Below, piece by piece: positions 1-64,000 of a stretch of 64,000 bases of DNA. Location of the stretch: positions 1 to 64,000 of the forward strand of contig JABUEY010000004.1 of the NCBI GenBank assembly GCA_013314815.1, read 5' to 3'. This DNA comes from Syntrophobacteraceae bacterium. Lineage in GTDB: Bacteria; Desulfobacterota; Syntrophobacteria; Syntrophobacterales; Syntrophobacteraceae. A program made the translations under genes and the position numbers. Within the stretch, counting starts at the first letter, position 1. Each line of letters opens with the position of its first letter. The notes under the pieces are model-generated. The model had not been told where the DNA came from. It did no database searches and saw only the letters and a program-made list of their open reading frames with translations.

Positions 1-108
1 CAGCTTCTTCCTGTTCTTCATGATGGACATGGAAACTTCATAATCCCACCGCGCATGTGCCATCGAGGCAGCCTTCAAGAACTCGAACACCTTCCTGGGA
101 CCACTCAT
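1..108 (-). CDS. Predicted TauE/SafE-type permease, N-terminus only (runs off window)
   Basis: The frame is open from an ATG at 108 to the left edge, giving 36 codons that begin MSGPRKVFEFLKAASMAHAR. A strong Shine-Dalgarno (AAAAGGAGG, 8 nt spacing) and a perfect sigma-54 promoter upstream support a real gene. The short amphipathic start with a SMAHA-W pattern resembles, from memory, the cytoplasmic lead-in of a DUF81/TauE permease subgroup in sulfate reducers; two other TauE genes lie nearby. The membrane segments are outside the window, so the family is inference. Existence of the gene is much surer than its function. Confidence 0.6.
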   Translation of the reverse strand, partial: MSGPRKVFEFLKAASMAHARWDYEVSMSIMKNRKKL

Positions 109-594
109 TGAAAAGACCTCCTTTTAAGTTGACAAGACACCTTCGACACCTCCTGATTCACTTTGTCCGGCAAGAGGCGGCCTTCCACCCTCCTCCCCGA
201 AATTCGACTCCCAGCCGCCTTCTCGTGCGGCTTCCCAAAGAATCCGACTTCCATACCCAAAAACAGACGACTCGTTTCGACACCCGATACCTACCGGTGA
301 AACCGTACCTTTCCTTCGACACGTCGGCTTTAGAAGCAAGAGTTGTGCCAAAAAGTATCTGCAGCGGAGATTTTCTTAACTTACCAGAATCGATGAAAAT
401 CAGCCGACGGGACTTCGGAGATGCGCTTGTACGGCAGGAAACCGGGTGCCGGATTTCTTTACGATGTGTAAAACGACGGTTGTCTGAAGCGCCCGGTGAA
501 CCCTCTCCAGGTCGGGGAATTCAGGAGAGCCGGGAAGTGAGACGAAGTGGCATTGTCCTCTTGAACCAGGAAGAAAAATGCACGGGCAATTGCC
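109..594. other. Intergenic region with the sigma-54 promoter for the left-edge gene
   Basis: This stretch lies between the stop of the sigma-54 activator gene and the start of the left-edge gene, both on the minus strand. Besides the -24/-12 element at 336-350 it gives the left gene a leader of roughly 215 nt. The plus-strand reading frame across it has no ribosome site and no recognisable protein. Upstream activator sites for an NtrC-type protein would be expected between about 400 and 590, but I see no clear repeated palindrome there. Confidence 0.5.
336..350 (-). promoter_or_regulatory. Perfect sigma-54 (-24/-12) promoter
   Basis: On the minus strand the sequence reads TGGCAC, five bases, TTGC, the RpoN consensus with correct GG-to-GC spacing. 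Transcription would start near 324 and run into the left-edge gene, whose ATG is at 108. An NtrC-type activator gene lies immediately upstream (595-2031), an obvious candidate regulator. Confidence 0.8.
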
Positions 595-2031
595 TCAGCA
601 GGAATCGCGCATTACGGAGGTTTCGAGTTTGAGCCGGTATCTTTCGATCTTGGAGAGAAGGGTCGGGCGGGAGAGTCCGAGCAGTCGAGCGGCCTGGGTT
701 CGATTCCCCCCGGTCAGGTTGAGGGCTTCAGTGATGATGAGCGCTGCGAACCTGTCCGTCAGGGAATCGAAAGCATTTCCGGAATCGGCGGAAGCGAGCG
801 CTTTTCGAATCCACTGCTGCAGTGCCTCGTCGGGCATGTCGGCTTCCTGGTATTTGGCGGGAGCATCGATCCCGATGGCCTTGGAAAAATCCTCGGGACC
901 GATAGGGCATCCGCGGCTGAAAATGAGGGCCTTCTGGACGACGTTGGACAGTTCACGCACGTTGCCCGGCCAGGAATAGCCGCTCAAAAGGAGCCTGGCT
1001 TTTTCGGTCATGCCCGGATTGTCCGTTTCCATCTCGGCTGCAAACCGCGCCAGGAAGTATTCGGCAAGAAGCGGGATGTCTTCCTCCCTTTCGCGCAGAG
1101 GCGGAAGCCGAATCGTCACCACCTTCAGGCGATAATACAGGTCTTCACGGAAACGGCCGTCGGCAAGAGCCGATTCCAGGTCCCTGTTGGTTGCGGCGAT
1201 GATGCGCACGTCCACCGGGATGGGTTCCCTCCCTCCCAGGCGCTCGATGCTCTTTTCCTGGAGAAGCCTCAGGATCTTGGACTGGATCGCGAACGGCATG
1301 TCTCCGATTTCATCAAGGAAAACCGTCCCCCCGTGAGCCTGTTCGACTCTGCCCACTCGACGGCTTGCGGCTCCGGTAAACGCACCCTTCTCGAAGCCGA
1401 ACAGCTCGCTCTCGAGGAGCGTCTCGGGAATCGCCACACAGTTGATCACAAGAAAAGGTTTGTTGGCCCGCTGGCTGTGCTGGTAAATGGCCCTGGCCAC
1501 GAGTTCCTTGCCGGTTCCGGATTCGCCTCGAATGAGCACAGTGGCATCTGTGGACGCCACTCGGCCGATCGCCTTGTAGATTTCCTGCATCGCCTTGCTG
1601 CGCCCGATAATCGCCTCCATGGATGCCGTATCCGGCACAGCATCCAGCGCAATGCGCGATCGCATAAACCGCCCGGCCTCGATGGCCTGTTTGATCAACA
1701 CCAGGATTTCCGGGATGTTGAACGGCTTCAACACGTAATCGAAGGCGCCCATCTTTGTGGCCTCGATGGCGGTTTCCGTGGTTCCGAAAGCCGTCATGAT
1801 AATGACGGGCAGCCTCGGCTCGAATTCCCGTATGGCCCTGAACGTATCCAGGCCGCTCATTCCCGGGAGACGCACGTCCATGATGACGAGGTCCAGTTCC
1901 TGAGAACGGACGATCGCCAGGCCGGCTTCACCGCTGGGCGCCGTTCTCACCGTGTGGTCCTCCTGGCTCAACAGCTTCTCGAAGCTTTGCCGAAGCTGAA
2001 GGTCGTCGTCCACAATCAGGATCGTACCCAA
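595..2031 (-). CDS. NtrC-family sigma-54-dependent response regulator
   Basis: This is a three-part activator: receiver (residues about 1-120; acidic DDD and phospho-acceptor Asp in IMDVRLPG, about D52), AAA+ domain with Walker A GESGTGKE and sigma-54-contacting loop GAFTGA, and a C-terminal Fis-type helix-turn-helix (GGNRTQAARLLGLSRPTL). Phosphorylation would license ATP-driven opening of RpoN promoters. No ATG lies near the start. A TTG at 2031 sits 7 nt behind a GGAGG; a GTG at 2049 is the alternative. The frame overlaps the end of the upstream kinase gene, so the two form a translationally coupled kinase-regulator pair. The likely target is the perfect -24/-12 promoter at 336-350. Confidence 0.93.
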   Translation of the reverse strand: MGTILIVDDDLQLRQSFEKLLSQEDHTVRTAPSGEAGLAIVRSQELDLVIMDVRLPGMSGLDTFRAIREFEPRLPVIIMTAFGTTETAIEATKMGAFDYVLKPFNIPEILVLIKQAIEAGRFMRSRIALDAVPDTASMEAIIGRSKAMQEIYKAIGRVASTDATVLIRGESGTGKELVARAIYQHSQRANKPFLVINCVAIPETLLESELFGFEKGAFTGAASRRVGRVEQAHGGTVFLDEIGDMPFAIQSKILRLLQEKSIERLGGREPIPVDVRIIAATNRDLESALADGRFREDLYYRLKVVTIRLPPLREREEDIPLLAEYFLARFAAEMETDNPGMTEKARLLLSGYSWPGNVRELSNVVQKALIFSRGCPIGPEDFSKAIGIDAPAKYQEADMPDEALQQWIRKALASADSGNAFDSLTDRFAALIITEALNLTGGNRTQAARLLGLSRPTLLSKIERYRLKLETSVMRDSC

Positions 2032-3509
2032 ACTCTCTCCTCCCTGCACGGCAGCGTGATGGTGAAGGTGGCTCCTCTACCGGGTCGAGACCGGAGATTC
2101 AACACCCCCTTGTGTTCCTCGATGATCCTGGCAGCTATGCTCAGCCCCAGGCCGGTGCCTTCCTCCTTCGTGCTGAAGAACGGCTGGAATACCTTCTCTC
2201 TCAGCACCTCTGGAATTCCCGGCCCGTTGTCACTCAACCGGATCACCGCCACGTGCCCCAGCGGCTCCGCCACGCCTTCTTCCTCGCGGATAAGGATCTT
2301 GCCGCCATCCCCGGTGGCCTCACACGCATTCACGATGAGATTGACAAAAACCTCCTTCAATTGCTCAGGATCCGCCTCGATCACCGGCAGCCGCCTCTGT
2401 CGTATAAGCTCCAGCGTAACACCGTAGGATTCCACCCGGTGGCGAAGAAGCTGAATGGCCATGTCCACGACATCCGAAGGGCTTATGGTCTGCATCTTCA
2501 GCTTGGGAGGACGGGAGAACTCGAGGAAATTCTGAACAATTGTGTCAATGTGCCGAATCTCGTCGGATATGACGTCGAAATCTTCTTTTTGAGTCGACGA
2601 CAGCTTCAGGGTACGTTCCATTGTAAAGAGCCGCATTTTCACTGACGTGAGAGGATTCCGGATGCTGTGGGCCACCCCCGCGGCCAGTTTGCCGACCATC
2701 GCGAGCTTCTCCGTCTGAAGAAGATGCTCCCGGCTTTGACGCAGCTGGATCTGAGCCACATCCGCGTCTTCGATCAGGTTGTGGACCCTGCGGCTGAGTT
2801 CGCCCACCTCGTCGGCTTCCTGAATCGAATCCCCGTTCGTCTTGACCTGCTCGGAAAGCTCGAGGATGGGTCGAAACAACCTGGTCACCAGAAGGTAGCC
2901 CAAGGCAGACAGGATCAGCAACGACAAGGGAAGGAAGAGCAGCACAAGCACAACGAAGGTTTGAGCCCTGCCCAGGAACGTTTGCCGCACCGTCGAGATG
3001 TCCCGGTAGTGCGTCTGCTTGTACTGTTCGCAAAGATCGCGAATGGCAAAGAAAGGGCTGCGAATCTCCCGCAGGAGCTGCAGTCCGGCTTCGCGGCTCC
3101 CTGATTTGTACAGGGTGATCACCTGGTCCCGGGCATGGCTGTAGCGAATGTACTTGGACTCGATTTCATAGAGTATCTCCAACTGTTCATCTGAGTGGGA
3201 TGCTTCCCTGGCCTTTTTCAGCCAGCGTTCGAACGCATACCTCTGTTGATCGAGCTGAGTCAGCCATTCTGCATCGCCGTCCACGAAATAATAGGTCAAG
3301 AGGCCTCTCTGCATGGCCAGGGAGCTCTCGAGCTCCTGGGCGACGTTGAGAGCACCCACATTCATGTCCAAAACCCCGGCGAAAGAGTCTGCCATTGTCC
3401 GGACAAGTTGCACGCTCCATATCCCCCCTGCGGCCAGGATGATCACAAGGCACCAGATCAGCAGGGAAAATCTTGTTTTGAGGCCGATCTTCTTCAACAT
3501 GTTTACCAT
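2016..3509 (-). CDS. Membrane sensor histidine kinase with HAMP domain
   Basis: The order is: first membrane helix (about residues 13-30), a periplasmic helical sensor of roughly 150 residues, a second helix (FVVLVLLFLPLSLLILSAL), HAMP, HisKA with the phospho-acceptor in VAHSIRNPL (about H281), and a HATPase domain with N box VNACEAT, DNGPGIP and TGLGLSIA. The usual HEIxNPL has become HSIRNPL, keeping the His and the NPL. The periplasmic part looks like a four-helix-bundle sensor and not a Cache domain. I take the ATG at 3509; another in-frame ATG is at 3500, and a longer frame to 3578 lacks a ribosome site. The gene overlaps the sigma-54 activator downstream, its probable partner. Confidence 0.92.
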   Translation of the reverse strand: MVNMLKKIGLKTRFSLLIWCLVIILAAGGIWSVQLVRTMADSFAGVLDMNVGALNVAQELESSLAMQRGLLTYYFVDGDAEWLTQLDQQRYAFERWLKKAREASHSDEQLEILYEIESKYIRYSHARDQVITLYKSGSREAGLQLLREIRSPFFAIRDLCEQYKQTHYRDISTVRQTFLGRAQTFVVLVLLFLPLSLLILSALGYLLVTRLFRPILELSEQVKTNGDSIQEADEVGELSRRVHNLIEDADVAQIQLRQSREHLLQTEKLAMVGKLAAGVAHSIRNPLTSVKMRLFTMERTLKLSSTQKEDFDVISDEIRHIDTIVQNFLEFSRPPKLKMQTISPSDVVDMAIQLLRHRVESYGVTLELIRQRRLPVIEADPEQLKEVFVNLIVNACEATGDGGKILIREEEGVAEPLGHVAVIRLSDNGPGIPEVLREKVFQPFFSTKEEGTGLGLSIAARIIEEHKGVLNLRSRPGRGATFTITLPCREERVWVRS

Positions 3510-3906
3510 GCCTGGACACCACCTGCCCGGGGCCGATTGGATCCCCGTTGAAATAGAGCGCGCCGTACACCCGGACACGCTAAAGCCCTACCATGGTCGT
3601 TGCCAAACACGATCCTGCCGGGAAAGTCCGGTTCATCGGGCAAAACGAGTACCTTCAATGCCTTCCACGCAAAGGATCGATGGCATCACAACCTCATTCG
3701 GCGTCACAACTGTCCGGGTACTCATTTGCCGGAAGACGGGGTTGCCCGACCGCTTACGAAGAACCGAAAGCCCGCGGCTCGGATCAAATCAGTATTCCAA
3801 ATGAAGCAAATTTTGTATAGTAATATCATAACGAATCAAGACAGTATTTCCATGAAGAGTCCACATCATACTCCTACGGGGATCGAGGAAGGAAACCAGG
3901 ACACGC
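3510..3906. other. Intergenic region between divergent genes
   Basis: It separates the minus-strand kinase from the plus-strand PEP-synthase-like gene. It holds a short copy of the dispersed inverted-end repeat (3630-3737) and an AT-rich stretch (3800-3850, with TATAGTAATATCATAA) that could contain a sigma-70 -10 element for the gene at 3907. I see no sigma-54 element. Confidence 0.45.
3630..3737. repeat. Short copy of dispersed inverted-end intergenic repeat
   Basis: The left end is GGTTCATCGGGCAAAAC and the right end ATTTGCCGGAAGAC, an imperfect inverted pair. Inside are AAGGATCGATGGCATC and ACTGTCCGGGTA, both shared with the longer copy at 58270-58689. It is about 108 bp and has no coding potential. 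Confidence 0.6.
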
Positions 3907-6519
3907 ATGCTAAGGTGGCTGAATTATTTCAGGTTCTGGAGGACGGGGAAACCGAAAGCTCCGGCACACGTCCTGACCGATCTTTTCCGGATGAAGCATG
4001 AACGCTTCAAGGAACTCCTCGATTCCAACGCCGAACTTTCCAAGATTATCGCGGATATGGAAGAAAAACTTCAGGGGCATGATATCTTCGGCATGTCCTA
4101 TGTACGCTCACAGTCGGCGCGAGCCGTCTTTCATACTCTTCGCATGATCAAGAGCCTCGACGAACTTTCGGGACGCAAGTATGGAAATCTCTACGGGGTA
4201 CTCGAAACTATAAATGAAACCATCAAATCGAATCTGGCCGAGCGCAAGCAGAACCCGCCCGAAGAATGGATACTTCCCTATTCCCGCATCACCAAGGAGA
4301 TGGTTGACTGGGTCGGCGGAAAGAGCGCCAACCTGGGGGAAGTGCTGAACGCCGTTGGTTTGCCCATCCCCGAGGGCTTTGCCATCACCACCCTGGCCTA
4401 CGATTATTTTATGAATTCCAACGATCTCGTCGACGAAATCAACAAGATCAAGATGGAAGTAGACCCCGACGATCCCCAGACGGTCAACTTTGTGAGCGAG
4501 GAAATCCAGCGCCGCATTATTTCTGCTCCCGTTCCACGGGACCTGGGGGACACCATACTGGCTGCCTACGACGAAATGATCGAAAGAATCCGACGCAGGG
4601 GAACGCAGGGTCTGAGCACCGAGATATCCATGAGGAGCAGCGCCATAGGGGAAGACAGCGAGCTCTCGTACGCCGGCCAGTACCTGTCCCTGCTGAATGT
4701 GCCCCGCGAGCGGATCGTCCACACCTACGGTTATATCCTCGCCAGTCTGTTCACGCCTCGAGCCATATCCTACCGGTTGAACAAGGGGATCCGCGATGAA
4801 GACATCGCCATGAGTGTGGCCTGTCTGCAGATGGTGAAGTCGGAAGCAAGCGGAATTGCCTATTCCCGTCATCCGTTCAACCTGTTGGACGACAACGTCA
4901 TCATCAGCGCGGTATGGGGCCTGGGACCCTACGCAGTGGACGGCGTCATCACGCCCGACAGCTACAAGGTTGCCAAGGACCCGGAGCGGACTATCCTCGA
5001 GAAACAGGTATCCCACAAACCCGTGCAACTGGTGAGCAATCCCGACGGGGGACTCATGGAGGTGCCGGTTCAGCGCGAGAAACAGGATGAATCCTGCCTT
5101 CCCGACGACCAGATCAGGCTTCTGGCCGATTATGCCATCCGGCTCGAAGAACACTACGGGCGTGCCCAGGACATGGAATGGGCTCGCGACCCGAATGGAC
5201 AACTCATGGTTCTGCAGACCCGCCCCCTGCACACTGGCAGCGAATCAGACCAGGGCCGTGCGCCGGCGATCCCTCTGCTCACCCGGTATCCCCTGCTCCT
5301 GGAAGGCGGATCCATCGCGTTTCCTGGTGTGGGCTTCGGAAAGGCCTACCATGTAAGAACCGAAGACGACCTGCTCGCTTTCCCGGAAGGGGGCATCCTT
5401 GTAGCCAAACATGCCTCCCCCAAGTATGTCGTGGTCATGCGGAAGGCTCAGGCCATCCTTACGGACTTCGGAAGTGCAACCGGGCACATGGCCTCCGTTG
5501 CCCGGGAATTCGGAGTGCCCACCATTCTGGATACCAGGAAGGCCACAGAATCGGTTCCCCAGGGAGAAACGGTGACGGTCGACGCGTATTCCGGAAGGGT
5601 TTACCAGGGGGAGGTCAGTGAACTGCTCAGTCTCAAGGCCGTTCGGGAAGCCTGTATGAAAGAGACTCCCGTCTATGAAGCACTCCAGCGCATCACCGCC
5701 TCCATCGTTCCACTCAATCTCATCGATCCCAAATCTCCCCGGTTTGCCGCCGAGTACTGCGAAACGCTTCATGACATCATGCGGTTGGTGCACGAATTCT
5801 CCTACCATGAAATGTTCCAGATCAGCGACCTGGTGTCCGATGACGGCGGCTGCGCAGTGAAACTCGATGCCCCCATCCCACTCGACCTGTATATCATCGA
5901 TCTGGGAGGAGGACTCGCCACCGAGGTCGCGGGCTGCGGGAAAGTGAAGGTGGAGGAGGTCGTTTCCATCCCCTTTTCCGCCGTCCTCAGGGGAATGCTC
6001 CACGAGGACCTGCGCTATCACAGGCCTCGGCCTATTGAACTCAAGGGCTTCTTCTCCGTCATGACCGAGCAGATGTTCACTCCCGCCTATTCGGGAGCTG
6101 AAAGGTTCGGAGACCGCAGCTACGCCATCATCTCGGACAAGTACCTCAATTTCAGCTCCAGGGTGGGCTATCACTACAGTGTCCTGGACTCCTACTGCGG
6201 CCGGACCGTGAACAAGAACTACATTACCTTCTCTTTCAAAGGCGGGGCCGCCGACGACGTCCGGCGCAACAGGAGAGCTCGAGCCATAGCGCAGGTGCTT
6301 GAATCCCTCGACTTCGTGGTTGAAGTTGTGGCGGACAGGGTCGACGGCAAGTTCCAGAAGTTCGAACAGCCGATCATTGAAGAGAAGCTGGACATGATCG
6401 GAAGGCTGCTCCAGTTTACCCGGCAGCTGGACATGCTCATGAACAGCGAAACGACCGTCGCAGCCATCGCCAAAGCGTTTCTGAGCGGCAACTACCACCT
6501 GGAGGAAGAGGTGTTTTGA
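3907..6519 (+). CDS. PEP-synthase-like protein with ATP-grasp and phospho-His domains and a novel C-terminus (paralogue A)
   Basis: The 870 residues begin with a helical extension (1-115). An ATP-grasp domain like the N-terminal half of PEP synthase/pyruvate phosphate dikinase follows, with MRSSAIGEDSELSYAGQ near residue 241 and QDMEWARDPNGQLMVLQTRP near 421. A swivelling phosphohistidine domain has its catalytic His in SATGHMASVAREFGVP (H527). The PEP-binding barrel expected next is absent. About 290 residues of unfamiliar sequence replace it, with PLDLYIIDLGGGL, YAIISDKYLNFSSRVGYH and a basic RRNRRARAIA. The protein could phosphorylate its swivel His from ATP, but the acceptor is unknown. 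The paralogue at 11810-14482 shares the whole layout. Start at the ATG 3907 with AGGA 5 nt upstream; an ATG at 3991 is possible. Confidence 0.88.
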   Translation: MLRWLNYFRFWRTGKPKAPAHVLTDLFRMKHERFKELLDSNAELSKIIADMEEKLQGHDIFGMSYVRSQSARAVFHTLRMIKSLDELSGRKYGNLYGVLETINETIKSNLAERKQNPPEEWILPYSRITKEMVDWVGGKSANLGEVLNAVGLPIPEGFAITTLAYDYFMNSNDLVDEINKIKMEVDPDDPQTVNFVSEEIQRRIISAPVPRDLGDTILAAYDEMIERIRRRGTQGLSTEISMRSSAIGEDSELSYAGQYLSLLNVPRERIVHTYGYILASLFTPRAISYRLNKGIRDEDIAMSVACLQMVKSEASGIAYSRHPFNLLDDNVIISAVWGLGPYAVDGVITPDSYKVAKDPERTILEKQVSHKPVQLVSNPDGGLMEVPVQREKQDESCLPDDQIRLLADYAIRLEEHYGRAQDMEWARDPNGQLMVLQTRPLHTGSESDQGRAPAIPLLTRYPLLLEGGSIAFPGVGFGKAYHVRTEDDLLAFPEGGILVAKHASPKYVVVMRKAQAILTDFGSATGHMASVAREFGVPTILDTRKATESVPQGETVTVDAYSGRVYQGEVSELLSLKAVREACMKETPVYEALQRITASIVPLNLIDPKSPRFAAEYCETLHDIMRLVHEFSYHEMFQISDLVSDDGGCAVKLDAPIPLDLYIIDLGGGLATEVAGCGKVKVEEVVSIPFSAVLRGMLHEDLRYHRPRPIELKGFFSVMTEQMFTPAYSGAERFGDRSYAIISDKYLNFSSRVGYHYSVLDSYCGRTVNKNYITFSFKGGAADDVRRNRRARAIAQVLESLDFVVEVVADRVDGKFQKFEQPIIEEKLDMIGRLLQFTRQLDMLMNSETTVAAIAKAFLSGNYHLEEEVF

Positions 6520-6748
6520 AGGCCGGCCAGACCTTTCCTGTGGAACCTTCAACATGGCGCAGGCGAACAGAATTTGTGAAATATAGCACATTTACTGTGG
6601 GTTGACCGAGTCTTTCTGCTCATTTCCTGCTGAAACATTTTGTTTACACTCGACGTTCCCGGGAATTGTAATTCCGGTAACAATCCTGTATCATAGTTAA
6701 TATATTCGATAAATTTCATTTTAAGAGGGTGTGTTCCGATCCGTTTTT

Positions 6749-6778
6749 GCATCCCTGGAAGCAGACTTCCAGGGATGC
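6749..6778. repeat. Perfect 12-bp inverted repeat
   Basis: GCATCCCTGGAA, six bases, TTCCAGGGATGC. It lies about 230 bp after the PEP-synthase-like gene. Neither strand has a T-run on its 3' side (the TTTTT is on the 5' side in plus sense), so it is not a classical terminator. It could stabilise a transcript end or bind a dimeric protein. Confidence 0.6.
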
Positions 6779-7671
6779 ACTCATGATGCACTCATTTCAC
6801 AACTCGATCCGCCATCAAATTTCAAGGAAAAATCTTTGCCCGGTCAAATAAAAAGCATTGACATTGCTGGAATAAATTCCTACGATTGCGCCCAAAAAGC
6901 AGATGGTGTCGGCGAGGAGGATGGGCAGGTGGAGTCTGAGGTCCGCCCGATGAATCGTTCTTTGAGATGTCGATGTGTATACTAAATCGGACCAGAGTAT
7001 GCGCGATGCGCGGACAGTTGTTGCGGTCGGGCCGACTCTGAAACGGGCCAAGTGGATAAAGACCTCCAACTCCCAGTCGACTGATGGACAGTCGTGAACA
7101 GCTCCTGATCGAATTCCGCGTATACCAGGCCTCCAGGGTCCTGAGTGTTCTTTGACAACCAGGATAGGACCTGCGACGACGATAGTTGCGATCGCAGCCA
7201 GGCATGTTTTGCTCAGCATGCGGATGCAAAGGTTCAGGCAGCGGACTTTCCGGGAAAGGCCAGCGGAACGACAGCTTTTTGACCTGTTTTGACGACTTCG
7301 TCCATCGCCTGTGGTGAGGCGAAAGGACGCGTGAAGCGCTTCCAGTTCCGGCAAAAGGGATCACTGTGCGGATGCCTGCCCGTCAGGCCGTCATCATATA
7401 AAGTAAACAGGCAGTAATAGATCACAGGCTTTCTTCATTCGTAATACCCCTGCAGTGCCCCTGGTTCCCGTCGTAAAGAGTATGACTCCGAATCCTTCAA
7501 GAATCCTGCTTTGGCCTTCTCGCACCCACATCTCACGGCGATGGATGCGCGGCAGCCGGTACCCGGCGCGGCTTGCGCCCATTCAACGACTTCTCCGCCA
7601 GGGATCCGGCTTTTCCATGCCTTGACGACCGCTGCCTCCCCCCCTCCCCTGGCCCCTTGGGGATATACAGA

Positions 7672-7698
7672 GGTTCTCTCCCGCAGCGGGAGAGAACC
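7672..7698. repeat. Extragenic palindrome
   Basis: GGTTCTCTCCC, GCAGC, GGGAGAGAACC: a perfect 11-bp stem in non-coding sequence. It resembles REP-type palindromes scattered in proteobacterial genomes. No transcription signal is attached. Confidence 0.55.
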
Positions 7699-8077
7699 GT
7701 CGGGGGAAGGCGGTCGGTTTGTCGGGCACAGAACCTTTTCAACACCTAGCCGACGGACAAGCAGCCGTGCTCGATCCGGTGTCCTTTTTCCCCGCATCGA
7801 CGTCCCTCCACGGGACGCAGTGTGTATTATTTCACACGCAAAACACGCCTTTGCCCCACCGCACATATTCGTTTGAACCTTGAAAGATTTTGATCTGAAA
7901 ACAATATCTGGAACCTAAACAGCAGAACCCTGAGTTCTTCACGCATGTGATTTTGTGCGCATTCCCGTGACAATGTTGTCAACAAACAGTTTCACTTCAG
8001 GTTCCGAAAGCGAGCCTCATTGTGAGATCGGGTGCGAAATCACTACAAGATTTGTTTCCCCGGCACTTAAGGAAATC

Positions 8078-8092
8078 TGGCACAAATGTTGC
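8078..8092 (+). promoter_or_regulatory. Perfect sigma-54 (-24/-12) promoter of the TauE operon
   Basis: TGGCAC, five bases (AAATG), TTGC: an exact RpoN element. Transcription would start near 8103 and leave a leader of about 350 nt before the first gene at 8455. It is the plus-strand counterpart of the element at 336-350. Confidence 0.82.
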
Positions 8093-8454
8093 TGCTTCTA
8101 TAGTGCCAAATGCGCAGACATCCTGACTGTTTTCTGAGAAACACAGGGCTGGCGGTGAAATACGGCGGCGATCCGGGGGACGGGCAAGGAACGGATCACG
8201 GGCAAGTGTCTCCTTTCCGTTGACACTGCTCGGCTGCCCCCTCGACCCGTCCCGGCGGTTCCGCCGGGTGATTCTGATTGGAAGGAGGTGATGGAAACGA
8301 AAGGAAGCGAAGTGGAGGAGGTGTATTGCCCCGATGCGACAATCCGACACGAACGGGAGGTGATTCGAAGCGAGCTCGATTCAGGACCATGTAGATTGTT
8401 CTTCAAGTGAATTGTCGCAATAGCTTCACGAGACCATGAAGGGAGGTTATTTGC
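8093..8454 (+). other. Long leader of the sigma-54-driven TauE operon
   Basis: About 350 nt lie between the sigma-54 start and the first gene. I see no open frame with a ribosome site and no riboswitch class I recognise. The stretch around 8228-8270 (CGACCCGTCCCGGCGG followed by TTCCGCCGGG) can fold into a GC-rich hairpin. A good Shine-Dalgarno (GGGAGG) precedes the ATG at 8455. Confidence 0.4.
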
Positions 8455-9009
8455 ATGTCTGCAGAACAAAGAAAAAGCGGTGCGTTTAAGTTTACATTCT
8501 GGACGTTTTTGGCATTACTCTTAATATATTATGCCTGGCATTCCTACAGTTCGGGACAAATGATCAACTGGTATTACTGGGAAGCGGCCGCTGACGGTTA
8601 CGCCGTCAACGCCAACACCTTCAAGGAAGCAACCAAGGAGAAGCCCATGATCCTTGAAATCGGCCCTCACGCCGAGATCACCGGGCTTCAGGCGGTGCCC
8701 GTAAAGAAGGGGGAGAGGCTGCCCATAGGTTGCAACGGGATTATCAGCAAGAAGGAACTCGAAGAAGGCAAGCGAGTCAAGCTCGAAGACGACAGGATCG
8801 TGGTGATGGTTCCCATGCAGGTCAAGGAAGCGAAGGGGTTCAAGTACAAGGACACGTACAAGCACAAGGGCATCAAGACCAATCCGTGGTCGGGGGCGTG
8901 GAATGTCGCCTGGGTGCTTGCGCTGGGTGTGTGCCTCGGATACAGCGCCGAGGGATTCACCGACCTTTTCGGCCTCAAACTGAAGAAGATCGAACATTAC
9001 GGTCATTAG
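8455..9009 (+). CDS. Unknown two-helix membrane protein, first gene of the TauE operon
   Basis: The 184 residues have one membrane helix near the N-terminus (about 12-31), a soluble central part of roughly 110 residues rich in Lys and Glu, and a second helix near 145-165 (WNVAWVLALGVCLGYS). With the start inside, the middle would lie in the periplasm. I do not recognise the family. GGGAGG stands 8 nt before the ATG. It is the first gene after a perfect sigma-54 promoter and directly precedes the TauE/SafE permease, so it probably belongs to that transport unit as an accessory or sensing subunit. That role is inferred from position only. Confidence 0.85.
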   Translation: MSAEQRKSGAFKFTFWTFLALLLIYYAWHSYSSGQMINWYYWEAAADGYAVNANTFKEATKEKPMILEIGPHAEITGLQAVPVKKGERLPIGCNGIISKKELEEGKRVKLEDDRIVVMVPMQVKEAKGFKYKDTYKHKGIKTNPWSGAWNVAWVLALGVCLGYSAEGFTDLFGLKLKKIEHYGH

Positions 9010-9045
9010 GATCCATCAGCTGAAATTCCAGTAGAGGAGTTGATC

Positions 9046-10113
9046 ATGTTTGATTTTGCAATAGCGGGAGTACAAAGCCCTTTTATGCTGTTAGTGCTTA
9101 CCGGGTTTACCGTGGGTATTGTCGGCGGGTTTATCGGTGTCGGCGGCGGCTACATGGTGACCCCTGCTCTCATCGTGTTCGGTTTTCCGGGCTACATGGC
9201 TTCAGGCATCGATATGACGCATATCGCAGGTAAATCGGTCATTGCCACCGTTCGGCACAGGCAGATGGGAAACATCGACTGGGTCCTGGGCCTGGCCATG
9301 GTCGGAGGCACCATGCTCGGCGTGGAACTTGGCGTAAGGCTTCTGAACTGGGCCAAGAAGCTCGGCATCGCCGGCATCCTGCTTCTTACCTGCTCCGTCG
9401 TGGTCATGCTGTGCCTGTTCATCTACACACAAATCGAGACCCAGAAGGCTCACAAGAAGATCGAAAAGGACGCCGAAGCAGGCATCACTGCGGGGCGTGA
9501 AGTCATGGTCAGCGGCATCCCGAGGTTTTTCCAGAGCATTCCCCTGTATCCCATCGTCCGCTGCCGTACGGCCCGCCTGGTCATATCCATGTGGGTGATC
9601 GTGCTTGTCGGCATCTGCACCGGGACACTCGCGGGATTCCTGGGAGTCGGCGGAGGATTTGTGCGTGTGCCGGCGCTCGTTTACGTCATCGGCGCCACAA
9701 CCCACATCGCCGTGGGCACCGACCTCCTGGAGATCGCCGTTTCCGGTGGTTACGGAGCCATGAGACACACCCAGATGGGCAACGTGGACATGATCGCGGT
9801 CATGTTCATGATCGTGGGCGCCATGGTGGGCGCACAGTTCGGCAGCATCGCTACATCCTTTGTGCGCGGCCCCGCCATCCGGTACATACTCAGTTATTCC
9901 CTTATCCTCGCCACCGTGGGCGCCTGCCTGCGGCTCATCTACATGCTCACCGGCCAGAAGTACGAGGTGCTCTCCTTCTTCGCGGTGGTCTTCACCCTGG
10001 GCGAGATGTTCTTCCTGTGCTTCTTTATCGTCAGTCTTGTGGTATTCGCCGTGCGGTACCGGCACGGCAAGTCGGTCCCTGCGTGGATCCCCGCGCTGGT
10101 AGTCAAGGATTAG
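9046..10113 (+). CDS. TauE/SafE-family anion permease
   Basis: This 355-residue multi-spanning protein shows the two-fold repeat of the family: VGIVGGFIGVGGGYMVTPAL in the first half and TLAGFLGVGGGFVRVPAL in the second, each followed by a THIA(G/V)-type stretch (DMTHIAGKS; TTHIAVGTD). Members export small anions such as sulfite, sulfoacetate or other organosulfur compounds; the substrate here is not readable. The ATG at 9046 has GAGGAG 6 nt upstream; a TTG at 9040 is less likely. It sits in a sigma-54-driven operon between an unknown membrane protein and two very small ones. It is closely similar to the permease at 19590-20669. Confidence 0.93.
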   Translation: MFDFAIAGVQSPFMLLVLTGFTVGIVGGFIGVGGGYMVTPALIVFGFPGYMASGIDMTHIAGKSVIATVRHRQMGNIDWVLGLAMVGGTMLGVELGVRLLNWAKKLGIAGILLLTCSVVVMLCLFIYTQIETQKAHKKIEKDAEAGITAGREVMVSGIPRFFQSIPLYPIVRCRTARLVISMWVIVLVGICTGTLAGFLGVGGGFVRVPALVYVIGATTHIAVGTDLLEIAVSGGYGAMRHTQMGNVDMIAVMFMIVGAMVGAQFGSIATSFVRGPAIRYILSYSLILATVGACLRLIYMLTGQKYEVLSFFAVVFTLGEMFFLCFFIVSLVVFAVRYRHGKSVPAWIPALVVKD

Positions 10114-10148
10114 CCTGTTTACTCTTGTGGTTAAAGGAGGTATGAAAA

Positions 10149-10256
10149 ATGAAGTGGCTTTGGGACTCCATGCTTGGCTACTGGCTCCTGCTGCTTTCCA
10201 TCTCTCTTGGCATTGCGGCGGCAATCTACATGATATGGCTCCGTGGGCTCATATAA
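10149..10256 (+). CDS. 35-residue single-helix membrane peptide
   Basis: ATG at 10149 to TAA at 10254-10256, beginning MKWLWDSMLGYWLLLLSISL and ending in a short basic tail (IWLRGLI). AAAGGAGG precedes it, and another AAAGGAGG begins right at its stop codon to serve the next gene. One membrane helix fills most of the peptide. It lies 35 nt behind the permease, so it is probably a small subunit or regulator of it. An ATG at 10142 opens a different, implausible frame. Confidence 0.75.
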   Translation: MKWLWDSMLGYWLLLLSISLGIAAAIYMIWLRGLI

Positions 10257-10268
10257 AGGAGGAAGACC

Positions 10269-10460
10269 ATGCAAATTCTTGCCAACCTCATTCTATATGG
10301 TTTCATGCTTTTCCTGGTATATGAATCCATATTCGTCGAACACGATCCGTTTTTTGCCTTCGTGGTCCTGTTCGTGATCGGAGTGGCTGTCATTACCACG
10401 CTGTTGCCGGGTCTTCATGCTTCGAGGACCTCGCCTGGCGAATACCCTTACGATGACTGA
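10269..10460 (+). CDS. 63-residue two-helix membrane protein
   Basis: This small hydrophobic protein has helices at about 3-18 and 28-47 and a short polar tail rich in Pro and Tyr (SPGEYPYDD). AAAGGAGG stands 7 nt before the ATG. Its stop overlaps the next start (TGATG), so it is coupled to the 221-residue gene downstream. I do not recognise the family. As a tiny membrane protein behind a TauE permease it may be an accessory subunit. Confidence 0.82.
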   Translation: MQILANLILYGFMLFLVYESIFVEHDPFFAFVVLFVIGVAVITTLLPGLHASRTSPGEYPYDD

Positions 10461-11125
10461 TGACCGGTGAGATCATGACGACGGACCTGGGTGCGCTGCG
10501 CAAGGAAATTATCAATCTGTACGATAAGCGCAAGATAGGTGACCTGACGGAAAGAAAATTCCAGTCCCGGCTTGCGGACAAGACGGTGGAGCTGTATCGG
10601 ACGATCGTGATGGGCAGAATGGCTGAAGGAGAGACGATCCAGATGGAACACCATACGATTCTCTCCCATCTCAAGCTGACCCAGTCCATCCTGAGGGAAC
10701 CCGAGCAGTTCGCCACCAGTCTATTCGCTACGGACCGGCGCCTGTTTCGCGTACGTGCGACATTGATTCTGAGTATTCCACCAACGGGCGACCACAGGGA
10801 CAAGACCGTGGTGGACGAACTTTCCTACAAGCGCATCGCGTCTCTCAAGGTCCGCCGTCAGGTCAGGTGGGGTGAAGCGTATGTCGGCGCCGCCTTTGCC
10901 GGCGGGGCCGCCATCTTCTCCCCCTGGCTCGACATGACCGGCCCCGTGTTGATTGGAATCGGATCTCTGGGCATCATCCACGCCTTCCTTCTTCCGACCC
11001 GCTGGGTCGAAGTGGTGCCCGAGAATCCGATTCCCGACATGGATCCGATGAACATCCATGTGTTGCGAAAGAAGAGTGCCCGGGCCCTGGTGCAGTTCCT
11101 CCAGCAGAAATTGAGCCGATCATGA
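10460..11125 (+). CDS. Unknown membrane-associated protein of the TauE operon
   Basis: The 221 residues start with a helical, charged domain (1-75, with a LRKEIINLYDKRK stretch). A beta-rich part with an ATDRRLFRVRATL pattern follows (about 90-105), recalling bacterial PH-like or short PilZ-adjacent folds, and then two membrane helices (about 138-152 and 155-172). I cannot name the family. It is coupled by TGATG to the gene before and by ATGA to the receiver gene after it. A protein partner of that receiver is a reasonable guess. Confidence 0.82.
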   Translation: MTGEIMTTDLGALRKEIINLYDKRKIGDLTERKFQSRLADKTVELYRTIVMGRMAEGETIQMEHHTILSHLKLTQSILREPEQFATSLFATDRRLFRVRATLILSIPPTGDHRDKTVVDELSYKRIASLKVRRQVRWGEAYVGAAFAGGAAIFSPWLDMTGPVLIGIGSLGIIHAFLLPTRWVEVVPENPIPDMDPMNIHVLRKKSARALVQFLQQKLSRS

Positions 11126-11520
11126 AAGGAATAAAGGTCCTTCTCGTAGACGACGAAGTCGACTTTACGACAAGTATGCGCAAGGTCCTGGCTCGACGCG
11201 GATTTGAAGTGGACGTTGCCTCCGACGGCCTCTCCGCCCTCCCCATGATTGCCCAGACACATTTTGACGTGGTGGTTCTCGACATCAAAATGCCCGGCAT
11301 GGACGGGATCACCGTGCTTTCGGAAATCAAGCGGCTCACTCCATCCACCCAGGTGATCATGCTCACCGGGCACTTTTCCTTCAGCGACGAGGTGGACGCA
11401 TCGCAAACCGGAGCTTTTGCGTACCTGCTGAAACCCATTCCCATCATGAAACTTGTCGATATCATACTCGCCGCCGCGGTTCACGGCAGAACGGTCGCGC
11501 TGAAAGGCGCAGGCCCCTGA
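11122..11520 (+). CDS. Stand-alone receiver-domain response regulator
   Basis: A single CheY-like receiver of 132 residues with acidic pocket VDDE (D10, D11), phospho-acceptor D54 in VVLDIKMPG, the Thr of MLTGH and the Lys of LLKP. There is no output domain. Its ATG overlaps the preceding stop (ATGA). Receivers of this type act by protein contact, so it may signal to the membrane proteins of its own operon or to the PEP-synthase-like protein encoded next. Confidence 0.92.
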   Translation: MKGIKVLLVDDEVDFTTSMRKVLARRGFEVDVASDGLSALPMIAQTHFDVVVLDIKMPGMDGITVLSEIKRLTPSTQVIMLTGHFSFSDEVDASQTGAFAYLLKPIPIMKLVDIILAAAVHGRTVALKGAGP

Positions 11521-11809
11521 TGTATTGAAGACGGAACCGCTCGCACCGGGAAACCGTGTCGTCATGGATATCGGTCCGCCCGAATCCGGTATCGCCATCC
11601 CGATCCGGCCTCCCGGTTCCTCCCATGTCGATCATATAAGCGCCCGTCCCGGCACAGGACAAGTACACCTTCCGCCCTCATACCCATTGCGGTGCGCCGC
11701 AACCGCATTCATCCACTGGAATTTTACGGGACCTTCGTGTAAGATTCGATGAGAAGTTCGGCCTGAAAACCCGCTGTAACGATTCAACAACTTTCAGAGC
11801 GAAGCAAAC

Positions 11810-14482
11810 ATGGATTCCGTCAATTCGACTTCTTCCGAGGGAACCGAAGCCCGCCCGTGGTATCGAAAGGCCATGTCCAGGACGTGGAATGGTTTCAAGT
11901 ACTTCCTGGAACTCATAGGGATTCTGCAGGGACAGGCTGTGGACCAGGCGGCCCAGGTAGCCAGGTTGAGGCTTTATCACACGGAGTTTCGCAAGCTTCT
12001 TTCGTCGAACAACAGCTTCCTGGAAAACCTGGGAGATCTGGAGCAGAAGCTATACAGCAGCGAACTGGTGGACCGGGCGTTCGTCAAGCGCAAGGTCGTG
12101 AGGATCCTGACCGATATTCATGCTATGGTGGAAAGCATCAATGTTATTTCGGGCGATCGCTATACTGCGCTGCGCGAATCCTTCGACCGGATAGCGGAAC
12201 CCCTCGGCACACTGATGGAGGAATCCACGGAATCCGCCGGCAGCCAACGGGTTCTTGATCTTTCCGAAGTGAGCGCGGCACATGCCGAACTGGCCGGGGG
12301 CAAGATGGCGAACCTGAGCGAGGTCGCCAACGTGCTCGGCCTTCCGACTCCGGACGGCATGGTGATCACAACGGAAGGATTCCGGGAGCTTGTCGAAAAG
12401 GGAGGCATACGATCCTGGATCCAGGACAAGCATCTCGAAATCGAATCCCCGCACGACATAGACCGGATCAGTGAGGAGCTGCGAGACCGCATTTTGGATC
12501 TAGAAGTCCCCTCCGAACTCCAGGAAGAGATTCTCGCCGGCTACGACCGCCTGGCGGAGCGCGCCGGAAAACCTGTGCCCGTTGCCGTGCGATCCAGTGC
12601 CGTGGGCGAAGATTCCGATTTTTCCTTTGCGGGCCAGTTCCTATCCGTTTTAAACGTGCGTAGAGAGGATCTCGCCGGTGCGTACTTGCGAGTCGCGGCA
12701 AGCCTTTATTCCACAGAGGCCATGTATTACAGGTTCCTGCACGCAATACCCGGAGAATCTGCTCAGATGGCTGTAGGATGCATAGAAATGGTCGATGCGG
12801 CAGCGAGCGGAGTGGTCTTTTCCAGGGATCCGAATCGGCCCGATTCCGGAAAAGTGCTGATCCATGCCATCAAGGGGCTCGGCGTCATGCTTGTGGACGG
12901 CCGTACCTCCCCGGAGGTGATACAGGTTTCAAGAGACCCGCTCGGGGCCGAGGTGGATCGGAGCCCTTCTTCTCAGAAAAGCCGAATCGTCCTGGCGGGA
13001 GGATCCGGTGTCGAGGAGAAGGATTTGCAGCCGGGGGAAGCCGGGCAGCCCTGCATCTCCGACGACCAGGCGGTGCAGCTCGCCGGATGGGCTCTGCAAC
13101 TCGAGGCTCATTTTGGGAGCACACAGGATGTGGAATGGGCGCTCGATCATGAAGGCAGGCTTATTGTTCTGCAGTCGAGGCCTCTGGCCTTGTCCGCGCA
13201 TTCCACCCGCACGGAAGAACCTGTTACAGGCTTTCCGCTTCTCGTGCGGGGGGGCGAGGTCGGATGCCCGGGCATCGGGATCGGCCCGGCAAAGCATATG
13301 TCCGAAGACGACGACATGGAAACCTTCCCGGACGGTGCCGTGCTGGTGGCGAGAAGGTCATCACCCAGGTTCGTCCGGCTGATGTCGAGAGCCACGGCCA
13401 TCGTGACCGATGCAGGAAGCACCACCGGCCACATGGCCTCGCTTGCCCGCGAATTGAGGGTCCCCACCCTGCTCAACACGAGGTCGGCGGTCCAGTCGAT
13501 CCCCGATGGAACCCTCATCACCGTGGACGCGAGCAGTGGATTCGTCTACGAAGGAGAGGTTCCCGCCCTGGCCGAGAAACAGGCGGCCGCCGCGGAGGAA
13601 GGAGACTTTTCGGAAAGAAGGAAACTGACTCCAGGGTACCGTCTCCTGGCAAAGGTGGTGGAAAACATCGCGCCTCTCCATCTCACCGATCCTGCAGCGG
13701 CGAATTTTACCGCCCAGGGGTGCCTGACCCTGCACGACATGGCACGCTATATCCATGAAAAGTCCTACAAGGAAATGTTCATGCTGGGAAACAACGTCGG
13801 AGACCTTCGCGCATCCAGCTATTACCTCGATGTGTTCCTCCCCATCGATCTGTATATCATCGATCTCGGCGGGGGACTTGAAGGGAGCCCGAAGCAGAAA
13901 AAAGTAAAGCGATCCCAGGTGACCTCTGTGCCCCTCAAGGCGGTCCTGGATGGAATGCTTCACAAGAAGATCCAGCGTTTCGGTGCTCGACCCATGGACC
14001 TCGGGGGGCTTTTCTCCATTATGATGCGGCATGCCATGACCAGCCCCGAAGAAGATGAATCCTTCAGGGCTCCCTGCTATGCCATCATCTCGGACAAGTA
14101 CCTGAACTACACCGCAAGAGTGGGTTATCACTTCAGCGTACTCGATACCTACTGCGGGGAGACACCCAACAAGAACTACATCAGCATGGTCTTCCAGGGG
14201 GGGGCGGCGGATTTCGTGCGAAGGAGCCGCAGGGCCAGGGCTATCGCAAGCATTCTCAAGGAGCACGGCTTTACCGTGAAGGTCCACAACGATATCGTCA
14301 ATGCGCGTCTCAGCAAGGCTCCCCTGCAGGAAAGCGTGGCTCACCTGCAGATGCTGGGTTCCCTGTTTCAGTTCTTCCGTCAGATGGATGCGGCCATGAC
14401 CAGCGAAAACGCCGTCTCGTTGTACGCGGAAGCATTTCTGGATGGTGATTACGCGCTGGAGAGATTCAAGAGCGGTAACTAA
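11810..14482 (+). CDS. PEP-synthase-like protein with ATP-grasp and phospho-His domains and a novel C-terminus (paralogue B)
   Basis: The 890 residues follow the plan of the protein at 3907-6519: a helical N-terminal extension (about 1-150), an ATP-grasp domain with VRSSAVGEDSDFSFAGQ near residue 265 and QDVEWALDHEGRLIVLQSRP near 440, and a swivel domain with its phospho-acceptor in STTGHMASLARELRVP (H541). The same unfamiliar C-terminal domain (about 595-890) carries PIDLYIIDLGGGL, YAIISDKYLNYTARVGYH and RRSRRARAIA. The PEP-binding barrel is again missing. The start has only a weak ribosome site (GAGCGAAG). A gap of 289 nt separates it from the receiver gene; it may have its own promoter or belong to the TauE transcript. 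Confidence 0.88.
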   Translation: MDSVNSTSSEGTEARPWYRKAMSRTWNGFKYFLELIGILQGQAVDQAAQVARLRLYHTEFRKLLSSNNSFLENLGDLEQKLYSSELVDRAFVKRKVVRILTDIHAMVESINVISGDRYTALRESFDRIAEPLGTLMEESTESAGSQRVLDLSEVSAAHAELAGGKMANLSEVANVLGLPTPDGMVITTEGFRELVEKGGIRSWIQDKHLEIESPHDIDRISEELRDRILDLEVPSELQEEILAGYDRLAERAGKPVPVAVRSSAVGEDSDFSFAGQFLSVLNVRREDLAGAYLRVAASLYSTEAMYYRFLHAIPGESAQMAVGCIEMVDAAASGVVFSRDPNRPDSGKVLIHAIKGLGVMLVDGRTSPEVIQVSRDPLGAEVDRSPSSQKSRIVLAGGSGVEEKDLQPGEAGQPCISDDQAVQLAGWALQLEAHFGSTQDVEWALDHEGRLIVLQSRPLALSAHSTRTEEPVTGFPLLVRGGEVGCPGIGIGPAKHMSEDDDMETFPDGAVLVARRSSPRFVRLMSRATAIVTDAGSTTGHMASLARELRVPTLLNTRSAVQSIPDGTLITVDASSGFVYEGEVPALAEKQAAAAEEGDFSERRKLTPGYRLLAKVVENIAPLHLTDPAAANFTAQGCLTLHDMARYIHEKSYKEMFMLGNNVGDLRASSYYLDVFLPIDLYIIDLGGGLEGSPKQKKVKRSQVTSVPLKAVLDGMLHKKIQRFGARPMDLGGLFSIMMRHAMTSPEEDESFRAPCYAIISDKYLNYTARVGYHFSVLDTYCGETPNKNYISMVFQGGAADFVRRSRRARAIASILKEHGFTVKVHNDIVNARLSKAPLQESVAHLQMLGSLFQFFRQMDAAMTSENAVSLYAEAFLDGDYALERFKSGN

Positions 14483-14487
14483 GAGCT

Positions 14488-14835
14488 GGCTCTTCCGGCA
14501 AACTTCCACGGGCCGTGGGCTCACAACCCACTATGAAAACGCACAAGAAACCTTTTAGCGGCTGATCTCTTAAAAACGGGCCGGACCATTCCGGCATTTT
14601 ACGGCATTTGCGGGAATGACGCTGTGGAGGCAATGACGTTGCTGCGGGAATGACGGTGTGGTCCAGGCGGGCATGAACAGGTGTGGTCTACGTGGGAATG
14701 ATGTTGCTGTGCGAGTGAGACATTGTTGTGGGAATGACGTTGTGATGCCGAGTGACTTTGTGATGCCTTGATCCTTTCCGTGGAAAGCACGAGACGCGTG
14801 GGAAACACGGGAGTTTCTCGTTTGCCGGATGAGCT
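14488..14835. repeat. Dispersed inverted-end intergenic repeat
   Basis: The ends are GGCTCTTCCGGCAAAC (14488-14503) and GTTTGCCGGATGAGCT (14820-14835), inverted with two mismatches. The interior carries an irregular tandem series of a roughly 12-base word of the type GGGAATGACGTTG and, on the minus strand, AAGGATCAAGGCATC shared with other copies. It fills the gap between two convergent genes and abuts the stop codon of the receiver gene. Confidence 0.7.
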
Positions 14836-15236
14836 TAAAACTTGTCTTCCAGGTCGAGGACGCAGCATTTTCTCTCGAACGCGTTTTCAATGCAGGAGAC
14901 GAGCGTCTCGACCGGGCATGGTTTGAGCAGAATTTCCGCCACACAGTACTTAAGCGCCTCGGACACCTGCTTCATATCGATGTGTCCTGTCAGCATGATC
15001 ACGGGAACGACGGTATCCTTTTCGCGGATGGCCTTGAGTGTTTCAATGCCGTCCATTCCCGGCATGCGCAAATCCAGGACCATCACGTCGTAGCTTCCCT
15101 CTTCGAGCAGCTTCAGGGCATCGGACCCGTTGTCCACGCTTTCCACCTCCATTCCACGCCTGCGAAGGACCTTCTTGAGCGATTCGACAAACATCTGCTC
15201 GTCGTCTACCAGCAAAACACGCATGAGTTCAGACAT
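14835..15236 (-). CDS. Stand-alone receiver-domain response regulator
   Basis: A 133-residue receiver with VDDE (D11, D12), phospho-acceptor D55 in MVLDLRMPG and MLTGH. The fifth helix entry is CVAEILLKP in place of the usual GAxDYLLKP, so the output face may differ. There is no effector domain. It is last in a minus-strand series behind a kinase and another receiver, separated from the latter by about 160 nt. A second ATG (15224) could be used. Confidence 0.9.
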   Translation of the reverse strand: MSELMRVLLVDDEQMFVESLKKVLRRRGMEVESVDNGSDALKLLEEGSYDVMVLDLRMPGMDGIETLKAIREKDTVVPVIMLTGHIDMKQVSEALKYCVAEILLKPCPVETLVSCIENAFERKCCVLDLEDKF

Positions 15237-15393
15237 GTCTGTTTATCCTGCAAGAAAACGGTCTTGACATTTCCTGGCCTCTTTGATCTTCGTTTCATCC
15301 CGGTTTTCAAGATCGAGTATATCAGGAGGATCCCGTTTTTGAAAGCACCTGAAGAAGCTGAAGTGATTTTCCGGCAGGATAACGGACACGCCT

Positions 15394-15804
15394 CTACCTC
15401 TGCATGTTCTGCAGCCTGATCTTCTTTCTTTGATAAGCCTCCGCGATCTTTTCCTGCAGTTCTTCTATCCGAATGGGTTTCATGGCGTAATCGAAAGCTC
15501 CGTGGTGCATCCCCTCGATACCCGTCTCAACGGAACCGTGTCCGGTCAGGATGATCACTTCGACCATCGGTTTCTTTCTCTTGATGATCTTCAGAGCCTC
15601 GATGCCCCCCATGCCGGGCATCTTCAGATCGAGGACAACCACATCGAATTCGCTTTCCTCGACGGCACTCACAGCAGCCTCACCGCTGTCGGCCGTGGAG
15701 ACTCGAAACCCCCTCCTGACGAGCAGTTTGGACATATTCCTGGTAAATGCCTCCTCGTCGTCCACCAGCAGGATCCTTATCCCGGGTTCATCCAGCGACA
15801 TCAT
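15394..15804 (-). CDS. Stand-alone receiver-domain response regulator, coupled to a kinase gene
   Basis: A 136-residue receiver with VDDEE (D15, D16), phospho-acceptor D59 in VVLDLKMPG, ILTGHGS and YAMKP. There is no output domain. Its start lies inside the 3' end of the kinase gene (17-nt overlap), so it is the probable direct phosphorylation partner of that kinase. Confidence 0.92.
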   Translation of the reverse strand: MMSLDEPGIRILLVDDEEAFTRNMSKLLVRRGFRVSTADSGEAAVSAVEESEFDVVVLDLKMPGMGGIEALKIIKRKKPMVEVIILTGHGSVETGIEGMHHGAFDYAMKPIRIEELQEKIAEAYQRKKIRLQNMQR

Positions 15805-17560
15805 ATGGGCTGTCCTCGAAGTCCTTTGCCGTTCTGAAAGGAAGAAAAATCGTGAACTCAGTGCCCTTCCCCATTTCGCTCCGAACCGTAATGTTGCCTC
15901 CCAGGGATTTCACGATGGTGTAGGAAATGGAAAGCCCCAGGCCAGTCCCCTTTCCAACCGGCTTCGTGGTAAAGAACGGGTCGAATATTCTCTTGAGGTT
16001 CTCCTGCGAAATGCCCGACCCCGTATCGGAAATATTGATCTCTATGCCCTGCTTTCTGCTGTTCAGGCGGCTGTTGATCCGTATGGTCCCGTAGGGCTTC
16101 CCTTCGTGGGCATCTATGGAATTGGATATGAAGTTGATGAGTACCTGTTCGAGTTGAAAAGGATCCGAAAGGAGACGAGGCAGGTCGTTTTCCAGGTCCA
16201 CAATGAACTGAATCCCGCTGGTCTGCGCCCTTTTTTCCAGCAGTTCGATCACTTCTTCGCAGCACTTGTTGATATCCACCATCTCGATCTTCGACTTGGA
16301 TCGACGCGAGAAGCGCAGCAGGTTCTGAGTGATGTGACTGCACCGCTGCACCTGTGCTTCGATCTGGCTCAGGGACTCGAAGAGCTGACCCTTGAAATCC
16401 CCGTCAAGCGATGTGGCCTCCTCCCCCAGGTCCCGGATGACCTGGTTTTCGGTCAGGATGACGGACAGCGGGTTGTTGATCTCGTGGGCAACGCCGGCGG
16501 CAAGTTCTCCTATGGATGCCAGTTTGCTCGCCTGGAGCAGTTGCATGCTGAGCCGTTCCTCCTCCTCGTCCCGCTTCTGGATCACCTTGATCATGTGACG
16601 CGTGGTGAGGATGGCTACAACAAGGATGGCCAGGATACTCACGTGCAGGAAAATGAGAATGGCGTGATTGGCATGGTTGACGGCCCTGAACGCTTCATCG
16701 TAGTCCTGTTTGACTCCAAGCAGCCAGCGGGGCTTCTTGAGCCAGGCGTAAGCGATGATCTGTTTCGGCAGAGGCCGGTCGAGGTCGTCTTTTCCCCCTT
16801 CGAGAATATGGATTCCGCTTTCCTCCGTGAATACATCCATCCGGAATGGGGCGCTGCCCATGATCTTGCCGCTGTATCGAGGTGCGGTCTGAAAGACTCC
16901 CTCCTTGTTGAGAAGGTAGACCTCCCCCGTCTCGCCGATCTTCACGTCCTCTACGAGTGAGCGCATGTAATCGGTGTAAACCGTTGCCCTCAGGATCCAT
17001 TTCTGATTTTCGTCGGATCGCAGAACGGCAATGATAAAGTGGGGAACGCTGCGATATCCCATGAACATGTCGCTGATGTAGACGCCTCTTTCCATCACCC
17101 TCTTGAACCAGAAGGTTTCCGAATAATCCTTGTCCATCAAGTCGTAAGGCCCCACATAGGACACGTGTCTACCCCGGTCGTCGATGACTCCGATGTCCGT
17201 AAAAAAGACTTCTTCGCGGTTCAACGTATTGAATACGCGATTCAGATTGGATGTGTCTCGAAGGTGTTCGAGAGAATGGGTGAATGCGGTCAACTGGAGA
17301 TCGGCGGTGCGTTCCTTGAGAAACAGTTCCACGATCTTGCGATGATATTCGGTGAGGTTCTGAAAGTAATCGACCATCCTCGCCGTCGCGAACTCGGAAT
17401 AATAGGTATAGATGCCCCAGCCCACCAGGATGAGAGGAAAAACCGAACAGATCAGCGTAAGAAGAATAAATCTCCTGTAAAGCTCGGCATATGTTTCTTT
17501 CTTCGTGGCACCGGCGGACTTCCGATAGGACCCGCTCTTGATATCCCCATTCGAATTCAT
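15788..17560 (-). CDS. Sensor histidine kinase with periplasmic Cache-type domain
   Basis: The 590 residues comprise a cytoplasmic start, membrane helix 1 (about 30-54), a large periplasmic double-Cache-like sensor (about 60-300), membrane helix 2 (FLHVSILAILVVAILTT), HisKA with [10 protein letters not shown] (H359) and HATPase with NFISNSIDA, DTGSGI and GTGLGLSI. The sensor has a DIGVIDDRGRHVSYVGPY stretch also found, with small changes, in the kinase at 28177-29850, so the two probably bind related ligands. The ATG at 17560 is the only reasonable start. It is coupled to the receiver at 15394-15804. Confidence 0.94.
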   Translation of the reverse strand: MNSNGDIKSGSYRKSAGATKKETYAELYRRFILLTLICSVFPLILVGWGIYTYYSEFATARMVDYFQNLTEYHRKIVELFLKERTADLQLTAFTHSLEHLRDTSNLNRVFNTLNREEVFFTDIGVIDDRGRHVSYVGPYDLMDKDYSETFWFKRVMERGVYISDMFMGYRSVPHFIIAVLRSDENQKWILRATVYTDYMRSLVEDVKIGETGEVYLLNKEGVFQTAPRYSGKIMGSAPFRMDVFTEESGIHILEGGKDDLDRPLPKQIIAYAWLKKPRWLLGVKQDYDEAFRAVNHANHAILIFLHVSILAILVVAILTTRHMIKVIQKRDEEEERLSMQLLQASKLASIGELAAGVAHEINNPLSVILTENQVIRDLGEEATSLDGDFKGQLFESLSQIEAQVQRCSHITQNLLRFSRRSKSKIEMVDINKCCEEVIELLEKRAQTSGIQFIVDLENDLPRLLSDPFQLEQVLINFISNSIDAHEGKPYGTIRINSRLNSRKQGIEINISDTGSGISQENLKRIFDPFFTTKPVGKGTGLGLSISYTIVKSLGGNITVRSEMGKGTEFTIFLPFRTAKDFEDSPYDVAG

Positions 17561-17715
17561 CGGTTAACATTCCCCAATCTTAAAGGCTTTTCCTGAAATT
17601 CATACCGTTTCAATCGAAGATCATCAAGCCAAATGTGGATTCCAAAACAAGATTGTGGACCTTGACGAAAAGTCCCCCGATTTCATGGGAAGAGGAATTC
17701 TCAAGCGATCGAAAT

Positions 17716-18504
17716 CTATTCGAGTATTCTTACGATAAATCCAGGTCTTACAGAGTAATCCCGGTCAACGATGGCAAGCCCGTCTTTTTGTGACACCCTC
17801 AAAACCTGGACGGTGGTCACGGGCGTGCCCCTGTCATCCAGCAGAGACACTCGGCTTCCCGGCTCCAGCCCGTGATCTTTGCCGAATCCGAAGCAGATTT
17901 CATGGCCCTCGTCGACGATTCTCACCAGGTATACTTCCGCCATGCCCTTACCGGCCATAGCCGTTTCCCGCTTATGGGACACCATGAATACCATGAGCAG
18001 TGTACTCAATGTAAGCAGAAACGAAGCCGCTGATGTCCGCCAGGGCGAGACATTTACAAATCGCTGGAGCACCGACATGGAATCCTTCCGAAGGGCAGCC
18101 GGGTCCTCATAGACTTTGACCAGAAATGCAGCAAAGGGCTTTTGAGCTTCGTTCTTCCCGGAAATGACGACAATGGCATAATCACCCGGCCTGATCGTCG
18201 GATCGACGGATAATTCACCGCGCCACATTTGCCCACCCAGCCAGAACCCGGTGTGAACAGCGTCGAATCTCAGGATGATCTGTTCAGAATTACTGATATA
18301 GCCGAGATCCGCAACGTCCCTTGGTTCATTGTCCAGGGGGCCGTTCACCATGACCGAATCCCCGCCGAGCAGTTGAAGGACGTTCGTCGCCTGCCTGAAC
18401 CGTGACTGCAGGCCGTCGATCGTCGCGATGACAAAGAGAATGCAGAAGGCTGCGCAGGCCTTGCCGAGCAGACTCCGAATGCTGTTGAGCCGTTCGATGC
18501 TCAT
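17716..18504 (-). CDS. Unknown two-helix membrane protein with periplasmic domain
   Basis: I take the ATG at 18504, which overlaps the stop of the 69-residue gene upstream (ATGA), giving 262 residues; a longer frame to 18789 only runs through that gene. One helix lies near residue 10-28. A periplasmic domain follows to about 150, a second helix lies near 158-176 (LLTLSTLLMVFMVS), and a cytoplasmic beta-rich tail contains GLEPGSRVSLLDDRGTPV and a final YSVRPGFIVR. The tail resembles the SH3-like C-terminus of FlgT-type proteins. No function can be assigned. It sits between a TauE operon and a kinase-receiver pair. Confidence 0.82.
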   Translation of the reverse strand: MSIERLNSIRSLLGKACAAFCILFVIATIDGLQSRFRQATNVLQLLGGDSVMVNGPLDNEPRDVADLGYISNSEQIILRFDAVHTGFWLGGQMWRGELSVDPTIRPGDYAIVVISGKNEAQKPFAAFLVKVYEDPAALRKDSMSVLQRFVNVSPWRTSAASFLLTLSTLLMVFMVSHKRETAMAGKGMAEVYLVRIVDEGHEICFGFGKDHGLEPGSRVSLLDDRGTPVTTVQVLRVSQKDGLAIVDRDYSVRPGFIVRILE

Positions 18505-18710
18505 GTCTCGGATGGGTGTTCCTCCGATCGGTATCTTCTGACCAGAAACCTGGCCAGAAGAAGCGTTGGAATCAGCATTCCGAAGAAGTACTTGAAAAAC
18601 ACCAGAGTGAATTCCTCGGGGTGCCGGTTTGCCACGTAAATGCTCACGAACAGCTCGGCCAGCACCAGGATATCCACGAAGGCTATAACCACCTTTTGTC
18701 GAGAATTCAT
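18501..18710 (-). CDS. 69-residue two-helix membrane protein
   Basis: A small hydrophobic protein (helices about 7-25 and 34-54) with a basic, charged tail (RFLVRRYRSEEHPS). It overlaps the next gene by the ATGA arrangement, so the two proteins are made together. The ribosome site is weak. I do not recognise the family. Confidence 0.75.
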   Translation of the reverse strand: MNSRQKVVIAFVDILVLAELFVSIYVANRHPEEFTLVFFKYFFGMLIPTLLLARFLVRRYRSEEHPSET

Positions 18711-18850
18711 GAGTTGCCCGTTCGCCTTCCCATGATAGATTCGGCGGCATGCAAAGTGATCGGGGAATGGCGCCTGGTCGCAGAATCACCCGTGAGTAGG
18801 GGAGGCTTTCGAATGCCTCCTCGCACCTGCGCCTCCGGATTGATTAGGGA

Positions 18851-18906
18851 AACTAAAACAAGAGAATCGCTTCCGAAGCCGTCAGTCGCCCCCGGAAGCG
18901 ATCCTC
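18851..18906 (-). terminator. Intrinsic terminator after the second TauE operon
   Basis: On the minus strand a hairpin with a perfect 10-bp core (ATCGCTTCCG with CGGAAGCGAT, extended by GAG/CTC) is followed by TTGTTTTAGTTT. It begins about 36 nt after the stop of the lipoprotein gene and separates that operon from the next minus-strand genes. Confidence 0.8.
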
Positions 18907-18941
18907 TCTCACGCTGTTTGAATTCAGCTTAGCCGATTTGC

Positions 18942-19553
18942 CTACTTCTTGTAAATATCCGTCTTGCTGACATTCATAAACCTCTCGGCCTTGCCTTCCT
19001 TCTTGTAATAGATGCGCACCACGTCTCCCGCCTCCCAGGTGTGATCGGGCAGCGAAAAGTACTCCTCGGGCAGAGAAAATGTCACCAGCATTTTCTGTGT
19101 GGCAGAGTAAATGCTGATCGTCTTCTTCTCACGATCGACCACCGGGAACCTTACGGGCCTTCCCTCCGACCGGTCGAAAACCGCCGGGTCGGACGCACTC
19201 ACATTCTCACGCTGATCGATCAGGGTGTACTCGATGGTCCTGAAGTTCTTCGCGGCATCGTCGTAAATGACGATCTGCCTGTTCTTCGTGTCCAGCTTCA
19301 GCCGGCCTCCCGCGGTAGGTTCGGGACCTGTTTCCGATGCCTTGTCCGGAAGCTCGTATGTGAGGGGCGGCAGATGATCATACTGCGGATTCTTCGGATC
19401 CGAGGCTGAATCCCTGATGATCGTGACCTGCCTCTTGTCCCTGTCATATTTGACCACCCTGCCCTGGTCCACCGTGCCGAGTTCGCAGCCCGCGGCACAC
19501 ATCAAAGCAAATCCCATCAGCGTTGCAAATAATCCGATTCGTTTTCCCGCCAT
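18942..19553 (-). CDS. Predicted lipoprotein, last gene of the second TauE operon
   Basis: The 203 residues begin with a lipoprotein signal (lipobox MCAAGC, lipid Cys near residue 23). The mature part is beta-rich with three similar segments containing KYDRDKRQVTIIRD, KLDTKNRQIVIYDD and VVDREKKTISIYS, so it looks like repeated small beta-barrels or a propeller-like array. I start at the ATG 19553 behind GAGG; a TTG three codons earlier is possible. It lies 36 nt behind the permease and just ahead of a strong terminator, so it probably serves the same exporter in the periplasm. Binding function unknown. Confidence 0.85.
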   Translation of the reverse strand: MAGKRIGLFATLMGFALMCAAGCELGTVDQGRVVKYDRDKRQVTIIRDSASDPKNPQYDHLPPLTYELPDKASETGPEPTAGGRLKLDTKNRQIVIYDDAAKNFRTIEYTLIDQRENVSASDPAVFDRSEGRPVRFPVVDREKKTISIYSATQKMLVTFSLPEEYFSLPDHTWEAGDVVRIYYKKEGKAERFMNVSKTDIYKK

Positions 19554-19589
19554 ATTCTTCAACCTCGTCTTGTCCGGTTTGTAACGGAA

Positions 19590-20669
19590 TCAGACCTGCG
19601 ATCCAGTCTGTTTCGCCATCGATGCCTTCTTTGCCGCAACTTCCTGCTTGGCTCCTTCGACCATCTTCACCGTGATATAGAAGGAAAGCGCAGCCACGAT
19701 GCCGAGGACCACCACCGTGGACGCACCATCGAAGAAGGTCCTGTAGGCTGGATAGTACATGGGAACCATCTTCAGGACGATGGATACCGCGCAGCCGATG
19801 ACGGCGATTCCGAAAGCAATGCGGATTCCGTATCCTTTGATGTACTTGGTGGCCACCGTGCCGATCTGGGCGCCGATGGATGCCCCCACCAGCATGATGA
19901 TGGCGGCGACCAGCTCGGTCCTGCCCTTGTAGGTGTAGGTCGCAGCTCCATACAGGCCGGAGATCATCACCTCGAACAGGTCCGTACCGACGGCTACGTG
20001 AGTCGGGCAGCCGATGATGTAGATCAACGCGGGCATACGAATCAATCCGCCGCCTATGCCGAGGATGCCGGCGAGCCAGCCGGTGAGGAAGCTCACGATG
20101 ATGGGGAGCCAGGCGGAACAGTAGATCCCGGCGACCTTCAGATGAATCATGGGGGGGATTTTGATCTTGTGGAAGGTCTTGTGCCATTCGATGCCTGTGG
20201 CCAGTTTGTCAACTTCCCTGCCCGCCTTGAGGGCTTCCTGCTGTTTCTGCCTTCTCTTGGCCACGTCGTGGAAAACCATCCAGGCAATAAAAGCGAGAAG
20301 GATCAGGTAAAGAAAGCGCACGGTCTTTTCGACGGCGCCAAGGCGTTCGAGCCACATGATCATCTGGGCTCCCACCTCGAACCCTACCACGGTTCCGATG
20401 AGCATGATCATGCCGAGCTTGTAGTCTACATTTCCAAACTTGCCGTGGCGCATGGTGGAGATGAGGGATTTTCCCGCCATGTGCGCAATGTCGGTCCCGA
20501 TGGCGAACGCCATGGGAAAACCCAGGATGTTCAGGCCCGGAGTCACCATCCAGGCTCCGCCCATACCGAAGAAACCACCAATGATGCCTACACCGATTCC
20601 GAGAATGATCAGGCCGGGCCAGAAGATCTTAACACCGGCGATGGGCATGAGTATATAAAGCCAATCCAT
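19590..20669 (-). CDS. TauE/SafE-family anion permease
   Basis: This 359-residue multi-spanning protein shows both family repeats: GIIGGFFGMGGAWMVTPGL in the first half and GWLAGILGIGGGLIRMPAL in the second, followed by DIAHMAGKS and PTHVAVGTD. A long cytoplasmic loop (about 135-180, basic) separates the halves. GGAGG stands 9 nt before the ATG. The gene is second in an operon: small membrane protein, permease, lipoprotein. It is clearly homologous to the permease at 9046-10113. Substrate probably sulfite or another small sulfur or organic anion, by family. Confidence 0.93.
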   Translation of the reverse strand: MDWLYILMPIAGVKIFWPGLIILGIGVGIIGGFFGMGGAWMVTPGLNILGFPMAFAIGTDIAHMAGKSLISTMRHGKFGNVDYKLGMIMLIGTVVGFEVGAQMIMWLERLGAVEKTVRFLYLILLAFIAWMVFHDVAKRRQKQQEALKAGREVDKLATGIEWHKTFHKIKIPPMIHLKVAGIYCSAWLPIIVSFLTGWLAGILGIGGGLIRMPALIYIIGCPTHVAVGTDLFEVMISGLYGAATYTYKGRTELVAAIIMLVGASIGAQIGTVATKYIKGYGIRIAFGIAVIGCAVSIVLKMVPMYYPAYRTFFDGASTVVVLGIVAALSFYITVKMVEGAKQEVAAKKASMAKQTGSQV

Positions 20670-20724
20670 ATAATTTACCTCCTGATTTCACCTGATTCCA
20701 AAGGATTGACAAGGTACCGGGGCA

Positions 20725-21024
20725 TCAGTGTTCCGCCAAGTCCCTGGATTTGAGATCGATGCCGATGTGGGTCATGATGATGTCGGCCAGGACTCCAAAG
20801 ATCACACCGATGATCGGTATGAGGGCAACCGTCACCAGCGCGAAGTAAAGGTGACTCTCGTTGTAAAGCTCAGCCCACCACCACATGATTCCGGACAGGT
20901 TCCTCGTATCCGCCACGATAACGATAGGCGCCACGTCACCGCCGCCTGCCGCAAAAACCCCATCCGGCAAAGACAGGAATATCATCGCTGCAATGCCTGC
21001 TATTCTTGCCCATAACTTTGTCAT
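20725..21024 (-). CDS. Small exported membrane protein preceding a TauE permease
   Basis: I take the ATG at 21024, which follows AGGGAGGGAA; the longer frame to 21345 runs through the leader. The 99 residues have a signal-like helix (to GVFA, about residue 23), a short periplasmic part (GGGDVAPIVIVADTRNLSG) and a second helix (YFALVTVALIPIIGVIFGVLAD), then a short charged tail. Similar small proteins go with TauE permeases in sulfate reducers, from memory. It is the first gene after the sigma-54-like element at 21303-21317. Confidence 0.82.
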   Translation of the reverse strand: MTKLWARIAGIAAMIFLSLPDGVFAAGGGDVAPIVIVADTRNLSGIMWWWAELYNESHLYFALVTVALIPIIGVIFGVLADIIMTHIGIDLKSRDLAEH

Positions 21025-21302
21025 TCCAAATTCCCTCCCTTTCTTGAAATCTCTCAAGTCGACCAGGGCCCCAGAACGGTCCTCGAATCGAACAATCGGG
21101 CCGGAACTCCCCGAGAACCCCCTGAAGAATGTTCGCAGCCTGAAAGGAAACAGGCCCTCAACCCCACAGCTTCTCCCCCTTGAACCATCACCCCCCTTGT
21201 TTAAAATTTCTTCCCGCAATCCGTATTCCTGGAAGGCGCCTCCAACGCCCGCTCTGTCCATGACCCACCGGTAAATCCCGTTTCCTGGGCAGTCTGTTTC
21301 AA

Positions 21303-21317
21303 GCAATTTGTATGCCA
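21303..21317 (-). promoter_or_regulatory. Sigma-54-like (-24/-12) promoter of the second TauE operon
   Basis: On the minus strand: TGGCAT, five bases (ACAAA), TTGC. Spacing is exact and only the last base of the -24 hexamer departs from TGGCAC. It would start transcription near 21291, leaving a leader of about 267 nt before the ATG at 21024. Confidence 0.65.
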
Positions 21318-21522
21318 TGACATGCTGAAACGCTCCACTGTGCACTTCCCCTTTGTTTCTTTCCTTTCCACATCCCTTTTCCCCACTGCGAACGCATCAA
21401 ACTGAAACCTGCAGGTGACAGACATGGTCCCGATTCGAATACAGGTAAGCTCTTGGAGCGGTACTCACACCACGACTGCCCGGAGCACCGTGCGATTTGT
21501 CAGGCAGCCGGCCGATAAGCTC

Positions 21523-21740
21523 GGTTCTTCCGCCAGACTTGCATGAGCCGGGGGCTCACAACCAACTGTGATGACTGGCCGAACCTGGATTCAACTCCGG
21601 TTGAGTAAACAAATCCAAGCCAGGAGGATAACCATGGCCCGAAAAATGATGCCATTGATCCTCTGGGTGTAAAGCATCGGGTGCGTGAAAAACGTCGGTT
21701 GCGTGAAAAGCACGGGAGGTAATCGTTTGCCGGATGAGCC
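21523..21740. repeat. Dispersed inverted-end intergenic repeat
   Basis: The ends are GGTTCTTCCGCCAGAC (21523-21538) and GTTTGCCGGATGAGCC (21725-21740), inverted with three mismatches. It shares GGGCTCACAACC with the copy near 14515, and (minus strand) AGGATCAATGGCATC and CGTGCTTTTCACGCA with the copy at 58270. About 218 bp, non-coding. Confidence 0.65.
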
Positions 21741-21877
21741 AAGAGCTGCGCCCGGCGGTCTCTGAACAGCGCCGTTACCGCGATCGAGGGGGGTGGTCGT
21801 GATTCCCCCCCAAATCCATATGCCATGGGTGTTCCCGGCCCACCAATCTTGCATGGGCGGCGTCGCCGCGGTGCCGT

Positions 21878-22246
21878 TTAGAACTCATCCATCTTTTTTC
21901 TGAACAGGTCCACCTTGATCGGCTTGATAATGAATCCGTGAGCTCCCTGGGCAAGCGCCAGGTTGATCTGGTCCTTTTGATGCAGGTAGGCGTCCACCAC
22001 TACGATGACACCGGGGTAAAGCCTTCGGATCTTTCTGAGCAGTCCGTAGTCACTCGATTTGACCGCATTGATGTCCACCAGCAGAACATCGATGGCGACA
22101 TCTCGCAAAAGATCCATCAGTTCGCGCTCCGTTGCCGCCAGATAACATTTGCATTCTTTGTGGGTTTCCAGCGCCCTGGCAAAAAGTTCCGCGATATCCC
22201 TTTCCGGATCGAGGATCAGAATGTTCTTTCGTTTCCTGTCTTTCAT
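21878..22246 (-). CDS. Divergent stand-alone receiver protein
   Basis: The ATG at 22246 follows AGGGGG, giving 122 residues; longer frames lack a site. The fold is that of a receiver (ILILDPERD, LLVDINAV with D58, FIIKP). The first acidic pair is reduced to one Asp (D13 followed by Pro) and the conserved Thr/Ser position reads VVVVDAYLH. Magnesium binding and phosphorylation may be weakened or lost. It lies 160 nt behind the PAS kinase gene on the same strand. Confidence 0.82.
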   Translation of the reverse strand: MKDRKRKNILILDPERDIAELFARALETHKECKCYLAATERELMDLLRDVAIDVLLVDINAVKSSDYGLLRKIRRLYPGVIVVVDAYLHQKDQINLALAQGAHGFIIKPIKVDLFRKKMDEF

Positions 22247-22406
22247 GCCCCCTACTTTTTGTGCAGCAGCTATCCGGTTACGGTTCCAGGCGTGACCAGC
22301 ACAATGCCGGAAGCCTGATTCGGACCGCAGCGAATCTGTATGAAGCTGTCGATCAGGGGAAAAGGCGAACATTCGGGCGGCTTGATCCGCCCCATGTCAT
22401 CAGGCT

Positions 22407-24683
22407 TTATACAAGTATTGTGCCAGGTTCAGACTGTGCCGGATGAGGGGGGGAGTCGACGGGCGGTTCGTCCGCCGCAAGAAGAACGATGGTGAACGTG
22501 GTGCCGGAGCGGCCCGGTCTGTCTTCTTCCGTGTAACTTTCGCATTCGATGGTTCCGCCATACTTGGATATGATTCCGTAGCTTACTGAAAGTCCCAGAC
22601 CGGTGCCGTCGCCAACCTTCTTGGTGGTGAAAAAAGGATCGAAAATCTTCTGCGCAAATTCTTTCCTAATGCCGCATCCTGTATCCGAAACCTGCAGCTC
22701 CACCGTATTTTCGGTCTTTCCCGGCCGTGTTGCGACGGTGAGCACTCCCTGACCGTCCATGGCATGTATGGCGTTGCTCACCAGGTTCAGAACCACCTGT
22801 TGGATGCCTCTTGAATCGGCCCTGACCATGGGCAGGTTTTCGTCGAGGGAGGATTCGAGGGCAATGTGGTTCATATTCAACGTATGTCCGACAACGGACA
22901 GAATGGCTTCGACATTGGAGTTCAGGTCACTGATCTCGTCGCTCTCCTCGCTCACCCTCGCAAAACTCAGAAGTCTCTCGACAATGCTCTTGCAATGCAG
23001 ACCATGGCGCTCAATGGTCTTGAGGTCATTATACACCATGGTTCCGGGCTCCACTCTTTCGAGCAGCAAATCGCAAAAGCCCAGCATGATTCCCAGGGGA
23101 TTGTTGATTTCGTGAGCCACGCCGGCGGCGAGCGTCCCCAGGGAGGCCAGCTTCTCGGTATTGATCAGCTGCCGCTCCAGGCTCTTGCGCTCGGTGATGT
23201 CCCTGGCGATTCCCAGCACGTGGACGTCTTGGGAGCCGTCCCCCCTGACGGGGATGTACTGTATGTTGAACCAGAGATCCTTCTCCTGCACTCTGAGCAG
23301 CGTTTCGATCCGCTGGCGCTTTCCGGACTCCAGTATTTCCCGGATGAGGGAGATCTGTTTGTCGGCCTGTTCCCGCGGAAGGAATCGGTACAGGCTCTGA
23401 CCGGGGATTTCGTCCCTGTTCACTCCAAAAAGCTCGGCCATATAACGATTGGCCGTCTTGATCAGCCCGCCGCCGTCAAGGGTAAATATCGGGTCTTCAG
23501 CACTCTCCACCAAGGAACGGTACTTGGCCTCGGACCTTTCAAGTTCGCCGGCGTAGCGTCGAATATCGTTGGTCTTGACCTCGACCTCGTGTTCGAGAAT
23601 GGTCGACCATCGCAGTTCGTACAACACCACGGTAATGCTTCCGAGAAAGATTACGAAGATAATGAGCGCCTGCAGGATGAACTGGCGTCCATAAACCGAA
23701 TAGATGATCCCCTCGACCTCGTCCGCAGGCGCGGTCACGGCCACCGCCCAGGTGTAGTCCATGTACGGGCCCTTGATGCGAACGGGAGCAAAAGCGACAA
23801 GCTTTTCCATGGGTTCGACCAGATCACGGTGCCAGCCCGAGGTATATGCGCCCATACCCTCCTTGCCTTCCAGCATTTCCTCGCGCTGGATGCGGTTGAT
23901 CCGGCTGAAGGATATCGCCGGGTTCCTGTTGCTGCGGACTTCGAAAGCATTCTCGCCGATGAACGAGCTCTCGGGATGATACAGAAAATTCCCCGATGAA
24001 TCGAGCACCCACGCATATCCGCTTTTCCCGGACCTGATGCGCGGAACGATATCGTGCAGAAGCCGGCTCACATCCAGCGTTGCCCTCAGGTAGCCGGCAA
24101 AACGGCGGGAGGCTCGAGGGTACCTGCTGCTCGTGGAATCCTCGTAGGTGGGTGTAATCAGGTCGATGACAAAAAGACGCTTTTCCTGGGAAGGGTCCCT
24201 GGGATGGACTCGCGTGCCCATGGTTTTCCCACGATTTCCCAAGTCCGACGCCCATGAAAGGAAGGCTCCAGCCTCCTGGTGTATCAACCCGAAATGCCTC
24301 ATGCCGATCCCCTGGTCATTGGCCGTGAAAAGGGTGTTTCCGTCCCGGTCCACCCGTCGGATCTCAACGATGTTGTCCCTGTAGAGAACAGGCAGCGTGG
24401 ACATGAGAAGGATTTCGTAGGAATCGGGATCGCAGTACTGGATGGCCGGCAGCGAATTCAGGAGTACAAGGTCGGAAATGGCATTCTGGATACCCGCTTC
24501 AATCTTCTGGGCCGTTATTCTGGCCAGTACGAGCTGCTGTTCGTTGAATTGATAACGCACCACGTCGAGCATGTGCCGAGCCGTGGAAATGGCAAAATAG
24601 GAGGCCCCTGCGACCAGTATGAGTGTAATGATCCCCAGGATGCGCAAGATCTTGGGCCGACCGATTCTCTCTTTCGTTTCCAT
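22407..24683 (-). CDS. Sensor histidine kinase with Cache and PAS domains
   Basis: The 758 residues comprise membrane helix 1 (about 14-33), a periplasmic double-Cache-type sensor (about 40-315), helix 2 (LQALIIFVIFLGSITVVLY), a PAS domain (about 390-500, SAEDPIFTLDGGGLIKTANR), HisKA with [10 protein letters not shown] (H524) and HATPase (NLVSNAIHAM, DTGCGI, GTGLGLSV). It is divergent from the sigma-54 activator gene at 24895, with about 210 nt between, a usual layout for a cognate pair. A divergent receiver gene follows it. PAS may sense redox state or a small ligand; no cofactor residue is obvious. Confidence 0.94.
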   Translation of the reverse strand: METKERIGRPKILRILGIITLILVAGASYFAISTARHMLDVVRYQFNEQQLVLARITAQKIEAGIQNAISDLVLLNSLPAIQYCDPDSYEILLMSTLPVLYRDNIVEIRRVDRDGNTLFTANDQGIGMRHFGLIHQEAGAFLSWASDLGNRGKTMGTRVHPRDPSQEKRLFVIDLITPTYEDSTSSRYPRASRRFAGYLRATLDVSRLLHDIVPRIRSGKSGYAWVLDSSGNFLYHPESSFIGENAFEVRSNRNPAISFSRINRIQREEMLEGKEGMGAYTSGWHRDLVEPMEKLVAFAPVRIKGPYMDYTWAVAVTAPADEVEGIIYSVYGRQFILQALIIFVIFLGSITVVLYELRWSTILEHEVEVKTNDIRRYAGELERSEAKYRSLVESAEDPIFTLDGGGLIKTANRYMAELFGVNRDEIPGQSLYRFLPREQADKQISLIREILESGKRQRIETLLRVQEKDLWFNIQYIPVRGDGSQDVHVLGIARDITERKSLERQLINTEKLASLGTLAAGVAHEINNPLGIMLGFCDLLLERVEPGTMVYNDLKTIERHGLHCKSIVERLLSFARVSEESDEISDLNSNVEAILSVVGHTLNMNHIALESSLDENLPMVRADSRGIQQVVLNLVSNAIHAMDGQGVLTVATRPGKTENTVELQVSDTGCGIRKEFAQKIFDPFFTTKKVGDGTGLGLSVSYGIISKYGGTIECESYTEEDRPGRSGTTFTIVLLAADEPPVDSPPHPAQSEPGTILV

Positions 24684-24894
24684 ACGTTCCGCCTGGGTTC
24701 AGGTAGGCTTTCCCATCCTCCGGCCGGGATCCCGGCCCGGCGTGTGGAGCATTTCGTCCGCAAGATCAATCAACACGTGTATCCGACCTCTACGCCCGCG
24801 CCCTTCTGAAACTTTTTGTTGACATTTTCATTGACATGCATGGCAAAGTCCGCTCTAAATGAATAAACTATCATATCACATCGAGGGGGAGAAG

Positions 24895-26316
24895 ATGTCG
24901 GGCAGGATTCTCATTGTGGACGATGAAGAGGACATGCTCGCGTTGCTGCAGCGCATCCTCACGGAGAGGACTCCTCATCACGTCACGATAGCTCAGGATT
25001 CCATGAAGGTCTCTGAACTCCTGAGAGACCAGGCCTTCGACGTGGTCATCACCGATCTTAAAATGCCCGGATACGATGGGCTGCAGATTATGGACGCCGT
25101 CAAGCAGAAGGACGAAAACTCCGCGGTGATCATCATGACGGCGTTCGGCACCATCGAATCGGCCATCGAAGCGACGCGCAGGGGTGCCTTTGATTACGTG
25201 ACCAAGCCTTTCCGCAAGGAGAGGATTCTGCATGTTGTGGAGAAGGCCATGAAATGGCAGCAGCTGCAGAAAGAGAATTCGTATCTCAGGCAGAGACTCG
25301 AGGGGAAAACCCTTTTCCCTTCCCTGGTCGGCAACAGCAACGCCATGCAGATGCTTCACAGCCAGATCGACCGTGTGGCCAGAACCACCGCCACCGTGCT
25401 CATAACCGGGGAAAGCGGCACTGGAAAGGAACTGGTGGCCAGGGCGCTCCACACGCACAGCCTGAGAAAAAGCAAGGCTTTCATTCCCATCAACTGCAGC
25501 ACCATTCCCGAAACCATCATTGAAAGTGAACTGTTCGGGCATCTGCGAGGATCCTTCACCGGGGCCATGCGTGACAAGAGGGGTCTCGTGGAAGAAGCCG
25601 ACCACGGGACACTCTTCCTCGACGAAATCGGCGATCTCAGTATGGCCATGCAGGTCAAACTTCTGCGGCTGCTCCAGGAGGGGGAATACAAGGTTGTCGG
25701 GTCGAACTCCATCAAAAGGGTGGACATTCGTTTCATCGCTGCCACCAATCACCATCTGCCCGACAAGATCCGAAAGGGTGAATTCCGGGAAGATCTCTAC
25801 TACAGGCTCAACGTGATCAATCTCCACCTTCCGCCGCTCCGTGAAAGACTGGAGGACATCCCGATCCTGACCCACCATTTCCTCGAGAAGTACAACATAC
25901 TTCACAGCAAGAAAGTGACCAACATCACGAGGGAAGCCATGGATTTTCTCATGGCAAGGGCTTGGCCCGGGAACGTCCGGGAGCTCGAGAACGTGATCGA
26001 GCGGGGAGTTATCATGGCTTCCGGCAACGTTCTGGGCAAAGAGGACATCTACATATCCCAGCCGGGTGCGGCCCCCGGTCAACCGTTCACCGCTCTGCCC
26101 GACCCGGACATATTCTCCCTTCCGTTCAAGGAAGCCAAGGACAGGCTTATCGAGGAGTTTCAGAGCCGCTACATCAGCAAGGTCCTTGCCCGGCATGCGG
26201 GCAACGTATCCCAGGCCGCCAGGGAATCGGGCATGAAGAGGCAGTACCTGCACCGGCTGATGCGCGAGACGAACCTTGATTCGAAGTCGTTCAAGAAGCC
26301 GTTTCCTCCTGAGTAG
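24895..26316 (+). CDS. NtrC-family sigma-54-dependent response regulator
   Basis: Receiver (VDDEED; phospho-acceptor D54 in VITDLKMPG), AAA+ domain (GESGTGKE, then GSFTGA in the sigma-54 loop where most members have GAFTGA), and a Fis-type helix-turn-helix (GNVSQAARESGMKRQYLHRL). GSFTGA is a tolerated variant in known activators. The ATG at 24895 has AGGGGGAG close upstream; an ATG at 24859 would add 12 residues without a site. It faces away from the PAS kinase gene, its likely partner, and could drive the -24/-12 promoters in front of the TauE operons. Its 3' end overlaps the opposite receiver gene by 26 nt. Confidence 0.93.
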   Translation: MSGRILIVDDEEDMLALLQRILTERTPHHVTIAQDSMKVSELLRDQAFDVVITDLKMPGYDGLQIMDAVKQKDENSAVIIMTAFGTIESAIEATRRGAFDYVTKPFRKERILHVVEKAMKWQQLQKENSYLRQRLEGKTLFPSLVGNSNAMQMLHSQIDRVARTTATVLITGESGTGKELVARALHTHSLRKSKAFIPINCSTIPETIIESELFGHLRGSFTGAMRDKRGLVEEADHGTLFLDEIGDLSMAMQVKLLRLLQEGEYKVVGSNSIKRVDIRFIAATNHHLPDKIRKGEFREDLYYRLNVINLHLPPLRERLEDIPILTHHFLEKYNILHSKKVTNITREAMDFLMARAWPGNVRELENVIERGVIMASGNVLGKEDIYISQPGAAPGQPFTALPDPDIFSLPFKEAKDRLIEEFQSRYISKVLARHAGNVSQAARESGMKRQYLHRLMRETNLDSKSFKKPFPPE

Positions 26317-26719
26317 ACTCCTTTTTCCGAGCGCGGCTTTCCCTGTTCTTCTTTCGTTCGAACGCGGCTTCCACCTTGTCAGTCAGTTCCTCTATGGGGC
26401 AGGGTTTGAGAAGATATTCGAACCCGCCCAACCTCATGATCTCCACGGCCACATCCACGGACGCGTGACCCGTCAACATAATGACCTCCAGGTGGGGGAA
26501 CCTCCTCTTGATCTCGGCCAGTGCCTCGATCCCGTCCATTTCGGGCATTTTCACGTCGAGGAGTATCACGTCGTAGGAACCGGTATCGAGTTCGTCGAAG
26601 GCCTCCCGGGCGCTGCCCACGCTCGCGGCGTCGATCCCCTTGACCAGCAGCAGCTTGCGCAAAGTCGTTCTGAATCTTTCTTCATCGTCCACGATCAACA
26701 CTTTTGGTTTGGAGGACAT
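26291..26719 (-). CDS. Stand-alone receiver-domain response regulator
   Basis: A 142-residue receiver (VDDEE, D55 in LLDVKMPE, MLTGHAS, LLKPCP) with a short, very charged C-terminal tail (KKNRESRARKKEST). There is no output domain. It begins two bases after the kinase stop codon upstream (26722-27720) and is the last gene of a kinase-receiver-kinase-receiver operon. Confidence 0.92.
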   Translation of the reverse strand: MSSKPKVLIVDDEERFRTTLRKLLLVKGIDAASVGSAREAFDELDTGSYDVILLDVKMPEMDGIEALAEIKRRFPHLEVIMLTGHASVDVAVEIMRLGGFEYLLKPCPIEELTDKVEAAFERKKNRESRARKKESTQEETAS

Positions 26720-26721
26720 GT

Positions 26722-27720
26722 TCAGTTATTTCCTTTCGTTGTTTCAGCTGGCAGGTGAACAGTAAAAGTCGTGCCCTTTCCGACTTCGCTGTCGACCGAG
26801 ATGCTTCCTCCCAGTTTCGAAATGATCCCGTGACAGATGGAAAGCCCGAGCCCGGTGCCTTTTCCGGGTGGTTTCGTCGTGAAGAACGGATCGAAAATCT
26901 TGTCCAGATTTTCAGGAGGTATGCCGCACCCGGTATCGCTCACCATGAACTCAACTGCATTCTTTCCCGCCCGCATGGTGGATATCGTGATCACTCCCCT
27001 GTCCTCGATGGCCCAGTTGGCGTTGTTGAGCAGGTTCAGGACGACCTGCCTCAGCAGGGGAGGATCGGTGCGAACCAGCGGCAGATCCGCCTGGTAGTTC
27101 CGCTCGATCAGCACATTCCTCTGTCTGGCCTCCTTTTCGACCAGTTTCGCCATATCCTCGATCAACCGGTTCATATCGACCGCCTGGATGAGCGGCTCCT
27201 TTTTCCGTGCAAAATCAAGAAGCTTGTGAGTGATCTCCCTGCAGCGGTCGACCTGCCTGCCGATCTCGATCAACGAGTCGTTGAACTCGCTCATCCCGCC
27301 GACCGGTGTGTTCGACCCACAGCCCGCTTCTTTCATCAGGTGCTTCATCCACTCGACTTCCTGGCCGATTATGGCGAGGGGATTGTTGATCTCGTGTGCG
27401 ATACCCGACGACAGCTCCCCGATGGCTGCAAGTTTTTGAGACTGGATGAGCTGCAGGTCCAGTTTGCATTTCTGTTCGTTTGCCCTGGCGATCCGGCCGA
27501 TGTAGTAGCCGGCGACCATAAAGGACACGGCTGCAACTGAAAGTGCCAGCAGGGCGTATATCGGCCCCGCGCAGAGGAAGAGCGGTATGGCGAGGGCTGC
27601 GGGAAGGAGGGTGATCAGTACCTGGAAGAGCCTGAGCCTGGACTGGCCGGGTTCTTCAATGGGATACGGAGTGATGTCGATATCAGGGCACCTTCCTGTC
27701 GGACCGGATTCTTTCCTCAT
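26722..27720 (-). CDS. Histidine kinase with two membrane helices and no large sensor domain
   Basis: I start at the ATG 27720 (AGAGGAAG upstream; a GTG at 27738 is possible), giving 332 residues. A short cytoplasmic start is followed by two closely spaced helices (about 31-50 and 54-74), so there is almost no periplasmic sensor. HisKA ([11 protein letters not shown]109) and HATPase ([24 protein letters not shown]) follow. It may sense within the membrane or through a partner. The start overlaps the preceding receiver gene by 38 nt and the end touches the next receiver gene. Confidence 0.92.
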
Positions 27721-28093
27721 GCAGAAGCTTCCTCTCACGAGCCTGGTTAAGCTTTTCGATCAGGTCATCGATCCCTGCCGGTTTGATGACATAGTCGAAG
27801 GCACCCGACTGCATCCCCTGCATTCCCGATTCCACCGAAGCATGCCCCGTCAGCATGATCACTTCCGTAAGGGGCGTTCTTCTCTTGATCTCCTTGAGGG
27901 TCTCGATGCCGTCCAGACCCGGCATTCTGACATCCAGGATTACCACGTCGAAGCGCTCCCTGTCCAGGATGTCCAATGCCTTTTCGCCACTGGCGACACC
28001 CACCGCATCCAGTTTTCTTTTCTTGAGCCGTTTGACCAGTGTCTCCAGAAAATCGATCTCGTCGTCGACAATCAGTACTCTAAACTCCGACAT
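27683..28093 (-). CDS. Stand-alone receiver-domain response regulator
   Basis: A 136-residue receiver (VDDE, D54 in VILDVRMPG, MLTGHAS, YVIKP) without an output domain. AGGAG lies just before the ATG. It sits between two kinase genes and overlaps the second, so it could be shared by both. Its tail ([17 protein letters not shown]) is basic. Confidence 0.92.
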   Translation of the reverse strand: MSEFRVLIVDDEIDFLETLVKRLKKRKLDAVGVASGEKALDILDRERFDVVILDVRMPGLDGIETLKEIKRRTPLTEVIMLTGHASVESGMQGMQSGAFDYVIKPAGIDDLIEKLNQARERKLLHEERIRSDRKVP

Positions 28094-28176
28094 TCTCCTA
28101 CCTCATTCCATAAAATCTGAACCTGCGTGATGAAGCCGTCAGGCACACAACACATGAAGTGGATGCGGCGCGCATG

Positions 28177-29850
28177 CTACAGAATCTGCGGTTTGGGCCT
28201 GCTGTTCACCGGCAGATAGATGGTAAAGGTCGTGCCCTTCCCTTCCTCGCTCGCCACCAGGATTCTCCCGCCCAGTTTATCGATGATCGAATAGCTGATG
28301 GACAGGCCGAGGCCGGTGCCCTTGCCGACTTCCTTGGTCGTATAGAAAGGATCGAAAATCTTGCTCAGCATGTCATTGGGAATTCCGGGACCGTTGTCTG
28401 TAATGGCCACGGCCATCTCCCTGTCCTTCGGATTGAACATGGTCTTGATGTGGATCACCCCCGCCTTCCCGATGGCGTCTATGGCATTGTTCAGTATGTT
28501 CAGGAAGACCTGCTGAATTTGAGCGGAATCGCTGACGACATCGGGAGGATCGGGACAGTAGTCCGTTTGAATCTCGATATTCCTGTAATGCGCTTCGTTT
28601 CGAAGGAATTCGATGGTTTCGTCCATGAGCCGGTTGAGGTCCACCTGTTCCTGCACCGGTTCAAGACGCCTTGCAAAACCAAGAAGCCGGTGCGTAACCT
28701 TCCTGGCGCGATCCACATGATAGTCGATCTTCCGAATGGCGTCATCGAATTCCCTGTAGTTTTCGCTCGCCGATATATCCTCCTCGACAAGCAGGTCCCG
28801 CATCCATCCGACCTTTTCCTTTATCACCGCAAGAGGATTGTTCACTTCGTGGGCAATACCCGCGGCAAGCTTGCCCAGGGCAGCCATTTTGCTGGACTGA
28901 ACCAGGCTGGCATCGAGCACGGCCTTTTCACGGTCGGTGGAGATGAGCTGCCGCACCACGGCGCCCGTTACAAGGAACGTTCCCACCACGATAATGAGGA
29001 CTCCACCCAGAACAAGTCCAATGGCCATGAGTCTCGTCTGTAGAAGCGGGCTGAGATTTTCCAGGGGATCCTCCTTGATGATGAGAAGCCAGTCTTTGTT
29101 TCTCAGCCATCCCATGCCGAACAACGCGTAGTCGCCGCTCAACTGCATCTCCCCAACCCTTGTACCCGAAAACCTCGGGAAGTGAGGATAGGTGATCCGA
29201 CTGAGAAGCTCCCCTCCAAAACGCGGCGTTGTTTGCAGGACATTGTCCTTGTTCACCAGGAAGGCATCTCCCTTCTTTCCCACCTGGGCAGCCTTGACCA
29301 TGGCTTCGAAAATCTCCGTGTCAATGGTGGCCCGAAGTATCCAGCTGCGGTCTCCTTCCCTTCGCATGATGGCAATGACAAAATGGGGAAACATCCTGTA
29401 ACCCGTGAAGACATCACTTACATAGATGCCTCTCAGCATGGTTTCGTTGAACCATTCCTCGTTCTTGTAGTTGACGCCCTTCAGTCGGTACGGTCCAACA
29501 TAGGCCACGTGGTCCCCGTCCCGGTCAATGATTCCGATATCCACAAACGACTTGGAACGCATCTGCATCAGCGTGAAAACCCTGGTCAAATATTCCTCGT
29601 CGGTCAGTTGTTCCATGCTGTTGGTAAATACCAGAGTATTCAGCTGAGCAATGCGTTCGTCCAGAAACAGGTCAATGGCACCGCACCTGTTCTCGGTCAG
29701 AGTGGTGAGGCTTTCCATGATCTTGGCTTTGAAGGAGATGCTGAACTGACGATAAATACTGAATCCGACGACAAGAAGCGGAACCAGGGAAAAACAGAGT
29801 GTCGTCGCGACTATCTTCCAGTAGAGTCTGGTGTAGCCTTTCTCTTTCAT
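28177..29850 (-). CDS. Sensor histidine kinase with periplasmic Cache-type domain
   Basis: The 557 residues comprise helix 1 (about 11-30), a double-Cache-like periplasmic sensor (about 35-270), helix 2 (LVLGGVLIIVVGTFLVTGAV), HisKA (GIAHEVNNPL, H334) and HATPase ([24 protein letters not shown]). The sensor carries DIGIIDRDGDHVAYVGPY and GYRMFPHFVIAI, matching the kinase at 15788-17560 closely enough to suggest a duplicated sensor for related ligands. It is the first gene of a four-gene signalling operon. Confidence 0.94.
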   Translation of the reverse strand: MKEKGYTRLYWKIVATTLCFSLVPLLVVGFSIYRQFSISFKAKIMESLTTLTENRCGAIDLFLDERIAQLNTLVFTNSMEQLTDEEYLTRVFTLMQMRSKSFVDIGIIDRDGDHVAYVGPYRLKGVNYKNEEWFNETMLRGIYVSDVFTGYRMFPHFVIAIMRREGDRSWILRATIDTEIFEAMVKAAQVGKKGDAFLVNKDNVLQTTPRFGGELLSRITYPHFPRFSGTRVGEMQLSGDYALFGMGWLRNKDWLLIIKEDPLENLSPLLQTRLMAIGLVLGGVLIIVVGTFLVTGAVVRQLISTDREKAVLDASLVQSSKMAALGKLAAGIAHEVNNPLAVIKEKVGWMRDLLVEEDISASENYREFDDAIRKIDYHVDRARKVTHRLLGFARRLEPVQEQVDLNRLMDETIEFLRNEAHYRNIEIQTDYCPDPPDVVSDSAQIQQVFLNILNNAIDAIGKAGVIHIKTMFNPKDREMAVAITDNGPGIPNDMLSKIFDPFYTTKEVGKGTGLGLSISYSIIDKLGGRILVASEEGKGTTFTIYLPVNSRPKPQIL

Positions 29851-29948
29851 TCCATTGACCTTGAAATCGACCGGTTTTTCATCGAGAAATGTACATACAC
29901 CAATAGCACAAAAAATTATTTTAACACCTCATCAGCACCTTTTCATCT

Positions 29949-30944
29949 TCAATCTGTACAGGTAACGGCACCCCATGCGGCTTCTTCCGCAGACATCTGT
30001 ACAAAGCCGTTTTCTATCCCGAACTCAACCATGCACCGGAACGCAGCCTCGTATTCTTCATTCGACACCTTCCGATCCAACGGCGGCTTGTCCATCGCCC
30101 TGTTTGCAGGGAAATACTGTCTCATGAGGCTCACCCACACCTCGCTTCCCAGTGTCTTTCTCAGGAAGCGCAGGCTCTCCGCTGTCCCGGCAAGTCCGGC
30201 AGGCAGGACCAGGTGCCGTACAAGCATTCCCCGACGGGCAAGACCGTCAGGGCCTGCCTGCAGCGGCCCGACCTGCCTCCACATCTCCACAAGCGCGGCC
30301 CGGTTGACCTCCACGTAGTCCGGTCGATGAGAACAGAATCGGGCCGCGGAGGAGTCCGAGTATTTTATGTCCGGCAGATAGATATCCACTATTCCATCGA
30401 GCAGCCGAAGGGTTTCCAGCGTCTCGTAGCCGCTGGTGTTGTAAACGAGGGGGATCTTCAGGCCCTGCGGAACGGCCAGCACCAGGGACCGTAACACGCC
30501 GGCCATCTGGTGAGTGGAAGTCACCAGGTTGATATTGTGCGCTCCCCTGCGCTGCAGGTCGAGCATCGCTTCAGCCAGTTCAGCCGCACCCACGGACCGC
30601 CCGACCCCCATCTGGCTGATGGGATAATTCTGACAGAAGACACAGCTCATGGTACAGCCGGAAAAGAAGATGGTCCCCGACCCGCAGTCGCCAGAAACGG
30701 GAGGTTCCTCCCACGGATGCAGGGCAACCGCGGCAATCTCGATCTCTGAACCCGTGCGGCACCTGCCGAACCGCCCCGTGTTGCGGTTCACTCCACAACG
30801 ACAGGGACACAGCCCGCACTCATCGAGAGAGTCCTCCAGGATGCGTGCCCTCACCTCGAGCGCTCCCGATTCGTACAGCGCGACATACCCCGGAACATGC
30901 CCCCCTACCAATCCTTCTTTACCAGCCACCTGCTTCCATCCCAT
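29949..30944 (-). CDS. Radical SAM protein of the PflA-like (COG1313) group
   Basis: The 331 residues include the radical SAM cluster motif in SGCTMSCVFCQN (CxxxCxxC) and an extra upstream Cys cluster (CGLCPCRCGVNR) that may bind a second iron-sulfur centre. Proteins of this group are annotated as pyruvate formate-lyase activase-like, but their substrates are mostly unknown. No glycyl radical enzyme is encoded nearby. Its start overlaps the end of the MoeA-PBP gene by 40 nt, so the two are co-translated and possibly linked in molybdenum or tungsten enzyme maturation; that link is inference. Confidence 0.88.
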   Translation of the reverse strand: MGWKQVAGKEGLVGGHVPGYVALYESGALEVRARILEDSLDECGLCPCRCGVNRNTGRFGRCRTGSEIEIAAVALHPWEEPPVSGDCGSGTIFFSGCTMSCVFCQNYPISQMGVGRSVGAAELAEAMLDLQRRGAHNINLVTSTHQMAGVLRSLVLAVPQGLKIPLVYNTSGYETLETLRLLDGIVDIYLPDIKYSDSSAARFCSHRPDYVEVNRAALVEMWRQVGPLQAGPDGLARRGMLVRHLVLPAGLAGTAESLRFLRKTLGSEVWVSLMRQYFPANRAMDKPPLDRKVSNEEYEAAFRCMVEFGIENGFVQMSAEEAAWGAVTCTD

Positions 30945-32866
30945 TGCCCCACCACAGCTCCCGACTCTTCCGGGTCATATCCTCCGAGCTCTCTCAATGT
31001 CTTCCTGAAAGACTCGGATGCCACGATTTCGAGTACCATCCGGATCTTGTGGTCATTCCAGCTTGTTTCGGGAATCGCCAGGTCGTAGAACTCCTCCGCC
31101 ACCGGAACGAAATCGAGTCCCAGGGCCCTGGCCGACGCATAGATGGCCATCCCCGCATCCGCTCTACCACTCAACACATTCACCGCCACGGCCATGTGAG
31201 TGAACTCCTCCTGCTCATAGCCGCGGATTTTCTCCCTGGACAGGCCCAGCTGCCCGAGGCGGTAATCCAGGAGAATGCGGGTTCCCGAACCCGCCTGCCT
31301 GTTGATGTAGACCACATCGGGACGCAGCAGGTCAGGCACTCCCATGATATTCTTCGGGTTGCCCGGCAAGACCAGGAGTCCCTGGCTTCGCCTGGCCAGC
31401 CTCACCAGGCGGACGGGGACCCCTTTCAGATGCCTTTCCACGTAGGAGAAGTTGTACTCCCCCGTTTCGGTATCCAGCAGGTGAGTACCCGCAAGGTGCG
31501 CCTGGCCCTTCCTTACAGCCATCAGTCCACCGAGGCTGCCCACGTTGCTCGATGACAGGTGAACTCGGTGGTCGAGCAGTTTCAGTTCATTGGCAATGAC
31601 ATCGATACTGTTGTCATGGCTCCCGATCATGATCAACGTATGTTCAACGTCTTCAGGCGGCCTCAACAGCTGCACCGGAACCTCCGCTCCCGAATCGAGC
31701 CCCTCGAGCTCCTGAGGGATTCGAACGATGCCGTCCGCCCGGGTGAGTGACGTAATCACTCCCGCGCCTCTCTGAATAGGCATGGCAACCAGGCGGCCCT
31801 GGACTCGACCGAGCACCACGCGCACAAATTCCTCAAGACCCAGCCTGGAGGCCGTTTTCCGACCCAGCACCGCGTTCACTTGCGGAACGGCCGGACAGGG
31901 AAGCCCCTGCAGTGAAAAAAGAAGTGGACGCACAAAGTGTTCAAAGGCAAGAATCGCGGAAACCGGATAACCGGGGATCCCCACAACCGGTTTTCCAAGG
32001 ACGAAGCCGAGAATTGTCGGTTTGCCGGGCATCATGGCGACCCCGTGCACCAGGACTTCCCCCAGTTCCGCGATCACCGCCGCCGTGTAGTCCTCGGATC
32101 CCGCCGACGAACCCGCATTGATGAGAACGATGTCCGCCGAGGAGGAGCAGCCATCCAGGACGGCCTGCTTTATGCTGTCGTAATCGTCGGGGACCGCTTC
32201 CTGCACCATCGCTTCTGCGCCGTATTCGTCCGAAAGCGCCGACAGCACCAGCCCGTTGAATTCGATGATTTGGCCCGGAGCCGCTTCGGCAGCGTTGTGA
32301 GCCGCGATCAGTTCCGTGCCCGTCGGCTGTATCCAGACGACAGGCCTCGCATAAACGGGCAGGCTGACAATACCCGCCGCGAGCAGGGCGCCGAGATCGG
32401 CGGGACGCAACCTGTGATTTTGAGGCAGAAGCAGTTCCCCTGCAACAATGTCCTCCCCGACCTTACGTACATGCTGCCATGGAAAAGCCGCTGCCCGGAT
32501 TTCGATCTCCTCCCCGGAAACGTTTTCGACCTGCTCGATCATGATTACAGAATCCGTGCCCGGGGGCAGCGGGTCGCCCGTATCCACGGCAAAAGCGGAG
32601 GTTCCTTTCACCAGGCGAACCGGCCGAGTCTCCCCCGCTCCGAAAGTGTCCTGGGCCAGGACGGCGAATCCGTCCATTGCGGCGCCATGATAATGGGGCA
32701 CGGACCTCAGAGCGACGACGGGCTGCGCCGTCACGCGGTGGAGCGCCTCGTGAGTGGCGGCCGTTCCAACGGAAGTGCGATATGAAGATGTCTTTTGAGC
32801 CCACAGTTGGGTGGCTGCGTCGAGTGTATGCAGTTTCAGATAGATGTTCCGTTTCGGCCTTTGCAT
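30905..32866 (-). CDS. MoeA molybdopterin molybdotransferase fused to a PBP-like domain
   Basis: I take the ATG at 32866 behind AAGGGGGAAAG, giving 653 residues. Residues about 10-410 are MoeA: HYHGAAMDGFAV, PTGTELI, the SSAGSEDYT loop and GIPGYPVSAI. MoeA inserts molybdate (or tungstate) into adenylated molybdopterin. Residues about 425-650 form a second domain like a periplasmic-type binding protein (SSNVGSLGGLMAVRKGQAH, NRQAGSGTR, GRADAGMAI), a known fusion partner thought to bind the oxyanion or act as a sensor. There is no signal peptide, so it acts in the cytoplasm. QrcB and other molybdopterin-family proteins lie downstream on the other strand. Confidence 0.93.
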   Translation of the reverse strand: MQRPKRNIYLKLHTLDAATQLWAQKTSSYRTSVGTAATHEALHRVTAQPVVALRSVPHYHGAAMDGFAVLAQDTFGAGETRPVRLVKGTSAFAVDTGDPLPPGTDSVIMIEQVENVSGEEIEIRAAAFPWQHVRKVGEDIVAGELLLPQNHRLRPADLGALLAAGIVSLPVYARPVVWIQPTGTELIAAHNAAEAAPGQIIEFNGLVLSALSDEYGAEAMVQEAVPDDYDSIKQAVLDGCSSSADIVLINAGSSAGSEDYTAAVIAELGEVLVHGVAMMPGKPTILGFVLGKPVVGIPGYPVSAILAFEHFVRPLLFSLQGLPCPAVPQVNAVLGRKTASRLGLEEFVRVVLGRVQGRLVAMPIQRGAGVITSLTRADGIVRIPQELEGLDSGAEVPVQLLRPPEDVEHTLIMIGSHDNSIDVIANELKLLDHRVHLSSSNVGSLGGLMAVRKGQAHLAGTHLLDTETGEYNFSYVERHLKGVPVRLVRLARRSQGLLVLPGNPKNIMGVPDLLRPDVVYINRQAGSGTRILLDYRLGQLGLSREKIRGYEQEEFTHMAVAVNVLSGRADAGMAIYASARALGLDFVPVAEEFYDLAIPETSWNDHKIRMVLEIVASESFRKTLRELGGYDPEESGAVVGQWDGSRWLVKKDW

Positions 32867-32943
32867 TTCACTTTCCCCCTTGAGTGTGCGGCGCAAGGAT
32901 CCGGGAACGACCGGGATTTCCCATGAAGGGCGGAAACCACCCG

Positions 32944-33759
32944 TCAGGAATGTTTCTGGAATCCGAACGTTCCGAAGAAATCGTTTCGAAATCGCCTGGT
33001 CACAGCCAGGTTGACGTCGATGACCGACACATGCTCCAATTCATCGAGTTCGGTCGTGACCCAGCTTTCCAGGGTGTCCAGGCTTTTGAGCCACCTGCGG
33101 AAATCCTCCTTGTCCAGGAGTTTCGGAGGCTGAATCACAAAACTGTGCCCTCCATACTGGTGAACTCTTCTGCCCTCGATCAGGGCGTTGTAATCAGCGG
33201 TATTCACTCCCACGACGGGAATGAAATGATCAAAGGCCCTGACCAGGGCTCCCGTTTTCCAGTGGCCTCTGAGCAAAGGGAATATGCTGATGTTGATGAC
33301 GCAATCCACACCCTGGCTGCTCAATTGCCGCCCTGCCTCGGGCTGACCCCAGAAATCCACGCAAACCGGCATTCCCACCTTGCCAAAGTCCGTAACAAAG
33401 GCGCGAAAGACGCCGTCACCAGGGGAGATGCCCAGGTGATTCCTTTCCATGGCCCCGATATTTCTCTTGCGCTGCCTGCCGAGTATCTGGCCGGAGCGGT
33501 TGAACAATGTGGCCGTGTTGTACAGCCTCTCCCCTTCGGCCTCCACCAGTCCCGCAATGATATGCGTCCCGTGATGCCGGGCCGCATTGGCCAGTTCCTT
33601 CTCCCCCTGGTAAGGAAAATATTCCGGAAAGCAGATGAGGTCGAGCTTCTCGCCGCGGCATTTCTCCATCAACTGCAGCGCATGGCCCAGGTTCCTGGGA
33701 TCATCGAAGGAGGGGTAAGGTTTGGGCTGTATGAGTGCAACTCTTATAATGTCTTTCAT
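32944..33759 (-). CDS. Carbon-nitrogen hydrolase (nitrilase superfamily)
   Basis: I start at the ATG 33759 behind GGAGAAGAG; the frame to 33987 is open by chance. The 271 residues carry the triad: Glu46 in CFPEYF, Lys98 in GRQRKRN and Cys133 in MPVCVDFWG. The enzyme would cleave a nitrile, amide or carbamoyl bond in the cytoplasm. The residues around the Cys (VCVDFWGQPEAGRQL) place it with amidase-like members, but the substrate is open. It lies about 80 nt upstream of the MoeA-PBP gene on the same strand. Confidence 0.88.
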   Translation of the reverse strand: MKDIIRVALIQPKPYPSFDDPRNLGHALQLMEKCRGEKLDLICFPEYFPYQGEKELANAARHHGTHIIAGLVEAEGERLYNTATLFNRSGQILGRQRKRNIGAMERNHLGISPGDGVFRAFVTDFGKVGMPVCVDFWGQPEAGRQLSSQGVDCVINISIFPLLRGHWKTGALVRAFDHFIPVVGVNTADYNALIEGRRVHQYGGHSFVIQPPKLLDKEDFRRWLKSLDTLESWVTTELDELEHVSVIDVNLAVTRRFRNDFFGTFGFQKHS

Positions 33760-33883
33760 CTCTTCTCCCTGGAAACACCATCCCGGACACGCTGTCCGGT
33801 CCAATCTCTCCAATCCCGTGTTCCTGGAAATCTCTGAAGATTCCTTCCCTGCCGAAACGGCAGGGCGACCACCGCGCCGGTAC

Positions 33884-34654
33884 CTACCCTCTCCATTCCA
33901 GAGTCGCCATGTACGGGAAATGGTCCGACGGGTATAATCCCTCCACATGGTCCCGGATGACGACCGCATCCCGAACCACAAAATCACGGCTCACAAGGAT
34001 CCAGTCCATGCGGCACACCTGGGGGATCCCCTGGAATTTATGATAAGTCATACTGTCCGTATTCTCGTCCCCGCCAAGCGCATTCCAGGTGTCTTCCAGG
34101 CGGGTATCCGAGGATGTCAGGATCCGGTGCACAGGGGAACCCGGGCTGTCGTTAAAGTCCCCCATCACGATGCACGGACCACCTCGGTCAAGAACCCAGT
34201 CCGCGATCCTGGCCGCCTGTTCCATCCGCGCTTCAGCCCCCATATGGTCAAGATGAGTCACCACAACCCGCAATTCCCTCTTCGACGGGAGATGCAGAAA
34301 CAGACCGCAGCTCATCATTCGAGGAAAAGCGCTGTCCCAGGACTTGCTTCGATGAACATTTGGAGTCCTGGACAGCCAGATGTCCCCACCCTGTGAAACG
34401 TCGAATTGATCCTCGCGGAAAAACAGCGTCGGGTACTGACATGTATCGTCCCACACCCGAACGGGAGCGTGCATGCGATAACCGGGGAGGTTTCGAGCGA
34501 GATAATCCAGCTGGTTCCTCGTACCTTCCTGGGTGCCCAGAATCGATGGATCATACCGCAGAACCGTTTCGACAACAAGATTACGTCTGAAGTCCCATGA
34601 GTTTTGCCCGTCCGAATCGTTTTCGAACCGCAGATTGAAAGTCATGGCGCGCAT
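33884..34654 (-). CDS. Endonuclease/exonuclease/phosphatase-family protein
   Basis: The ATG at 34654 follows AAAGGAGAG; the longer frame to 34828 has no site. The 256 residues show the full metal-dependent hydrolase set: TFNLRFEN, Glu in LGTQEGTRNQL, His in VTHLDHMG, Asp-Asn in MGDFNDSPGS and the terminal SDHFPY. The family includes phosphodiesterases acting on DNA, sphingomyelin or inositol phosphates. No signal peptide, so it is cytoplasmic; the substrate is unknown. It is the first gene of the minus-strand group ending with the radical SAM gene. Confidence 0.9.
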   Translation of the reverse strand: MRAMTFNLRFENDSDGQNSWDFRRNLVVETVLRYDPSILGTQEGTRNQLDYLARNLPGYRMHAPVRVWDDTCQYPTLFFREDQFDVSQGGDIWLSRTPNVHRSKSWDSAFPRMMSCGLFLHLPSKRELRVVVTHLDHMGAEARMEQAARIADWVLDRGGPCIVMGDFNDSPGSPVHRILTSSDTRLEDTWNALGGDENTDSMTYHKFQGIPQVCRMDWILVSRDFVVRDAVVIRDHVEGLYPSDHFPYMATLEWRG

Positions 34655-35121
34655 GGTGCGCTCTCCTTTCCGCATCCCTATCCACAGAAAGCCCCGAGAA
34701 TCCCGGGCATTCCGCCCGCATGGGCGGCGGCACTCATACGGAAACGACATGTCCTTGGAAACTGATTCATTATACGCCATGCGCAAGGATATCGAGCAAT
34801 CAATACAACAACTCTTTCGCCCTGTCATTTCAGAAAGTTATCACAAGAACCAGCACATTGCACATGGATTCACACTCGTTTGCACAGGATTGTGCATTCA
34901 CTGAAGAATAATCGCAAATTCGGTATGTTGCTTTTTTTCTTGACAACAGAATCGAGAAGCGATTAAGTATTTCAACCTTTGTGAAAAATTATTTTTAGCC
35001 GGCCTTCCACCGCGTTGCTTCCAATTTTCAACATAACCATCGGCTCAGTTCAAGGCGGTTTTGTTTATTCACATTTAATTGGCGGGAAACACTGAAATCC
35101 AGGAACAACCGAGGCTGTCCT
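34655..35121. promoter_or_regulatory. Divergent intergenic region before the qrc operon
   Basis: No gene is supported. Near the right end is a sigma-70-like pair: TTGACA at 34940-34945, 17 bases, and TTAAGT at 34963-34968 (a poor -10). Upstream are two direct copies of a 12-13-base word, TTGCACATGGATT (34858) and TTGCACAGGATT (34880), 22 bp apart, which could be a regulator site. A T-run (34932-34938) and AT-rich DNA lie between. Confidence 0.4.
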
Positions 35122-35676
35122 ATGAAAGAAGAGAAAAAAAGCGCATCCGGAAAAGGGGTGGGAGGGATCTTCTTCTTTGGAGGGTTCATACTTGCCCTTA
35201 TTTTTGGTTGGATCGTCTTCCCCAACCTTCTCTTTTCAGAGAAAGCTCAGCCCTTAAATTTCAGCCATGTGGCGCACCAGGATTCCACCTGCGACCAATG
35301 CCATTCTTTCAATCCCGACGGGACATACTCAGGGATTCCCAGGCTCGACAACTGTGTGGAATGTCATGAAAGCCCCATGACCTCCGAGGAATCCGAGAGA
35401 ATTCTGGTGGAGGAATACATTCAGAAGCAGCAGGAGATCCCCTGGAAGGTGTATGCGTGGCAACCCGACAATGTCTTTTTCTCTCATGCTCCCCATCAGG
35501 CAAAAAACATCGAGTGCACTCAATGTCACCGCGATGTTTCCAAGGAGGCAAAGCTTCCGCCTTACAGTGAAAACCGTCTTACGGGTTACAGCAAGTCTAC
35601 CATGAAGATGATCGACTGCGAGAAATGCCACGCCCAGATGGGGGCCAACAACAACTGCCAGGTGTGCCATAAGTGA
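35122..35676 (+). CDS. qrcA: Menaquinone reductase multiheme cytochrome c subunit QrcA
   Basis: The 184 residues have an uncleaved N-terminal membrane anchor (FFFGGFILALIFGWIVFP, about 17-34) and a periplasmic part with five CXXCH heme c sites: CDQCH, CVECH, CTQCH, CEKCH and CQVCH. The ten Cys present are all used. QrcA takes electrons from type I cytochrome c3 and passes them to QrcC. The family is described as hexaheme in Desulfovibrio, from memory, so one site may be missing here. GAGG stands 7 nt before the ATG. It is the first gene of a clear qrcABCD operon. Confidence 0.9.
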   Translation: MKEEKKSASGKGVGGIFFFGGFILALIFGWIVFPNLLFSEKAQPLNFSHVAHQDSTCDQCHSFNPDGTYSGIPRLDNCVECHESPMTSEESERILVEEYIQKQQEIPWKVYAWQPDNVFFSHAPHQAKNIECTQCHRDVSKEAKLPPYSENRLTGYSKSTMKMIDCEKCHAQMGANNNCQVCHK

Positions 35677-35753
35677 GTCGGGGCAGGTCTCGAGGGAGCG
35701 GTCCGTCTTACTTGATGCGATAAATGAACGGCATTCATGAGAGGGTGAATGTA

Positions 35754-38162
35754 ATGAAATTCGGGAGGAGAGCTTTCTTACAGTTTGCTGCTGGAGCGGT
35801 GGGTGGTACCTTGCTCTCACCAATGCCATGGCGCTTGGCGGATGATACCGCCATTTGGAGCCAGAACTGGTCATGGCGCCCGTCCCCTGAACGGGGGCCG
35901 ATCACTACAGTCCCTACCGTCTGCACGCTCTGTCAGGGAGGGTGCGGAATCCAGGCCCGCCTCGTCAACGGCAACCGGGCCATCTTTCTCGAAGGAAATC
36001 CTGTCCATCCCGTCAACGCGGGAGGTATCTGTCCCCTGGGTGCGGCGGCGCTTCAGTATCTCTATGCCCCATACCGCATCGAGCAGCCCATGAAACAGAC
36101 CAGGGCACGGGGGGAAGCCGCCGGTTTCCAGCCCATATCGTGGAGTGAGGCTCTGGACGACCTGGTCAAGAGGCTGGCCCGGTTGAAGTCGGAAGGAACT
36201 CCGGGTGGCGTCGCGTGTATCACGGGCAGTCGGTGGAACAGCATGGACGACCTGTGGGCGAGGTTCTTTTCCGCATACGGATCCCCTGGCCTCTTCAAGA
36301 TGCCGTCTCATTCCGACAGCCTTCGCGCTACGGCGAAGCTGGCTTTGGGCAAGGATTCCCCCCTCGCCTTCGCCTTGGAAAACGCGTCTTATGTATTGAG
36401 CTTCGGAGCGGCGCTTGTCGAGGGATGGGGAGCTCCAGCGAGAATGCAGGCGGCGTTCATGCGATGGCAAAAGAACGGCGCGGGCAAGGGAGCTGCAAAG
36501 CTGGTTCAGGTTGAATCGCGGTGTTCCATGTCGGCTGCCAAGGCGGACCAATGGGTGCCCGTGGTCCCCGGTACGGAAGCCCTGCTCGCTCTGGGCATCG
36601 CTCACGTCATGGTCAAGGAAAACCTGTACGACGCAGACTTTGTGAGCCGGGGTGTTCTGGGTTTCGAGGACTGGACGGACATGCAGGGGAAGGTTCGGAG
36701 CGGTTTTAAGAAGATCGCTCTTTCTGCGGCGTATGCACCCGACCAGGTGGCCGCACGCACGGGAGTGGATGCGGCGAAGATTCAGGGGCTGGCCAGGGAG
36801 TTCGCTTCCACGGCCAATGCCGTCGCCGTATGGGGCGGCGGGCAGCACAATGTTCCGGGCAACATCTATCATGAAATGAGTTTCTTCGCCTTGAACGTGT
36901 TGAGGGGCAATCTAAAAAGCGGCGGCCTTGTGAGCCTGGTCCCGGATGTACCTTTTCAACCCGCCGACGATCAGACGGCCGCGTCGGCTGAAGGCGGGGC
37001 CCCGCAGGTCAAGCTCGGTTCCGTGCCGGGAACCAGGGTTCCCCTTCCCGGCAACGGCATCTATGGATTCCTCGACATTCTCACCAGGGGGATGATTCCG
37101 CCCCTGGAAGTGCTCTTCGTACATGACGCCAACCCCGCCTACAGCCTGCCCGAGAACAAGATTTTCAAGGCCGCCTTGGACAAGGTGGGGTATGTCGTTT
37201 CGATGTCGCCCTACATGGACGAAACGGCCATGACGGCTGACCTCATCCTGCCCAATCATGCCGCCTTCGAAGGGTTCGAGGATGTGGTCGGGCTTCCAGG
37301 GGTTCCCTATGCTTATTACGCCGTATCGAGGCCCATACTGAAACCGCGGAAGGACACGAAACACAGCGGAGACGTGGTCCTGCAGCTGAGTAAGGCTCTG
37401 GGCGGGAATGTGGCTGCCGCTCTTCCGTGGGCGTCCTACGAGGAATATCTCAAGAACCGGGTCAACGCGCTGGCTGCATCGAAAAGGGGCGCTGTTGCGG
37501 ATAAGAAGGACATCGATCTTTCCAGGCTGCAGAGTTCCGTGTCGGTCTCCCCGAATTTCAAGGATGGAACCGACCTGTGGAAGAAGCTGACGGGAGGCTT
37601 CTGCTGGTATGATGTGCCTGTCGATGTGAGGTCCGCGTTGGACACGGATTCCGGCAAAATTGAACTTGCCTTCCGGGCGATCCAGGGAAAAGGTTTGAAC
37701 GTGGAAGACGACCAGGTTTATCTCCCCCACTTCAAGCCCCTTCCACCGTCAGGCGACGAAAAGGAATACCCGCTTCTGCTGCTCAGCTACGGGATGCTGT
37801 CCCTGTCTTGTGAAAACCTGGCAAATCCTCCTTTCATGACCAAGACACTCTGGGATTTTGTGCTCAAGAAGAACGACCTGTTCGTGGAAGTCAACCCGTC
37901 GACGGCGGGACCGTTGGGGATGAGCGAGGGCAGCAAAGCCGTTTTGAAGACTCCTCAGGGAGAAGTGGCCGTGCGGGTTCATTTGAGCCAGGCTGCCCGG
38001 CCCGGGGCAATCTACATGCCTCAGGGGTTGGGTCACACGGCGTATGACGAATATATTCAGGGCAAGGGCGTCAATTCCAACAGTGTAGTCGAAGTTCAGG
38101 TGGACCCGATTACCGGCATGGGTACCGTCTGGGCCACGCGTGCTCAGTTGCGTCGCGCTTAA
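35754..38162 (+). CDS. qrcB: Menaquinone reductase molybdopterin-oxidoreductase-like subunit QrcB
   Basis: I take the ATG at 35754 (GAGAGGG upstream) instead of 35724, giving 802 residues. The start carries a twin-arginine signal (GRRAFLQFAAGAVGG), so the folded protein is exported. A four-Cys motif for an iron-sulfur cluster follows (CTLCQGGCG then CPLG), and the rest aligns in style with the DMSO-reductase superfamily (ASHAP-like loops, GGGQHN, final VTxAQLRRA). In Qrc this subunit is structural and electron-linking and is reported to lack molybdenum. Encoded between QrcA and QrcC. Confidence 0.92.
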   Translation: MKFGRRAFLQFAAGAVGGTLLSPMPWRLADDTAIWSQNWSWRPSPERGPITTVPTVCTLCQGGCGIQARLVNGNRAIFLEGNPVHPVNAGGICPLGAAALQYLYAPYRIEQPMKQTRARGEAAGFQPISWSEALDDLVKRLARLKSEGTPGGVACITGSRWNSMDDLWARFFSAYGSPGLFKMPSHSDSLRATAKLALGKDSPLAFALENASYVLSFGAALVEGWGAPARMQAAFMRWQKNGAGKGAAKLVQVESRCSMSAAKADQWVPVVPGTEALLALGIAHVMVKENLYDADFVSRGVLGFEDWTDMQGKVRSGFKKIALSAAYAPDQVAARTGVDAAKIQGLAREFASTANAVAVWGGGQHNVPGNIYHEMSFFALNVLRGNLKSGGLVSLVPDVPFQPADDQTAASAEGGAPQVKLGSVPGTRVPLPGNGIYGFLDILTRGMIPPLEVLFVHDANPAYSLPENKIFKAALDKVGYVVSMSPYMDETAMTADLILPNHAAFEGFEDVVGLPGVPYAYYAVSRPILKPRKDTKHSGDVVLQLSKALGGNVAAALPWASYEEYLKNRVNALAASKRGAVADKKDIDLSRLQSSVSVSPNFKDGTDLWKKLTGGFCWYDVPVDVRSALDTDSGKIELAFRAIQGKGLNVEDDQVYLPHFKPLPPSGDEKEYPLLLLSYGMLSLSCENLANPPFMTKTLWDFVLKKNDLFVEVNPSTAGPLGMSEGSKAVLKTPQGEVAVRVHLSQAARPGAIYMPQGLGHTAYDEYIQGKGVNSNSVVEVQVDPITGMGTVWATRAQLRRA

Positions 38163-38173
38163 GGGGGAAATCT

Positions 38174-38926
38174 GTGAGTGGAAATGGACATTCTCAAAGC
38201 GGCGTCAGATTCGGGATGGCGATCGATCTGGACAGGTGCACCGGGTGCATGGCATGCAGCGTGGCCTGTCAGGCCGAAAACAATGTGTCTTTCCGAGCGG
38301 ATGAATCGGACAAGTTGAGGTCCATCACCTGGCTGGAGGTGTATCATCTGCAGAACGGCAAGGAATATCCCGACTATCAGTTTACATATCTGCCCCGGCC
38401 GTGCATGCACTGTGATTCGCCTCATCATTCACCATGCACTTTTGTCTGCCCGGTGAACGCCACAACGAGGGACGAGGTCAGCGGGATCGTGAACCACATC
38501 TATCCGCGCTGCATCGGATGCAGGTATTGCATCGTGGCCTGTCCGTATCATGCCCGGGACTTCAACTGGTGGGATCCCAAGTGGCCGAAGTCCATGGAAT
38601 CCATGCTCAGCCCCGAGGTGAGCACCCGGATGCGGGGCGTGGTGGAAAAGTGCACCTTCTGCCACCACAGGCTTCTCAAGGCAAGGTCCAAGGCATACCT
38701 CGACGGGATCGATCCCAACGAGGCGACCTATGTTCCGGCATGCGCGGAGGCCTGTCCCACGAAGGCCATAACCTTTGGAAATCTGCTGGATCCTGAGAGC
38801 GAGGTGGCCAAACTTTCCAAAGACCCGCGTGCCTTCCGGATCCTGGCCAAGCTCAACACGGAGCCCAAGGTGTATTATCTCAGCAAGCACCAATGGGTCC
38901 ACAAACTTGGCGACAACAGCTTTTAG
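38174..38926 (+). CDS. qrcC: Menaquinone reductase iron-sulfur subunit QrcC
   Basis: The 250 residues form an HybA/DmsB-type ferredoxin with Cys clusters for up to four cubane centres: CTGCMACSVAC, CMHCDSPHHSPC/VCPVN, CIGCRYCIVACPY and CTFCHH with CAEACPTKA. No signal peptide is seen, so it is probably carried out with QrcB by the Tat route. The start is a GTG behind AAGGGGGAAA, 11 nt after the qrcB stop. It relays electrons to QrcD. Confidence 0.92.
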   Translation: MSGNGHSQSGVRFGMAIDLDRCTGCMACSVACQAENNVSFRADESDKLRSITWLEVYHLQNGKEYPDYQFTYLPRPCMHCDSPHHSPCTFVCPVNATTRDEVSGIVNHIYPRCIGCRYCIVACPYHARDFNWWDPKWPKSMESMLSPEVSTRMRGVVEKCTFCHHRLLKARSKAYLDGIDPNEATYVPACAEACPTKAITFGNLLDPESEVAKLSKDPRAFRILAKLNTEPKVYYLSKHQWVHKLGDNSF

Positions 38927-39014
38927 GAAACTCTTCTCCGAACGGCGATGGACGGTTGCCTGCCGCCGCTGAGGCAGTACGGTTCAAATCAAGTTTTCAC
39001 ACAAGGGGTCGAGA

Positions 39015-40262
39015 ATGGATAAGGCACTGATTCCGGAAGGAGTTAAACGATGTCCACTCCCTGCATTCGCGCTCTGGGTTCTGGTGCTGCTTGGAGTCAT
39101 CGGATGGGGTGTGTATGCCGGGATTATGGTTCTGCTCAAGGCACTCAACCTGACCGGGTTGAATGACTATTTCGGATTCGGGCTCTACATCACCGTGGAC
39201 CTGGCCATCATAGCGCTGGGGGCGGGAGCCTTTTTCTCCGGTTTTCTCTACTACGGGCTCTCTCGCTTCTTTCCCGCTCTCAAAGAACTGCACAAGATCA
39301 TCAACCTTGCCGTCATCGTCGGGTTTGTCTGCTACACCGGTGCCCTGGCGGTCCTGCTTCTCGAGATCGGGCAGCCGATCAGGGGCTGGTTCGGCTACTG
39401 GCATGCCAACGTACATTCCATGCTGACGGAAGTGATCTTCTGCATCACCTGTTATGCCATTGTTCTGGTCATCGAGTATGTACCCATTGTTCTTGAAAAC
39501 AGGAAGTTGAGTGAAATCAAGCCGCTCAGGCTCTTCGGCCACAACCTGCACGAACTCATGGCCATCTTCGCCCTGACCGGCACGTTCCTCAGCTTTTTTC
39601 ACCAGGGCTCCCTGGGCGGCGTCGCCGGCGTGCTCTTTGCCCGGCCTTTCGCATACAGGACCGGATTCTTCATCTGGCCCTGGACCTTCTTCCTGTTCAT
39701 ATTCTCGGCCATTGCCTCCGGACCGGGTTTCACCGCTTTGATCTGCAGAGCCATCGAAAAGGTCACCGGCAAGAACCTGGTAGATCGAAGTGTCTACGAA
39801 CTGATCGCAAAGATCGTCGGAGGTCTTCTCCTTTTCTACATTACCCTCAAGATCGCCGACACACTGTACTGGGCTCTCGTGCTTGCTCCCGAAGCCGGTC
39901 TGAAGTTGACCGATTTCTACTGGGGCCCCTACGGGATCTGGCTGCTGGTGACGGAAATCATCATCTGCGGAGTCATCCCGGCCATCCTGCTGCTGACACC
40001 GCAAACGCGGCAAAGCAATATCATTATGTTCAGCATGTTCTTCCTCAACTGCGTGGGCGTTTGCATCAACCGCTTCGTCATGACCGTTCAGGCCATTGCT
40101 GCACCGGTCATGCCTTTCGACAAATGGGAGATTTATGTGCCCACCGTTTACGAATGGGCTCCATGCATAGCCATGGTGGCATACTGCATCCTGATCATCT
40201 CTCTTTCCTACCGGTATCTGCCACTCTTCCCGCGGGAAAGGGAACTCAACCCCGCTCCATAG
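39015..40262 (+). CDS. qrcD: Menaquinone reductase membrane subunit QrcD (NrfD-like)
   Basis: The 415 residues have about ten membrane helices of the NrfD/PsrC type, with the paired-bundle pattern and polar residues inside helices (for example FGYWHANVHSM and NLHELMAIF). This subunit holds the menaquinone site and may move protons. AAGGGG precedes the ATG. It is last in qrcABCD and is followed within 45 nt by a strong terminator. Confidence 0.93.
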   Translation: MDKALIPEGVKRCPLPAFALWVLVLLGVIGWGVYAGIMVLLKALNLTGLNDYFGFGLYITVDLAIIALGAGAFFSGFLYYGLSRFFPALKELHKIINLAVIVGFVCYTGALAVLLLEIGQPIRGWFGYWHANVHSMLTEVIFCITCYAIVLVIEYVPIVLENRKLSEIKPLRLFGHNLHELMAIFALTGTFLSFFHQGSLGGVAGVLFARPFAYRTGFFIWPWTFFLFIFSAIASGPGFTALICRAIEKVTGKNLVDRSVYELIAKIVGGLLLFYITLKIADTLYWALVLAPEAGLKLTDFYWGPYGIWLLVTEIIICGVIPAILLLTPQTRQSNIIMFSMFFLNCVGVCINRFVMTVQAIAAPVMPFDKWEIYVPTVYEWAPCIAMVAYCILIISLSYRYLPLFPRERELNPAP

Positions 40263-40302
40263 CGGTCCGGCTACGCCGTTCGTCCAGGTCGAACCATATC
40301 CA

Positions 40303-40346
40303 TGAACCCGGCAGCAAAGAAAGACGCTCTGCCGGGTTCATTTTTT
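40303..40346 (+). terminator. Intrinsic terminator of the qrc operon
   Basis: A perfect 12-bp stem, TGAACCCGGCAG with CTGCCGGGTTCA, a 14-base loop, then TTTTTT. It lies 40 nt after the qrcD stop codon. Confidence 0.93.
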
Positions 40347-40639
40347 CTGGATCGCCTCGCAGCCCCTGTCCCCAAACATCGCGACCGACCGCCGGCTTCT
40401 CTTTCCGTCCGGCCTTAAGACACACCTGGTTTGCGCAGGAAAGCCTTCTCAATTTATCGGGGACAAGTTAGAATTGAGCATCTCCCGGAAAGGGTGATTT
40501 CATTTGACTAGCTCCATGGCGAATGTTAGCCTACCGCGCGAGGGTAAGCCCTGTTTTCCCCGGTTCTGTCACGGGGTTAAGCGGAGAGTGAAAAGCACTC
40601 TCCCCGCGGCGGGGTGCATAAGATGTCGACTCCATTTTC
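40347..40639 (+). other. Structured leader before the unknown membrane-protein pair
   Basis: Two hairpins follow each other closely: CCCCG...CGGGG (near 40558-40575) and a perfect 8-bp GGAGAGTG / CACTCTCC (40584-40604), then CCCCGCGGCGGGG. A seven-codon frame (ATG at 40623, MSTPFS) ends across the ATG of the next gene. It could be a leader RNA or attenuator. I cannot match it to a riboswitch class. Confidence 0.35.
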
Positions 40640-41443
40640 ATGATTGCGAATCATAAAATCATGCCGGATAAATTGCGTTTGATCGATCTATTCGAAGGAA
40701 AGCGGTATCAAAAGATCATCCTGGCGGTGAGCGTGATCCTTTTTCTCGTGCTGGAACTGATCATCTACCTGGGTGCAGCCAGTCAGGCAGGGCGGAAATC
40801 GCGAGTGATCGTAACCAACGCCGGAGGAGAAAAAGTCTGGGAGGCTCAAGGCAGCACGCTGACCAGTTACGAGAAGATGTTGTTCGAGAATACGCATGGT
40901 CCACTGAGGGACTACACGATCAAGCTCGAATCCGAACAACTGCCTTTCCCTTTCAGAGCGTGGATGACCGCGGCAGTCGGAATACCCGTAGGCCTGATCC
41001 TGCTGACGGCGTTCCTCATTCGGGTTTACCTGGCACTCCTCTACGGCGATGAAAAAGCCGGCGGGCGGGAAGCGGCCGATTCCGCCGATTCTGCGGGCCG
41101 GTTCGGGCTGCTCCACCGGGCCTTCGATCGCGTGTCCGTTTTTCACATCGGGTTTGCTGTTCTCGTGGCGGTATTGCTGTTGTGGATGGTACCCAATTTC
41201 ATCGAAGACTTCACAAAGTTGTTTGCGGCGGCGATCCGGGAATACAGATGGTTCTTCCTTGGTGCGGCCCTGTTTTTCGGTCTGCTGATCTCATGGATCA
41301 TCTATCTGAGATACAAACTGTCCAAGCAGATGCTCGAAAATCAATTCAACCTGGAGAAATACAGGCTGGATAAACAGTTGCTGATCGAAAGCGAGTCCCG
41401 TCGGCTTCTGCCTGACTCCGCCGGGGAAGCTCACGATCCATGA
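40640..41443 (+). CDS. Unknown four-helix membrane protein
   Basis: The 267 residues have helices at about 28-45, 110-128, 175-190 and 205-222. A periplasmic loop of about 60 residues separates the first two (TNAGGEKVWEAQ), a charged cytoplasmic loop links the middle ones, and the tail is helical and basic (coiled-coil-like, QMLENQFNLEKYRLDKQ). The start lacks a good ribosome site and overlaps a seven-codon leader frame. I do not recognise the family. A second membrane protein follows 32 nt later. The pair lies downstream of the qrc terminator and may or may not be related to it. Confidence 0.78.
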   Translation: MIANHKIMPDKLRLIDLFEGKRYQKIILAVSVILFLVLELIIYLGAASQAGRKSRVIVTNAGGEKVWEAQGSTLTSYEKMLFENTHGPLRDYTIKLESEQLPFPFRAWMTAAVGIPVGLILLTAFLIRVYLALLYGDEKAGGREAADSADSAGRFGLLHRAFDRVSVFHIGFAVLVAVLLLWMVPNFIEDFTKLFAAAIREYRWFFLGAALFFGLLISWIIYLRYKLSKQMLENQFNLEKYRLDKQLLIESESRRLLPDSAGEAHDP

Positions 41444-41475
41444 ACTGGATATCCTGTGCAGAAGGATTGTGACAT

Positions 41476-41916
41476 ATGTGGTTCAAAAGCCCGTTCAAGA
41501 AGCAGGACCGACCCAAGCCCAAGGACGACGGGAAGGCGGAGCAGTCCATCAACCAGGGGATCTTCTACCTTTACCTTATTATTGGAGTCCAGGTACTGGT
41601 CGTCTTTGGACTGCTGACGGGAATCATGTTTATCGGCAAGGTGATCGCCACACCCATGTGGGTATTTCTGTTCGCCTTTATCCTTGCGGTCAGCGGGTTT
41701 GTTTATATCTATCACAAGGCGAAGCAGCAGTTCAGGAAATTCAGGGAATCCTTTCGGGAAGCGAATGTGTCCGACAGAAACTATGAAATTAGTTTCATGG
41801 GCGGATTTCTCACCATGCGCGTGGAACAGAATCCGAACAGGCTCCTCGAAGCACCGCCTGCCGCAGGCCCCATCGTCGAGGCGGATACCATCGAGATCGG
41901 CCCGCCTCCCCGTTAA
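41476..41916 (+). CDS. Unknown two-helix membrane protein
   Basis: The 146 residues have a basic N-terminus (KSPFKKQDRPKPKDDGK), two helices at about 29-53 and 59-76, a basic linker (HKAKQQFRKFRESFREA) and a Pro-rich acidic tail. Both ends should be cytoplasmic. AAGGA stands before the ATG. The gene is convergent with nadB and overlaps its stop codon by 4 nt. No family is recognised. Confidence 0.8.
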   Translation: MWFKSPFKKQDRPKPKDDGKAEQSINQGIFYLYLIIGVQVLVVFGLLTGIMFIGKVIATPMWVFLFAFILAVSGFVYIYHKAKQQFRKFRESFREANVSDRNYEISFMGGFLTMRVEQNPNRLLEAPPAAGPIVEADTIEIGPPPR

Positions 41917-43592
41917 ACCGTGTCCACCTGCTTGATCGGAACCGTGCTGACCGCATCTTCGCCCGGATTTCTTGCCACAATGGTGTCCTTCAGCCAGTTC
42001 ACATCGTCTTTATGCGGATGGTCGAGATTGAAATGCAATCCGCGGCTCTCCTTTCTCTGGATGGCGCAGCGGATGATCAGTTCGGCGACGAGGGCGAGAT
42101 TCTGCAGTTCCACCAGGTCTCCGTGCAAGGGAATGTTCGGCATATGTTCCCTGATTTCCATGCGTATCTGCGCAATGTGATTCTTTGCCAGTGCAAGTCT
42201 CTTGTCTGTCCTGACGATTCCCACGTAGTTCCACATCAGGCGGCGTATGATGTCCCAGTTATGGGTGATGAGGACCATTTCGCTGCTCTGCGGATCGTCC
42301 ACTCTTCCTGAAGATGACAGGCGTTTCGGGATCTCCGGCAGATCCCGGCGTCGCCATCCTTCTATGCGTTCGGCGCAGGCTGTGGCGGCATTGTGAGCGA
42401 AAACCATGGCTTCAAGCAAGGAGTTGCTGGCAAGCCGGTTGGCGCCGTGGAGCCCGGTGCAGGCGCATTCACCCAGAGCAAAGAGGTTTTCGAGGCTGGA
42501 CTGTCCGGACAGGTCGGTGAGTATGCCGCCGCACATGTAGTGAGCGGCAGGAACGACGGGTATGGGGTCCTTGGTGATATCGATTCCCAGGGAAAGGCAC
42601 TTCTGGTAGATGTTCGGGAAACGCCCCACCAGGAACTCGGGATCCCTGTGGCTGATGTCCAGGAACACGCAGTCGTCGCCTGTTTTCTTCATTTCTGTAT
42701 CTATCGCCCTGGCCACAACGTCTCGATAGGCCAGATCCTTCAGGGGATGATAGTCCTGCATGAAGGCCCTCCCCCTGCGGTCGATGAGCCTGCCACCTTC
42801 TCCGCGAACGGCTTCCGAGATCAGGAAGTTTTTTGCATGAGGGTGGTAGAGGCAGGTCGGATGGAACTGGACAAATTCGAGGTTCGCCAGCTTCGCCCCC
42901 GCTCGATAGGCAATCGCCAGGCCGTCTCCCGTCGCGACATCCGGATTGCTCGTATAGAGATACACCTTGCCAGCGCCGCCCGTGCACAGAAGAACGACAT
43001 GAGCGGTGAACGTGTGGACCTCACGAGTGATCGTGTCAAGAACGTAGGCACCGCGGCAGATGTCCTGCTGATAGAGCGAGACGGATCCAGCCTTGATAGA
43101 TTGATGTTGAATCAGCAGGTCCATGACAAGGTGGTCTTCAAATATCTGAATGGCGGGGTTGGCTTCCGCCGTGGAGATCAGAACCCGCTCCACGGCCTGT
43201 CCCGTCATGTCCTGTGCGTGGAGTATACGGTTCCTGCTGTGGCCTCCTTCACGGCCAAGGTCGAACGGTGCACTCCCCGAAGTCCCCGTATTGAACGGCA
43301 CCCCGAGATCCACCAGTTCCCGGATACGGTCCGGGCCTGTCTTCACCACAAGCTCGACCACGTCCGGATGGCAGAGACCGTCTCCTGCATTCAGGGTATC
43401 CTGGATGTGCAGCTGGAAGGAATCGTCCACGCTCATGACAGATGCGATGCCGCCCTGGGCATAGTTGGTACTCGTTTCCACCTTGCTCTTCTTCGTGACG
43501 ATCGCCACGCTTCCATTTTGTGCGGCCTTGAGGGCAAAGGTCAATCCTGCGATACCGCTCCCTATGACAAGGTAATCAAATTGATAGTCCAT
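41913..43592 (-). CDS. nadB: L-aspartate oxidase NadB
   Basis: The 559 residues hold an N-terminal FAD-binding fold (VIGSGIAGL), the NadB signature TNYAQGGIAS, GREGGHSRNRILHAQDMTG, and a C-terminal helical domain of the fumarate reductase flavoprotein type. It converts L-aspartate to iminoaspartate for NAD synthesis, using fumarate or another acceptor under anaerobic conditions. nadA and nadC are not in this window. It is slightly longer than the Escherichia coli enzyme (about 540). The start has a weak ribosome site; a sigma-70-like promoter lies at 43695-43723. Confidence 0.93.
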   Translation of the reverse strand: MDYQFDYLVIGSGIAGLTFALKAAQNGSVAIVTKKSKVETSTNYAQGGIASVMSVDDSFQLHIQDTLNAGDGLCHPDVVELVVKTGPDRIRELVDLGVPFNTGTSGSAPFDLGREGGHSRNRILHAQDMTGQAVERVLISTAEANPAIQIFEDHLVMDLLIQHQSIKAGSVSLYQQDICRGAYVLDTITREVHTFTAHVVLLCTGGAGKVYLYTSNPDVATGDGLAIAYRAGAKLANLEFVQFHPTCLYHPHAKNFLISEAVRGEGGRLIDRRGRAFMQDYHPLKDLAYRDVVARAIDTEMKKTGDDCVFLDISHRDPEFLVGRFPNIYQKCLSLGIDITKDPIPVVPAAHYMCGGILTDLSGQSSLENLFALGECACTGLHGANRLASNSLLEAMVFAHNAATACAERIEGWRRRDLPEIPKRLSSSGRVDDPQSSEMVLITHNWDIIRRLMWNYVGIVRTDKRLALAKNHIAQIRMEIREHMPNIPLHGDLVELQNLALVAELIIRCAIQRKESRGLHFNLDHPHKDDVNWLKDTIVARNPGEDAVSTVPIKQVDTV

Positions 43593-43694
43593 GGCGTATA
43601 CCCGCAGAAAAAAACCGGCGGAGTGCCGAAGTGTTCGTTATCGGTTATATTGCAAACGGCTCCGATGTCTTCAGCAAAGCAATTGACATAAAGT

Positions 43695-43723
43695 ACTCTA
43701 TTCGATAACTACATCCTTGTAAA
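43695..43723 (-). promoter_or_regulatory. Sigma-70-like promoter of nadB
   Basis: Minus strand: TTTACA, 17 bases, TAGAGT. Five of six and four of six matches to consensus with ideal spacing, about 100 nt ahead of the nadB ATG. Confidence 0.45.
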
Positions 43724-43753
43724 GGTTTCCATCTCCCGCAGGATTGCCGGGAG

Positions 43754-44482
43754 ATGAGTTCACCGAGGAAATTTTCCGCCAATGCGGCAATGAGGAATGG
43801 AGTTTTGGATTCTATGCACCTGGATAACAGGCAGGGCTCGCTTTGCAGCTTCCTGCAAGTCATCGTCTTCGATTGTGACGGTGTGCTTTTCGATTCAAAA
43901 GAAGCAAACCATCTCTTCTACAATCACATCCTGGCTTACGTCGATCAACCACCCGTCCGTCCCGACCAGCGGGAATACATCCACATGCACCCTGTGCGCG
44001 AGTCCCTCGGGTTTCTTCTGGGGGACGGCCCCTGTTTCGAGCGGGCATGGGCCTATGCACAGCAGATCGATTTCAGTGAGTTCAATACTCACCTCCGTTG
44101 CGAACCCGGGCTCGTCGAAACCCTGGAAAGGATAAAGGTCACTTTCAAGACAGCACTGGCCACCAATCGCACTGTTTCCACTCACGAACTTCTGCGGCAC
44201 TATCATCTGGACAAGTACTTCGACCTGGTCGTTTCCGCATCCGATGTCCAATTTCCCAAGCCTCACCCCGAAACCATGGAACGAATCCTGACTTCCTTCG
44301 ATGTCTCGGCAGCGGAAGTTCTCTTTATTGGAGATTCGACCGTGGACGAGGCACTCGCCAAGGCAACAGGCGTGATTTTTGCCGCTTACAAGAACCCGAA
44401 ACTCAAGGCACATCTCCATATCGATCACTTCCATCAACTGGGCGCACTCCTTTCTGCACCGCGGAACTGTCGAACAGGATGA
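43754..44482 (+). CDS. HAD-superfamily phosphatase (phosphoglycolate phosphatase-like)
   Basis: Up to 242 residues, with DCDGVLFDSKE (nucleophile and acid Asp), ATNR (motif II), KPHPE (motif III Lys) and GDSTVDEALA (motif IV). The insert between motifs I and II is a small helical cap. It would hydrolyse a phosphate ester such as phosphoglycolate or a sugar phosphate. The start is unclear: 43754, 43790 and 43814 are all ATG, and only the last has GGAG at workable distance. The end overlaps the next gene (ATGA), so the two are translationally coupled. Confidence 0.88.
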   Translation: MSSPRKFSANAAMRNGVLDSMHLDNRQGSLCSFLQVIVFDCDGVLFDSKEANHLFYNHILAYVDQPPVRPDQREYIHMHPVRESLGFLLGDGPCFERAWAYAQQIDFSEFNTHLRCEPGLVETLERIKVTFKTALATNRTVSTHELLRHYHLDKYFDLVVSASDVQFPKPHPETMERILTSFDVSAAEVLFIGDSTVDEALAKATGVIFAAYKNPKLKAHLHIDHFHQLGALLSAPRNCRTG

Positions 44483-45264
44483 AGGAAACATTCCGGAGCC
44501 GTCGCCAGGACAGCCTCGTTTCGAAGGAAGAAGAGGATGGCTCCGTCTCCAGGCTGGTGCTGCTCGGGACTGTACATCACGATCCCAAAGGATATCGAAG
44601 GATTGACCGGTTCCTGTGTGCCTTTCGGCCGGACCTGATACTTGTGGAGCTGAGCCCTTTCGGCTTTCTTTTCCGCAAAAGGTCTGGAAAGAATCTTCGC
44701 CGCTCGCTCCTTTCCAATCTCAGGACCGCAGCACTCCGTTCAAAGATCGAATGGAAGCAGGCACTCAAACATCCGCGTATCGCCGCTCTGCACAGGCAGA
44801 TCTCTCTGCCCTTTGAATACCGTGCAGCAGGGGAGTATGCGGTGCGTTTCGGTGTCCCGCTGTTCCTCGCCGATCATTCCAGGTTCAGTTGCCGTTCCAT
44901 CGCCTCCTGGCCCGAGATGCTCACGGTCGAAAACCTGGAAATACTGCTCTCCCTTCCGACCGCATACCCTTCATCCGATAGCCTTTACAGGGAAGCAGCC
45001 CGCCGCATTCGGGAAGATGTCTCTCTCCCTTCCGCATGCCGCCCCACAGCCGCATGCTCCATCGACCGCCGCAGGTGGAAAATGCGGGAAACCTTCCTGG
45101 CCGGGAAGATCCTCGATGTTCTCCACGATTTTCAGCCCGCATCACCTCTGCACATCTGCGGCTGGAGGCATATGATGTCACGAGGTGACATACCGACGGT
45201 GAGAGAGATTTTGGGCATCCATTTGAACCGCTGCATCCTGCTGGACGAGGCCGACCGCACCTGA
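44479..45264 (+). CDS. TraB/PrgY-like domain protein, coupled to the HAD gene
   Basis: I take the ATG at 44479, which overlaps the HAD stop codon (ATGA), giving 261 residues. The first part (VLLGTVHHDPKGYRRIDRF, then RPDLILVELSPF) resembles the TraB/PrgY/GumN fold. The usual second signature, an AAG-type Glu/His block, is hard to place, and the middle is rich in Arg and Ser. Biochemical function of the family is uncertain; some members are proposed to be metal-dependent peptidases. No membrane segment or signal. Confidence 0.7.
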   Translation: MKETFRSRRQDSLVSKEEEDGSVSRLVLLGTVHHDPKGYRRIDRFLCAFRPDLILVELSPFGFLFRKRSGKNLRRSLLSNLRTAALRSKIEWKQALKHPRIAALHRQISLPFEYRAAGEYAVRFGVPLFLADHSRFSCRSIASWPEMLTVENLEILLSLPTAYPSSDSLYREAARRIREDVSLPSACRPTAACSIDRRRWKMRETFLAGKILDVLHDFQPASPLHICGWRHMMSRGDIPTVREILGIHLNRCILLDEADRT

Positions 45265-45360
45265 CCCGTTTGCTCGCATCACCTGTGGGATCCATCTCCT
45301 GTTTGCTTTTCCATGGAAAACATGGTAGGAAATGCTTACAGGAAACGGTTCACAAGAAAG

Positions 45361-45631
45361 CCCTGGTCGTGCTAGGCGGGGAGCTAGCGGTGCCCTGTAG
45401 CCCGAAATCCGCTCAGCGGGGCTGAATCCCCTTTGGAGGGCTTCTTCTGTACCGGCTGTTATCGTTTTCGGTGCCGATCGGACACCACGCAACAGACGAA
45501 TACGAACCCCGTCAGGTCCGGAAGGAAGCAGCGGTAAGTATCCCCGGCTGTGTCGTGGTCCACTCTGATCAGGTGCTGAAGAGCCGGGCAGTTCGGACAC
45601 AGAAGGTTCAACAAAGGGTGCACGGCCAGGG
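45361..45631 (+). ncRNA. ffs: Signal recognition particle RNA, large bacterial form
   Basis: Positions about 45361-45374 (CCCTGGTCGTGC) pair with about 45618-45631 (GCACGGCCAGGG), closing a molecule of about 271 nt. The 5' part has the large-form Alu domain pattern (GTGCTAGGCGGGGAG, GCGGTGCCCTGTAG). The apical domain IV is the universal GTCAGGTCCGGAAGGAAGCA near 45511-45530. The 3' end has GAAGGTTCAACAAAGGGTGCACGG, as in the Bacillus RNA. It binds Ffh for membrane targeting. Confidence 0.95.
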
Positions 45632-45792
45632 ACTCTCACTTCCGCCCCGTCCGGAAACCATCTGTCCGCAGATCTTCCTCCGGCGAATTCTCATCCAGTG
45701 CCAGTTCCCTGCAGAAGATTCACCGTTGGAAGCATTGATTTCCGGAACATCGGCTTTCAAGGTATCCACAACTTGGAGCAAGGAGGCATTCT

Positions 45793-46302
45793 ATGAGACA
45801 TGTGGAAACGGTATGCATATCCTTCGTCGTACTGTTGTGCGTGGCCTTCACACACATCGGCCTTTCCTCTTCTATCCAGGCTCAACAGAAGGCAGCTCCG
45901 AACTATGCAGACGTGGCGTCCGTCTTCAACCAGCACTGCGTTATGTGCCACGCCGGGCCGAGGCCCGCCTACGGGCTGCGGCTGGACAGCTATGAAAACA
46001 CCATGGCGGGGAGCAGGAACGGCAGGATGGTGGTTCCCGGGTCTCCTGAAAAGAGTGAGCTTCTCAAGCGCATCAGGGGAGCGAGCAGGCCGCGCATGCC
46101 CATGAACGGGCCTCCCTGGCTCTCGGACAACGATGCGAAATTGATCGAGAACTGGATTGCGGCAGGAGCTCTGCCCGATGCCGCTGCAGGAAGCTCCCTT
46201 CATCCTTTCAGCCCCGCTCCGTCAAGAACCGCAGCAACGGCTGCTTTGCCTGGTCCTCAGCCGAATACGCTCTCTCTTCCTTCCGATAAGCATCTCATGT
46301 GA
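45793..46302 (+). CDS. Exported monoheme cytochrome c
   Basis: The 169 residues have a signal peptide (VCISFVVLLCVAFTHIGLSS, cleaved near QAQ) and one CVMCH heme site at about residue 49. The following GLRLDSYENTMAG, VVPGSPEKSEL and MPMNGPPWLSDND resemble the short cytochrome domains (PSCyt1 type) with a Met axial ligand in the RMPM stretch. It works as a periplasmic electron carrier or sensor. AAGGAGG stands 8 nt before the ATG. No partner enzyme lies alongside; the neighbours are the SRP RNA and the YvcK-like gene. Confidence 0.85.
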   Translation: MRHVETVCISFVVLLCVAFTHIGLSSSIQAQQKAAPNYADVASVFNQHCVMCHAGPRPAYGLRLDSYENTMAGSRNGRMVVPGSPEKSELLKRIRGASRPRMPMNGPPWLSDNDAKLIENWIAAGALPDAAAGSSLHPFSPAPSRTAATAALPGPQPNTLSLPSDKHLM

Positions 46303-46653
46303 TGTCGAGAGGGTATCCCGGCCGCTGTCCAGGTCTGCAGCCGGGATACCGTGAGGCATCTTCGTTGGAGTCCAACAGGCGATTTCCCTCCCTGTGCTTT
46401 TCCTGTTTTGCAGCCCTGTGATGAACAAAACCCTTGCTGTTTCCCTGGTCCGACGGCTACTGCTCCCCTGCGGCAGGGCATTGCCGGGAGCAGTATGTTT
46501 CGAGGTGACCGCACATGCCCCTGACCAGTCTTCCGGGGGGTTCGACTTGTGTAAATCCAGTTGGCTGCAGTCGGCCCAATATGTTAAGTCGTGTTCTCAG
46601 AAAACTGCAGGAGACACATGCGTAACCTCTGATGACCGGTGGGAGGAGCAGAC
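46303..46653 (+). other. Intergenic region with two strong hairpins
   Basis: It holds the hairpin at 46312-46350 and another, TACTGCTCCC / GGGAGCAGTA (46458-46467 with 46486-46495), followed only by TGTTT. The region after 46550 could hold a promoter for the gene at 46654 but I see no clear element. Confidence 0.5.
46312..46350 (+). terminator. Hairpin after the cytochrome c gene, possible terminator
   Basis: A perfect 11-bp stem, GGTATCCCGGC with GCCGGGATACC, begins 10 nt after the stop. No T-run follows, so it may stabilise the 3' end or need Rho. Confidence 0.5.
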
Positions 46654-48861
46654 ATGGCAGGCATAAGGGGAGCCGAACTCAGTCAATATGTCGAGGAACT
46701 CCTGGAGACTGTATTGAATGGAACGACTCCCAGGCGGCCCGATGGCAACCTGATGTTGCGTCTGGCTCAGGAGGTGTTGAATTTCGAATGCAGAGGCGCA
46801 CGTGTGGTGGCATTTGGAGGCGGAACAGGCCTTTCAACGGTGATGGGTGGAAACTCGCAGCTCGATGACTGGCCTGATGATCCCTTTGTGGGACTCAAGG
46901 AGGAGTTTCCTGTTATCGATGTCGTCGTTTGCACCACTGACGATGGAGGGTCAACCGGGCTGCTCCTGCAGCAACTACCGATCATAGGAATCGGTGATCT
47001 GCGGAAGCTCCTTCTGTCGTTGATTAGGCGCGAGAATCTTTGTTCGACGTATGGCCTGGACGACTTTGCAGTCATGCAACTCGTCCGTGTCATCCACTGC
47101 ATTTTCAATCACCGTTTTCCTCCGGGATTTCAAGACTCGAGATTCGTATCGAATCCTGCACTTCTCCTGCCCGGCCATCTGCGTCGATCCTGTCCCGAAC
47201 CCCTCGATAGATTCCTGTCCTCACTCGGTCGATATGTCTCACCGGAAGGTGAAGGCCCAACCATACTGCCTGGAGGACACTGCCTGGGGAACCTGCTTCT
47301 TACGGCGGCCATTCTCCGGGAATCTCACGGTATTCCAAATCACCCGCCGGAATCGAGTGCGATCAGGAGCGGACTCGATGCAACAGCACAGGCGATTGGA
47401 GCGACACCCGGCCGTTTGCACCCTGCTACTGCCACTCCGGGACAGCTTGTATTGAGATACGCCAACGGCGTTGCGGTTCGAGGTCAGAAAAAGTCGGCTC
47501 ATTGCCGTCGCAATTTCCCCATTGATCGTGTTGCGGTGGAATATTGCGGGCATCCCGCCGTAAGTGGAGACCTTTGCAGGGCCATCGAGGAAGCGGACCT
47601 GATCATTTTTGCGCCGGGCAGCGTTTACACCAGTCTCATGCCGATCCTGCAGCTGCCGTCCATCGTCAATTCGATCCGGAAGAACACGAAGGCGCTGAAG
47701 ATTCTAGGGGCCAACTTCTGGATCCAGGAGGGCGAGACCGACATATCGCAGCGAAGCAGGAATCGCGGCTTTTACCTTTCGGAGTTGGTGGAGGCTTACG
47801 AGCAGAATGTCCCCGGTGGAGCCGCGGGATTGTTCGATGTGATGTTGAGCGCCAATCTCGAGCACGTTCCGGGCAACGTCCTTTGCAACTACGCCCTGGA
47901 GGGGAAGCGCCCAATCTACCTGGACCGCCTGCGGGTTGAGCGCCTCAAGGTGACACCCATCGAGGCAACCATCTATTCAACACGAAGGATGAAGCTTGCC
48001 CAGGTCATCCATCACGATCCTCAAAGGTTTGCTCTGGCGGTTCGGGCTCTGATGTTCGCCCATCAACGCTTCAATCTCAAACCTGAAAGAGCGTCATCGA
48101 TCAACCTGGTTCCACCTTCCGCCGATTGTCCCTCCACCACGTCCCTTCCTTTATGCGCCTACCGGGCGGCTGCAAGAGAAGCTCTTGCCGGGAAACACTT
48201 TTCTCCTGCCGGTCTTCTTCAGGCCATGCTGGATCTTGTCTGGGACAATCGAGACATTCGCATCGATCACCTGAAGGCCTTCAAAGGAGCCGAGATTGTG
48301 TCTCCGGCGGATTGGGACAGGAGCAGCGAATGGGACAATGTGCTGGGATACTATGACCCGGAAACTGGGATGCTTAAGATTCACGGGCAGTTGAGTGACG
48401 ACGCCGAGCGTATTCGCGAAAACCTGTTGATTGCCCTTGGAGAATCCCTGCTTGGAAGATATCTTGACAAACGCCGATGGGACGAGAGTGATACCGGAGG
48501 CAACTGGGGTTCAAGGTATTACGAGATCACATTGCGCCCCGTGGAGGAGCGCGGATGTTTTCTCAACGATGAGGAACTGCACACGTATCTGACCCTTTCC
48601 CGGATGATTCGAAGCCCTCTCGATCCGAGAACATACCGAATAACCCTCAATGACCACGAGGGGTTTCTCCCTCCAGGTCTTCTGTTCGGCCTGCTCTATG
48701 CCTGGTATCTCAACAATGCGTACGGCGCAATCATGGAATACGAGATGTCCCTACTCCGTTGGCCGCCGCAGAAACTGATTCCTTACCAGATCCAGGAAAG
48801 AAAGCGCAAGCAGGCTCTTATTGCATTTTTCCGAAATGTGGTGTTTAGACATGTGAGCTGA
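46654..48861 (+). CDS. Double-length YvcK/CofD-like protein
   Basis: The ATG at 46654 has GGGAGGAG just upstream, giving 735 residues. Residues about 50-105 and 130-150 match the YvcK/CofD fold (RVVAFGGGTGLSTVMGG, VCTTDDGGSTGLL, GIGDLRKLLL), and APGSVYTSLMPIL (about 330) is the usual late motif. YvcK proteins bind UDP-sugars and control cell-wall and gluconeogenic flux; they are normally 310-450 residues. Here about 290 extra C-terminal residues follow, of unrecognised type (GSRYYEITLRPVEERGCFL, LPPGLLFGLLYAWYLNN). There is also an N-terminal extension. It is coupled to the beta-helix gene and lies ahead of glmM and nagB. Confidence 0.85.
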   Translation: MAGIRGAELSQYVEELLETVLNGTTPRRPDGNLMLRLAQEVLNFECRGARVVAFGGGTGLSTVMGGNSQLDDWPDDPFVGLKEEFPVIDVVVCTTDDGGSTGLLLQQLPIIGIGDLRKLLLSLIRRENLCSTYGLDDFAVMQLVRVIHCIFNHRFPPGFQDSRFVSNPALLLPGHLRRSCPEPLDRFLSSLGRYVSPEGEGPTILPGGHCLGNLLLTAAILRESHGIPNHPPESSAIRSGLDATAQAIGATPGRLHPATATPGQLVLRYANGVAVRGQKKSAHCRRNFPIDRVAVEYCGHPAVSGDLCRAIEEADLIIFAPGSVYTSLMPILQLPSIVNSIRKNTKALKILGANFWIQEGETDISQRSRNRGFYLSELVEAYEQNVPGGAAGLFDVMLSANLEHVPGNVLCNYALEGKRPIYLDRLRVERLKVTPIEATIYSTRRMKLAQVIHHDPQRFALAVRALMFAHQRFNLKPERASSINLVPPSADCPSTTSLPLCAYRAAAREALAGKHFSPAGLLQAMLDLVWDNRDIRIDHLKAFKGAEIVSPADWDRSSEWDNVLGYYDPETGMLKIHGQLSDDAERIRENLLIALGESLLGRYLDKRRWDESDTGGNWGSRYYEITLRPVEERGCFLNDEELHTYLTLSRMIRSPLDPRTYRITLNDHEGFLPPGLLFGLLYAWYLNNAYGAIMEYEMSLLRWPPQKLIPYQIQERKRKQALIAFFRNVVFRHVS

Positions 48862-48908
48862 TGAACCATGGTTCAGGGCATGAGTCGATTCTCTGCATGG
48901 AGGCATTC

Positions 48909-50168
48909 ATGGAACTTAAGCCCTTAAATGATCATAAAATTTCTGGACTGATCCTCAAAGGAGTTGACATCCCGAATCCGCTGACCGTCGATATCGGGGA
49001 GGAAGTCCTCCTGGAGAACATTTCCGGCAGCGGGGTGAAGATCTTTCCCGGCTGCCGGATCTACGGAAGATCGACGGTAATCGCGGAGGGAGCCAGAATC
49101 GGAGCGGAAGGTCCGGTGACGGTGGATAACTGTCAGATCGGCCCGAGAGTCGAACTGAAAGGCGGCTATTTCAAGGGGTCCGTCTTCCTGGAAAAGTCCA
49201 ACATGGCTTTGGGCGCACATGTCCGCGAAGGGTGTATCCTGGAGGAGGAAGCCAACGGCGCCCATTGTGTGGGTTTGAAGCAGACCATTCTGTTTCCGTT
49301 CGTGACTCTTGGGAGCCTGATCAATTTCTGCGACTGCCTCATGGCCGGAGGAACAAGCCGCAAGGACCACAGTGAGGTTGGGAGCTCATACATTCACTTC
49401 AATTATACTCCCGATGGAGACAAGACGACGCCTTCACTGATCGGTGACGTTCCGAGAGGGGTGATGTTGAATCAACGCCCTATTTTCCTCGGAGGTCAGG
49501 GCGGGATGGTGGGGCCGCTGCGATTGGGCTATGGAAATGTGGTCGCTGCGGGAACGGTGCTGCGCCAAGACATCGTCGAAGACGGCAAGATCATCTCGAG
49601 CACAGGCGGCAGATCGTTCGTCTCGGATCACAAACCACACAGTTATCCTCAACTCGCCCGCATCCTCAAGAACAACCTCATCTACCTGGCTAACCTCACG
49701 GCGCTCGAATCCTGGTACAGGCACGTACGCAGGCCGTTTTTTTCGACCATGGAATTCGGCGATCTGATCTACCAGGGTGCACTGGACAAGATTACTCTGG
49801 CCAGAAAGGAACGCACCAGCAGGCTTATCACACTGACACAGAAGGTTTCCCGCGCCCATGAGAGATGCAGTTGCGGGACGAGGCCGGAGAGACAAGCCTG
49901 TGAATTGCATGACCACATCCACGGGGTATGCGAGCTTTTTGACGAGGGCGTCCTCGACAGTGCAGAGGTTGAACTGAGGGAACATTTCCTGGGTGCCTTC
50001 GAAAAACATCGCGGGCAGGGCGACGGAGATTATATCGAGCACATAAAGGCCTTACCCGCGGCTGTTTCGCAGGATGGAGTCAAGTGGCTTCAGCAGATTG
50101 TCGATGCGTTGTGCCGAAGAGCGGGAGCGCTTCTACCATCCTTCGGTCTTTTTGCAGACATAACATAG
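48909..50168 (+). CDS. Left-handed beta-helix protein, GlmU C-terminal-like
   Basis: I choose the ATG at 48909 with GGAGG at 48899-48903; an ATG at 48861 overlaps the previous stop (TGATG), and both may serve. The first 250 residues or so are hexapeptide-repeat beta-helix (IGPRVELKGGYF, ALGAHVREGCIL). A loop then follows as in the GlmU acetyltransferase half (HFNYTPDGDKTTPSLIGD, then LGYGNVVAAGTVLRQD). The C-terminal 170 residues are helical with a Cys-rich patch (CSCGTRPERQACELHDH). There is no pyrophosphorylase half. It could acetylate or bind an amino-sugar phosphate; context (glmM, nagB) supports this. Confidence 0.78.
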   Translation: MELKPLNDHKISGLILKGVDIPNPLTVDIGEEVLLENISGSGVKIFPGCRIYGRSTVIAEGARIGAEGPVTVDNCQIGPRVELKGGYFKGSVFLEKSNMALGAHVREGCILEEEANGAHCVGLKQTILFPFVTLGSLINFCDCLMAGGTSRKDHSEVGSSYIHFNYTPDGDKTTPSLIGDVPRGVMLNQRPIFLGGQGGMVGPLRLGYGNVVAAGTVLRQDIVEDGKIISSTGGRSFVSDHKPHSYPQLARILKNNLIYLANLTALESWYRHVRRPFFSTMEFGDLIYQGALDKITLARKERTSRLITLTQKVSRAHERCSCGTRPERQACELHDHIHGVCELFDEGVLDSAEVELREHFLGAFEKHRGQGDGDYIEHIKALPAAVSQDGVKWLQQIVDALCRRAGALLPSFGLFADIT

Positions 50169-50199
50169 AATTATACAGACGGCTAACGGAGGAAAATCT

Positions 50200-51549
50200 A
50201 TGGGTACTTTGTTCGGCACAGATGGGATCAGGGGGGTGGCAAACCGGTATCCGATGGACGCCCCGATGGCGTTCCTGGTCGGTCAGGCTGTCACGCACGT
50301 CCTGAAGAAGGAGAAACACCGAACGCGGATCATTATCGGCAAAGACACGCGCATATCGGGCTATATGCTCGAAAGTGCACTCCTGGCAGGAATCACGTCC
50401 ATGGGGGGGAACCCTTATCTCGTCGGTGTCCTGCCCACTCCAGGGATCGCATTTATTACCGGGAGCATGCGTGCGGATGCCGGGATCGTCATATCCGCCT
50501 CACACAACCCCTACCAGGACAACGGCATCAAGATATTCGGCGGAAATGGGTTCAAGTTGTCCGACGAACAGGAAGCCGTCATCGAAAACCTCGTCCTTGA
50601 CGGAAAGCTCGCCGACAAGCTTCCCCCAGTCGACCGAATGGGACAGGCCCATCGCATCGATGACGTTCTCGGCCGCTATATTGTGTTTCTCAAGAACACC
50701 TTCCCGCGTGAACAATCCATGGAAGGGATGAAGATGGTGATCGATGCAGCAAACGGCGCAACCTACAGGGTGGCTCCCGAATGCTTCACGGAACTGGGAG
50801 CCGACCTGCAGGTGATTCACAATACACCGAACGGGATCAATATCAATGCAGGCTGCGGTTCTCAGCACACTGAAGGTCTCAGAAAACGTGTCCTCGAGAC
50901 GGGGGCCGCCATAGGTCTTGCCTTCGACGGCGACGGAGACCGCCTCATCGCCGTGGATGAAAAGGGCCGCGAGATCACCGGTGACCAGATACTGATCATC
51001 TGCGGTAAGATGTTCAAGGATAAAGGTCGCCTCAAGAACGACCTGCTGGTCAGTACGGTCATGAGTAATCTCGGCCTGACCCTGGCCTGCAGGAAGTACG
51101 GGTTCAAGCACCACGCCGCCAAGGTGGGAGACCGATACGTGCTGGAAGATATGCAGCGGCTGGGAAGCATTCTTGGAGGCGAAGAATCCGGGCATGTTAT
51201 CTTCCTCGATCATCACACCACCGGAGACGGCATTCTCACGGCTATTCAGCTCATCCTGGCCATGCTGGAATCCGGCAAGCCACTTTCCGAACTTGCCCAA
51301 CTCATGGATGTATATCCTCAGAAACTGATCAATATCGACGTCAGGAGCAAGCCGGACATCTCGACCCTGCCGCAGGTGGTCGAGGCCATCAGGGACGTGG
51401 AGTCGGCGCTGGGTGATCACGGGCGTGTACTGGTGCGCTACTCGGGCACCCAGAACATGTGTCGGGTGATGGTCGAAGGGCCGACCGACGAAATCACCCT
51501 GAAGTACTGCCAGCAGATTTCCGATGCGGTGAAGGCCGCCATCGGGTAG
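50200..51549 (+). CDS. glmM: Phosphoglucosamine mutase GlmM
   Basis: The 449 residues have the usual four domains. The phospho-serine loop is ISASHNPYQDNGIKIFG (Ser101), the metal loop is DGDGDR (about 246-251), the sugar loop GEESGH, and the phosphate loop RYSGTQNMCRVM. It interconverts glucosamine 6- and 1-phosphate for UDP-GlcNAc synthesis. ACGGAGG precedes the ATG. It lies 31 nt behind the beta-helix gene and 94 nt ahead of nagB. Confidence 0.95.
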   Translation: MGTLFGTDGIRGVANRYPMDAPMAFLVGQAVTHVLKKEKHRTRIIIGKDTRISGYMLESALLAGITSMGGNPYLVGVLPTPGIAFITGSMRADAGIVISASHNPYQDNGIKIFGGNGFKLSDEQEAVIENLVLDGKLADKLPPVDRMGQAHRIDDVLGRYIVFLKNTFPREQSMEGMKMVIDAANGATYRVAPECFTELGADLQVIHNTPNGININAGCGSQHTEGLRKRVLETGAAIGLAFDGDGDRLIAVDEKGREITGDQILIICGKMFKDKGRLKNDLLVSTVMSNLGLTLACRKYGFKHHAAKVGDRYVLEDMQRLGSILGGEESGHVIFLDHHTTGDGILTAIQLILAMLESGKPLSELAQLMDVYPQKLINIDVRSKPDISTLPQVVEAIRDVESALGDHGRVLVRYSGTQNMCRVMVEGPTDEITLKYCQQISDAVKAAIG

Positions 51550-51643
51550 GCGGAAGGCTCTCGAGAAAGTCTCCGGCCTTCTTTGGGTAACGGGGCAGGA
51601 GAGTTTGTTTACCCGAGATTCATCCTGTCGAGAGGAACCGCTT

Positions 51644-52666
51644 ATGGCGTTGAAGATCTACGTAACGGAAAACTGGGATCAAATGAGCAAGGTGGCCGCA
51701 GACCTGGTCGAAGCGGATATCCAGGACAAGCAGGCAATCAAGGATGAATATGTGCTGGGTCTTGCCACGGGGAATTCTCCCTCCGGCGTTTATAAACACC
51801 TCGCCAAGGCCTTCAACGCGGGACGTATCGATGCCCGCAGGATTCGAACCTTCAACCTCGATGAATACGTCGGGCTTACCGGAGAAAACGCACAGCAGCG
51901 GGTCATGCACTGTGAGTCGTACTGCTATTTTATGATCGCCGAATTCTTCGGTCTCCTGCAGGACAAGTTCCATGAGACCAACGTACCCTGGGGAACCTTG
52001 ATCGACCAGGACCGGTTGATCAGGGCTCTCGACGAACACCGGGATTTCTATGAACTCCAGGGCATTGATCGGGGCAAGGCGGTGGTCATCAAGGATCACG
52101 CTCAAGGATATCTCAAGATGATTCTGGAAGAGGTCCTCGACGCTTACTGGAAAAAGATCGAAGCCTGCGGAGGCATCGACCTGCAGATCATTGGAGTGGG
52201 TGGACGGGGTCATGTGGCATTCCATGAAAGCGGAATCCCGTTTGACGGAAACAGGGTGATGCTGGTTAAGCTGGACGACAACACCGTCTCCAATGCAGTG
52301 GAAGACGGGCACTTCGACAGCAGAGAACGAAGTCCCTGGTATGCCGTTTCCATGGGTGCCGAGCAGGTGTACAAAGCACGAACGGTGGTGCTCGTAGCCA
52401 ATGGAGCCCGGAAAACAAACCCTGTGACCGAGGCGATCCTTGGAGACGTCACGCCGGATGTTCCCATCAGCTACAGTCAGAAGTATGCTGCTGAAGGGGG
52501 AAGCATGATCTACGTTCTCGATGAGCTTGCCGCATCCCAGCTGCTCAAGGCGAGACACGAGGTGGACAGGAAGGGCTTCGAGATCATCGATATGCGCGGC
52601 ATGCCTTATGAACCTGTCCACAACCTGTCTTTTGTTCGGAATCCCGAAACAGGGCGGCTTGGATGA
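51644..52666 (+). CDS. nagB: Glucosamine-6-phosphate deaminase-like protein NagB
   Basis: The ATG at 51644 follows GAGAGGA, giving 340 residues, longer than the usual 230-270. Family motifs are LATGNSPSGVYKHL, FNLDEYVGL (catalytic Asp), GVGGRGHVAFHESG and a late TEAILGDVTPD. It converts glucosamine 6-phosphate to fructose 6-phosphate and ammonia, or the reverse with high ammonia. The extra length lies mainly between the DEYVGL and GHVAF motifs and at the C-terminus. With GlmM next to it and no glmS in view, a biosynthetic reverse role is possible. Confidence 0.9.
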   Translation: MALKIYVTENWDQMSKVAADLVEADIQDKQAIKDEYVLGLATGNSPSGVYKHLAKAFNAGRIDARRIRTFNLDEYVGLTGENAQQRVMHCESYCYFMIAEFFGLLQDKFHETNVPWGTLIDQDRLIRALDEHRDFYELQGIDRGKAVVIKDHAQGYLKMILEEVLDAYWKKIEACGGIDLQIIGVGGRGHVAFHESGIPFDGNRVMLVKLDDNTVSNAVEDGHFDSRERSPWYAVSMGAEQVYKARTVVLVANGARKTNPVTEAILGDVTPDVPISYSQKYAAEGGSMIYVLDELAASQLLKARHEVDRKGFEIIDMRGMPYEPVHNLSFVRNPETGRLG

Positions 52667-52691
52667 TTCACGCCCCATTGCACTGGGTACG

Positions 52692-52719
52692 GGCGGCCTT
52701 CGAGCCGCCTGTTCCTTTT
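52692..52719 (+). terminator. Possible intrinsic terminator after nagB
   Basis: GGCGGC, CTTCGA, GCCGCC followed by TGTTCCTTTT, 25 nt after the nagB stop. The stem is short but GC-rich and the T-tract is broken. Confidence 0.5.
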
Positions 52720-52759
52720 GGAATCCGATCCTGAATCGAAGCAAAGAAAGCCAAAAACG

Positions 52760-53683
52760 ATGTCACTGGACAAGGACATGGAAGGGAAACTTGTCAAGAT
52801 TATTGAAGAGAGAGGGCCGCTGACAGGATCGGAGATCATCGAGGCCCTGCGTGTAAAACCCCTTGCCCTCTGGAGGACCTGCCGTCAGTCCGAAGCCCTG
52901 GAGGTCCGCAGAATCGGCTCCCGCTACCTCAGGCTGGACAGAAAGGTCGAAGGCTTTGCCAGGCTCTCGCCTTCTATCCTCAGGGAGTTCATGACCTATA
53001 CCCTTGTCGGACTTGCAGGTGGTGCCCAATCCCTTGATCTCAGAGCAGATGCAACTACACGGCACATCCGGGAGGTGAGTCGCGCAAAGCTTGCCCTGGC
53101 ACTCAGGATTGTCGAGGGCCTGAGGAGCAGGCTTTCGAAGGATTGGCCGAGCGAGGGCCGGATATGTTTCATCATCGCGGGAGACATCGTTTATGACATG
53201 GCTCACGACGTCCCGCGCCCCGAGCAAAGCACTGGCGAACTGGTCAATGGTTCCGATATCGATCTTGTCGTGGTGGCCGATGACAGCGTGTCCAGGGACT
53301 TTCTGAAGAGTCTCGACGAGGCAATCTACAGGGAAAAATATTACACCCTGATTTCACCCAGTGTCAGGGAAGAGATCGATTATGTGGTCAAAGACATGGA
53401 ACGAGTCAAAGAGCAGCTGCTTTTTGACACGTTCAAGAGAATGGTCGCGTGCAAGATACTCCACGAGGGCAGGCTACTCTCGGGCAGTCAGTCCATTTTT
53501 GACGAGATCAAAGCCATGCTGGTTTCCCGGGGGCTGACGAAAAGGCTGACGCAAATGGAGGTTCAGGCAAAGAAATTCAGGCAAAAGTCCGAAGAATACC
53601 TGTTGAACAATGAACTGGCGAAGATCTCCAGGGACGACCTGAATCTCTTTTACACCACCGAGGAATCGGAGGAGTTCGAATGA
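52760..53683 (+). CDS. Winged-helix plus nucleotidyltransferase-like protein
   Basis: I start at the ATG 52760; a TTG at 52718 is possible and the ribosome site is weak. Residues about 7-60 look like a winged-helix domain (GPLTGSEIIEALRVKPLALW). A polymerase-beta-type nucleotidyltransferase motif lies near residue 170 (NGSDIDLVVVADD, with the Gly-Ser-x-Asp pair), and the rest is helical. The combination recalls small regulators or toxins of the MNT/GrpB kind, but no partner is adjacent, so function is open. It follows nagB after a possible terminator. Confidence 0.8.
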   Translation: MSLDKDMEGKLVKIIEERGPLTGSEIIEALRVKPLALWRTCRQSEALEVRRIGSRYLRLDRKVEGFARLSPSILREFMTYTLVGLAGGAQSLDLRADATTRHIREVSRAKLALALRIVEGLRSRLSKDWPSEGRICFIIAGDIVYDMAHDVPRPEQSTGELVNGSDIDLVVVADDSVSRDFLKSLDEAIYREKYYTLISPSVREEIDYVVKDMERVKEQLLFDTFKRMVACKILHEGRLLSGSQSIFDEIKAMLVSRGLTKRLTQMEVQAKKFRQKSEEYLLNNELAKISRDDLNLFYTTEESEEFE

Positions 53684-53876
53684 GCTTCGGCACTGGACCC
53701 AGCGACCCAGGTTGAACCCAACTCCTCCTTTCATTCCTTTTTCGAAGGCTTCCAGCATCCGCTCCGTCTACACCCAACGCTCCATCCGGTTCCACCTGTC
53801 GCCCCGGGTTTCTGAACGCGTTCATCAGAAAATACCGGAACTGCCTGGCCCGTTATTGAGAGATCAGCTGACCGGA
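53684..53876. other. Convergent intergenic gap
   Basis: The gap lies between the winged-helix gene (plus) and the membrane protein gene (minus). I see no hairpin with a T-run and no gene. Confidence 0.5.
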
Positions 53877-54878
53877 TCAATACCCGGTCAAACGCAGATT
53901 GGAGAAGAGTATTCCCGAGACTGCCACCACCACGAATCCCGAATAGGAAAGGATGGAAACGAGGGCAAGTGTGCGCTGGAGTTCGGGGATGATTCGTTTC
54001 AGACTTTCCACGCCCTGGAACGGCGTGAGCGTCCCGACTCCCAGTCCCGCCGCTGCTCCCGCCAGAAGAGTCAGGTAGAATGCATATCCCACGTAACGAT
54101 ATTCTCCCTGGAGAATACAGAAAGGGCAGTGGTGAGTCGGAGACTCGTAGAAATAGGGGGATATCAAGCAGATGAGAGCGATCACGCACGCCGTTGCCGC
54201 GCACAGGTTCAATCCCGCAAAAAGATAAGGTCCGACGCCCCGTGTGTAGAACAGGATTCCGGCAGAAATCGTCGCAGCCATGAATCCGTAGAATGCAATG
54301 GCAACCGGTACGGGCGGCAGCGCCGCCATGCCGGATGCCCATCCCTCTGAATCCGCGCTGAAGAGAACACCGCAGCAGGAGGTGATGACCTCGGGCTTTA
54401 GACCCATAAAGTAAGCTCCCTGAATTGCGGTTTCCGCCACGATGAGAGGCATGATCACCAGGAGCATGCCGTATTTCTTCCTTATCAGGGGGTAGTCGAA
54501 GGCTTTGTTGTCCGCATGGTTGATCATAAGCCACTGCCCGGCCAGGATGGAATTGATGACCCTGAGCACAATGGCCGGGTAGCCGAACGGGTTGACCTTC
54601 AGACTGCCGGCCGCGCACATGGCCCCGACAAAAAGACCGCTCATACAGTCCACCGTATGGATGAACAGGAAAAGAGAAAGAAGCTGAAACCCCAGTGCGC
54701 AGGCCACCAGGGTGGAAATGAGATAGGTGCGCCGTTCGAGTTGCAGCTGGCTTTCGCTGCCGCTCCCCATATCCCAGTTCCTCAGGATTCGTATTCCATG
54801 GAAGGCCGAATACAGCAGCATCAGGCTGACGAGGAGAGACCCGGCCGAAAGGGCAATTATCGCGGGATGAAAGATCAC
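53877..54878 (-). CDS. Unknown multi-spanning membrane protein of the NosL/ABC cluster
   Basis: The 333 residues have about eight membrane helices. There is a cytoplasmic loop near 45, a conserved-looking HHCPFCILQGEYRYVGY with a CPFC pair that could bind a metal or take part in thiol exchange, and two other Cys pairs (TSCCG, LCAATAC). The family is not known to me. Its ATG overlaps the stop of the ATP-binding gene (ATGA), so it is probably a part of the same transport system. Confidence 0.82.
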   Translation of the reverse strand: MIFHPAIIALSAGSLLVSLMLLYSAFHGIRILRNWDMGSGSESQLQLERRTYLISTLVACALGFQLLSLFLFIHTVDCMSGLFVGAMCAAGSLKVNPFGYPAIVLRVINSILAGQWLMINHADNKAFDYPLIRKKYGMLLVIMPLIVAETAIQGAYFMGLKPEVITSCCGVLFSADSEGWASGMAALPPVPVAIAFYGFMAATISAGILFYTRGVGPYLFAGLNLCAATACVIALICLISPYFYESPTHHCPFCILQGEYRYVGYAFYLTLLAGAAAGLGVGTLTPFQGVESLKRIIPELQRTLALVSILSYSGFVVVAVSGILFSNLRLTGY

Positions 54879-55561
54879 CGTCTGTCGTCCACCGTGGTGA
54901 TTCGTCCGTCCCTCATGCCGACCAGCCGGTCGACGGCGATTGAATCGCAGACAACGGGGTCATGACTGGCAATGAGGATGGTTTTCCCTTCTGTTTTGAG
55001 TCCCAGCATGATGTCCATGAATTCCCGGGACAGTTTCGTATCGAGGTGCGCAGTGGGTTCGTCGGCGATGACGAACCGGGGGTTGTTCATGAGGGCTCTT
55101 GCGATGGTCACACGCTGGGCTTCCCCTCCTGACAGCTCTTCCACTCTGGACCCGGCCTTGTGCGACACGTTGAACAGGTCCAGGAGTTCAACGGCCCTCT
55201 TCTTCAGGGAGGAACGTCTCTCTCCGGTCGGATAGGAGGGGATCATGACGTTCTCAAGAGCGGTCATTCCTCGAATGAGATTATACTGCTGGAAGATGAA
55301 CCCGAAGCCGGAACGTCGGATCTCGGCCAGGAACTGCTCTGGCAGACTCGTGATCTCCCTCCCGTTCACCTCGATTCTTCCCGACGTCGGCCTGACCATG
55401 CAGCCCAGGATGCTGAGCAGCGTGGTTTTTCCCGAACCGCTGGGCCCCTTGAAAACCGTAATCCGGTCCGAATCGACCTGTAGGCTCACGCCGTCTATCG
55501 CCGCAAACTCATTGGTCTTACCGGCGTTGAACACCTTTCGGATATTCTTGATTTCGATCAT
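54875..55561 (-). CDS. ABC transporter ATP-binding protein (MacB/LolD type)
   Basis: The 228 residues carry Walker A (GPSGSGKTT), Q-loop (FIFQQYNLI), signature (LSGGEAQRV), Walker B (FVIADEPTAHLD) and the switch His (ASHD). Members work with FtsX/MacB-type permeases to move lipoproteins or small molecules by a mechanotransmission mechanism. It is coupled by ATGA to the multi-spanning protein and follows the permease by 7 nt. Confidence 0.94.
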   Translation of the reverse strand: MIEIKNIRKVFNAGKTNEFAAIDGVSLQVDSDRITVFKGPSGSGKTTLLSILGCMVRPTSGRIEVNGREITSLPEQFLAEIRRSGFGFIFQQYNLIRGMTALENVMIPSYPTGERRSSLKKRAVELLDLFNVSHKAGSRVEELSGGEAQRVTIARALMNNPRFVIADEPTAHLDTKLSREFMDIMLGLKTEGKTILIASHDPVVCDSIAVDRLVGMRDGRITTVDDRR

Positions 55562-55568
55562 GGCTCGC

Positions 55569-56702
55569 TCAGCTTCTCATCACCGAATCGGGATCCATGG
55601 TGGCTGTTCTCCAGGAAGGCACAATGGTTGCCGCCGTATAGGGAACGACAGTCAGGAAGAACAGGGTCGCCGCATGCTGCCCGTCAATAAAAGGAGTCAG
55701 CCTGAAGTCCGGGTAAAGCACGGACCATCCCTTGAGTGCCGGCTCGAACAGGCTGGCCGACGTGAAGAAAATGTGCAGGTAGGCAAGGATGATCCCGGTA
55801 AGGAAGGAAACGAGGGAAACGGCCATTCCTTCCCAGAACTTCATCAGGAGAACATCCGATGTCTCCCAGCCCACCGCTTTCAACAGTCCGATTTCCCGCT
55901 TTTCCTCGGCGCTCAGTCCGGTAGCCTTGTCCCACGCCAGGATGAGAAACGCGCACAGGGCTCCGGCAAAAATGACGATGACGAGTCCACTTCTCCAACT
56001 GAACACCGCATCATAGGTTCTCAGGATTTCATCCCTTGAAACAGGCCGTGTATCCGGCAGAAGCTGTACGACCTTGGCTGCAATGGTGGATAGTTCCCTT
56101 ACGTTGCGCACCCGCAGCACCAGGTCCGTCGCATATCCCTCGGGCATTTGGAAGAGCCTCCTGAAATCGAGCTCGGACATCAGCACCAGGTCCGCCGAAA
56201 CCAGTTCGGATTCGGAGGGCAGGACAGACCGGATCTCGAGGAAGAGATACGATCCATCACAGGCCTTAAATGGGATCGTGCCGTTTTCTCCCGCAGACAG
56301 GTGCCGGGCCACACCCCTGCCGACCATAATGCTCCCCGGGCTGGTGATCAAGTCCTGGTGAACAATGAGAGTGTAATTTGCACCGTTGGTTGCGTCATAA
56401 TAATACCCCCAGAGACGGGCACTCACTGACTGAACGCCTTTTATCTTTCCGATGACCTTCGCATAGGCCGTCGGTACAAGTTCATGCCTGCCTGCAACCA
56501 GTCTTTGCACAACCATTTCCGGAGTGTCCTTCAAAACGAAGGACGCTTCCCGCTTCAGTGCATCCGTTATAAACATCACGGAAGAAAGCAGAAAGATCAC
56601 GAAAACGTAGGCCACCACGAGAGAAAGGTTCTTCCCTTTTCTGCGAAGAAGCGAACACAGGGCAACATCCAGAATGTTCCGCTGTTTTTGGATGAACGTC
56701 AT
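55569..56702 (-). CDS. ABC transporter permease (FtsX/MacB type)
   Basis: I start at the ATG 56702, which has GGGAAG upstream inside the preceding stop region; an ATG at 56723 is possible. The 377 residues have an N-terminal helix (VVAYVFVIFLLSSVMFI), a periplasmic domain of about 190 residues and three C-terminal helices (LVIVIFAGALCAFLILAW and two more), typical of the MacB/FtsX permease. It would pair with the ATP-binding protein at 54875-55561. In nosDFY clusters the permease is of another type, so this is a different NosL-linked transporter. Confidence 0.92.
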   Translation of the reverse strand: MTFIQKQRNILDVALCSLLRRKGKNLSLVVAYVFVIFLLSSVMFITDALKREASFVLKDTPEMVVQRLVAGRHELVPTAYAKVIGKIKGVQSVSARLWGYYYDATNGANYTLIVHQDLITSPGSIMVGRGVARHLSAGENGTIPFKACDGSYLFLEIRSVLPSESELVSADLVLMSELDFRRLFQMPEGYATDLVLRVRNVRELSTIAAKVVQLLPDTRPVSRDEILRTYDAVFSWRSGLVIVIFAGALCAFLILAWDKATGLSAEEKREIGLLKAVGWETSDVLLMKFWEGMAVSLVSFLTGIILAYLHIFFTSASLFEPALKGWSVLYPDFRLTPFIDGQHAATLFFLTVVPYTAATIVPSWRTATMDPDSVMRS

Positions 56703-56703
56703 T

Positions 56704-57018
56704 TTACGGCTTCCCGGATTCATATCGAAGATGTTCGGGAACCGTTACGATGGAACCCGAAGGGAAATGATCGAAGGACATGGGGTGATCCTGGAAAGGT
56801 GCATTCGAGTCGGCCATGGCGGGATGCCGAGTGTAGCGGGCTTCGGTGAACAGGCACAGATCGGTGAGTCCAAGACTGCCGACCATCTGTCGTTTGAGTT
56901 CCAGGTCCGGCCGAGCTCTCGATTGCCCCGGTTGCGCATGCGCCCACAGAAGCGCCAGGATGCAAAGGTGGATCAGTAGGTATACCGCAAAGATACTGGA
57001 CCTTCTGCCGGCCATCAA
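56704..57018 (-). CDS. Small anchored or secreted protein of the NosL cluster
   Basis: The 104 residues have one N-terminal helix (SSIFAVYLLIHLCILALLWA) and a periplasmic part of about 75 residues with no Cys (FTEARYTRHPAMADSNAPF). The ATG overlaps the preceding stop (ATGA at 57015-57018), and the stop lies next to the permease start. It is probably a real cluster member; the tail resembles no family I know. Confidence 0.78.
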   Translation of the reverse strand: MMAGRRSSIFAVYLLIHLCILALLWAHAQPGQSRARPDLELKRQMVGSLGLTDLCLFTEARYTRHPAMADSNAPFQDHPMSFDHFPSGSIVTVPEHLRYESGKP

Positions 57019-57491
57019 TCGAGACTCCGCACCACCTCTTGCGTAATCGATTCAAACTTCAACAAGGACTTGCCCGCGTGGTCAACCATGAATTCGCGGG
57101 CGTCCTCGTCCTTCCCGAACGGAATCAGTTCGTGACCCATCGGTCCGTACACGTCGCTCCCTGTCACATAGCCGGCCTTCCAACCATCGATGGGATCCAG
57201 GCTGTAATAATCCGTCACGTAGATCGCCGCAATGTCCGAAGAGCTCTTTCCCGGATTGTACCTGGACAGGTTGAAGATGTATTTGAACATGTCCTTGGCA
57301 CCGTCGAACACCGCGTACGAACCGTCCTCAAAGATAACCTGTGCGATGAAATCCGGATACCTGGCCACAAACATGCCACACACCGGGCACTTGTCCGTCT
57401 TCTTCACGTCAACGGGCTTCATGTCCTCCGCCAAGGCCCGCGACGGACTGCACGGCTGCAGAAGAAGGAGAAGCATAAGCAGGATCTTCAT
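57015..57491 (-). CDS. NosL-like protein with signal peptide (copy 1)
   Basis: I take the ATG at 57491 behind GAGGTGAACGC, giving 158 residues. A signal peptide (MKILLMLLLLLQPCSPSRALA) is followed by the NosL fold with CPVCGMFVARYPDF (metal-binding CxxCGM), AVFDGAKDMFKY and a late GYVTGSDVYGPMG. NosL binds Cu(I) and helps deliver it to nitrous oxide reductase; relatives serve other copper or thiol tasks. A Cys at about 14 in the signal (PCSPS) could be a lipobox, but the match is poor. It is followed by the small anchored gene. Confidence 0.9.
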   Translation of the reverse strand: MKILLMLLLLLQPCSPSRALAEDMKPVDVKKTDKCPVCGMFVARYPDFIAQVIFEDGSYAVFDGAKDMFKYIFNLSRYNPGKSSSDIAAIYVTDYYSLDPIDGWKAGYVTGSDVYGPMGHELIPFGKDEDAREFMVDHAGKSLLKFESITQEVVRSLD

Positions 57492-57593
57492 GCGTTCACC
57501 TCGAATGCGTTCACATCGAATGTCCCGGTTCCACCCTGGCAGGCAGACAACAGGTCCACTGTCTATCGCCCTCTTTCCCACCCGCTGTGCCGT

Positions 57594-58103
57594 CTATCCC
57601 TGTCCTTCCCGTGTCTTTTTCATCCTCCGCTTCTCGCGGATCATCTTTGTGTCCATGTACATGTCTTCGTATGCAGCCTTCATGGCATCTTCAAAAGTAC
57701 CCACGGTACCGCCGTGCTCTCTCCTGAATCTTTCTGCCTCCATCCTGCCCGAAAAAGCCCACTTCGCTCTCCTGGTCATGACCCCCGGCCTGCTGCCCCC
57801 GATGACCCAGATCGCTGTCTCCGCGTCGATCAACTTCCCGGTATCCAACTCTCCCACCCGGATCGCGCCGGGCGTCTTGTCAATGTTCACGGCAAAATCG
57901 ACGGCCGCACAGTGGATGCTGCAGGTACCCGCAACGGAACCATCGTCGTATTCGACCAGCATTCGACTGTGTGCGTACTGTCGCCTGTCCATGCCACAAT
58001 AAACACAGTCGGGATGCTGCCGCATCTCGTCCTCATTCTGAGCGCAAACAGTCCCGCACGTCAGAACAATCAGCACTGCTGCAACGAGGAATCTCATGAT
58101 CAT
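57594..58103 (-). CDS. NosL-like protein with signal peptide (copy 2)
   Basis: The ATG at 58103 has GAGGAGGAGG upstream, giving 169 residues. A signal peptide ends near VCAQ. CVYCGMDRRQYAHSRM (CxxCGM) and a second Cys pair in GTCSIHCAAVDF follow, the NosL pattern. It differs from copy 1 outside these motifs. The charged tail (MDTKMIREKRRMKKTREGQG) is unusual. It lies about 100 nt upstream of copy 1. Confidence 0.9.
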   Translation of the reverse strand: MIMRFLVAAVLIVLTCGTVCAQNEDEMRQHPDCVYCGMDRRQYAHSRMLVEYDDGSVAGTCSIHCAAVDFAVNIDKTPGAIRVGELDTGKLIDAETAIWVIGGSRPGVMTRRAKWAFSGRMEAERFRREHGGTVGTFEDAMKAAYEDMYMDTKMIREKRRMKKTREGQG

Positions 58104-58692
58104 GCCGCCCGCCTCCTCCTCAGTTCGCAACCAGGATAGATTCGTTCATGTCTTCAGCCAACTCGAAGAACCCGCAGCATCCGGAAGGGGAAAGCTGAAT
58201 CACCCCCTATCCATCCCGAAGAAACTCGATGCCTCAATGCTTCACACCGAGTGCCACGCGCCCCTTAACGGTTCATCCGGCAAACGAGTACCTCCGGTGC
58301 TTTTCACGCATCCGACGTTTTTCACGCAAAGGATCGATGGCATCCCAACAGCATTCCACATCACAGCGGCATTCGGCATTCCAACGTCATTCCGGTTTAC
58401 AACGTCATTCCCGCAAAGGGCGGGAATCCAGTCTCAGCGCAGATCTTGCCACAAAGGTTTCTCCACCCGGTATTGCCCTGTTCCGCCCATGTCGTCACAG
58501 GCTCTTTCCCTTTTCTGAAATTGTTTCGCCATGCACGGTTGCCCTTCCTGGATTCCCGCCTTCGCGGAAATGACGATGTTGTGGGAATGACGCTGTTTCG
58601 AGTGTGACGCTGTTGCAGCAGTGACGCTGTTGTGGATGTATTCCACCTTTGTGCGACATCTGTCCGGGTAAGAGTTTGCCGAATGAACCCCT
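58104..58692. other. Intergenic region filled by a dispersed repeat
   Basis: Almost all of this gap is the inverted-end element at 58270-58689. The first 165 nt upstream of the NosL-like gene have no clear promoter. The element may separate transcription of the SCO-like gene from the NosL group. Confidence 0.5.
58270..58689. repeat. Long copy of dispersed inverted-end intergenic repeat
   Basis: The ends are GGTTCATCCGGCAAAC (58270-58285) and GTTTGCCGAATGAACC (58674-58689), inverted with one mismatch. Inside lie AAAGGATCGATGGCATC, a tandem of CATTC-type words, and two facing copies of the widespread CGTCATTCCCGC/GCGGGAATCCAG palindrome (about 58403-58433 and 58547-58577). About 420 bp, ending 3 nt from the SCO-like stop codon. 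It has no transposase frame. Confidence 0.75.
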
Positions 58693-59370
58693 TTAACTCT
58701 CCACTTTTCCCCGAGCCGTTCCATCGGCCAACAGGCCCTCGATCCGATCGAGGACCTGCTCGGGGCGGGGAAAGCCGTGCAGGCGCCTCCATTGTCCGCC
58801 GTCCCGTCCCACCACTGTAACGGGAATATGATTGTGTTCGTCGACATTGGATGAAAAAAGGGCTCCCGCTCCCAGCAGCACCCGTCCCAGGTGATTGCGG
58901 TCACCGGTGAGGAACACCCAGCCGGGTTTCGCCTTCTGCCGGCCTGCGTACGCCTTCAACCTTACGGGGCTGTCCGTGCGCGGGTCCACGGTTATGGATA
59001 CGAGCACCACATCCTTTCCCAGCCGGTCTCCCAGCATGTCCTGCAACCGGGTGAACATGAAGATGAGTACGGGATAGGAGGTGGTGCAGGACGTATAGAA
59101 CGGGATGATCACTGCGACCCTGTCCCCAATGACATCACTCTTGAACTTCACTCTTCGCTCATCCTGGTCGATGAGTTCAAGATCATGAAGCTTTACATCA
59201 AAAGGTTCGCCGTCCTTTCTATCCGCCTTCGCCGCCATGAGCAGCCGGGCATCCACGCCTTTTTCCACCGTGGCCGACTTTCCCCAGGCGGTCTTCGCCC
59301 AACTCGACGATCCCGCCCACGAGTACAGGATAGACAGAACCACCAGCCAAAGGACTATCCGTGACCTCAC
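58693..59370 (-). CDS. SCO1/SenC-like exported thioredoxin-fold protein
   Basis: I start at a GTG at 59370 behind GGGGAAAGG, giving 225 residues; no ATG has a good site. A signal anchor (RIVLWLVVLSILYSWAGSS) precedes a thioredoxin fold with YTSCTTSYPVL, SITVDPRTDSPVRLK and VDEHNHIPVTVV. SCO proteins bind copper through a CxxxC pair and a distant His. Here the second Cys is Tyr (CTTSY), so it may be a changed or non-copper form. It is upstream of the two NosL-like genes on the same strand, across a repeat element. Confidence 0.85.
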   Translation of the reverse strand: MRSRIVLWLVVLSILYSWAGSSSWAKTAWGKSATVEKGVDARLLMAAKADRKDGEPFDVKLHDLELIDQDERRVKFKSDVIGDRVAVIIPFYTSCTTSYPVLIFMFTRLQDMLGDRLGKDVVLVSITVDPRTDSPVRLKAYAGRQKAKPGWVFLTGDRNHLGRVLLGAGALFSSNVDEHNHIPVTVVGRDGGQWRRLHGFPRPEQVLDRIEGLLADGTARGKVES

Positions 59371-59811
59371 TGCAGCAGCCTTTCCCCGAGACCCGGTCCG
59401 GCAGAAATTCAAAACAGTCGCATTCTCGGACCCTCGAAACCTCCCGGCCACGCACCATCTGTCACTGCCGTTCATTCCGTTCAGTACCACAAAAGACGAT
59501 AAAAAGGTATATCGCGCAACCCGGCATTCTCCACGGATATGACATGGGTAGACAGGCCATGCAAAGTCGAACATGCCTGTCCTGAAGCGGAAAGAACCCT
59601 GGAGGCGCACACGGCGGAGTTGTATCAAGCACCTGTCAGGTCCATTGGAGCACGGTCTGATGTCTCGATTATTCGACATGTACCCCTGCACCATTGATAC
59701 CAGGCATTGAGCAGGCCGAACAGAAGACTCTCCCTTTTTTTGCGGGAATGACGTTGTTGCCGGTGTATTCCACCTTTGTGCGGCAACTGTCCGGATAAGC
59801 GTTTGTAAAGC

Positions 59812-59827
59812 GTTTGCCGGATGAACC
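59812..59827. repeat. Lone end of the dispersed inverted-end repeat
   Basis: GTTTGCCGGATGAACC, preceded by a long match (TATTCCACCTTTGTGCG, ACTGTCCGGATAAG) to the right half of the copy at 58270-58689. No matching left end is visible, so this looks like a truncated element. Confidence 0.6.
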
Positions 59828-60098
59828 AATTCTGTTCCGACTGCCGCGAAAGAGTGCCCATTTGGTTCCATAAAATGAGATCCGTGGCTTCTTCTTGCGA
59901 AAATAAAGGCGCTGTCTTTCCGAAGGCTTTTCAGAAAACGCTCATGCCCGCCGCAACGACGGTGTAATCACGAACATGAATGAACCGGTTTCGTTACTCA
60001 ATCCGAGTGCCGTCATCGTGGAGTCCTGTCCCGGTTCTACAGCCCACGCAGGGTGGACCACAAAGCTGAAGAGGTGCGCACATGCCATCAATAAGTTG

Positions 60099-60113
60099 TG
60101 GCACATTTCTTGT
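60099..60113 (+). promoter_or_regulatory. Weak sigma-54-like site
   Basis: TGGCAC, five bases, TTGT: right spacing but the -12 GC is GT. It lies about 47 nt ahead of the amidotransferase ATG at 60160. Confidence 0.35.
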
Positions 60114-60159
60114 TAATGTAACAAAGAGTCTTTACGACCTGAATATCAAGGAGAAAAGC

Positions 60160-60891
60160 ATGAAATTGCATTACCTGCAGCATGTTCCGTTCGAGGGGCT
60201 CGCAAATATCGAGAATTGGGCAAGGGTTCGAGGATTTTCCATTACGGGCACTCGACTTTACGCCGGGGCGAACCCGCCGGCCCTGGACGCCGTCGACTGG
60301 CTGGTCGTCATGGGCGGGCCGATGAATATCTACGAAGAAAGCAGTTATCCCTGGCTCAAAGAGGAAAAGAAATTCATCGAAAAAGCGATTCAGAGTGGAA
60401 AAGTCGTACTCGGCATCTGCCTGGGAGCTCAACTTATTGCCGACGTGCTGGGCGGACGTGTCTACAGGAATCCGCACAAGGAGATCGGCTGGTTCAACGT
60501 CTCGCTGACCCCTGAAGCCCGGGCCTCCCGGTTATTCAGCGTTCTTCCCGATCGGTTCACAGCCTTCCACTGGCATGGAGACACGTTTCATCTTCCTCCC
60601 GGGGCGGAAAGAACTGCTGAAAGCGAAGCCTGTGCGGTGCAGGCATTCCAGTACGATGGAGGCCGTGTGACAGGCCTCCAGTTCCACCTGGAATCCTCGG
60701 GGGAGAGCATTCGTCTTCTCATCTCCCACTGCCGGGACGAACTGACCGCAGGCGCATACATCCAGGACGAAGGAACCATCCTCTCCCGCCCGCAGCACAT
60801 CCTGGAAATAAGCCGGAATATGAACCTTTTCCTGGACAGGCTGAAAGGGGCTTTCCCGGCATGTTCCGCCGAGGTTTCTTCGGGCAGGTGA
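60160..60891 (+). CDS. Class I glutamine amidotransferase-like protein
   Basis: The ATG at 60160 follows AAGGAGA, giving 243 residues; a longer frame starts at 60082. The triad is Cys87 in GICLGAQ, His176 and Glu178 in LQFHLESS. Such stand-alone proteins are called GMP synthase-like or gamma-glutamyl hydrolase-like and may act on glutamine or glutamyl amides. No synthase partner is adjacent. Cytoplasmic. It is convergent with uvrA. Confidence 0.9.
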   Translation: MKLHYLQHVPFEGLANIENWARVRGFSITGTRLYAGANPPALDAVDWLVVMGGPMNIYEESSYPWLKEEKKFIEKAIQSGKVVLGICLGAQLIADVLGGRVYRNPHKEIGWFNVSLTPEARASRLFSVLPDRFTAFHWHGDTFHLPPGAERTAESEACAVQAFQYDGGRVTGLQFHLESSGESIRLLISHCRDELTAGAYIQDEGTILSRPQHILEISRNMNLFLDRLKGAFPACSAEVSSGR

Positions 60892-60949
60892 AAACCCGGT
60901 CTCCGAGATACATCTGAACACAGGGGTTTGCCCGGACAAAAAGCGTGCT

Positions 60950-63900
60950 TCAACAGGCCGTCGCATCCAATCGCAGGTGCTCCCGGAGTGCCCGCGCCGT
61001 AGCTGAACGGTCCGCGTGTTCCATCACCTGCAGGGGGGAACCTTCCGCTACGATCCATCCCCCCTGGTCCCCGCTTCCCGGCCCGATGTCCAGGACGTAA
61101 TCGCTCGCCCACACCAGGTCCATGTTGTGTTCGATGACCAGCACCGTATGTCCGTGGTTCGCGAGGGCGCGGAGAACATCGAGGAGCCTCCTGACATCCG
61201 CACGGTGCAGGCCGGTGGTCGGTTCGTCGAGAATATACAGTGTGGGCTTCCTGTTGTTCCCCAGTTCACTGGCGAGCTTGATCCGCTGCGCTTCGCCTCC
61301 CGAGAGGGTCGGACTGGGCTGACCGAGAGTGAGGTACCCGAGGCCGAGGTTTCCCAGGATGCCGAGAGGCCTGGCGATCCGGGTGAATGCATCGAAGAAC
61401 CGGCGCGCCTCTTCGATGGTCAAAGCAAGCACATCGGCGATGCTTTTCCCCTTGTATCGCACTTCCAGGGTTTCGGAATTGAATCGTTTGCCTCCACAGG
61501 ACTCGCAGGGCACAAAAACATCCGGCAGAAAGTGCATTTCCACTCGAACCTGCCCCTGCCCCTTGCATTCCTCGCAGCGGCCTCCCTTCACATTGAACGA
61601 AAAGCGCCCCGCCTGGAAGCCTCTTGTCCTGGATTCCGGAAGCATTGCGTAGACTCGGCGAATCTCATCCCAGATTCCGACATAGGTGGCCGGAATGGAA
61701 CGGGGAGTGCGCCCGATGGGGTTATGGTCCACTTCGAGAACCCTGTGAATGGCTTCCTGACCCTCCATGCGGTCCCATGCCCTGGTTTCGGAGTGCTCCG
61801 TCCGCCTGCCCGATCTCCGAACCAGCCCTTCGTAGATGACATCATGGACCAGGGTGCTCTTCCCGGCCCCGGAAACCCCTGTAATGCAGGTGAGGGTTCC
61901 CAACGGAATGCGAACATCGATGCCCTTGAGGTTCCTCTTTCGAGCCCCGTCGACCTTCAGCCAGCCGTCTTTCCCCGGCTCCTTTCTTTCCGTGGAACGG
62001 TACAATTCGGAAAGCTTATTGCCGAACCACTTCCCGGCGAGTGTCCCGGCGTCCTGACAGAGGCTCCGGAAATTTCCCTGCGCTACGAGACGCCCTCCCT
62101 CCTTGCCTGCTTCGGGTCCCAGTTCAACGAGTAGGTCAGCCTGCCTCATGGTTTCCGCGTCATGCTCCACAACGATGATGGTGTTTCCCTTTTCCCTGAG
62201 TGTATGCAGGCTGTAAAGCAGTCGTTCGTTATCTTCGGGATGAAGGCCGATGGTCGGCTCGTCGAGGACATAGCACACGCCTCGCAGATTCGAACCGAGC
62301 TGGGCCGCAAGCCGGATGCGCTGTGTTTCTCCGCCTGACAGGGTATCTCCCGGGCGGTCAAGGGCAAGATAGTCCAGCCCGACGTTCTTCAGAAAGGTCA
62401 GCCTCTCTCCGATTTCCTTTGAAATCGGCCCCATAACGGGCATTTCGTGAGGCTCGCATTTCATGCTGTTCCATTGTCTCTCAAAATCAGAAATGCCCAA
62501 ATGCACCAGTTCGCCAAGGAGCCACCCGTGGAAGACAACGGAACGGGCCTGGGCGTTGAGGCGTTCTCCTTTGCATTCGGGGCACGGAACATCGTCGAAG
62601 AAATCATCGAGGCTCTTCCATATCCTGTCGTCCACGGTCACCTGTTCCATCAGGGGAAGGAGCCCCGGCGACTTTCTGCCGGCTCCATGCAGCATTTGGG
62701 AGCGGGTTTCCGGATCGAGTCCTTCGAAAGGCTGAACAGGATCCACGTGCAGTTTTTCGAGCCAGAAGCGTTCGAGCTTCCTCATGGCGGTCTTGAACGG
62801 TCCTTCCCACTTTGAAAGCCTGAAGAGCTGAAACAGCCCGTCTTGCAGCGGCAGACCACCGGGCCCAGTTAAGCGATCGAGATCGAGCTTTCTCACGGCG
62901 CCCAGCCCCGTGCACCTGGAGCAGGCTCCATGGCGGCTGTTGAACGAAAAAAGACGCGGATCGAGCGGGGCGAAGCCCTTTTCGCAGTGCGAACAGTACA
63001 GGTGCTCGCTGTATACCTTGTCCTCGTCGCCCTCGATATACAGCGTGCCGCCCCCCATTGCCAGAGCCTGCCTCACCCTGTCCGCGGTAATCGGCCGGGC
63101 CGGGCCCGCTTCCTGCGGTGCGGAAAAGACCACTGCAATGTCGTGTTCCCTGTGTCTGGCCAGGGTCGGAACAGGATCGAGGGGCACCCGGCGGCCGTCT
63201 ACCTGCACCGTGCTGAAGCCCATGTTCTTCAGGCGTGTGAAGAGATCCCGGTAGACCCCCTTGCGTCCCCGAACAAGAGGAGCCAGAAGAGTCGTCCCTT
63301 CCCGCTTCAGATCCTGTTGAACGAGGGTGAGTATACGGTCGCCGGTGAGGGCTTCCAGGTCGCGGCCGCAATACGGGCATCTTTGTTTTCCGAGCTTCGA
63401 ATAGATGAGCCTCAGAAAGTGGTAGATCTCCGTGATGGTCCCGACGGTCGAGCGCCGGGTCAGGCGGCTGGTTCGCTGTTCTATGGCGATGGTGGGAGGC
63501 AGCCCGATGATCTGGTCGACGTTCGGTTTCTCCATGATCTTGAAGTACTGACGAACATAGGCGGACAGGCACTCGAGGTAACGCCGCTGCCCTTCCGCGA
63601 AAAGAACATCGAATGCCAGGGTGGATTTTCCCGAACCGCTGAGGCCGGTCAGGACGATCATCCGGTTCCTTGGGAGGTGTATTTCTTCGAGCTGAAGATT
63701 ATGCTCCTTTGCACCCCTCACCACGATCTCGCGGCTTCGCTCCCCGGGTGCCTTTTCCCGGAAAGGCGAAACAGAGGGCTGACTCGCTTCAGCCGTTCGT
63801 TCCCTTTTCTTCTTGAGGAACTCGCCCGTAAAACTGCCGGGATGATTTGCCACCGTGTCCGGACGTCCTGCGATGACCACCTCACCGCCGTGCTCGCCTC

Positions 63901-64000
63901 CCCCGGGGCCGAGATCAATGATCCAGTCGCACGACTCGAGGAATTCCAGGTTGTGTTCCACCACCAGCACGGTATTCCCCATCCTCGTCAACTGTCTCAG
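60950..64000 (-). CDS. uvrA: UvrA excision-repair ATPase, apparently tandem double-length (partial at 5' end)
   Basis: The frame runs off the right edge with no start needed inside. From the edge inwards, residues about 1-60 are the end of one UvrA (GNTVLVVEHN, then WIIDLGPGGGEHGGEV and FTGEFLKKK). A short linker follows, then a complete second UvrA of about 930 residues. This has GLSGSGKSTLAFDVLF (first Walker A), CPYCGRD and a CSHC/CSRC zinc module, LSGGETQRIRL with YVLDEPTIGLHP, GVSGAGKSTLVHDV (second Walker A), a CEECKGQG/CESCGG zinc module and LSGGEAQRIKL with YILDEPTTGLH. UvrA finds DNA damage with UvrB. The upstream copy lies beyond the window. Confidence 0.9.
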   Translation of the reverse strand: MRQLTRMGNTVLVVEHNLEFLESCDWIIDLGPGGGEHGGEVVIAGRPDTVANHPGSFTGEFLKKKRERTAEASQPSVSPFREKAPGERSREIVVRGAKEHNLQLEEIHLPRNRMIVLTGLSGSGKSTLAFDVLFAEGQRRYLECLSAYVRQYFKIMEKPNVDQIIGLPPTIAIEQRTSRLTRRSTVGTITEIYHFLRLIYSKLGKQRCPYCGRDLEALTGDRILTLVQQDLKREGTTLLAPLVRGRKGVYRDLFTRLKNMGFSTVQVDGRRVPLDPVPTLARHREHDIAVVFSAPQEAGPARPITADRVRQALAMGGGTLYIEGDEDKVYSEHLYCSHCEKGFAPLDPRLFSFNSRHGACSRCTGLGAVRKLDLDRLTGPGGLPLQDGLFQLFRLSKWEGPFKTAMRKLERFWLEKLHVDPVQPFEGLDPETRSQMLHGAGRKSPGLLPLMEQVTVDDRIWKSLDDFFDDVPCPECKGERLNAQARSVVFHGWLLGELVHLGISDFERQWNSMKCEPHEMPVMGPISKEIGERLTFLKNVGLDYLALDRPGDTLSGGETQRIRLAAQLGSNLRGVCYVLDEPTIGLHPEDNERLLYSLHTLREKGNTIIVVEHDAETMRQADLLVELGPEAGKEGGRLVAQGNFRSLCQDAGTLAGKWFGNKLSELYRSTERKEPGKDGWLKVDGARKRNLKGIDVRIPLGTLTCITGVSGAGKSTLVHDVIYEGLVRRSGRRTEHSETRAWDRMEGQEAIHRVLEVDHNPIGRTPRSIPATYVGIWDEIRRVYAMLPESRTRGFQAGRFSFNVKGGRCEECKGQGQVRVEMHFLPDVFVPCESCGGKRFNSETLEVRYKGKSIADVLALTIEEARRFFDAFTRIARPLGILGNLGLGYLTLGQPSPTLSGGEAQRIKLASELGNNRKPTLYILDEPTTGLHRADVRRLLDVLRALANHGHTVLVIEHNMDLVWASDYVLDIGPGSGDQGGWIVAEGSPLQVMEHADRSATARALREHLRLDATAC

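Follow-up and report, generated by a model that had tools for sequence, protein, structure and literature searches.

A PEP synthase-like protein family with a new C-terminal domain, and its possible role in the control of TauE permeases in Desulfobacterota

Related dikinases and the Desulfovibrio nitrate cluster

PEP synthase and pyruvate phosphate dikinase (PPDK) possess an ATP-grasp domain and a swivelling phospho-His domain. Both domains are also present in the protein family described here, for which we use the name PPSL, whereas the PEP/pyruvate barrel is replaced in PPSL by an unrelated domain. Rifampin phosphotransferase (Rph) and the prodigiosin ligases PigC/RedH belong to the same superfamily and have an exchanged acceptor domain as well, but they differ from PPSL in domain order, in the acceptor domain itself and in their small-molecule substrates. 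In PTS Enzyme I and the nitrogen PTS, a phospho-His enzyme that uses PEP and a barrel controls transport. PPSL has an ATP-grasp domain and no barrel, and the combination of a PEP-utilising barrel with an HPr-binding domain was not found in it. VadK (Rv1127c) is described, in the available part of a preprint, as a PPDK fragment of about 50 kDa that lacks the barrel, has a regulatory role and autophosphorylates on its His; that part of the text reports no replacement domain, TauE or receiver (PMC12636432). PPSL is similarly PPDK-derived and devoid of the pyruvate barrel, but it is not truncated after the swivel, where a conserved domain of about 280 residues follows.

The "nitrate cluster" DVU0251-DVU0245 / Dde_0597-0605 has been studied genetically in Desulfovibrio (PMC4001038, available in part and cited from that part throughout). 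Insertions in the genes encoding the TauE permease (DVU0251), a lone receiver (DVU0247) and the PPDK-like protein DVU0246 gave nitrate resistance in D. vulgaris and D. alaskensis, and 100 mM nitrate made no difference to the growth of isolated DVU0246, DVU0247, DVU0250 and DVU0251 mutants (PMC4001038). The authors proposed a leaky thiosulfate transporter (PMC4001038), and a later paper repeated the putative thiosulfate-transporter reading of the cluster (PMC9723548). The nitrate phenotype, as far as it is published in that part, suggests uptake rather than export by the permease. In D. vulgaris, the mutants of the PPDK-like protein (fitness +2.18) and of the dual-specificity phosphatase (DSP, fitness -6.04) had opposite nitrate phenotypes (PMC4001038), as for a kinase and a phosphatase. 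The DSP mutant was nitrate-sensitive in D. vulgaris but resistant in G20, and the G20 result does not fit this pattern (PMC4001038).

Several Desulfovibrionaceae loci showed, in full or in part, the order TauE, hypothetical protein, PhnD-like binding protein, histidine kinase, receiver, PPSL and DSP, which is the order of DVU0251-DVU0245. Their receiver (119 aa) has the length of DVU0247 (360 bp) and their phosphatase (about 370 aa) is like DVU0245, while DVU0246 as annotated (2235 bp) is some 80-100 residues shorter than their PPSLs. Gene order, annotation and gene lengths indicate with high, but not complete, confidence that DVU0246 is a PPSL.

The genome studied here has a similar arrangement on contig C148, where PhnD-like, histidine kinase and receiver genes accompany a PPSL fused to a DSP (L061, 1480-5238); this contig bears no TauE gene. 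In the fusion protein the HCX5R motif is intact and the tail is rich in cysteine; the neighbourhood also encodes a YeeE-type Sulf_transp protein. A YeeE (PF04143) thiosulfate transporter as PPSL partner, hinted at by this contig, was rejected because this association with PPSL was not repeated in 16 complete genomes. In contrast to the nitrate cluster, the modules analysed below lack the binding protein and the phosphatase and contain other TauE subfamilies; of the gene order of the cluster, TauE, receiver and PPSL alone are represented in the window. The sequence-only reading had suggested an undescribed system. This seems to hold for the PPSL family, for its domain and for the system across the phylum; the available part of the nitrate-cluster paper describes neither the family nor its C-terminal domain and breadth. 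It does not hold for the Desulfovibrio cluster of the same gene order, already studied genetically (PMC4001038).

Domain anatomy and breadth of the PPSL family

The window, i.e. the whole 64,000-nt stretch of DNA that was analysed, is contig C221 of a draft genome, its nearest relatives with a name being bins of Syntrophobacteraceae and Desulfobacteraceae, and encodes two PPSLs on the + strand. PPSL1 (P0001, 3907-6519, 870 aa) has a probably helical N-terminus, an ATP-grasp (PPDK_N) domain (4306-5262), a phospho-His swivel (5380-5595) with the catalytic H527 (codon 5485-5487), and the new C-terminal domain (5665-6504, residues 587-866). In its paralogue PPSL2 (P0002, 11810-14482, 890 aa), the ATP-grasp domain lies at 12287-13210, the swivel at 13325-13540 with H541 (codon 13430-13432), and the C-terminal domain at 13628-14473 (residues 607-888). 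The N-termini of both proteins (about 120-150 residues) are poorly conserved and probably helical. Both proteins matched PPDK_N (PF01326; E=1.3e-91 for PPSL1, 1.4e-77 for PPSL2) and the PEP-utiliser swivel (PF00391; E=9.3e-21 for PPSL1, 4.7e-18 for PPSL2). Both ORFs are open and correctly placed, and the ATP-grasp and swivel domains that the sequence-only reading had assigned to them retain their key residues. Of 143 full-length PPSLs, 141 keep the swivel His, 138 the ATP-site Lys and 142 the ATP-site Arg; K139, R243, E249, E424, Q437 and R439 of the PPSL1 ATP-grasp domain are kept in 138-142 of them. The HisKA/HATPase domains of two-component histidine kinases were not found in PPSL1 or PPSL2.

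The N-terminal half of PPSL matches PEP synthase models, and the protein could be taken for an ordinary or degraded PEP synthase or PPDK. The anatomy refutes this reading, to which we give practically no weight. The scores against the NCBIfam PEP synthase equivalog were 369.4 and 304.5 bits, below the cut-off of 598 bits, and the PTS Enzyme I model gave a weak match confined to the swivel region. The PEP/pyruvate barrel (PF02896) had no match in PPSL1 or PPSL2. When a 143-sequence profile of the C-terminal domain was compared by hhalign with three barrel-bearing proteins of the same genome, the probabilities were 0.04, 1.9 and 0.15%, whereas a direct comparison of two of these barrel proteins, without any profile, gave 99.7%. 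A PEP barrel hidden in the C-terminus was therefore ruled out, and the earlier claim that no barrel follows the swivel was confirmed. Moreover, two other barrel proteins of PPDK-like size are encoded elsewhere in the genome, and the C-terminal domain is strongly conserved in the 143 sequences.

As had also been proposed, this domain is common to both proteins; it covers about 280 residues, with 47% identity between PPSL1 and PPSL2. An alignment with a PEP barrel or a characterised domain, against which the earlier reading had set its claim of a new domain, was found neither in Pfam, NCBIfam and the PDB nor by hhalign: residues 587-866 of PPSL1 and 607-888 of PPSL2 had no Pfam or NCBIfam match, and a 29-sequence profile found nothing convincing in the PDB (best E=0.13). 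Two AlphaFold runs of the domain with six sequences produced poor models (pLDDT 48 and 57), which suggest a mixed alpha/beta order rather than a barrel and no confident fold; Foldseek with these models found nothing with E below 0.07. PADLOC contained no model matching PPSLs. A mobile-element origin was rejected, no relatives being found on viral contigs or plasmids. In PPSL1 numbering, D623, G696, H756, G779, G780 and R790 are invariant in the 143 PPSLs, and H622, H629, E630 and D842 are present in at least 141. The near-invariant positions of PPSL1 comprise these residues, G696 apart, together with C618, R626, N771 and D810. Judged from the sequences, the conserved H, D, E, R, C and N residues look catalytic, like the set of an enzyme.

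The PPSL domain is encoded by 110 of the 296 sampled genomes, all from the phylum Desulfobacterota, often in several copies; the genome of the window contains five full-length paralogues. Its recurrence in these 110 genomes with near-invariant residues puts the domain beyond chance. Family and domain are thus real and widespread, seem not to have been described before, and represent a variant within the dikinase superfamily.

Several variants were met. The tandem PPSLs of L066 (8741-11269), L068 (8227-10704) and L073 (7005-9419) have a degenerate ATP-grasp domain that has lost the ATP-site Lys, and keep the swivel His; they adjoin active copies and may be charged by the neighbour as relay partners. 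In the PPSL of L086 (5889-8636), a possible pseudo-enzyme, neither the ATP-site Lys nor the swivel His remains. Two others, in L069 (720-3911) and L077 (5368-8499), bear an extra C-terminal domain that is weakly like lectin / 3-keto-disaccharide hydrolase folds. Finally, nine of the 143 PPSLs form a clade that includes the protein on contig C116 of the same genome (L059, 3330-5957) and its relatives in L062, L064, L074, L075, L078, L099, L113 and L133. TauE and receiver genes are absent near members of this clade, and no conserved neighbour of any kind was found there. A potassium-channel partner, hinted at by C116, was thereby left without support.

TauE operons, receivers and sigma-54 sites around PPSL

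The window contains two interleaved modules, one made of PPSL1, a regulator/kinase pair (595-3578) and the TauE2 operon (17716-21024), the other of PPSL2 and the TauE1 operon (8455-11520). An exact sigma-54 -24/-12 site, TGGCACAAATGTTGCT (8078-8093, +), lies upstream of the TauE1 operon. This operon, on the + strand, encodes a 184-aa protein (8455-9009) that is hydrophobic at both ends, weakly MoeA_N-like and presumed to be a TauE1 accessory; the TauE1 permease (9040-10113; PF01925, E=4e-38) with a long central cytoplasmic loop; a 63-aa small protein (10269-10460), membrane-like by sequence and kept in the relative locus L041; a 221-aa protein (10460-11125) without family match, kept in L041 and L044; and a lone receiver (11122-11520) in which D10, D11, D54, T82 and K104 are intact. 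The sigma-54-driven permease operon and its lone receiver had both been recognised in the sequence-only reading, from which the TauE2 operon was absent. The latter, on the - strand, is preceded by the exact site TGGCATACAAATTGCT (21302-21317, -) and begins with a 99-aa small protein (20725-21024), followed by the TauE2 permease (19590-20669), which has 81-86% identity in several relatives and recurs near PPSL1 orthologues, a DUF4881 lipoprotein-like protein (18942-19562; PF16222, E=5e-74) and a protein without known family that is conserved with TauE2 (17716-18789, start uncertain). Exact sites of this kind were expected 0.05 times in the window, and they precede both TauE operons. A third one (335-350, -) lies near the contig end, and its target gene is probably off the contig.

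The gene pair beside PPSL1 encodes an NtrC-type sigma-54 response regulator (595-2049, -), kept in L039 and L050, and a histidine kinase (2016-3578, -) divergent from PPSL1 and kept in L039, L040, L047 and L050. Orthologues of PPSL2 adjoin TauE1-type permeases. A second lone receiver (15394-15804, -) adjoins a dCache histidine kinase (15788-17560, -). Further signalling genes at 21878-28093 encode receivers (21878-22372, 26291-26719 and 27683-28093, all -), kinases (22407-24683 and 26722-27738, both -) and an NtrC-type regulator (24859-26316, +).

In 16 complete genomes, picked for carrying PPSL, a TauE gene was found within 10 kb of 31 of the 48 PPSLs; 2.0 were expected, and none of 5000 random placements gave more than 9. 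This linkage, about 15 times the expectation, extends across genomes of many families, and shared ancestry partly accounts for it. The sequence-only reading would have been contradicted by an absence of TauE linkage in other genomes; the count showed the opposite. The receiver count that it had proposed placed a lone receiver directly beside 50 of the 143 PPSLs, on the same strand, i.e. about a third. Receivers of all kinds number 23-145 in each of these genomes, by estimate roughly 2% of the genes. All of 45 PPSL-adjacent receivers, that of the window included, retain the catalytic Asp and Lys residues, and 43 retain the Thr.

At least four recurrent PPSL-TauE arrangements, differing in gene order, were distinguished (genes were predicted with a simple ORF caller, which leaves start sites and small genes approximate). 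One consists of a kinase, NtrC, a Usp-like protein, a TauE of about 310 aa, Alph_Pro_TM (PF09608), PPSL, receiver and a further PPSL; another of a kinase, receivers, a TauE of about 430 aa, an unassigned protein of about 235 aa and PPSL. The window represents a type with a TauE of about 350 aa and small proteins or DUF4881, in which PPSL adjoins a sigma-54 activator or kinase. The last comprises TauE, a hypothetical protein, a PhnD-like binding protein, kinase, receiver, PPSL and the DSP phosphatase. All 24 PPSL-linked TauEs have at least 35 residues beyond the Pfam model, versus 34 of 76 unlinked ones with at least 30. The extra sequence includes the central loop between the two halves, which bears subfamily-specific conserved motifs and is a possible docking or acceptor site. 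Over 2.31 Mb of PPSL loci, 26 exact sigma-54 sites were found versus 3 in a shuffled copy, and TauE operons lie downstream of 14 of the 26.

Possible functions of PPSL

Among the 296 Desulfobacterota genomes, PPSL was present in 103 of 119 with aprA (APS reductase; AprA match over the curated cut-off) and in 7 of 177 without it, so that 16 genomes had aprA alone and 170 had neither. Both genes are clade-structured, and p-values for their association therefore exaggerate the independence of the genomes. By family, in a hand count, PPSL was present in 38 of 43 aprA-positive families and in 0 of 55 others. PPSL is found in most sampled sulfate-reducing Desulfobacterota.

Taken together, the observed anatomy, conservation, linkage, intact receivers, promoters and co-occurrence with aprA are the basis on which we propose, with a probability of about one half, that PPSL is an ATP-dependent phospho-histidine regulator of TauE sulfur-oxyanion permeases; from them we infer autophosphorylation, the acceptor, the order of steps, the direction of signalling and the substrate. 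The earlier suggestion of a phosphorelay or an effect on the exporter is plausible. The ATP-grasp domain would charge the swivel His from ATP, as PEP synthase does; going by the domain anatomy, PPSL should autophosphorylate like VadK. From the swivel, the phosphoryl group would then move to an acceptor that is bound by the new C-terminal domain, in the place of the pyruvate barrel; a permease-module protein (the TauE loop or an accessory subunit) is the most likely acceptor. A DSP partner, adjacent or fused, points to a hydroxyl group as the final acceptor, in preference to Asp or His. The activity of PPSL could be set by the lone receiver together with a Cache/PAS histidine kinase. As the net result, the TauE permease, its genes switched on by sigma-54, would be allowed to transport. 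The output is most likely post-translational, since a single phenotype depends on permease, receiver and PPSL alike, and no transcription factor is listed for the nitrate cluster in the available part of the publication. Against the permease-regulator reading count the 66 of 143 PPSLs without TauE within 8 kb, the C116 clade, the differing phenotypes of the DSP mutants in D. vulgaris and G20, the part of the linkage that is due to shared ancestry, and the poor models of the C-terminal domain.

PPSL could instead be a metabolic dikinase whose new domain binds and phosphorylates a small molecule, either a signal or a compound taken up by the cell, TauE moving the compound or its product while receiver and kinase tune the enzyme. 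In Rph and the prodigiosin ligases, an exchanged acceptor domain serves new small substrates. The conserved residues at the C-terminus of PPSL look catalytic, and one relative is fused to a DSP (L061) and two (L069, L077) to a weakly carbohydrate-binding-like domain. We consider this rather unlikely: PPSL accompanies at least four TauE subfamilies with different accessory proteins, which a shared regulator fits better than one substrate does, and loss of PPSL equals loss of the permease in effect, according to the accessible text (PMC4001038). The active receivers directly adjacent to PPSLs, and the description of VadK as a PPDK-derived histidine kinase, would agree with PPSL as an unusual phosphodonor that transfers its phosphoryl group from His to the Asp of the lone receiver, which then acts on the permease. 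This is doubtful, because the classical histidine kinases found within 8 kb of 93 of the 143 PPSLs could supply the receivers, the large conserved extra domain would be superfluous, and a dual-specificity phosphatase is an odd partner for phospho-Asp.

It is still less probable that the linkage reflects co-inherited signalling islands of sulfate reducers, the job of PPSL being unrelated, e.g. energy or pyrophosphate sensing. The window is dense in signalling genes and the C116 clade has no linkage, but an island would hardly account for about 15 times the expected linkage in many families, recurring in different gene orders, or for the common phenotype of the cluster mutants (PMC4001038, available part). 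As for the regulator of TauE permeases, a bolder and improbable version would make PPSL a core unrecognised control system of sulfate respiration, in which the phospho-His reports the flux of sulfate activation and the C-terminal domain, gated by the receiver, phosphorylates and opens TauE sulfur-oxyanion permeases. Such reporting could occur since the dikinase half-reaction (ATP to AMP and phosphate or pyrophosphate) would draw on the pools that sulfate activation turns over.

The marine sulfur cycle and the souring of oil reservoirs are driven by sulfate reducers, whose control of sulfur-oxyanion uptake is poorly known. PPSL connects lone receivers and a permease family with a widespread unnamed domain in a system that can be tested, offers an explanation for the nitrate resistance of "nitrate cluster" mutants, and brings a new acceptor domain to the dikinase superfamily.

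Elsewhere in the window, genes at 35122-41916 encode a multihaem cytochrome c, a molybdopterin oxidoreductase and a 4Fe-4S dicluster protein, followed by unassigned proteins; this set is similar to Qrc, a menaquinone reductase complex known from sulfate reducers. A MoeA fused with a PBP_like periplasmic-binding-type domain is encoded at 30905-32896 (-), and a 740-aa protein with a CofD (2-phospho-L-lactate transferase) domain, here in a bacterium, at 46639-48861.

Follow-up and report, generated by a model that had tools for sequence, protein, structure and literature searches.

A TauE-type permease operon that recurs across bacterial phyla with its own stand-alone receiver and a PPDK-like enzyme

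To our knowledge, no members of the TSUP permease family (PF01925; TauE, SafE and CysZ types) have been described together with a receiver and a PPDK-like enzyme, except in one cluster of Desulfovibrio. Stand-alone receivers without a known target are common, and the single-domain response regulators of the CheY/Spo0F type, which act without DNA binding, serve chemotaxis or relay. The Desulfovibrio "nitrate cluster" (DVU0251-DVU0245 and Dde_0597-0605) was the only such cluster that we found described in the open-access literature searched (PMC4001038). It encodes a TauE permease, a hypothetical protein, a histidine kinase, a receiver-only protein and an enzyme with PPDK_N and PEP-utilizer mobile domains, along with a PtxB-like periplasmic protein, a DUF169 protein (G20 only) and a phosphatase. 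Transposon mutants of D. vulgaris in DVU0251 (TauE), DVU0250, DVU0247 (receiver only) and DVU0246 (PPDK-like) grew unhindered at 100 mM nitrate, and the authors proposed that the cluster encodes a leaky thiosulfate transporter (PMC4001038). Polar effects of the insertions on the downstream PPDK gene are possible.

We analyzed a 64,000-nucleotide stretch of a Syntrophobacteraceae genome (hereafter, the window), for which a sequence-only reading had proposed a six-gene operon. Every reading frame of that set is present: A184, TauE1, pep35, p63, p221 and RR1 are co-directional genes at 8455-11520 on the plus strand. The unit had been drawn as ending at RR1, leaving out PPDKb, the next gene on that strand, whose place there is conserved. 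The features of the locus are:

NtrC484, 595..2049, minus strand: sigma-54 activator that adjoins the operon in many relatives
HK520, 2016..3578, minus strand: kinase paired with NtrC484
PPDKa, 3907..6519, plus strand: PPDKb paralogue upstream of the operon
Predicted sigma-54 type -24/-12 promoter, 8078..8093, plus strand: TGGCAC-N5-TTGCT, no mismatch
A184, 8455..9009, plus strand: membrane protein whose terminal helices flank a soluble domain resembling MoeA domain II
TauE1, 9046..10113, plus strand: TSUP-family permease, 355 aa
pep35, 10149..10256, plus strand: 35-residue one-helix membrane peptide
p63, 10269..10460, plus strand: 63-residue membrane protein
p221, 10460..11125, plus strand: helical N-terminus and possible PH/GRAM-like barrel with an inserted membrane hairpin; alternative start at 10475
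RR1, 11122..11520, plus strand: stand-alone receiver without an output domain
PPDKb, 11810..14482, plus strand: PEP-synthase-like protein with ATP-grasp and phosphohistidine domains, in which an orphan C-terminal domain replaces the PEP/pyruvate barrel
RR2, 14835..15236, minus strand: lone receiver with its own clade
RR3, 15394..15804, minus strand: lone receiver with its own clade
HK590, 15788..17560, minus strand: dCache histidine kinase, candidate kinase for RR1, RR2 and RR3

The genes had been read as joined by overlaps, which holds for p63/p221 (1 nt) and p221/RR1 (4 nt), but the other three of the five junctions are gaps (A184/TauE1, 36 nt; TauE1/pep35, 35 nt; pep35/p63, 12 nt). The two shortest frames are genuine genes, since each was recovered at the same position in 12 further loci and each shows an excess of substitutions at the third codon position (0.37/0.22/0.56 by codon position for pep35, 13 sequences; 0.43/0.31/0.65 for p63, 11 sequences). 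Relatives are 51-71% identical to the window sequence for pep35 and 54-68% for p63 (13 sequences each), and hydropathy gives both a membrane character.

TauE1 belongs to the TSUP family by profile (PF01925, E 3.9e-38, 131.9 bits against a curated cut-off of 32.6), and its counterparts in 10 other loci are 73-85% identical to the window protein. Two other profile matches, of TauE1 to MamO (NCBIfam, E 4e-4) and of p63 to FtsX (0.045), were taken as weak membrane-protein similarity. A184 had been called a two-helix protein; its structural model does contain two terminal helices, but no segment exceeds the hydropathy threshold. Pfam MoeA_N matches 10/10 A184 members (best 6.2e-7), with the window protein scoring below the curated cut-off, and the soluble domain has the fold of MoeA domain II (Z 12.1, 86 residues, 2.0 A). 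The molybdopterin-binding and C-terminal domains of MoeA are absent from A184, whose 184 aa contain the domain-II stretch only.

For p221, the suggested helix pair appears in the model (residues 137-152 and 160-177), but only one hydropathy segment exceeds the threshold and the second is weak. In a second structural comparison its modelled fold, interrupted by the membrane hairpin, gave Z 9.7 with MTMR2 and Z 8.9 with the DUF1696 bacterial PH domain, but Foldseek returned no match at E 0.001 or better. Because several orthologues begin at the residue matching the in-frame ATG at 10475, this may be the true start, giving 216 aa. Searching genome contigs with the single p221 sequence produced 29 pattern matches, none of them confirmed, and the relatives' loci were recovered instead by a contig search with the TauE1 alignment. 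The neighbourhood loci comprise those returned by searches, the window and its paralogue; L039, L043, L044, L046, L052 and L055, and later L201 (identical to L040), were dropped as duplicates, judged by the length and content of their contigs.

The order A184-TauE1-pep35-p63-p221-RR1-PPDKb recurs in Desulfobacterota, Acidobacteria, Myxococcales and one Poribacteria bin, with a variant in Chloroflexi. Conservation of gene order, proposed earlier as a check on the operon, thus extends across phyla. Two archaeal bins (L065 and L066) encode TauE1-like permeases without any detected partner. Among 147 relatives, dsrA scored above the cut-off in 88 (G011, with a split dsrA, was counted as lacking it); the gene was present in 11/13 operon-bearing genomes versus 77/134 others, a difference that was not significant (p 0.076). 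The paralogous operon, L033, retains TauE and the receiver, and lacks p221 and, within 20 kb, a PPDK-like gene. Its proteins are 85% (TauE1), 72% (A184), 69% (pep35) and 68% (p63) identical to those of the window, and the receiver is the most diverged (59%). Within the same 20 kb we detected no orthologues of HK590, RR2 or RR3, the single RR2-like match being 30% identical.

RR1 is a single-domain response regulator: its 132 aa comprise a receiver only, and D10, D11, D54 and K104 are invariant in 11/11 aligned sequences. Like CheY and Spo0F it is receiver-only, but it is tied to a transport operon. It forms its own clade of 21 sequences (support 0.805), of which a core of 15 sequences is supported at 0.976. 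A search of 297 genomes with the RR1 profile gave 10 matches of at least 164 bits, in 9 genomes, all in TauE1 operons (one of these operons being split across two contigs), while the next three matches (148.9, 148.1 and 142.3 bits) lie elsewhere, in clusters of the HK590/RR3/PPDKa type. The description of RR1 as a dedicated receiver is therefore borne out; receiver genes linked at random to many operons, the pattern that would speak against it, were not seen.

The position of RR1 points the same way. Among the 31 readable loci (those where sequence beyond p221 could be read), RR1 lies downstream of p221 in 21. The two genes overlap in all 15 loci where they are adjacent, by exactly 4 nt in 12, with start codons picked near the window's alignment start. 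In the remaining six, the two are separated by a kinase gene, and RR1 lies right next to PPDKb, at a spacing of -22 to +19 nt. The slot after p221 holds no RR1 in 9/31 loci, and at locus L060 neither a receiver nor a kinase was detected within 21 kb, so the putative switch is either dispensable or encoded elsewhere. These absences would fit genes that are simply co-inherited and co-expressed, the receiver and the permease being functionally unconnected. We consider this extremely improbable, given the lack of strong RR1 matches outside TauE1 operons in the 297 genomes, the conservation of the p221/RR1 overlap across families, and 20 control regions from single-contig genomes that do not show the association.

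The p221/RR1 overlap, together with L033, where TauE and the receiver persist with no PPDK-like gene, would also suit the simpler version offered by the sequence-only reading, in which TauE1/p221 is gated by RR1 itself and PPDKb plays no part in this. That version appears very unlikely to us, as PPDKb is present in nearly every operon readable that far and the pairing of PPDK-like enzyme and receiver is itself the wider pattern.

PPDKb shares its ATP-grasp and phosphohistidine domains with PEP synthase and PPDK; residues 148-614, the His among them, can be aligned with PEP synthases of solved structure. It differs from them in an added N-terminal helical domain of ~130 residues and an orphan C-terminus of ~280 residues. 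The C-terminal domain matched no barrel family or any other family, its profile found no solved structure below E 0.4, and plasmid records contained no relative. Since the C-terminal PEP/pyruvate barrel is missing, we did not file PPDKb as a PEP synthase. An HPt/DHp docking role for the N-terminal domain was considered and dropped, as neither Pfam nor PDB sequence profiles supported it.

PPDK-like enzymes with the orphan C-terminus occur in 86/147 related genomes. A same-strand receiver is directly adjacent to 44/81 PPDK-like genes, compared with 11/1000 random anchors. In 10 single-contig genomes that encode such enzymes, 16/25 of the genes have a TauE gene no more than 10 kb away; 5000 random draws gave a mean of 1.1 and never more than 6. 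TauE, a PPDK-like enzyme and a lone receiver thus form a recurrent module. The PPDK sets inspected were hand-picked (20 + 20 among the matches listed) rather than randomly drawn. One class, L131-L150 (TauE-PF09608-PPDK-receiver), has the same three core proteins plus a membrane-anchored accessory, but this accessory is Alph_Pro_TM instead of A184 (two scanned), the receiver comes after PPDK, and the receiver clade is separate.

The generality of the receiver-PPDK pairing, its occurrence with no TauE within 20 kb at L112, L120 and L125, and the PEP-synthase regions retained in PPDKb favor an explanation in which RR1 controls PPDKb only and the permease is ungated; PPDKb would then be a metabolic phosphotransferase whose substrate is the cargo or some metabolite. 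We regard this as possible but rather unlikely: RR1 is coupled to p221 rather than to PPDKb in 15/21 loci, RR1-PPDKb spacing reaches 475 nt, and the L033 receiver persists where no PPDK-like gene is nearby.

Transcription appears to be served by other components. The operon is preceded by its own -24/-12 element, predicted from sequence, with an enhancer-binding activator nearby, the hallmarks of a sigma-54 operon. A perfect site occurs in 8/31 upstream regions versus 12/1240 random windows, and a site with at most one mismatch in 16/31 versus 34/1240. As this separate site and the NtrC/kinase pair would handle transcription, RR1 probably has another role, and a non-transcriptional one is more likely. 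Lone receivers often act as sinks or relays, and HK590, RR3 and RR2 adjoin the operon in many loci; RR1 might accordingly drain off or pass on phosphate among HK590, RR3, RR2 and HK520/NtrC484, a network that ends in transcription. This seems to us quite unlikely, because gene overlap ties RR1 to p221, not to a kinase, in those same 15/21 loci, and because L033 keeps its receiver with no HK590, RR2 or RR3 orthologue in 20 kb.

The reading that we prefer, to which we give about an even chance, is a single transport complex switched by phosphorylation through RR1, p221 and PPDKb, with separate sigma-54 control of transcription. TauE1 would be the permease, and A184, pep35 and p63 small accessory subunits of one membrane complex. 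Transcription would be under NtrC484 with its kinase HK520, while a post-translational branch would be made up of RR1, p221 as a membrane protein with a possible PH-like fold, and PPDKb as a phosphohistidine enzyme. HK590 is the likely kinase for RR1, its place probably being taken in other lineages by a homologue whose gene immediately precedes that of RR1. Once phosphorylated, RR1 would bind p221 at the membrane, PPDKb or both, and this would turn the permease complex on. The earlier proposal of receiver control of transport by phosphorylation is thus upheld in part: the phosphorylation residues are intact and a non-transcriptional role is the likelier one, but RR1 is not indispensable. Counting against our preferred reading are the loci without RR1 after p221, among them L060, the L033 operon with TauE and receiver but neither p221 nor a nearby PPDK-like gene, and the weakness of the dsrA association.

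By annotation and gene order only, the operon is of the nitrate-cluster kind, in which a barrel-less PPDK-like enzyme is encoded alongside TauE, a histidine kinase and a receiver-only protein; on the same basis, the Desulfovibrio order TauE ... kinase-receiver-PPDK is that of L056, L057 and L059. The annotation of the Desulfovibrio PPDK-like enzyme, as in PPDKb, includes no PEP/pyruvate barrel. The cluster's description makes no mention of p221, pep35 or p63. The label "exporter" had been taken from the family name, and we do not keep it: the genetics of the like-ordered Desulfovibrio cluster suggests uptake. We favor oxyanion uptake over export; thiosulfate and sulfite are examples of the probable kind of cargo.

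That an operon travels with its own receiver and phosphate-transferring enzyme across distant bacteria suggests a transporter switched by phosphorylation, beyond on/off control of its genes. Direct control of a transporter by a stand-alone receiver would be unusual, and the module offers a concrete case. It also supplies a partner for the orphan-C-terminus PPDK-like family, which is easily mislabelled as PEP synthase. A broader proposal, which we think unlikely, is that receiver and barrel-less PPDK-like enzyme act as a switch or phosphoryl donor energising or gating TSUP permeases as a general, unrecognised class. If true, such permeases would take up oxyanions by means of an ATP-driven phosphorelay resembling the PTS. 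The system would extend over Desulfobacterota and further phyla, its membrane accessories (A184, PF09608) would be exchangeable, and it would explain the nitrate-sensitivity locus of Desulfovibrio. The module bears on why sulfate reducers turn nitrate resistant on losing such genes, which is relevant where soured oil fields are treated with nitrate (PMC4001038).

All six genes that the sequence-only reading had assigned to an operon at 8455-11520 were found on the plus strand: A184, the permease gene TauE1, pep35, p63, p221, and RR1, a stand-alone receiver. The genes had been described as joined by overlaps, which holds for the last two junctions (1 and 4 nt); the others are gaps of 36, 35, and 12 nt. 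The main features are as follows.

595-3578, NtrC-type activator and kinase, near the operon
3907-6519, PPDKa, PPDK_N and PEP-utilizer domains (Pfam), upstream of the operon
8078-8093, perfect sigma-54 -24/-12 element
9046-10113, plus, TauE1, TauE/TSUP family (Pfam 3.9e-38)
11122-11520, plus, RR1, receiver domain alone (Pfam 1.5e-29)
11810-14482, PPDKb, PPDK_N and PEP-utilizer domains (Pfam), downstream of the operon
14835-17560, kinase and two lone receivers, near the operon
18942-21345, minus, second TauE operon: DUF4881 protein, TauE2, protein of ~99 aa

Pfam gave no family for pep35 or p221, and an A184 match to MoeA_N lay under the cut-off. The soluble part of A184 resembles MoeA domain II, with a Pfam match in 10/10 members (best 6.2e-7); its structure model (pLDDT 83) matched this domain in Foldseek (2.0e-6) and aligned to it with a Z of 12.1 over 86 residues (2.0 A, 33% identity). 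The p221 model (pLDDT 85) looks PH/GRAM-like, with a membrane hairpin ahead of the last strands, and a second look gave the highest Z to MTMR2 (9.7) and 8.9 to bacterial DUF1696. Because Foldseek returned no match for the model at E 0.001, we consider this predicted fold likely and not certain. PPDKb residues 148-614 align to solved PEP synthases, with the catalytic His at the matching position; neither its C-terminal 280 nor its N-terminal 130 residues matched a family or a solved structure.

Elsewhere in the window, the ~99-aa protein of the second TauE operon likely has a later start inside 20725-21345. A 357-aa protein without a Pfam family (p357; 17716-18789, minus) has homologues adjoining DUF4881 in three loci (L028, L042, L045), and in L028 and L042 homologues of TauE2, DUF4881, and p357 share one cluster. 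A further dense signalling patch (24859-29850) holds an NtrC-type activator plus two lone receivers that alternate with two kinases on the minus strand (receiver-kinase-receiver-kinase). A MoeA protein fused to a periplasmic-binding-like domain (PF12727) lies beside a radical SAM protein (30905-32896 and 29949-30944, both minus), ~20 kb from A184, which itself bears the MoeA domain-II-like part.

Conservation of gene order had been set as a check on the operon, and the unit is real: A184-TauE1-pep35-p63-p221-(RR1)-PPDKb recurs across the compared loci, drawn from fetched neighbourhoods and titled MAGs (31 returned by the search). The MAG record titles include Desulfobacteraceae, Syntrophobacteraceae, Acidobacteria, Bryobacteraceae, Myxococcales, Chloroflexi, and a Poribacteria bin. 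Among 147 related genomes, p221 is present in 13 and the A184 profile matches in 11, one match being weak and one fragmentary. Identity to the window is 73-85% for TauE1, 44-67% for RR1, and 39-55% for p221 (10 aligned loci each), and 58-72% for A184 (9 loci); substitutions in pep35 and p63 are of coding type. The HK590-RR3-RR2 module (dCache histidine kinase and two lone receivers) and the HK520-NtrC484 kinase-activator pair vary in placement, on either side or either strand of the operon. Two archaeal bins (L065, L066) encode TauE1-like permeases of 50-51% identity, and the other operon genes were not detected flanking them.

The receiver, too, belongs to the transport operon. In a tree of 188 receivers drawn from the compared loci, the 21 RR1 sequences, and no others, form one branch (support 0.805, with 0.976 for a subset of 15), separate from RR2 (14, 0.811), RR3 (12, 0.937), and PPDK35-class receivers (15, 0.989); the "fused" label on some RR1 is an artefact of stop-to-stop frames, in which the open frame runs upstream. 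Across 297 genomes of the phylum, 10 matches to the RR1 profile, from 9 genomes, reach 164 bits or more. Matches at loci already in the comparison lie inside TauE1 operons, as does the match in G213 (same contig as L040); in G146, kinase-RR1-PPDKb opens a contig and fits another that ends TauE1-pep35-p63-p221-kinase. The matches that rank next (148.9, 148.1, and 142.3 bits) are receivers of the RR3 type that sit next to HK590-like and PPDKa-like genes. In 11/11 aligned RR1, the acidic pair, the phospho-Asp, and the Lys are retained. RR1 is present in 21 of the 31 loci that can be read past p221; one (L063) carries another receiver, and nine carry none (L026, L031, L047, L050, L051, L053, L054, L058, L060). 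The slot lacks the receiver in roughly one locus in three. A different receiver directly precedes A184 in L050, L051, and L054, and none was detected within 21 kb in L060.

The association extends to a more widespread module. Of 147 relatives, 86 encode the C-terminal domain of PPDKb, with up to 12 matches per genome. Regions around 20 matches of ~40-50% identity held TauE in 13 and a lone receiver in 11 (Fisher p against controls 1.3e-5 and 0.006), those around 20 matches of ~33-41% held each in 19 (3e-10 and 6e-8), and 20 control regions held 0 and 2. In ten single-contig genomes, TauE lay within 10 kb of 16/25 PPDK-like genes (random mean 1.1, maximum 6). A same-strand receiver directly adjoins 44/81 PPDK-like genes (20/33, 6/26, and 18/22 by set), as against 11/1000 random anchors. 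In the ~33-41% class, TauE is usually followed by a membrane-anchored protein (assigned to PF09608 in both proteins scanned), then by PPDK and the receiver. L131-L150 share the recurrent arrangement of TauE, PF09608 where scanned, a PPDK-like gene, and a lone receiver, and some of these loci have neighbours that, from their sequence, we take to be universal-stress-like proteins.

A Desulfovibrio cluster, "poorly annotated" in its published description, yields nitrate resistance when hit (PMC4001038). As given there, it comprises DVU0251 (TauE), DVU0250, DVU0249 (PtxB), DVU0248 (a kinase annotated as a pseudogene), DVU0247 (receiver only), and DVU0246 (PPDK_N and a mobile domain, with no PEP/pyruvate barrel in Table 3). 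Its order, TauE...kinase-receiver-PPDK, is that of L056, L057, and L059, a likeness of annotation and gene order. Isolated transposon mutants in 0246, 0247, 0250, and 0251 are described as growing equally with and without 100 mM nitrate, and the 0245 mutant as showing no such equal growth; pooled data for 0250 (-5.82) conflict with the isolated mutant, and preliminary data gave little effect for 0248 (PMC4001038). By our own inference, the insertions are possibly polar on DVU0246. Leaky thiosulfate uptake is the explanation put forward by the authors, who cite mild thiosulfate defects as unpublished (PMC4001038), and TSUP proteins of other sulfate reducers are discussed as sulfate transporters (PMC5840216) and as a sulfite importer (PMC3949148). 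The sequence-only reading had cast TauE1 as an exporter; we rate uptake the more likely direction.

Perfect sigma-54 sites occur in 8/31 upstream regions (700 nt) as compared with 12/1240 random windows from the same loci, and sites with at most one mismatch in 16/31 as compared with 34/1240. With an NtrC-type activator close by, transcription would already have a regulator, and we infer that an extra lone receiver is more easily explained by a non-transcriptional role. In 15/21 loci, RR1 directly follows p221, and the two genes overlap in every such locus, the overlap being exactly 4 nt in 12. In the remaining six, a kinase, sometimes accompanied by a second receiver, stands between them, and RR1 and PPDKb lie -22 to +19 nt apart; this distance reaches 475 nt elsewhere and is 289 nt in the window. 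The genome that holds the window also carries a paralogous operon, A184-TauE1-pep35-p63-RR1 (L033, contig C219, 8435-11087), which has no p221, and no PPDK-like gene was found in the 20 kb covered there. RR1 is its least similar gene (59%, as against 68-85% for the others), which, in this single case, would fit loss of a partner. The switch probably involves p221 and PPDKb.
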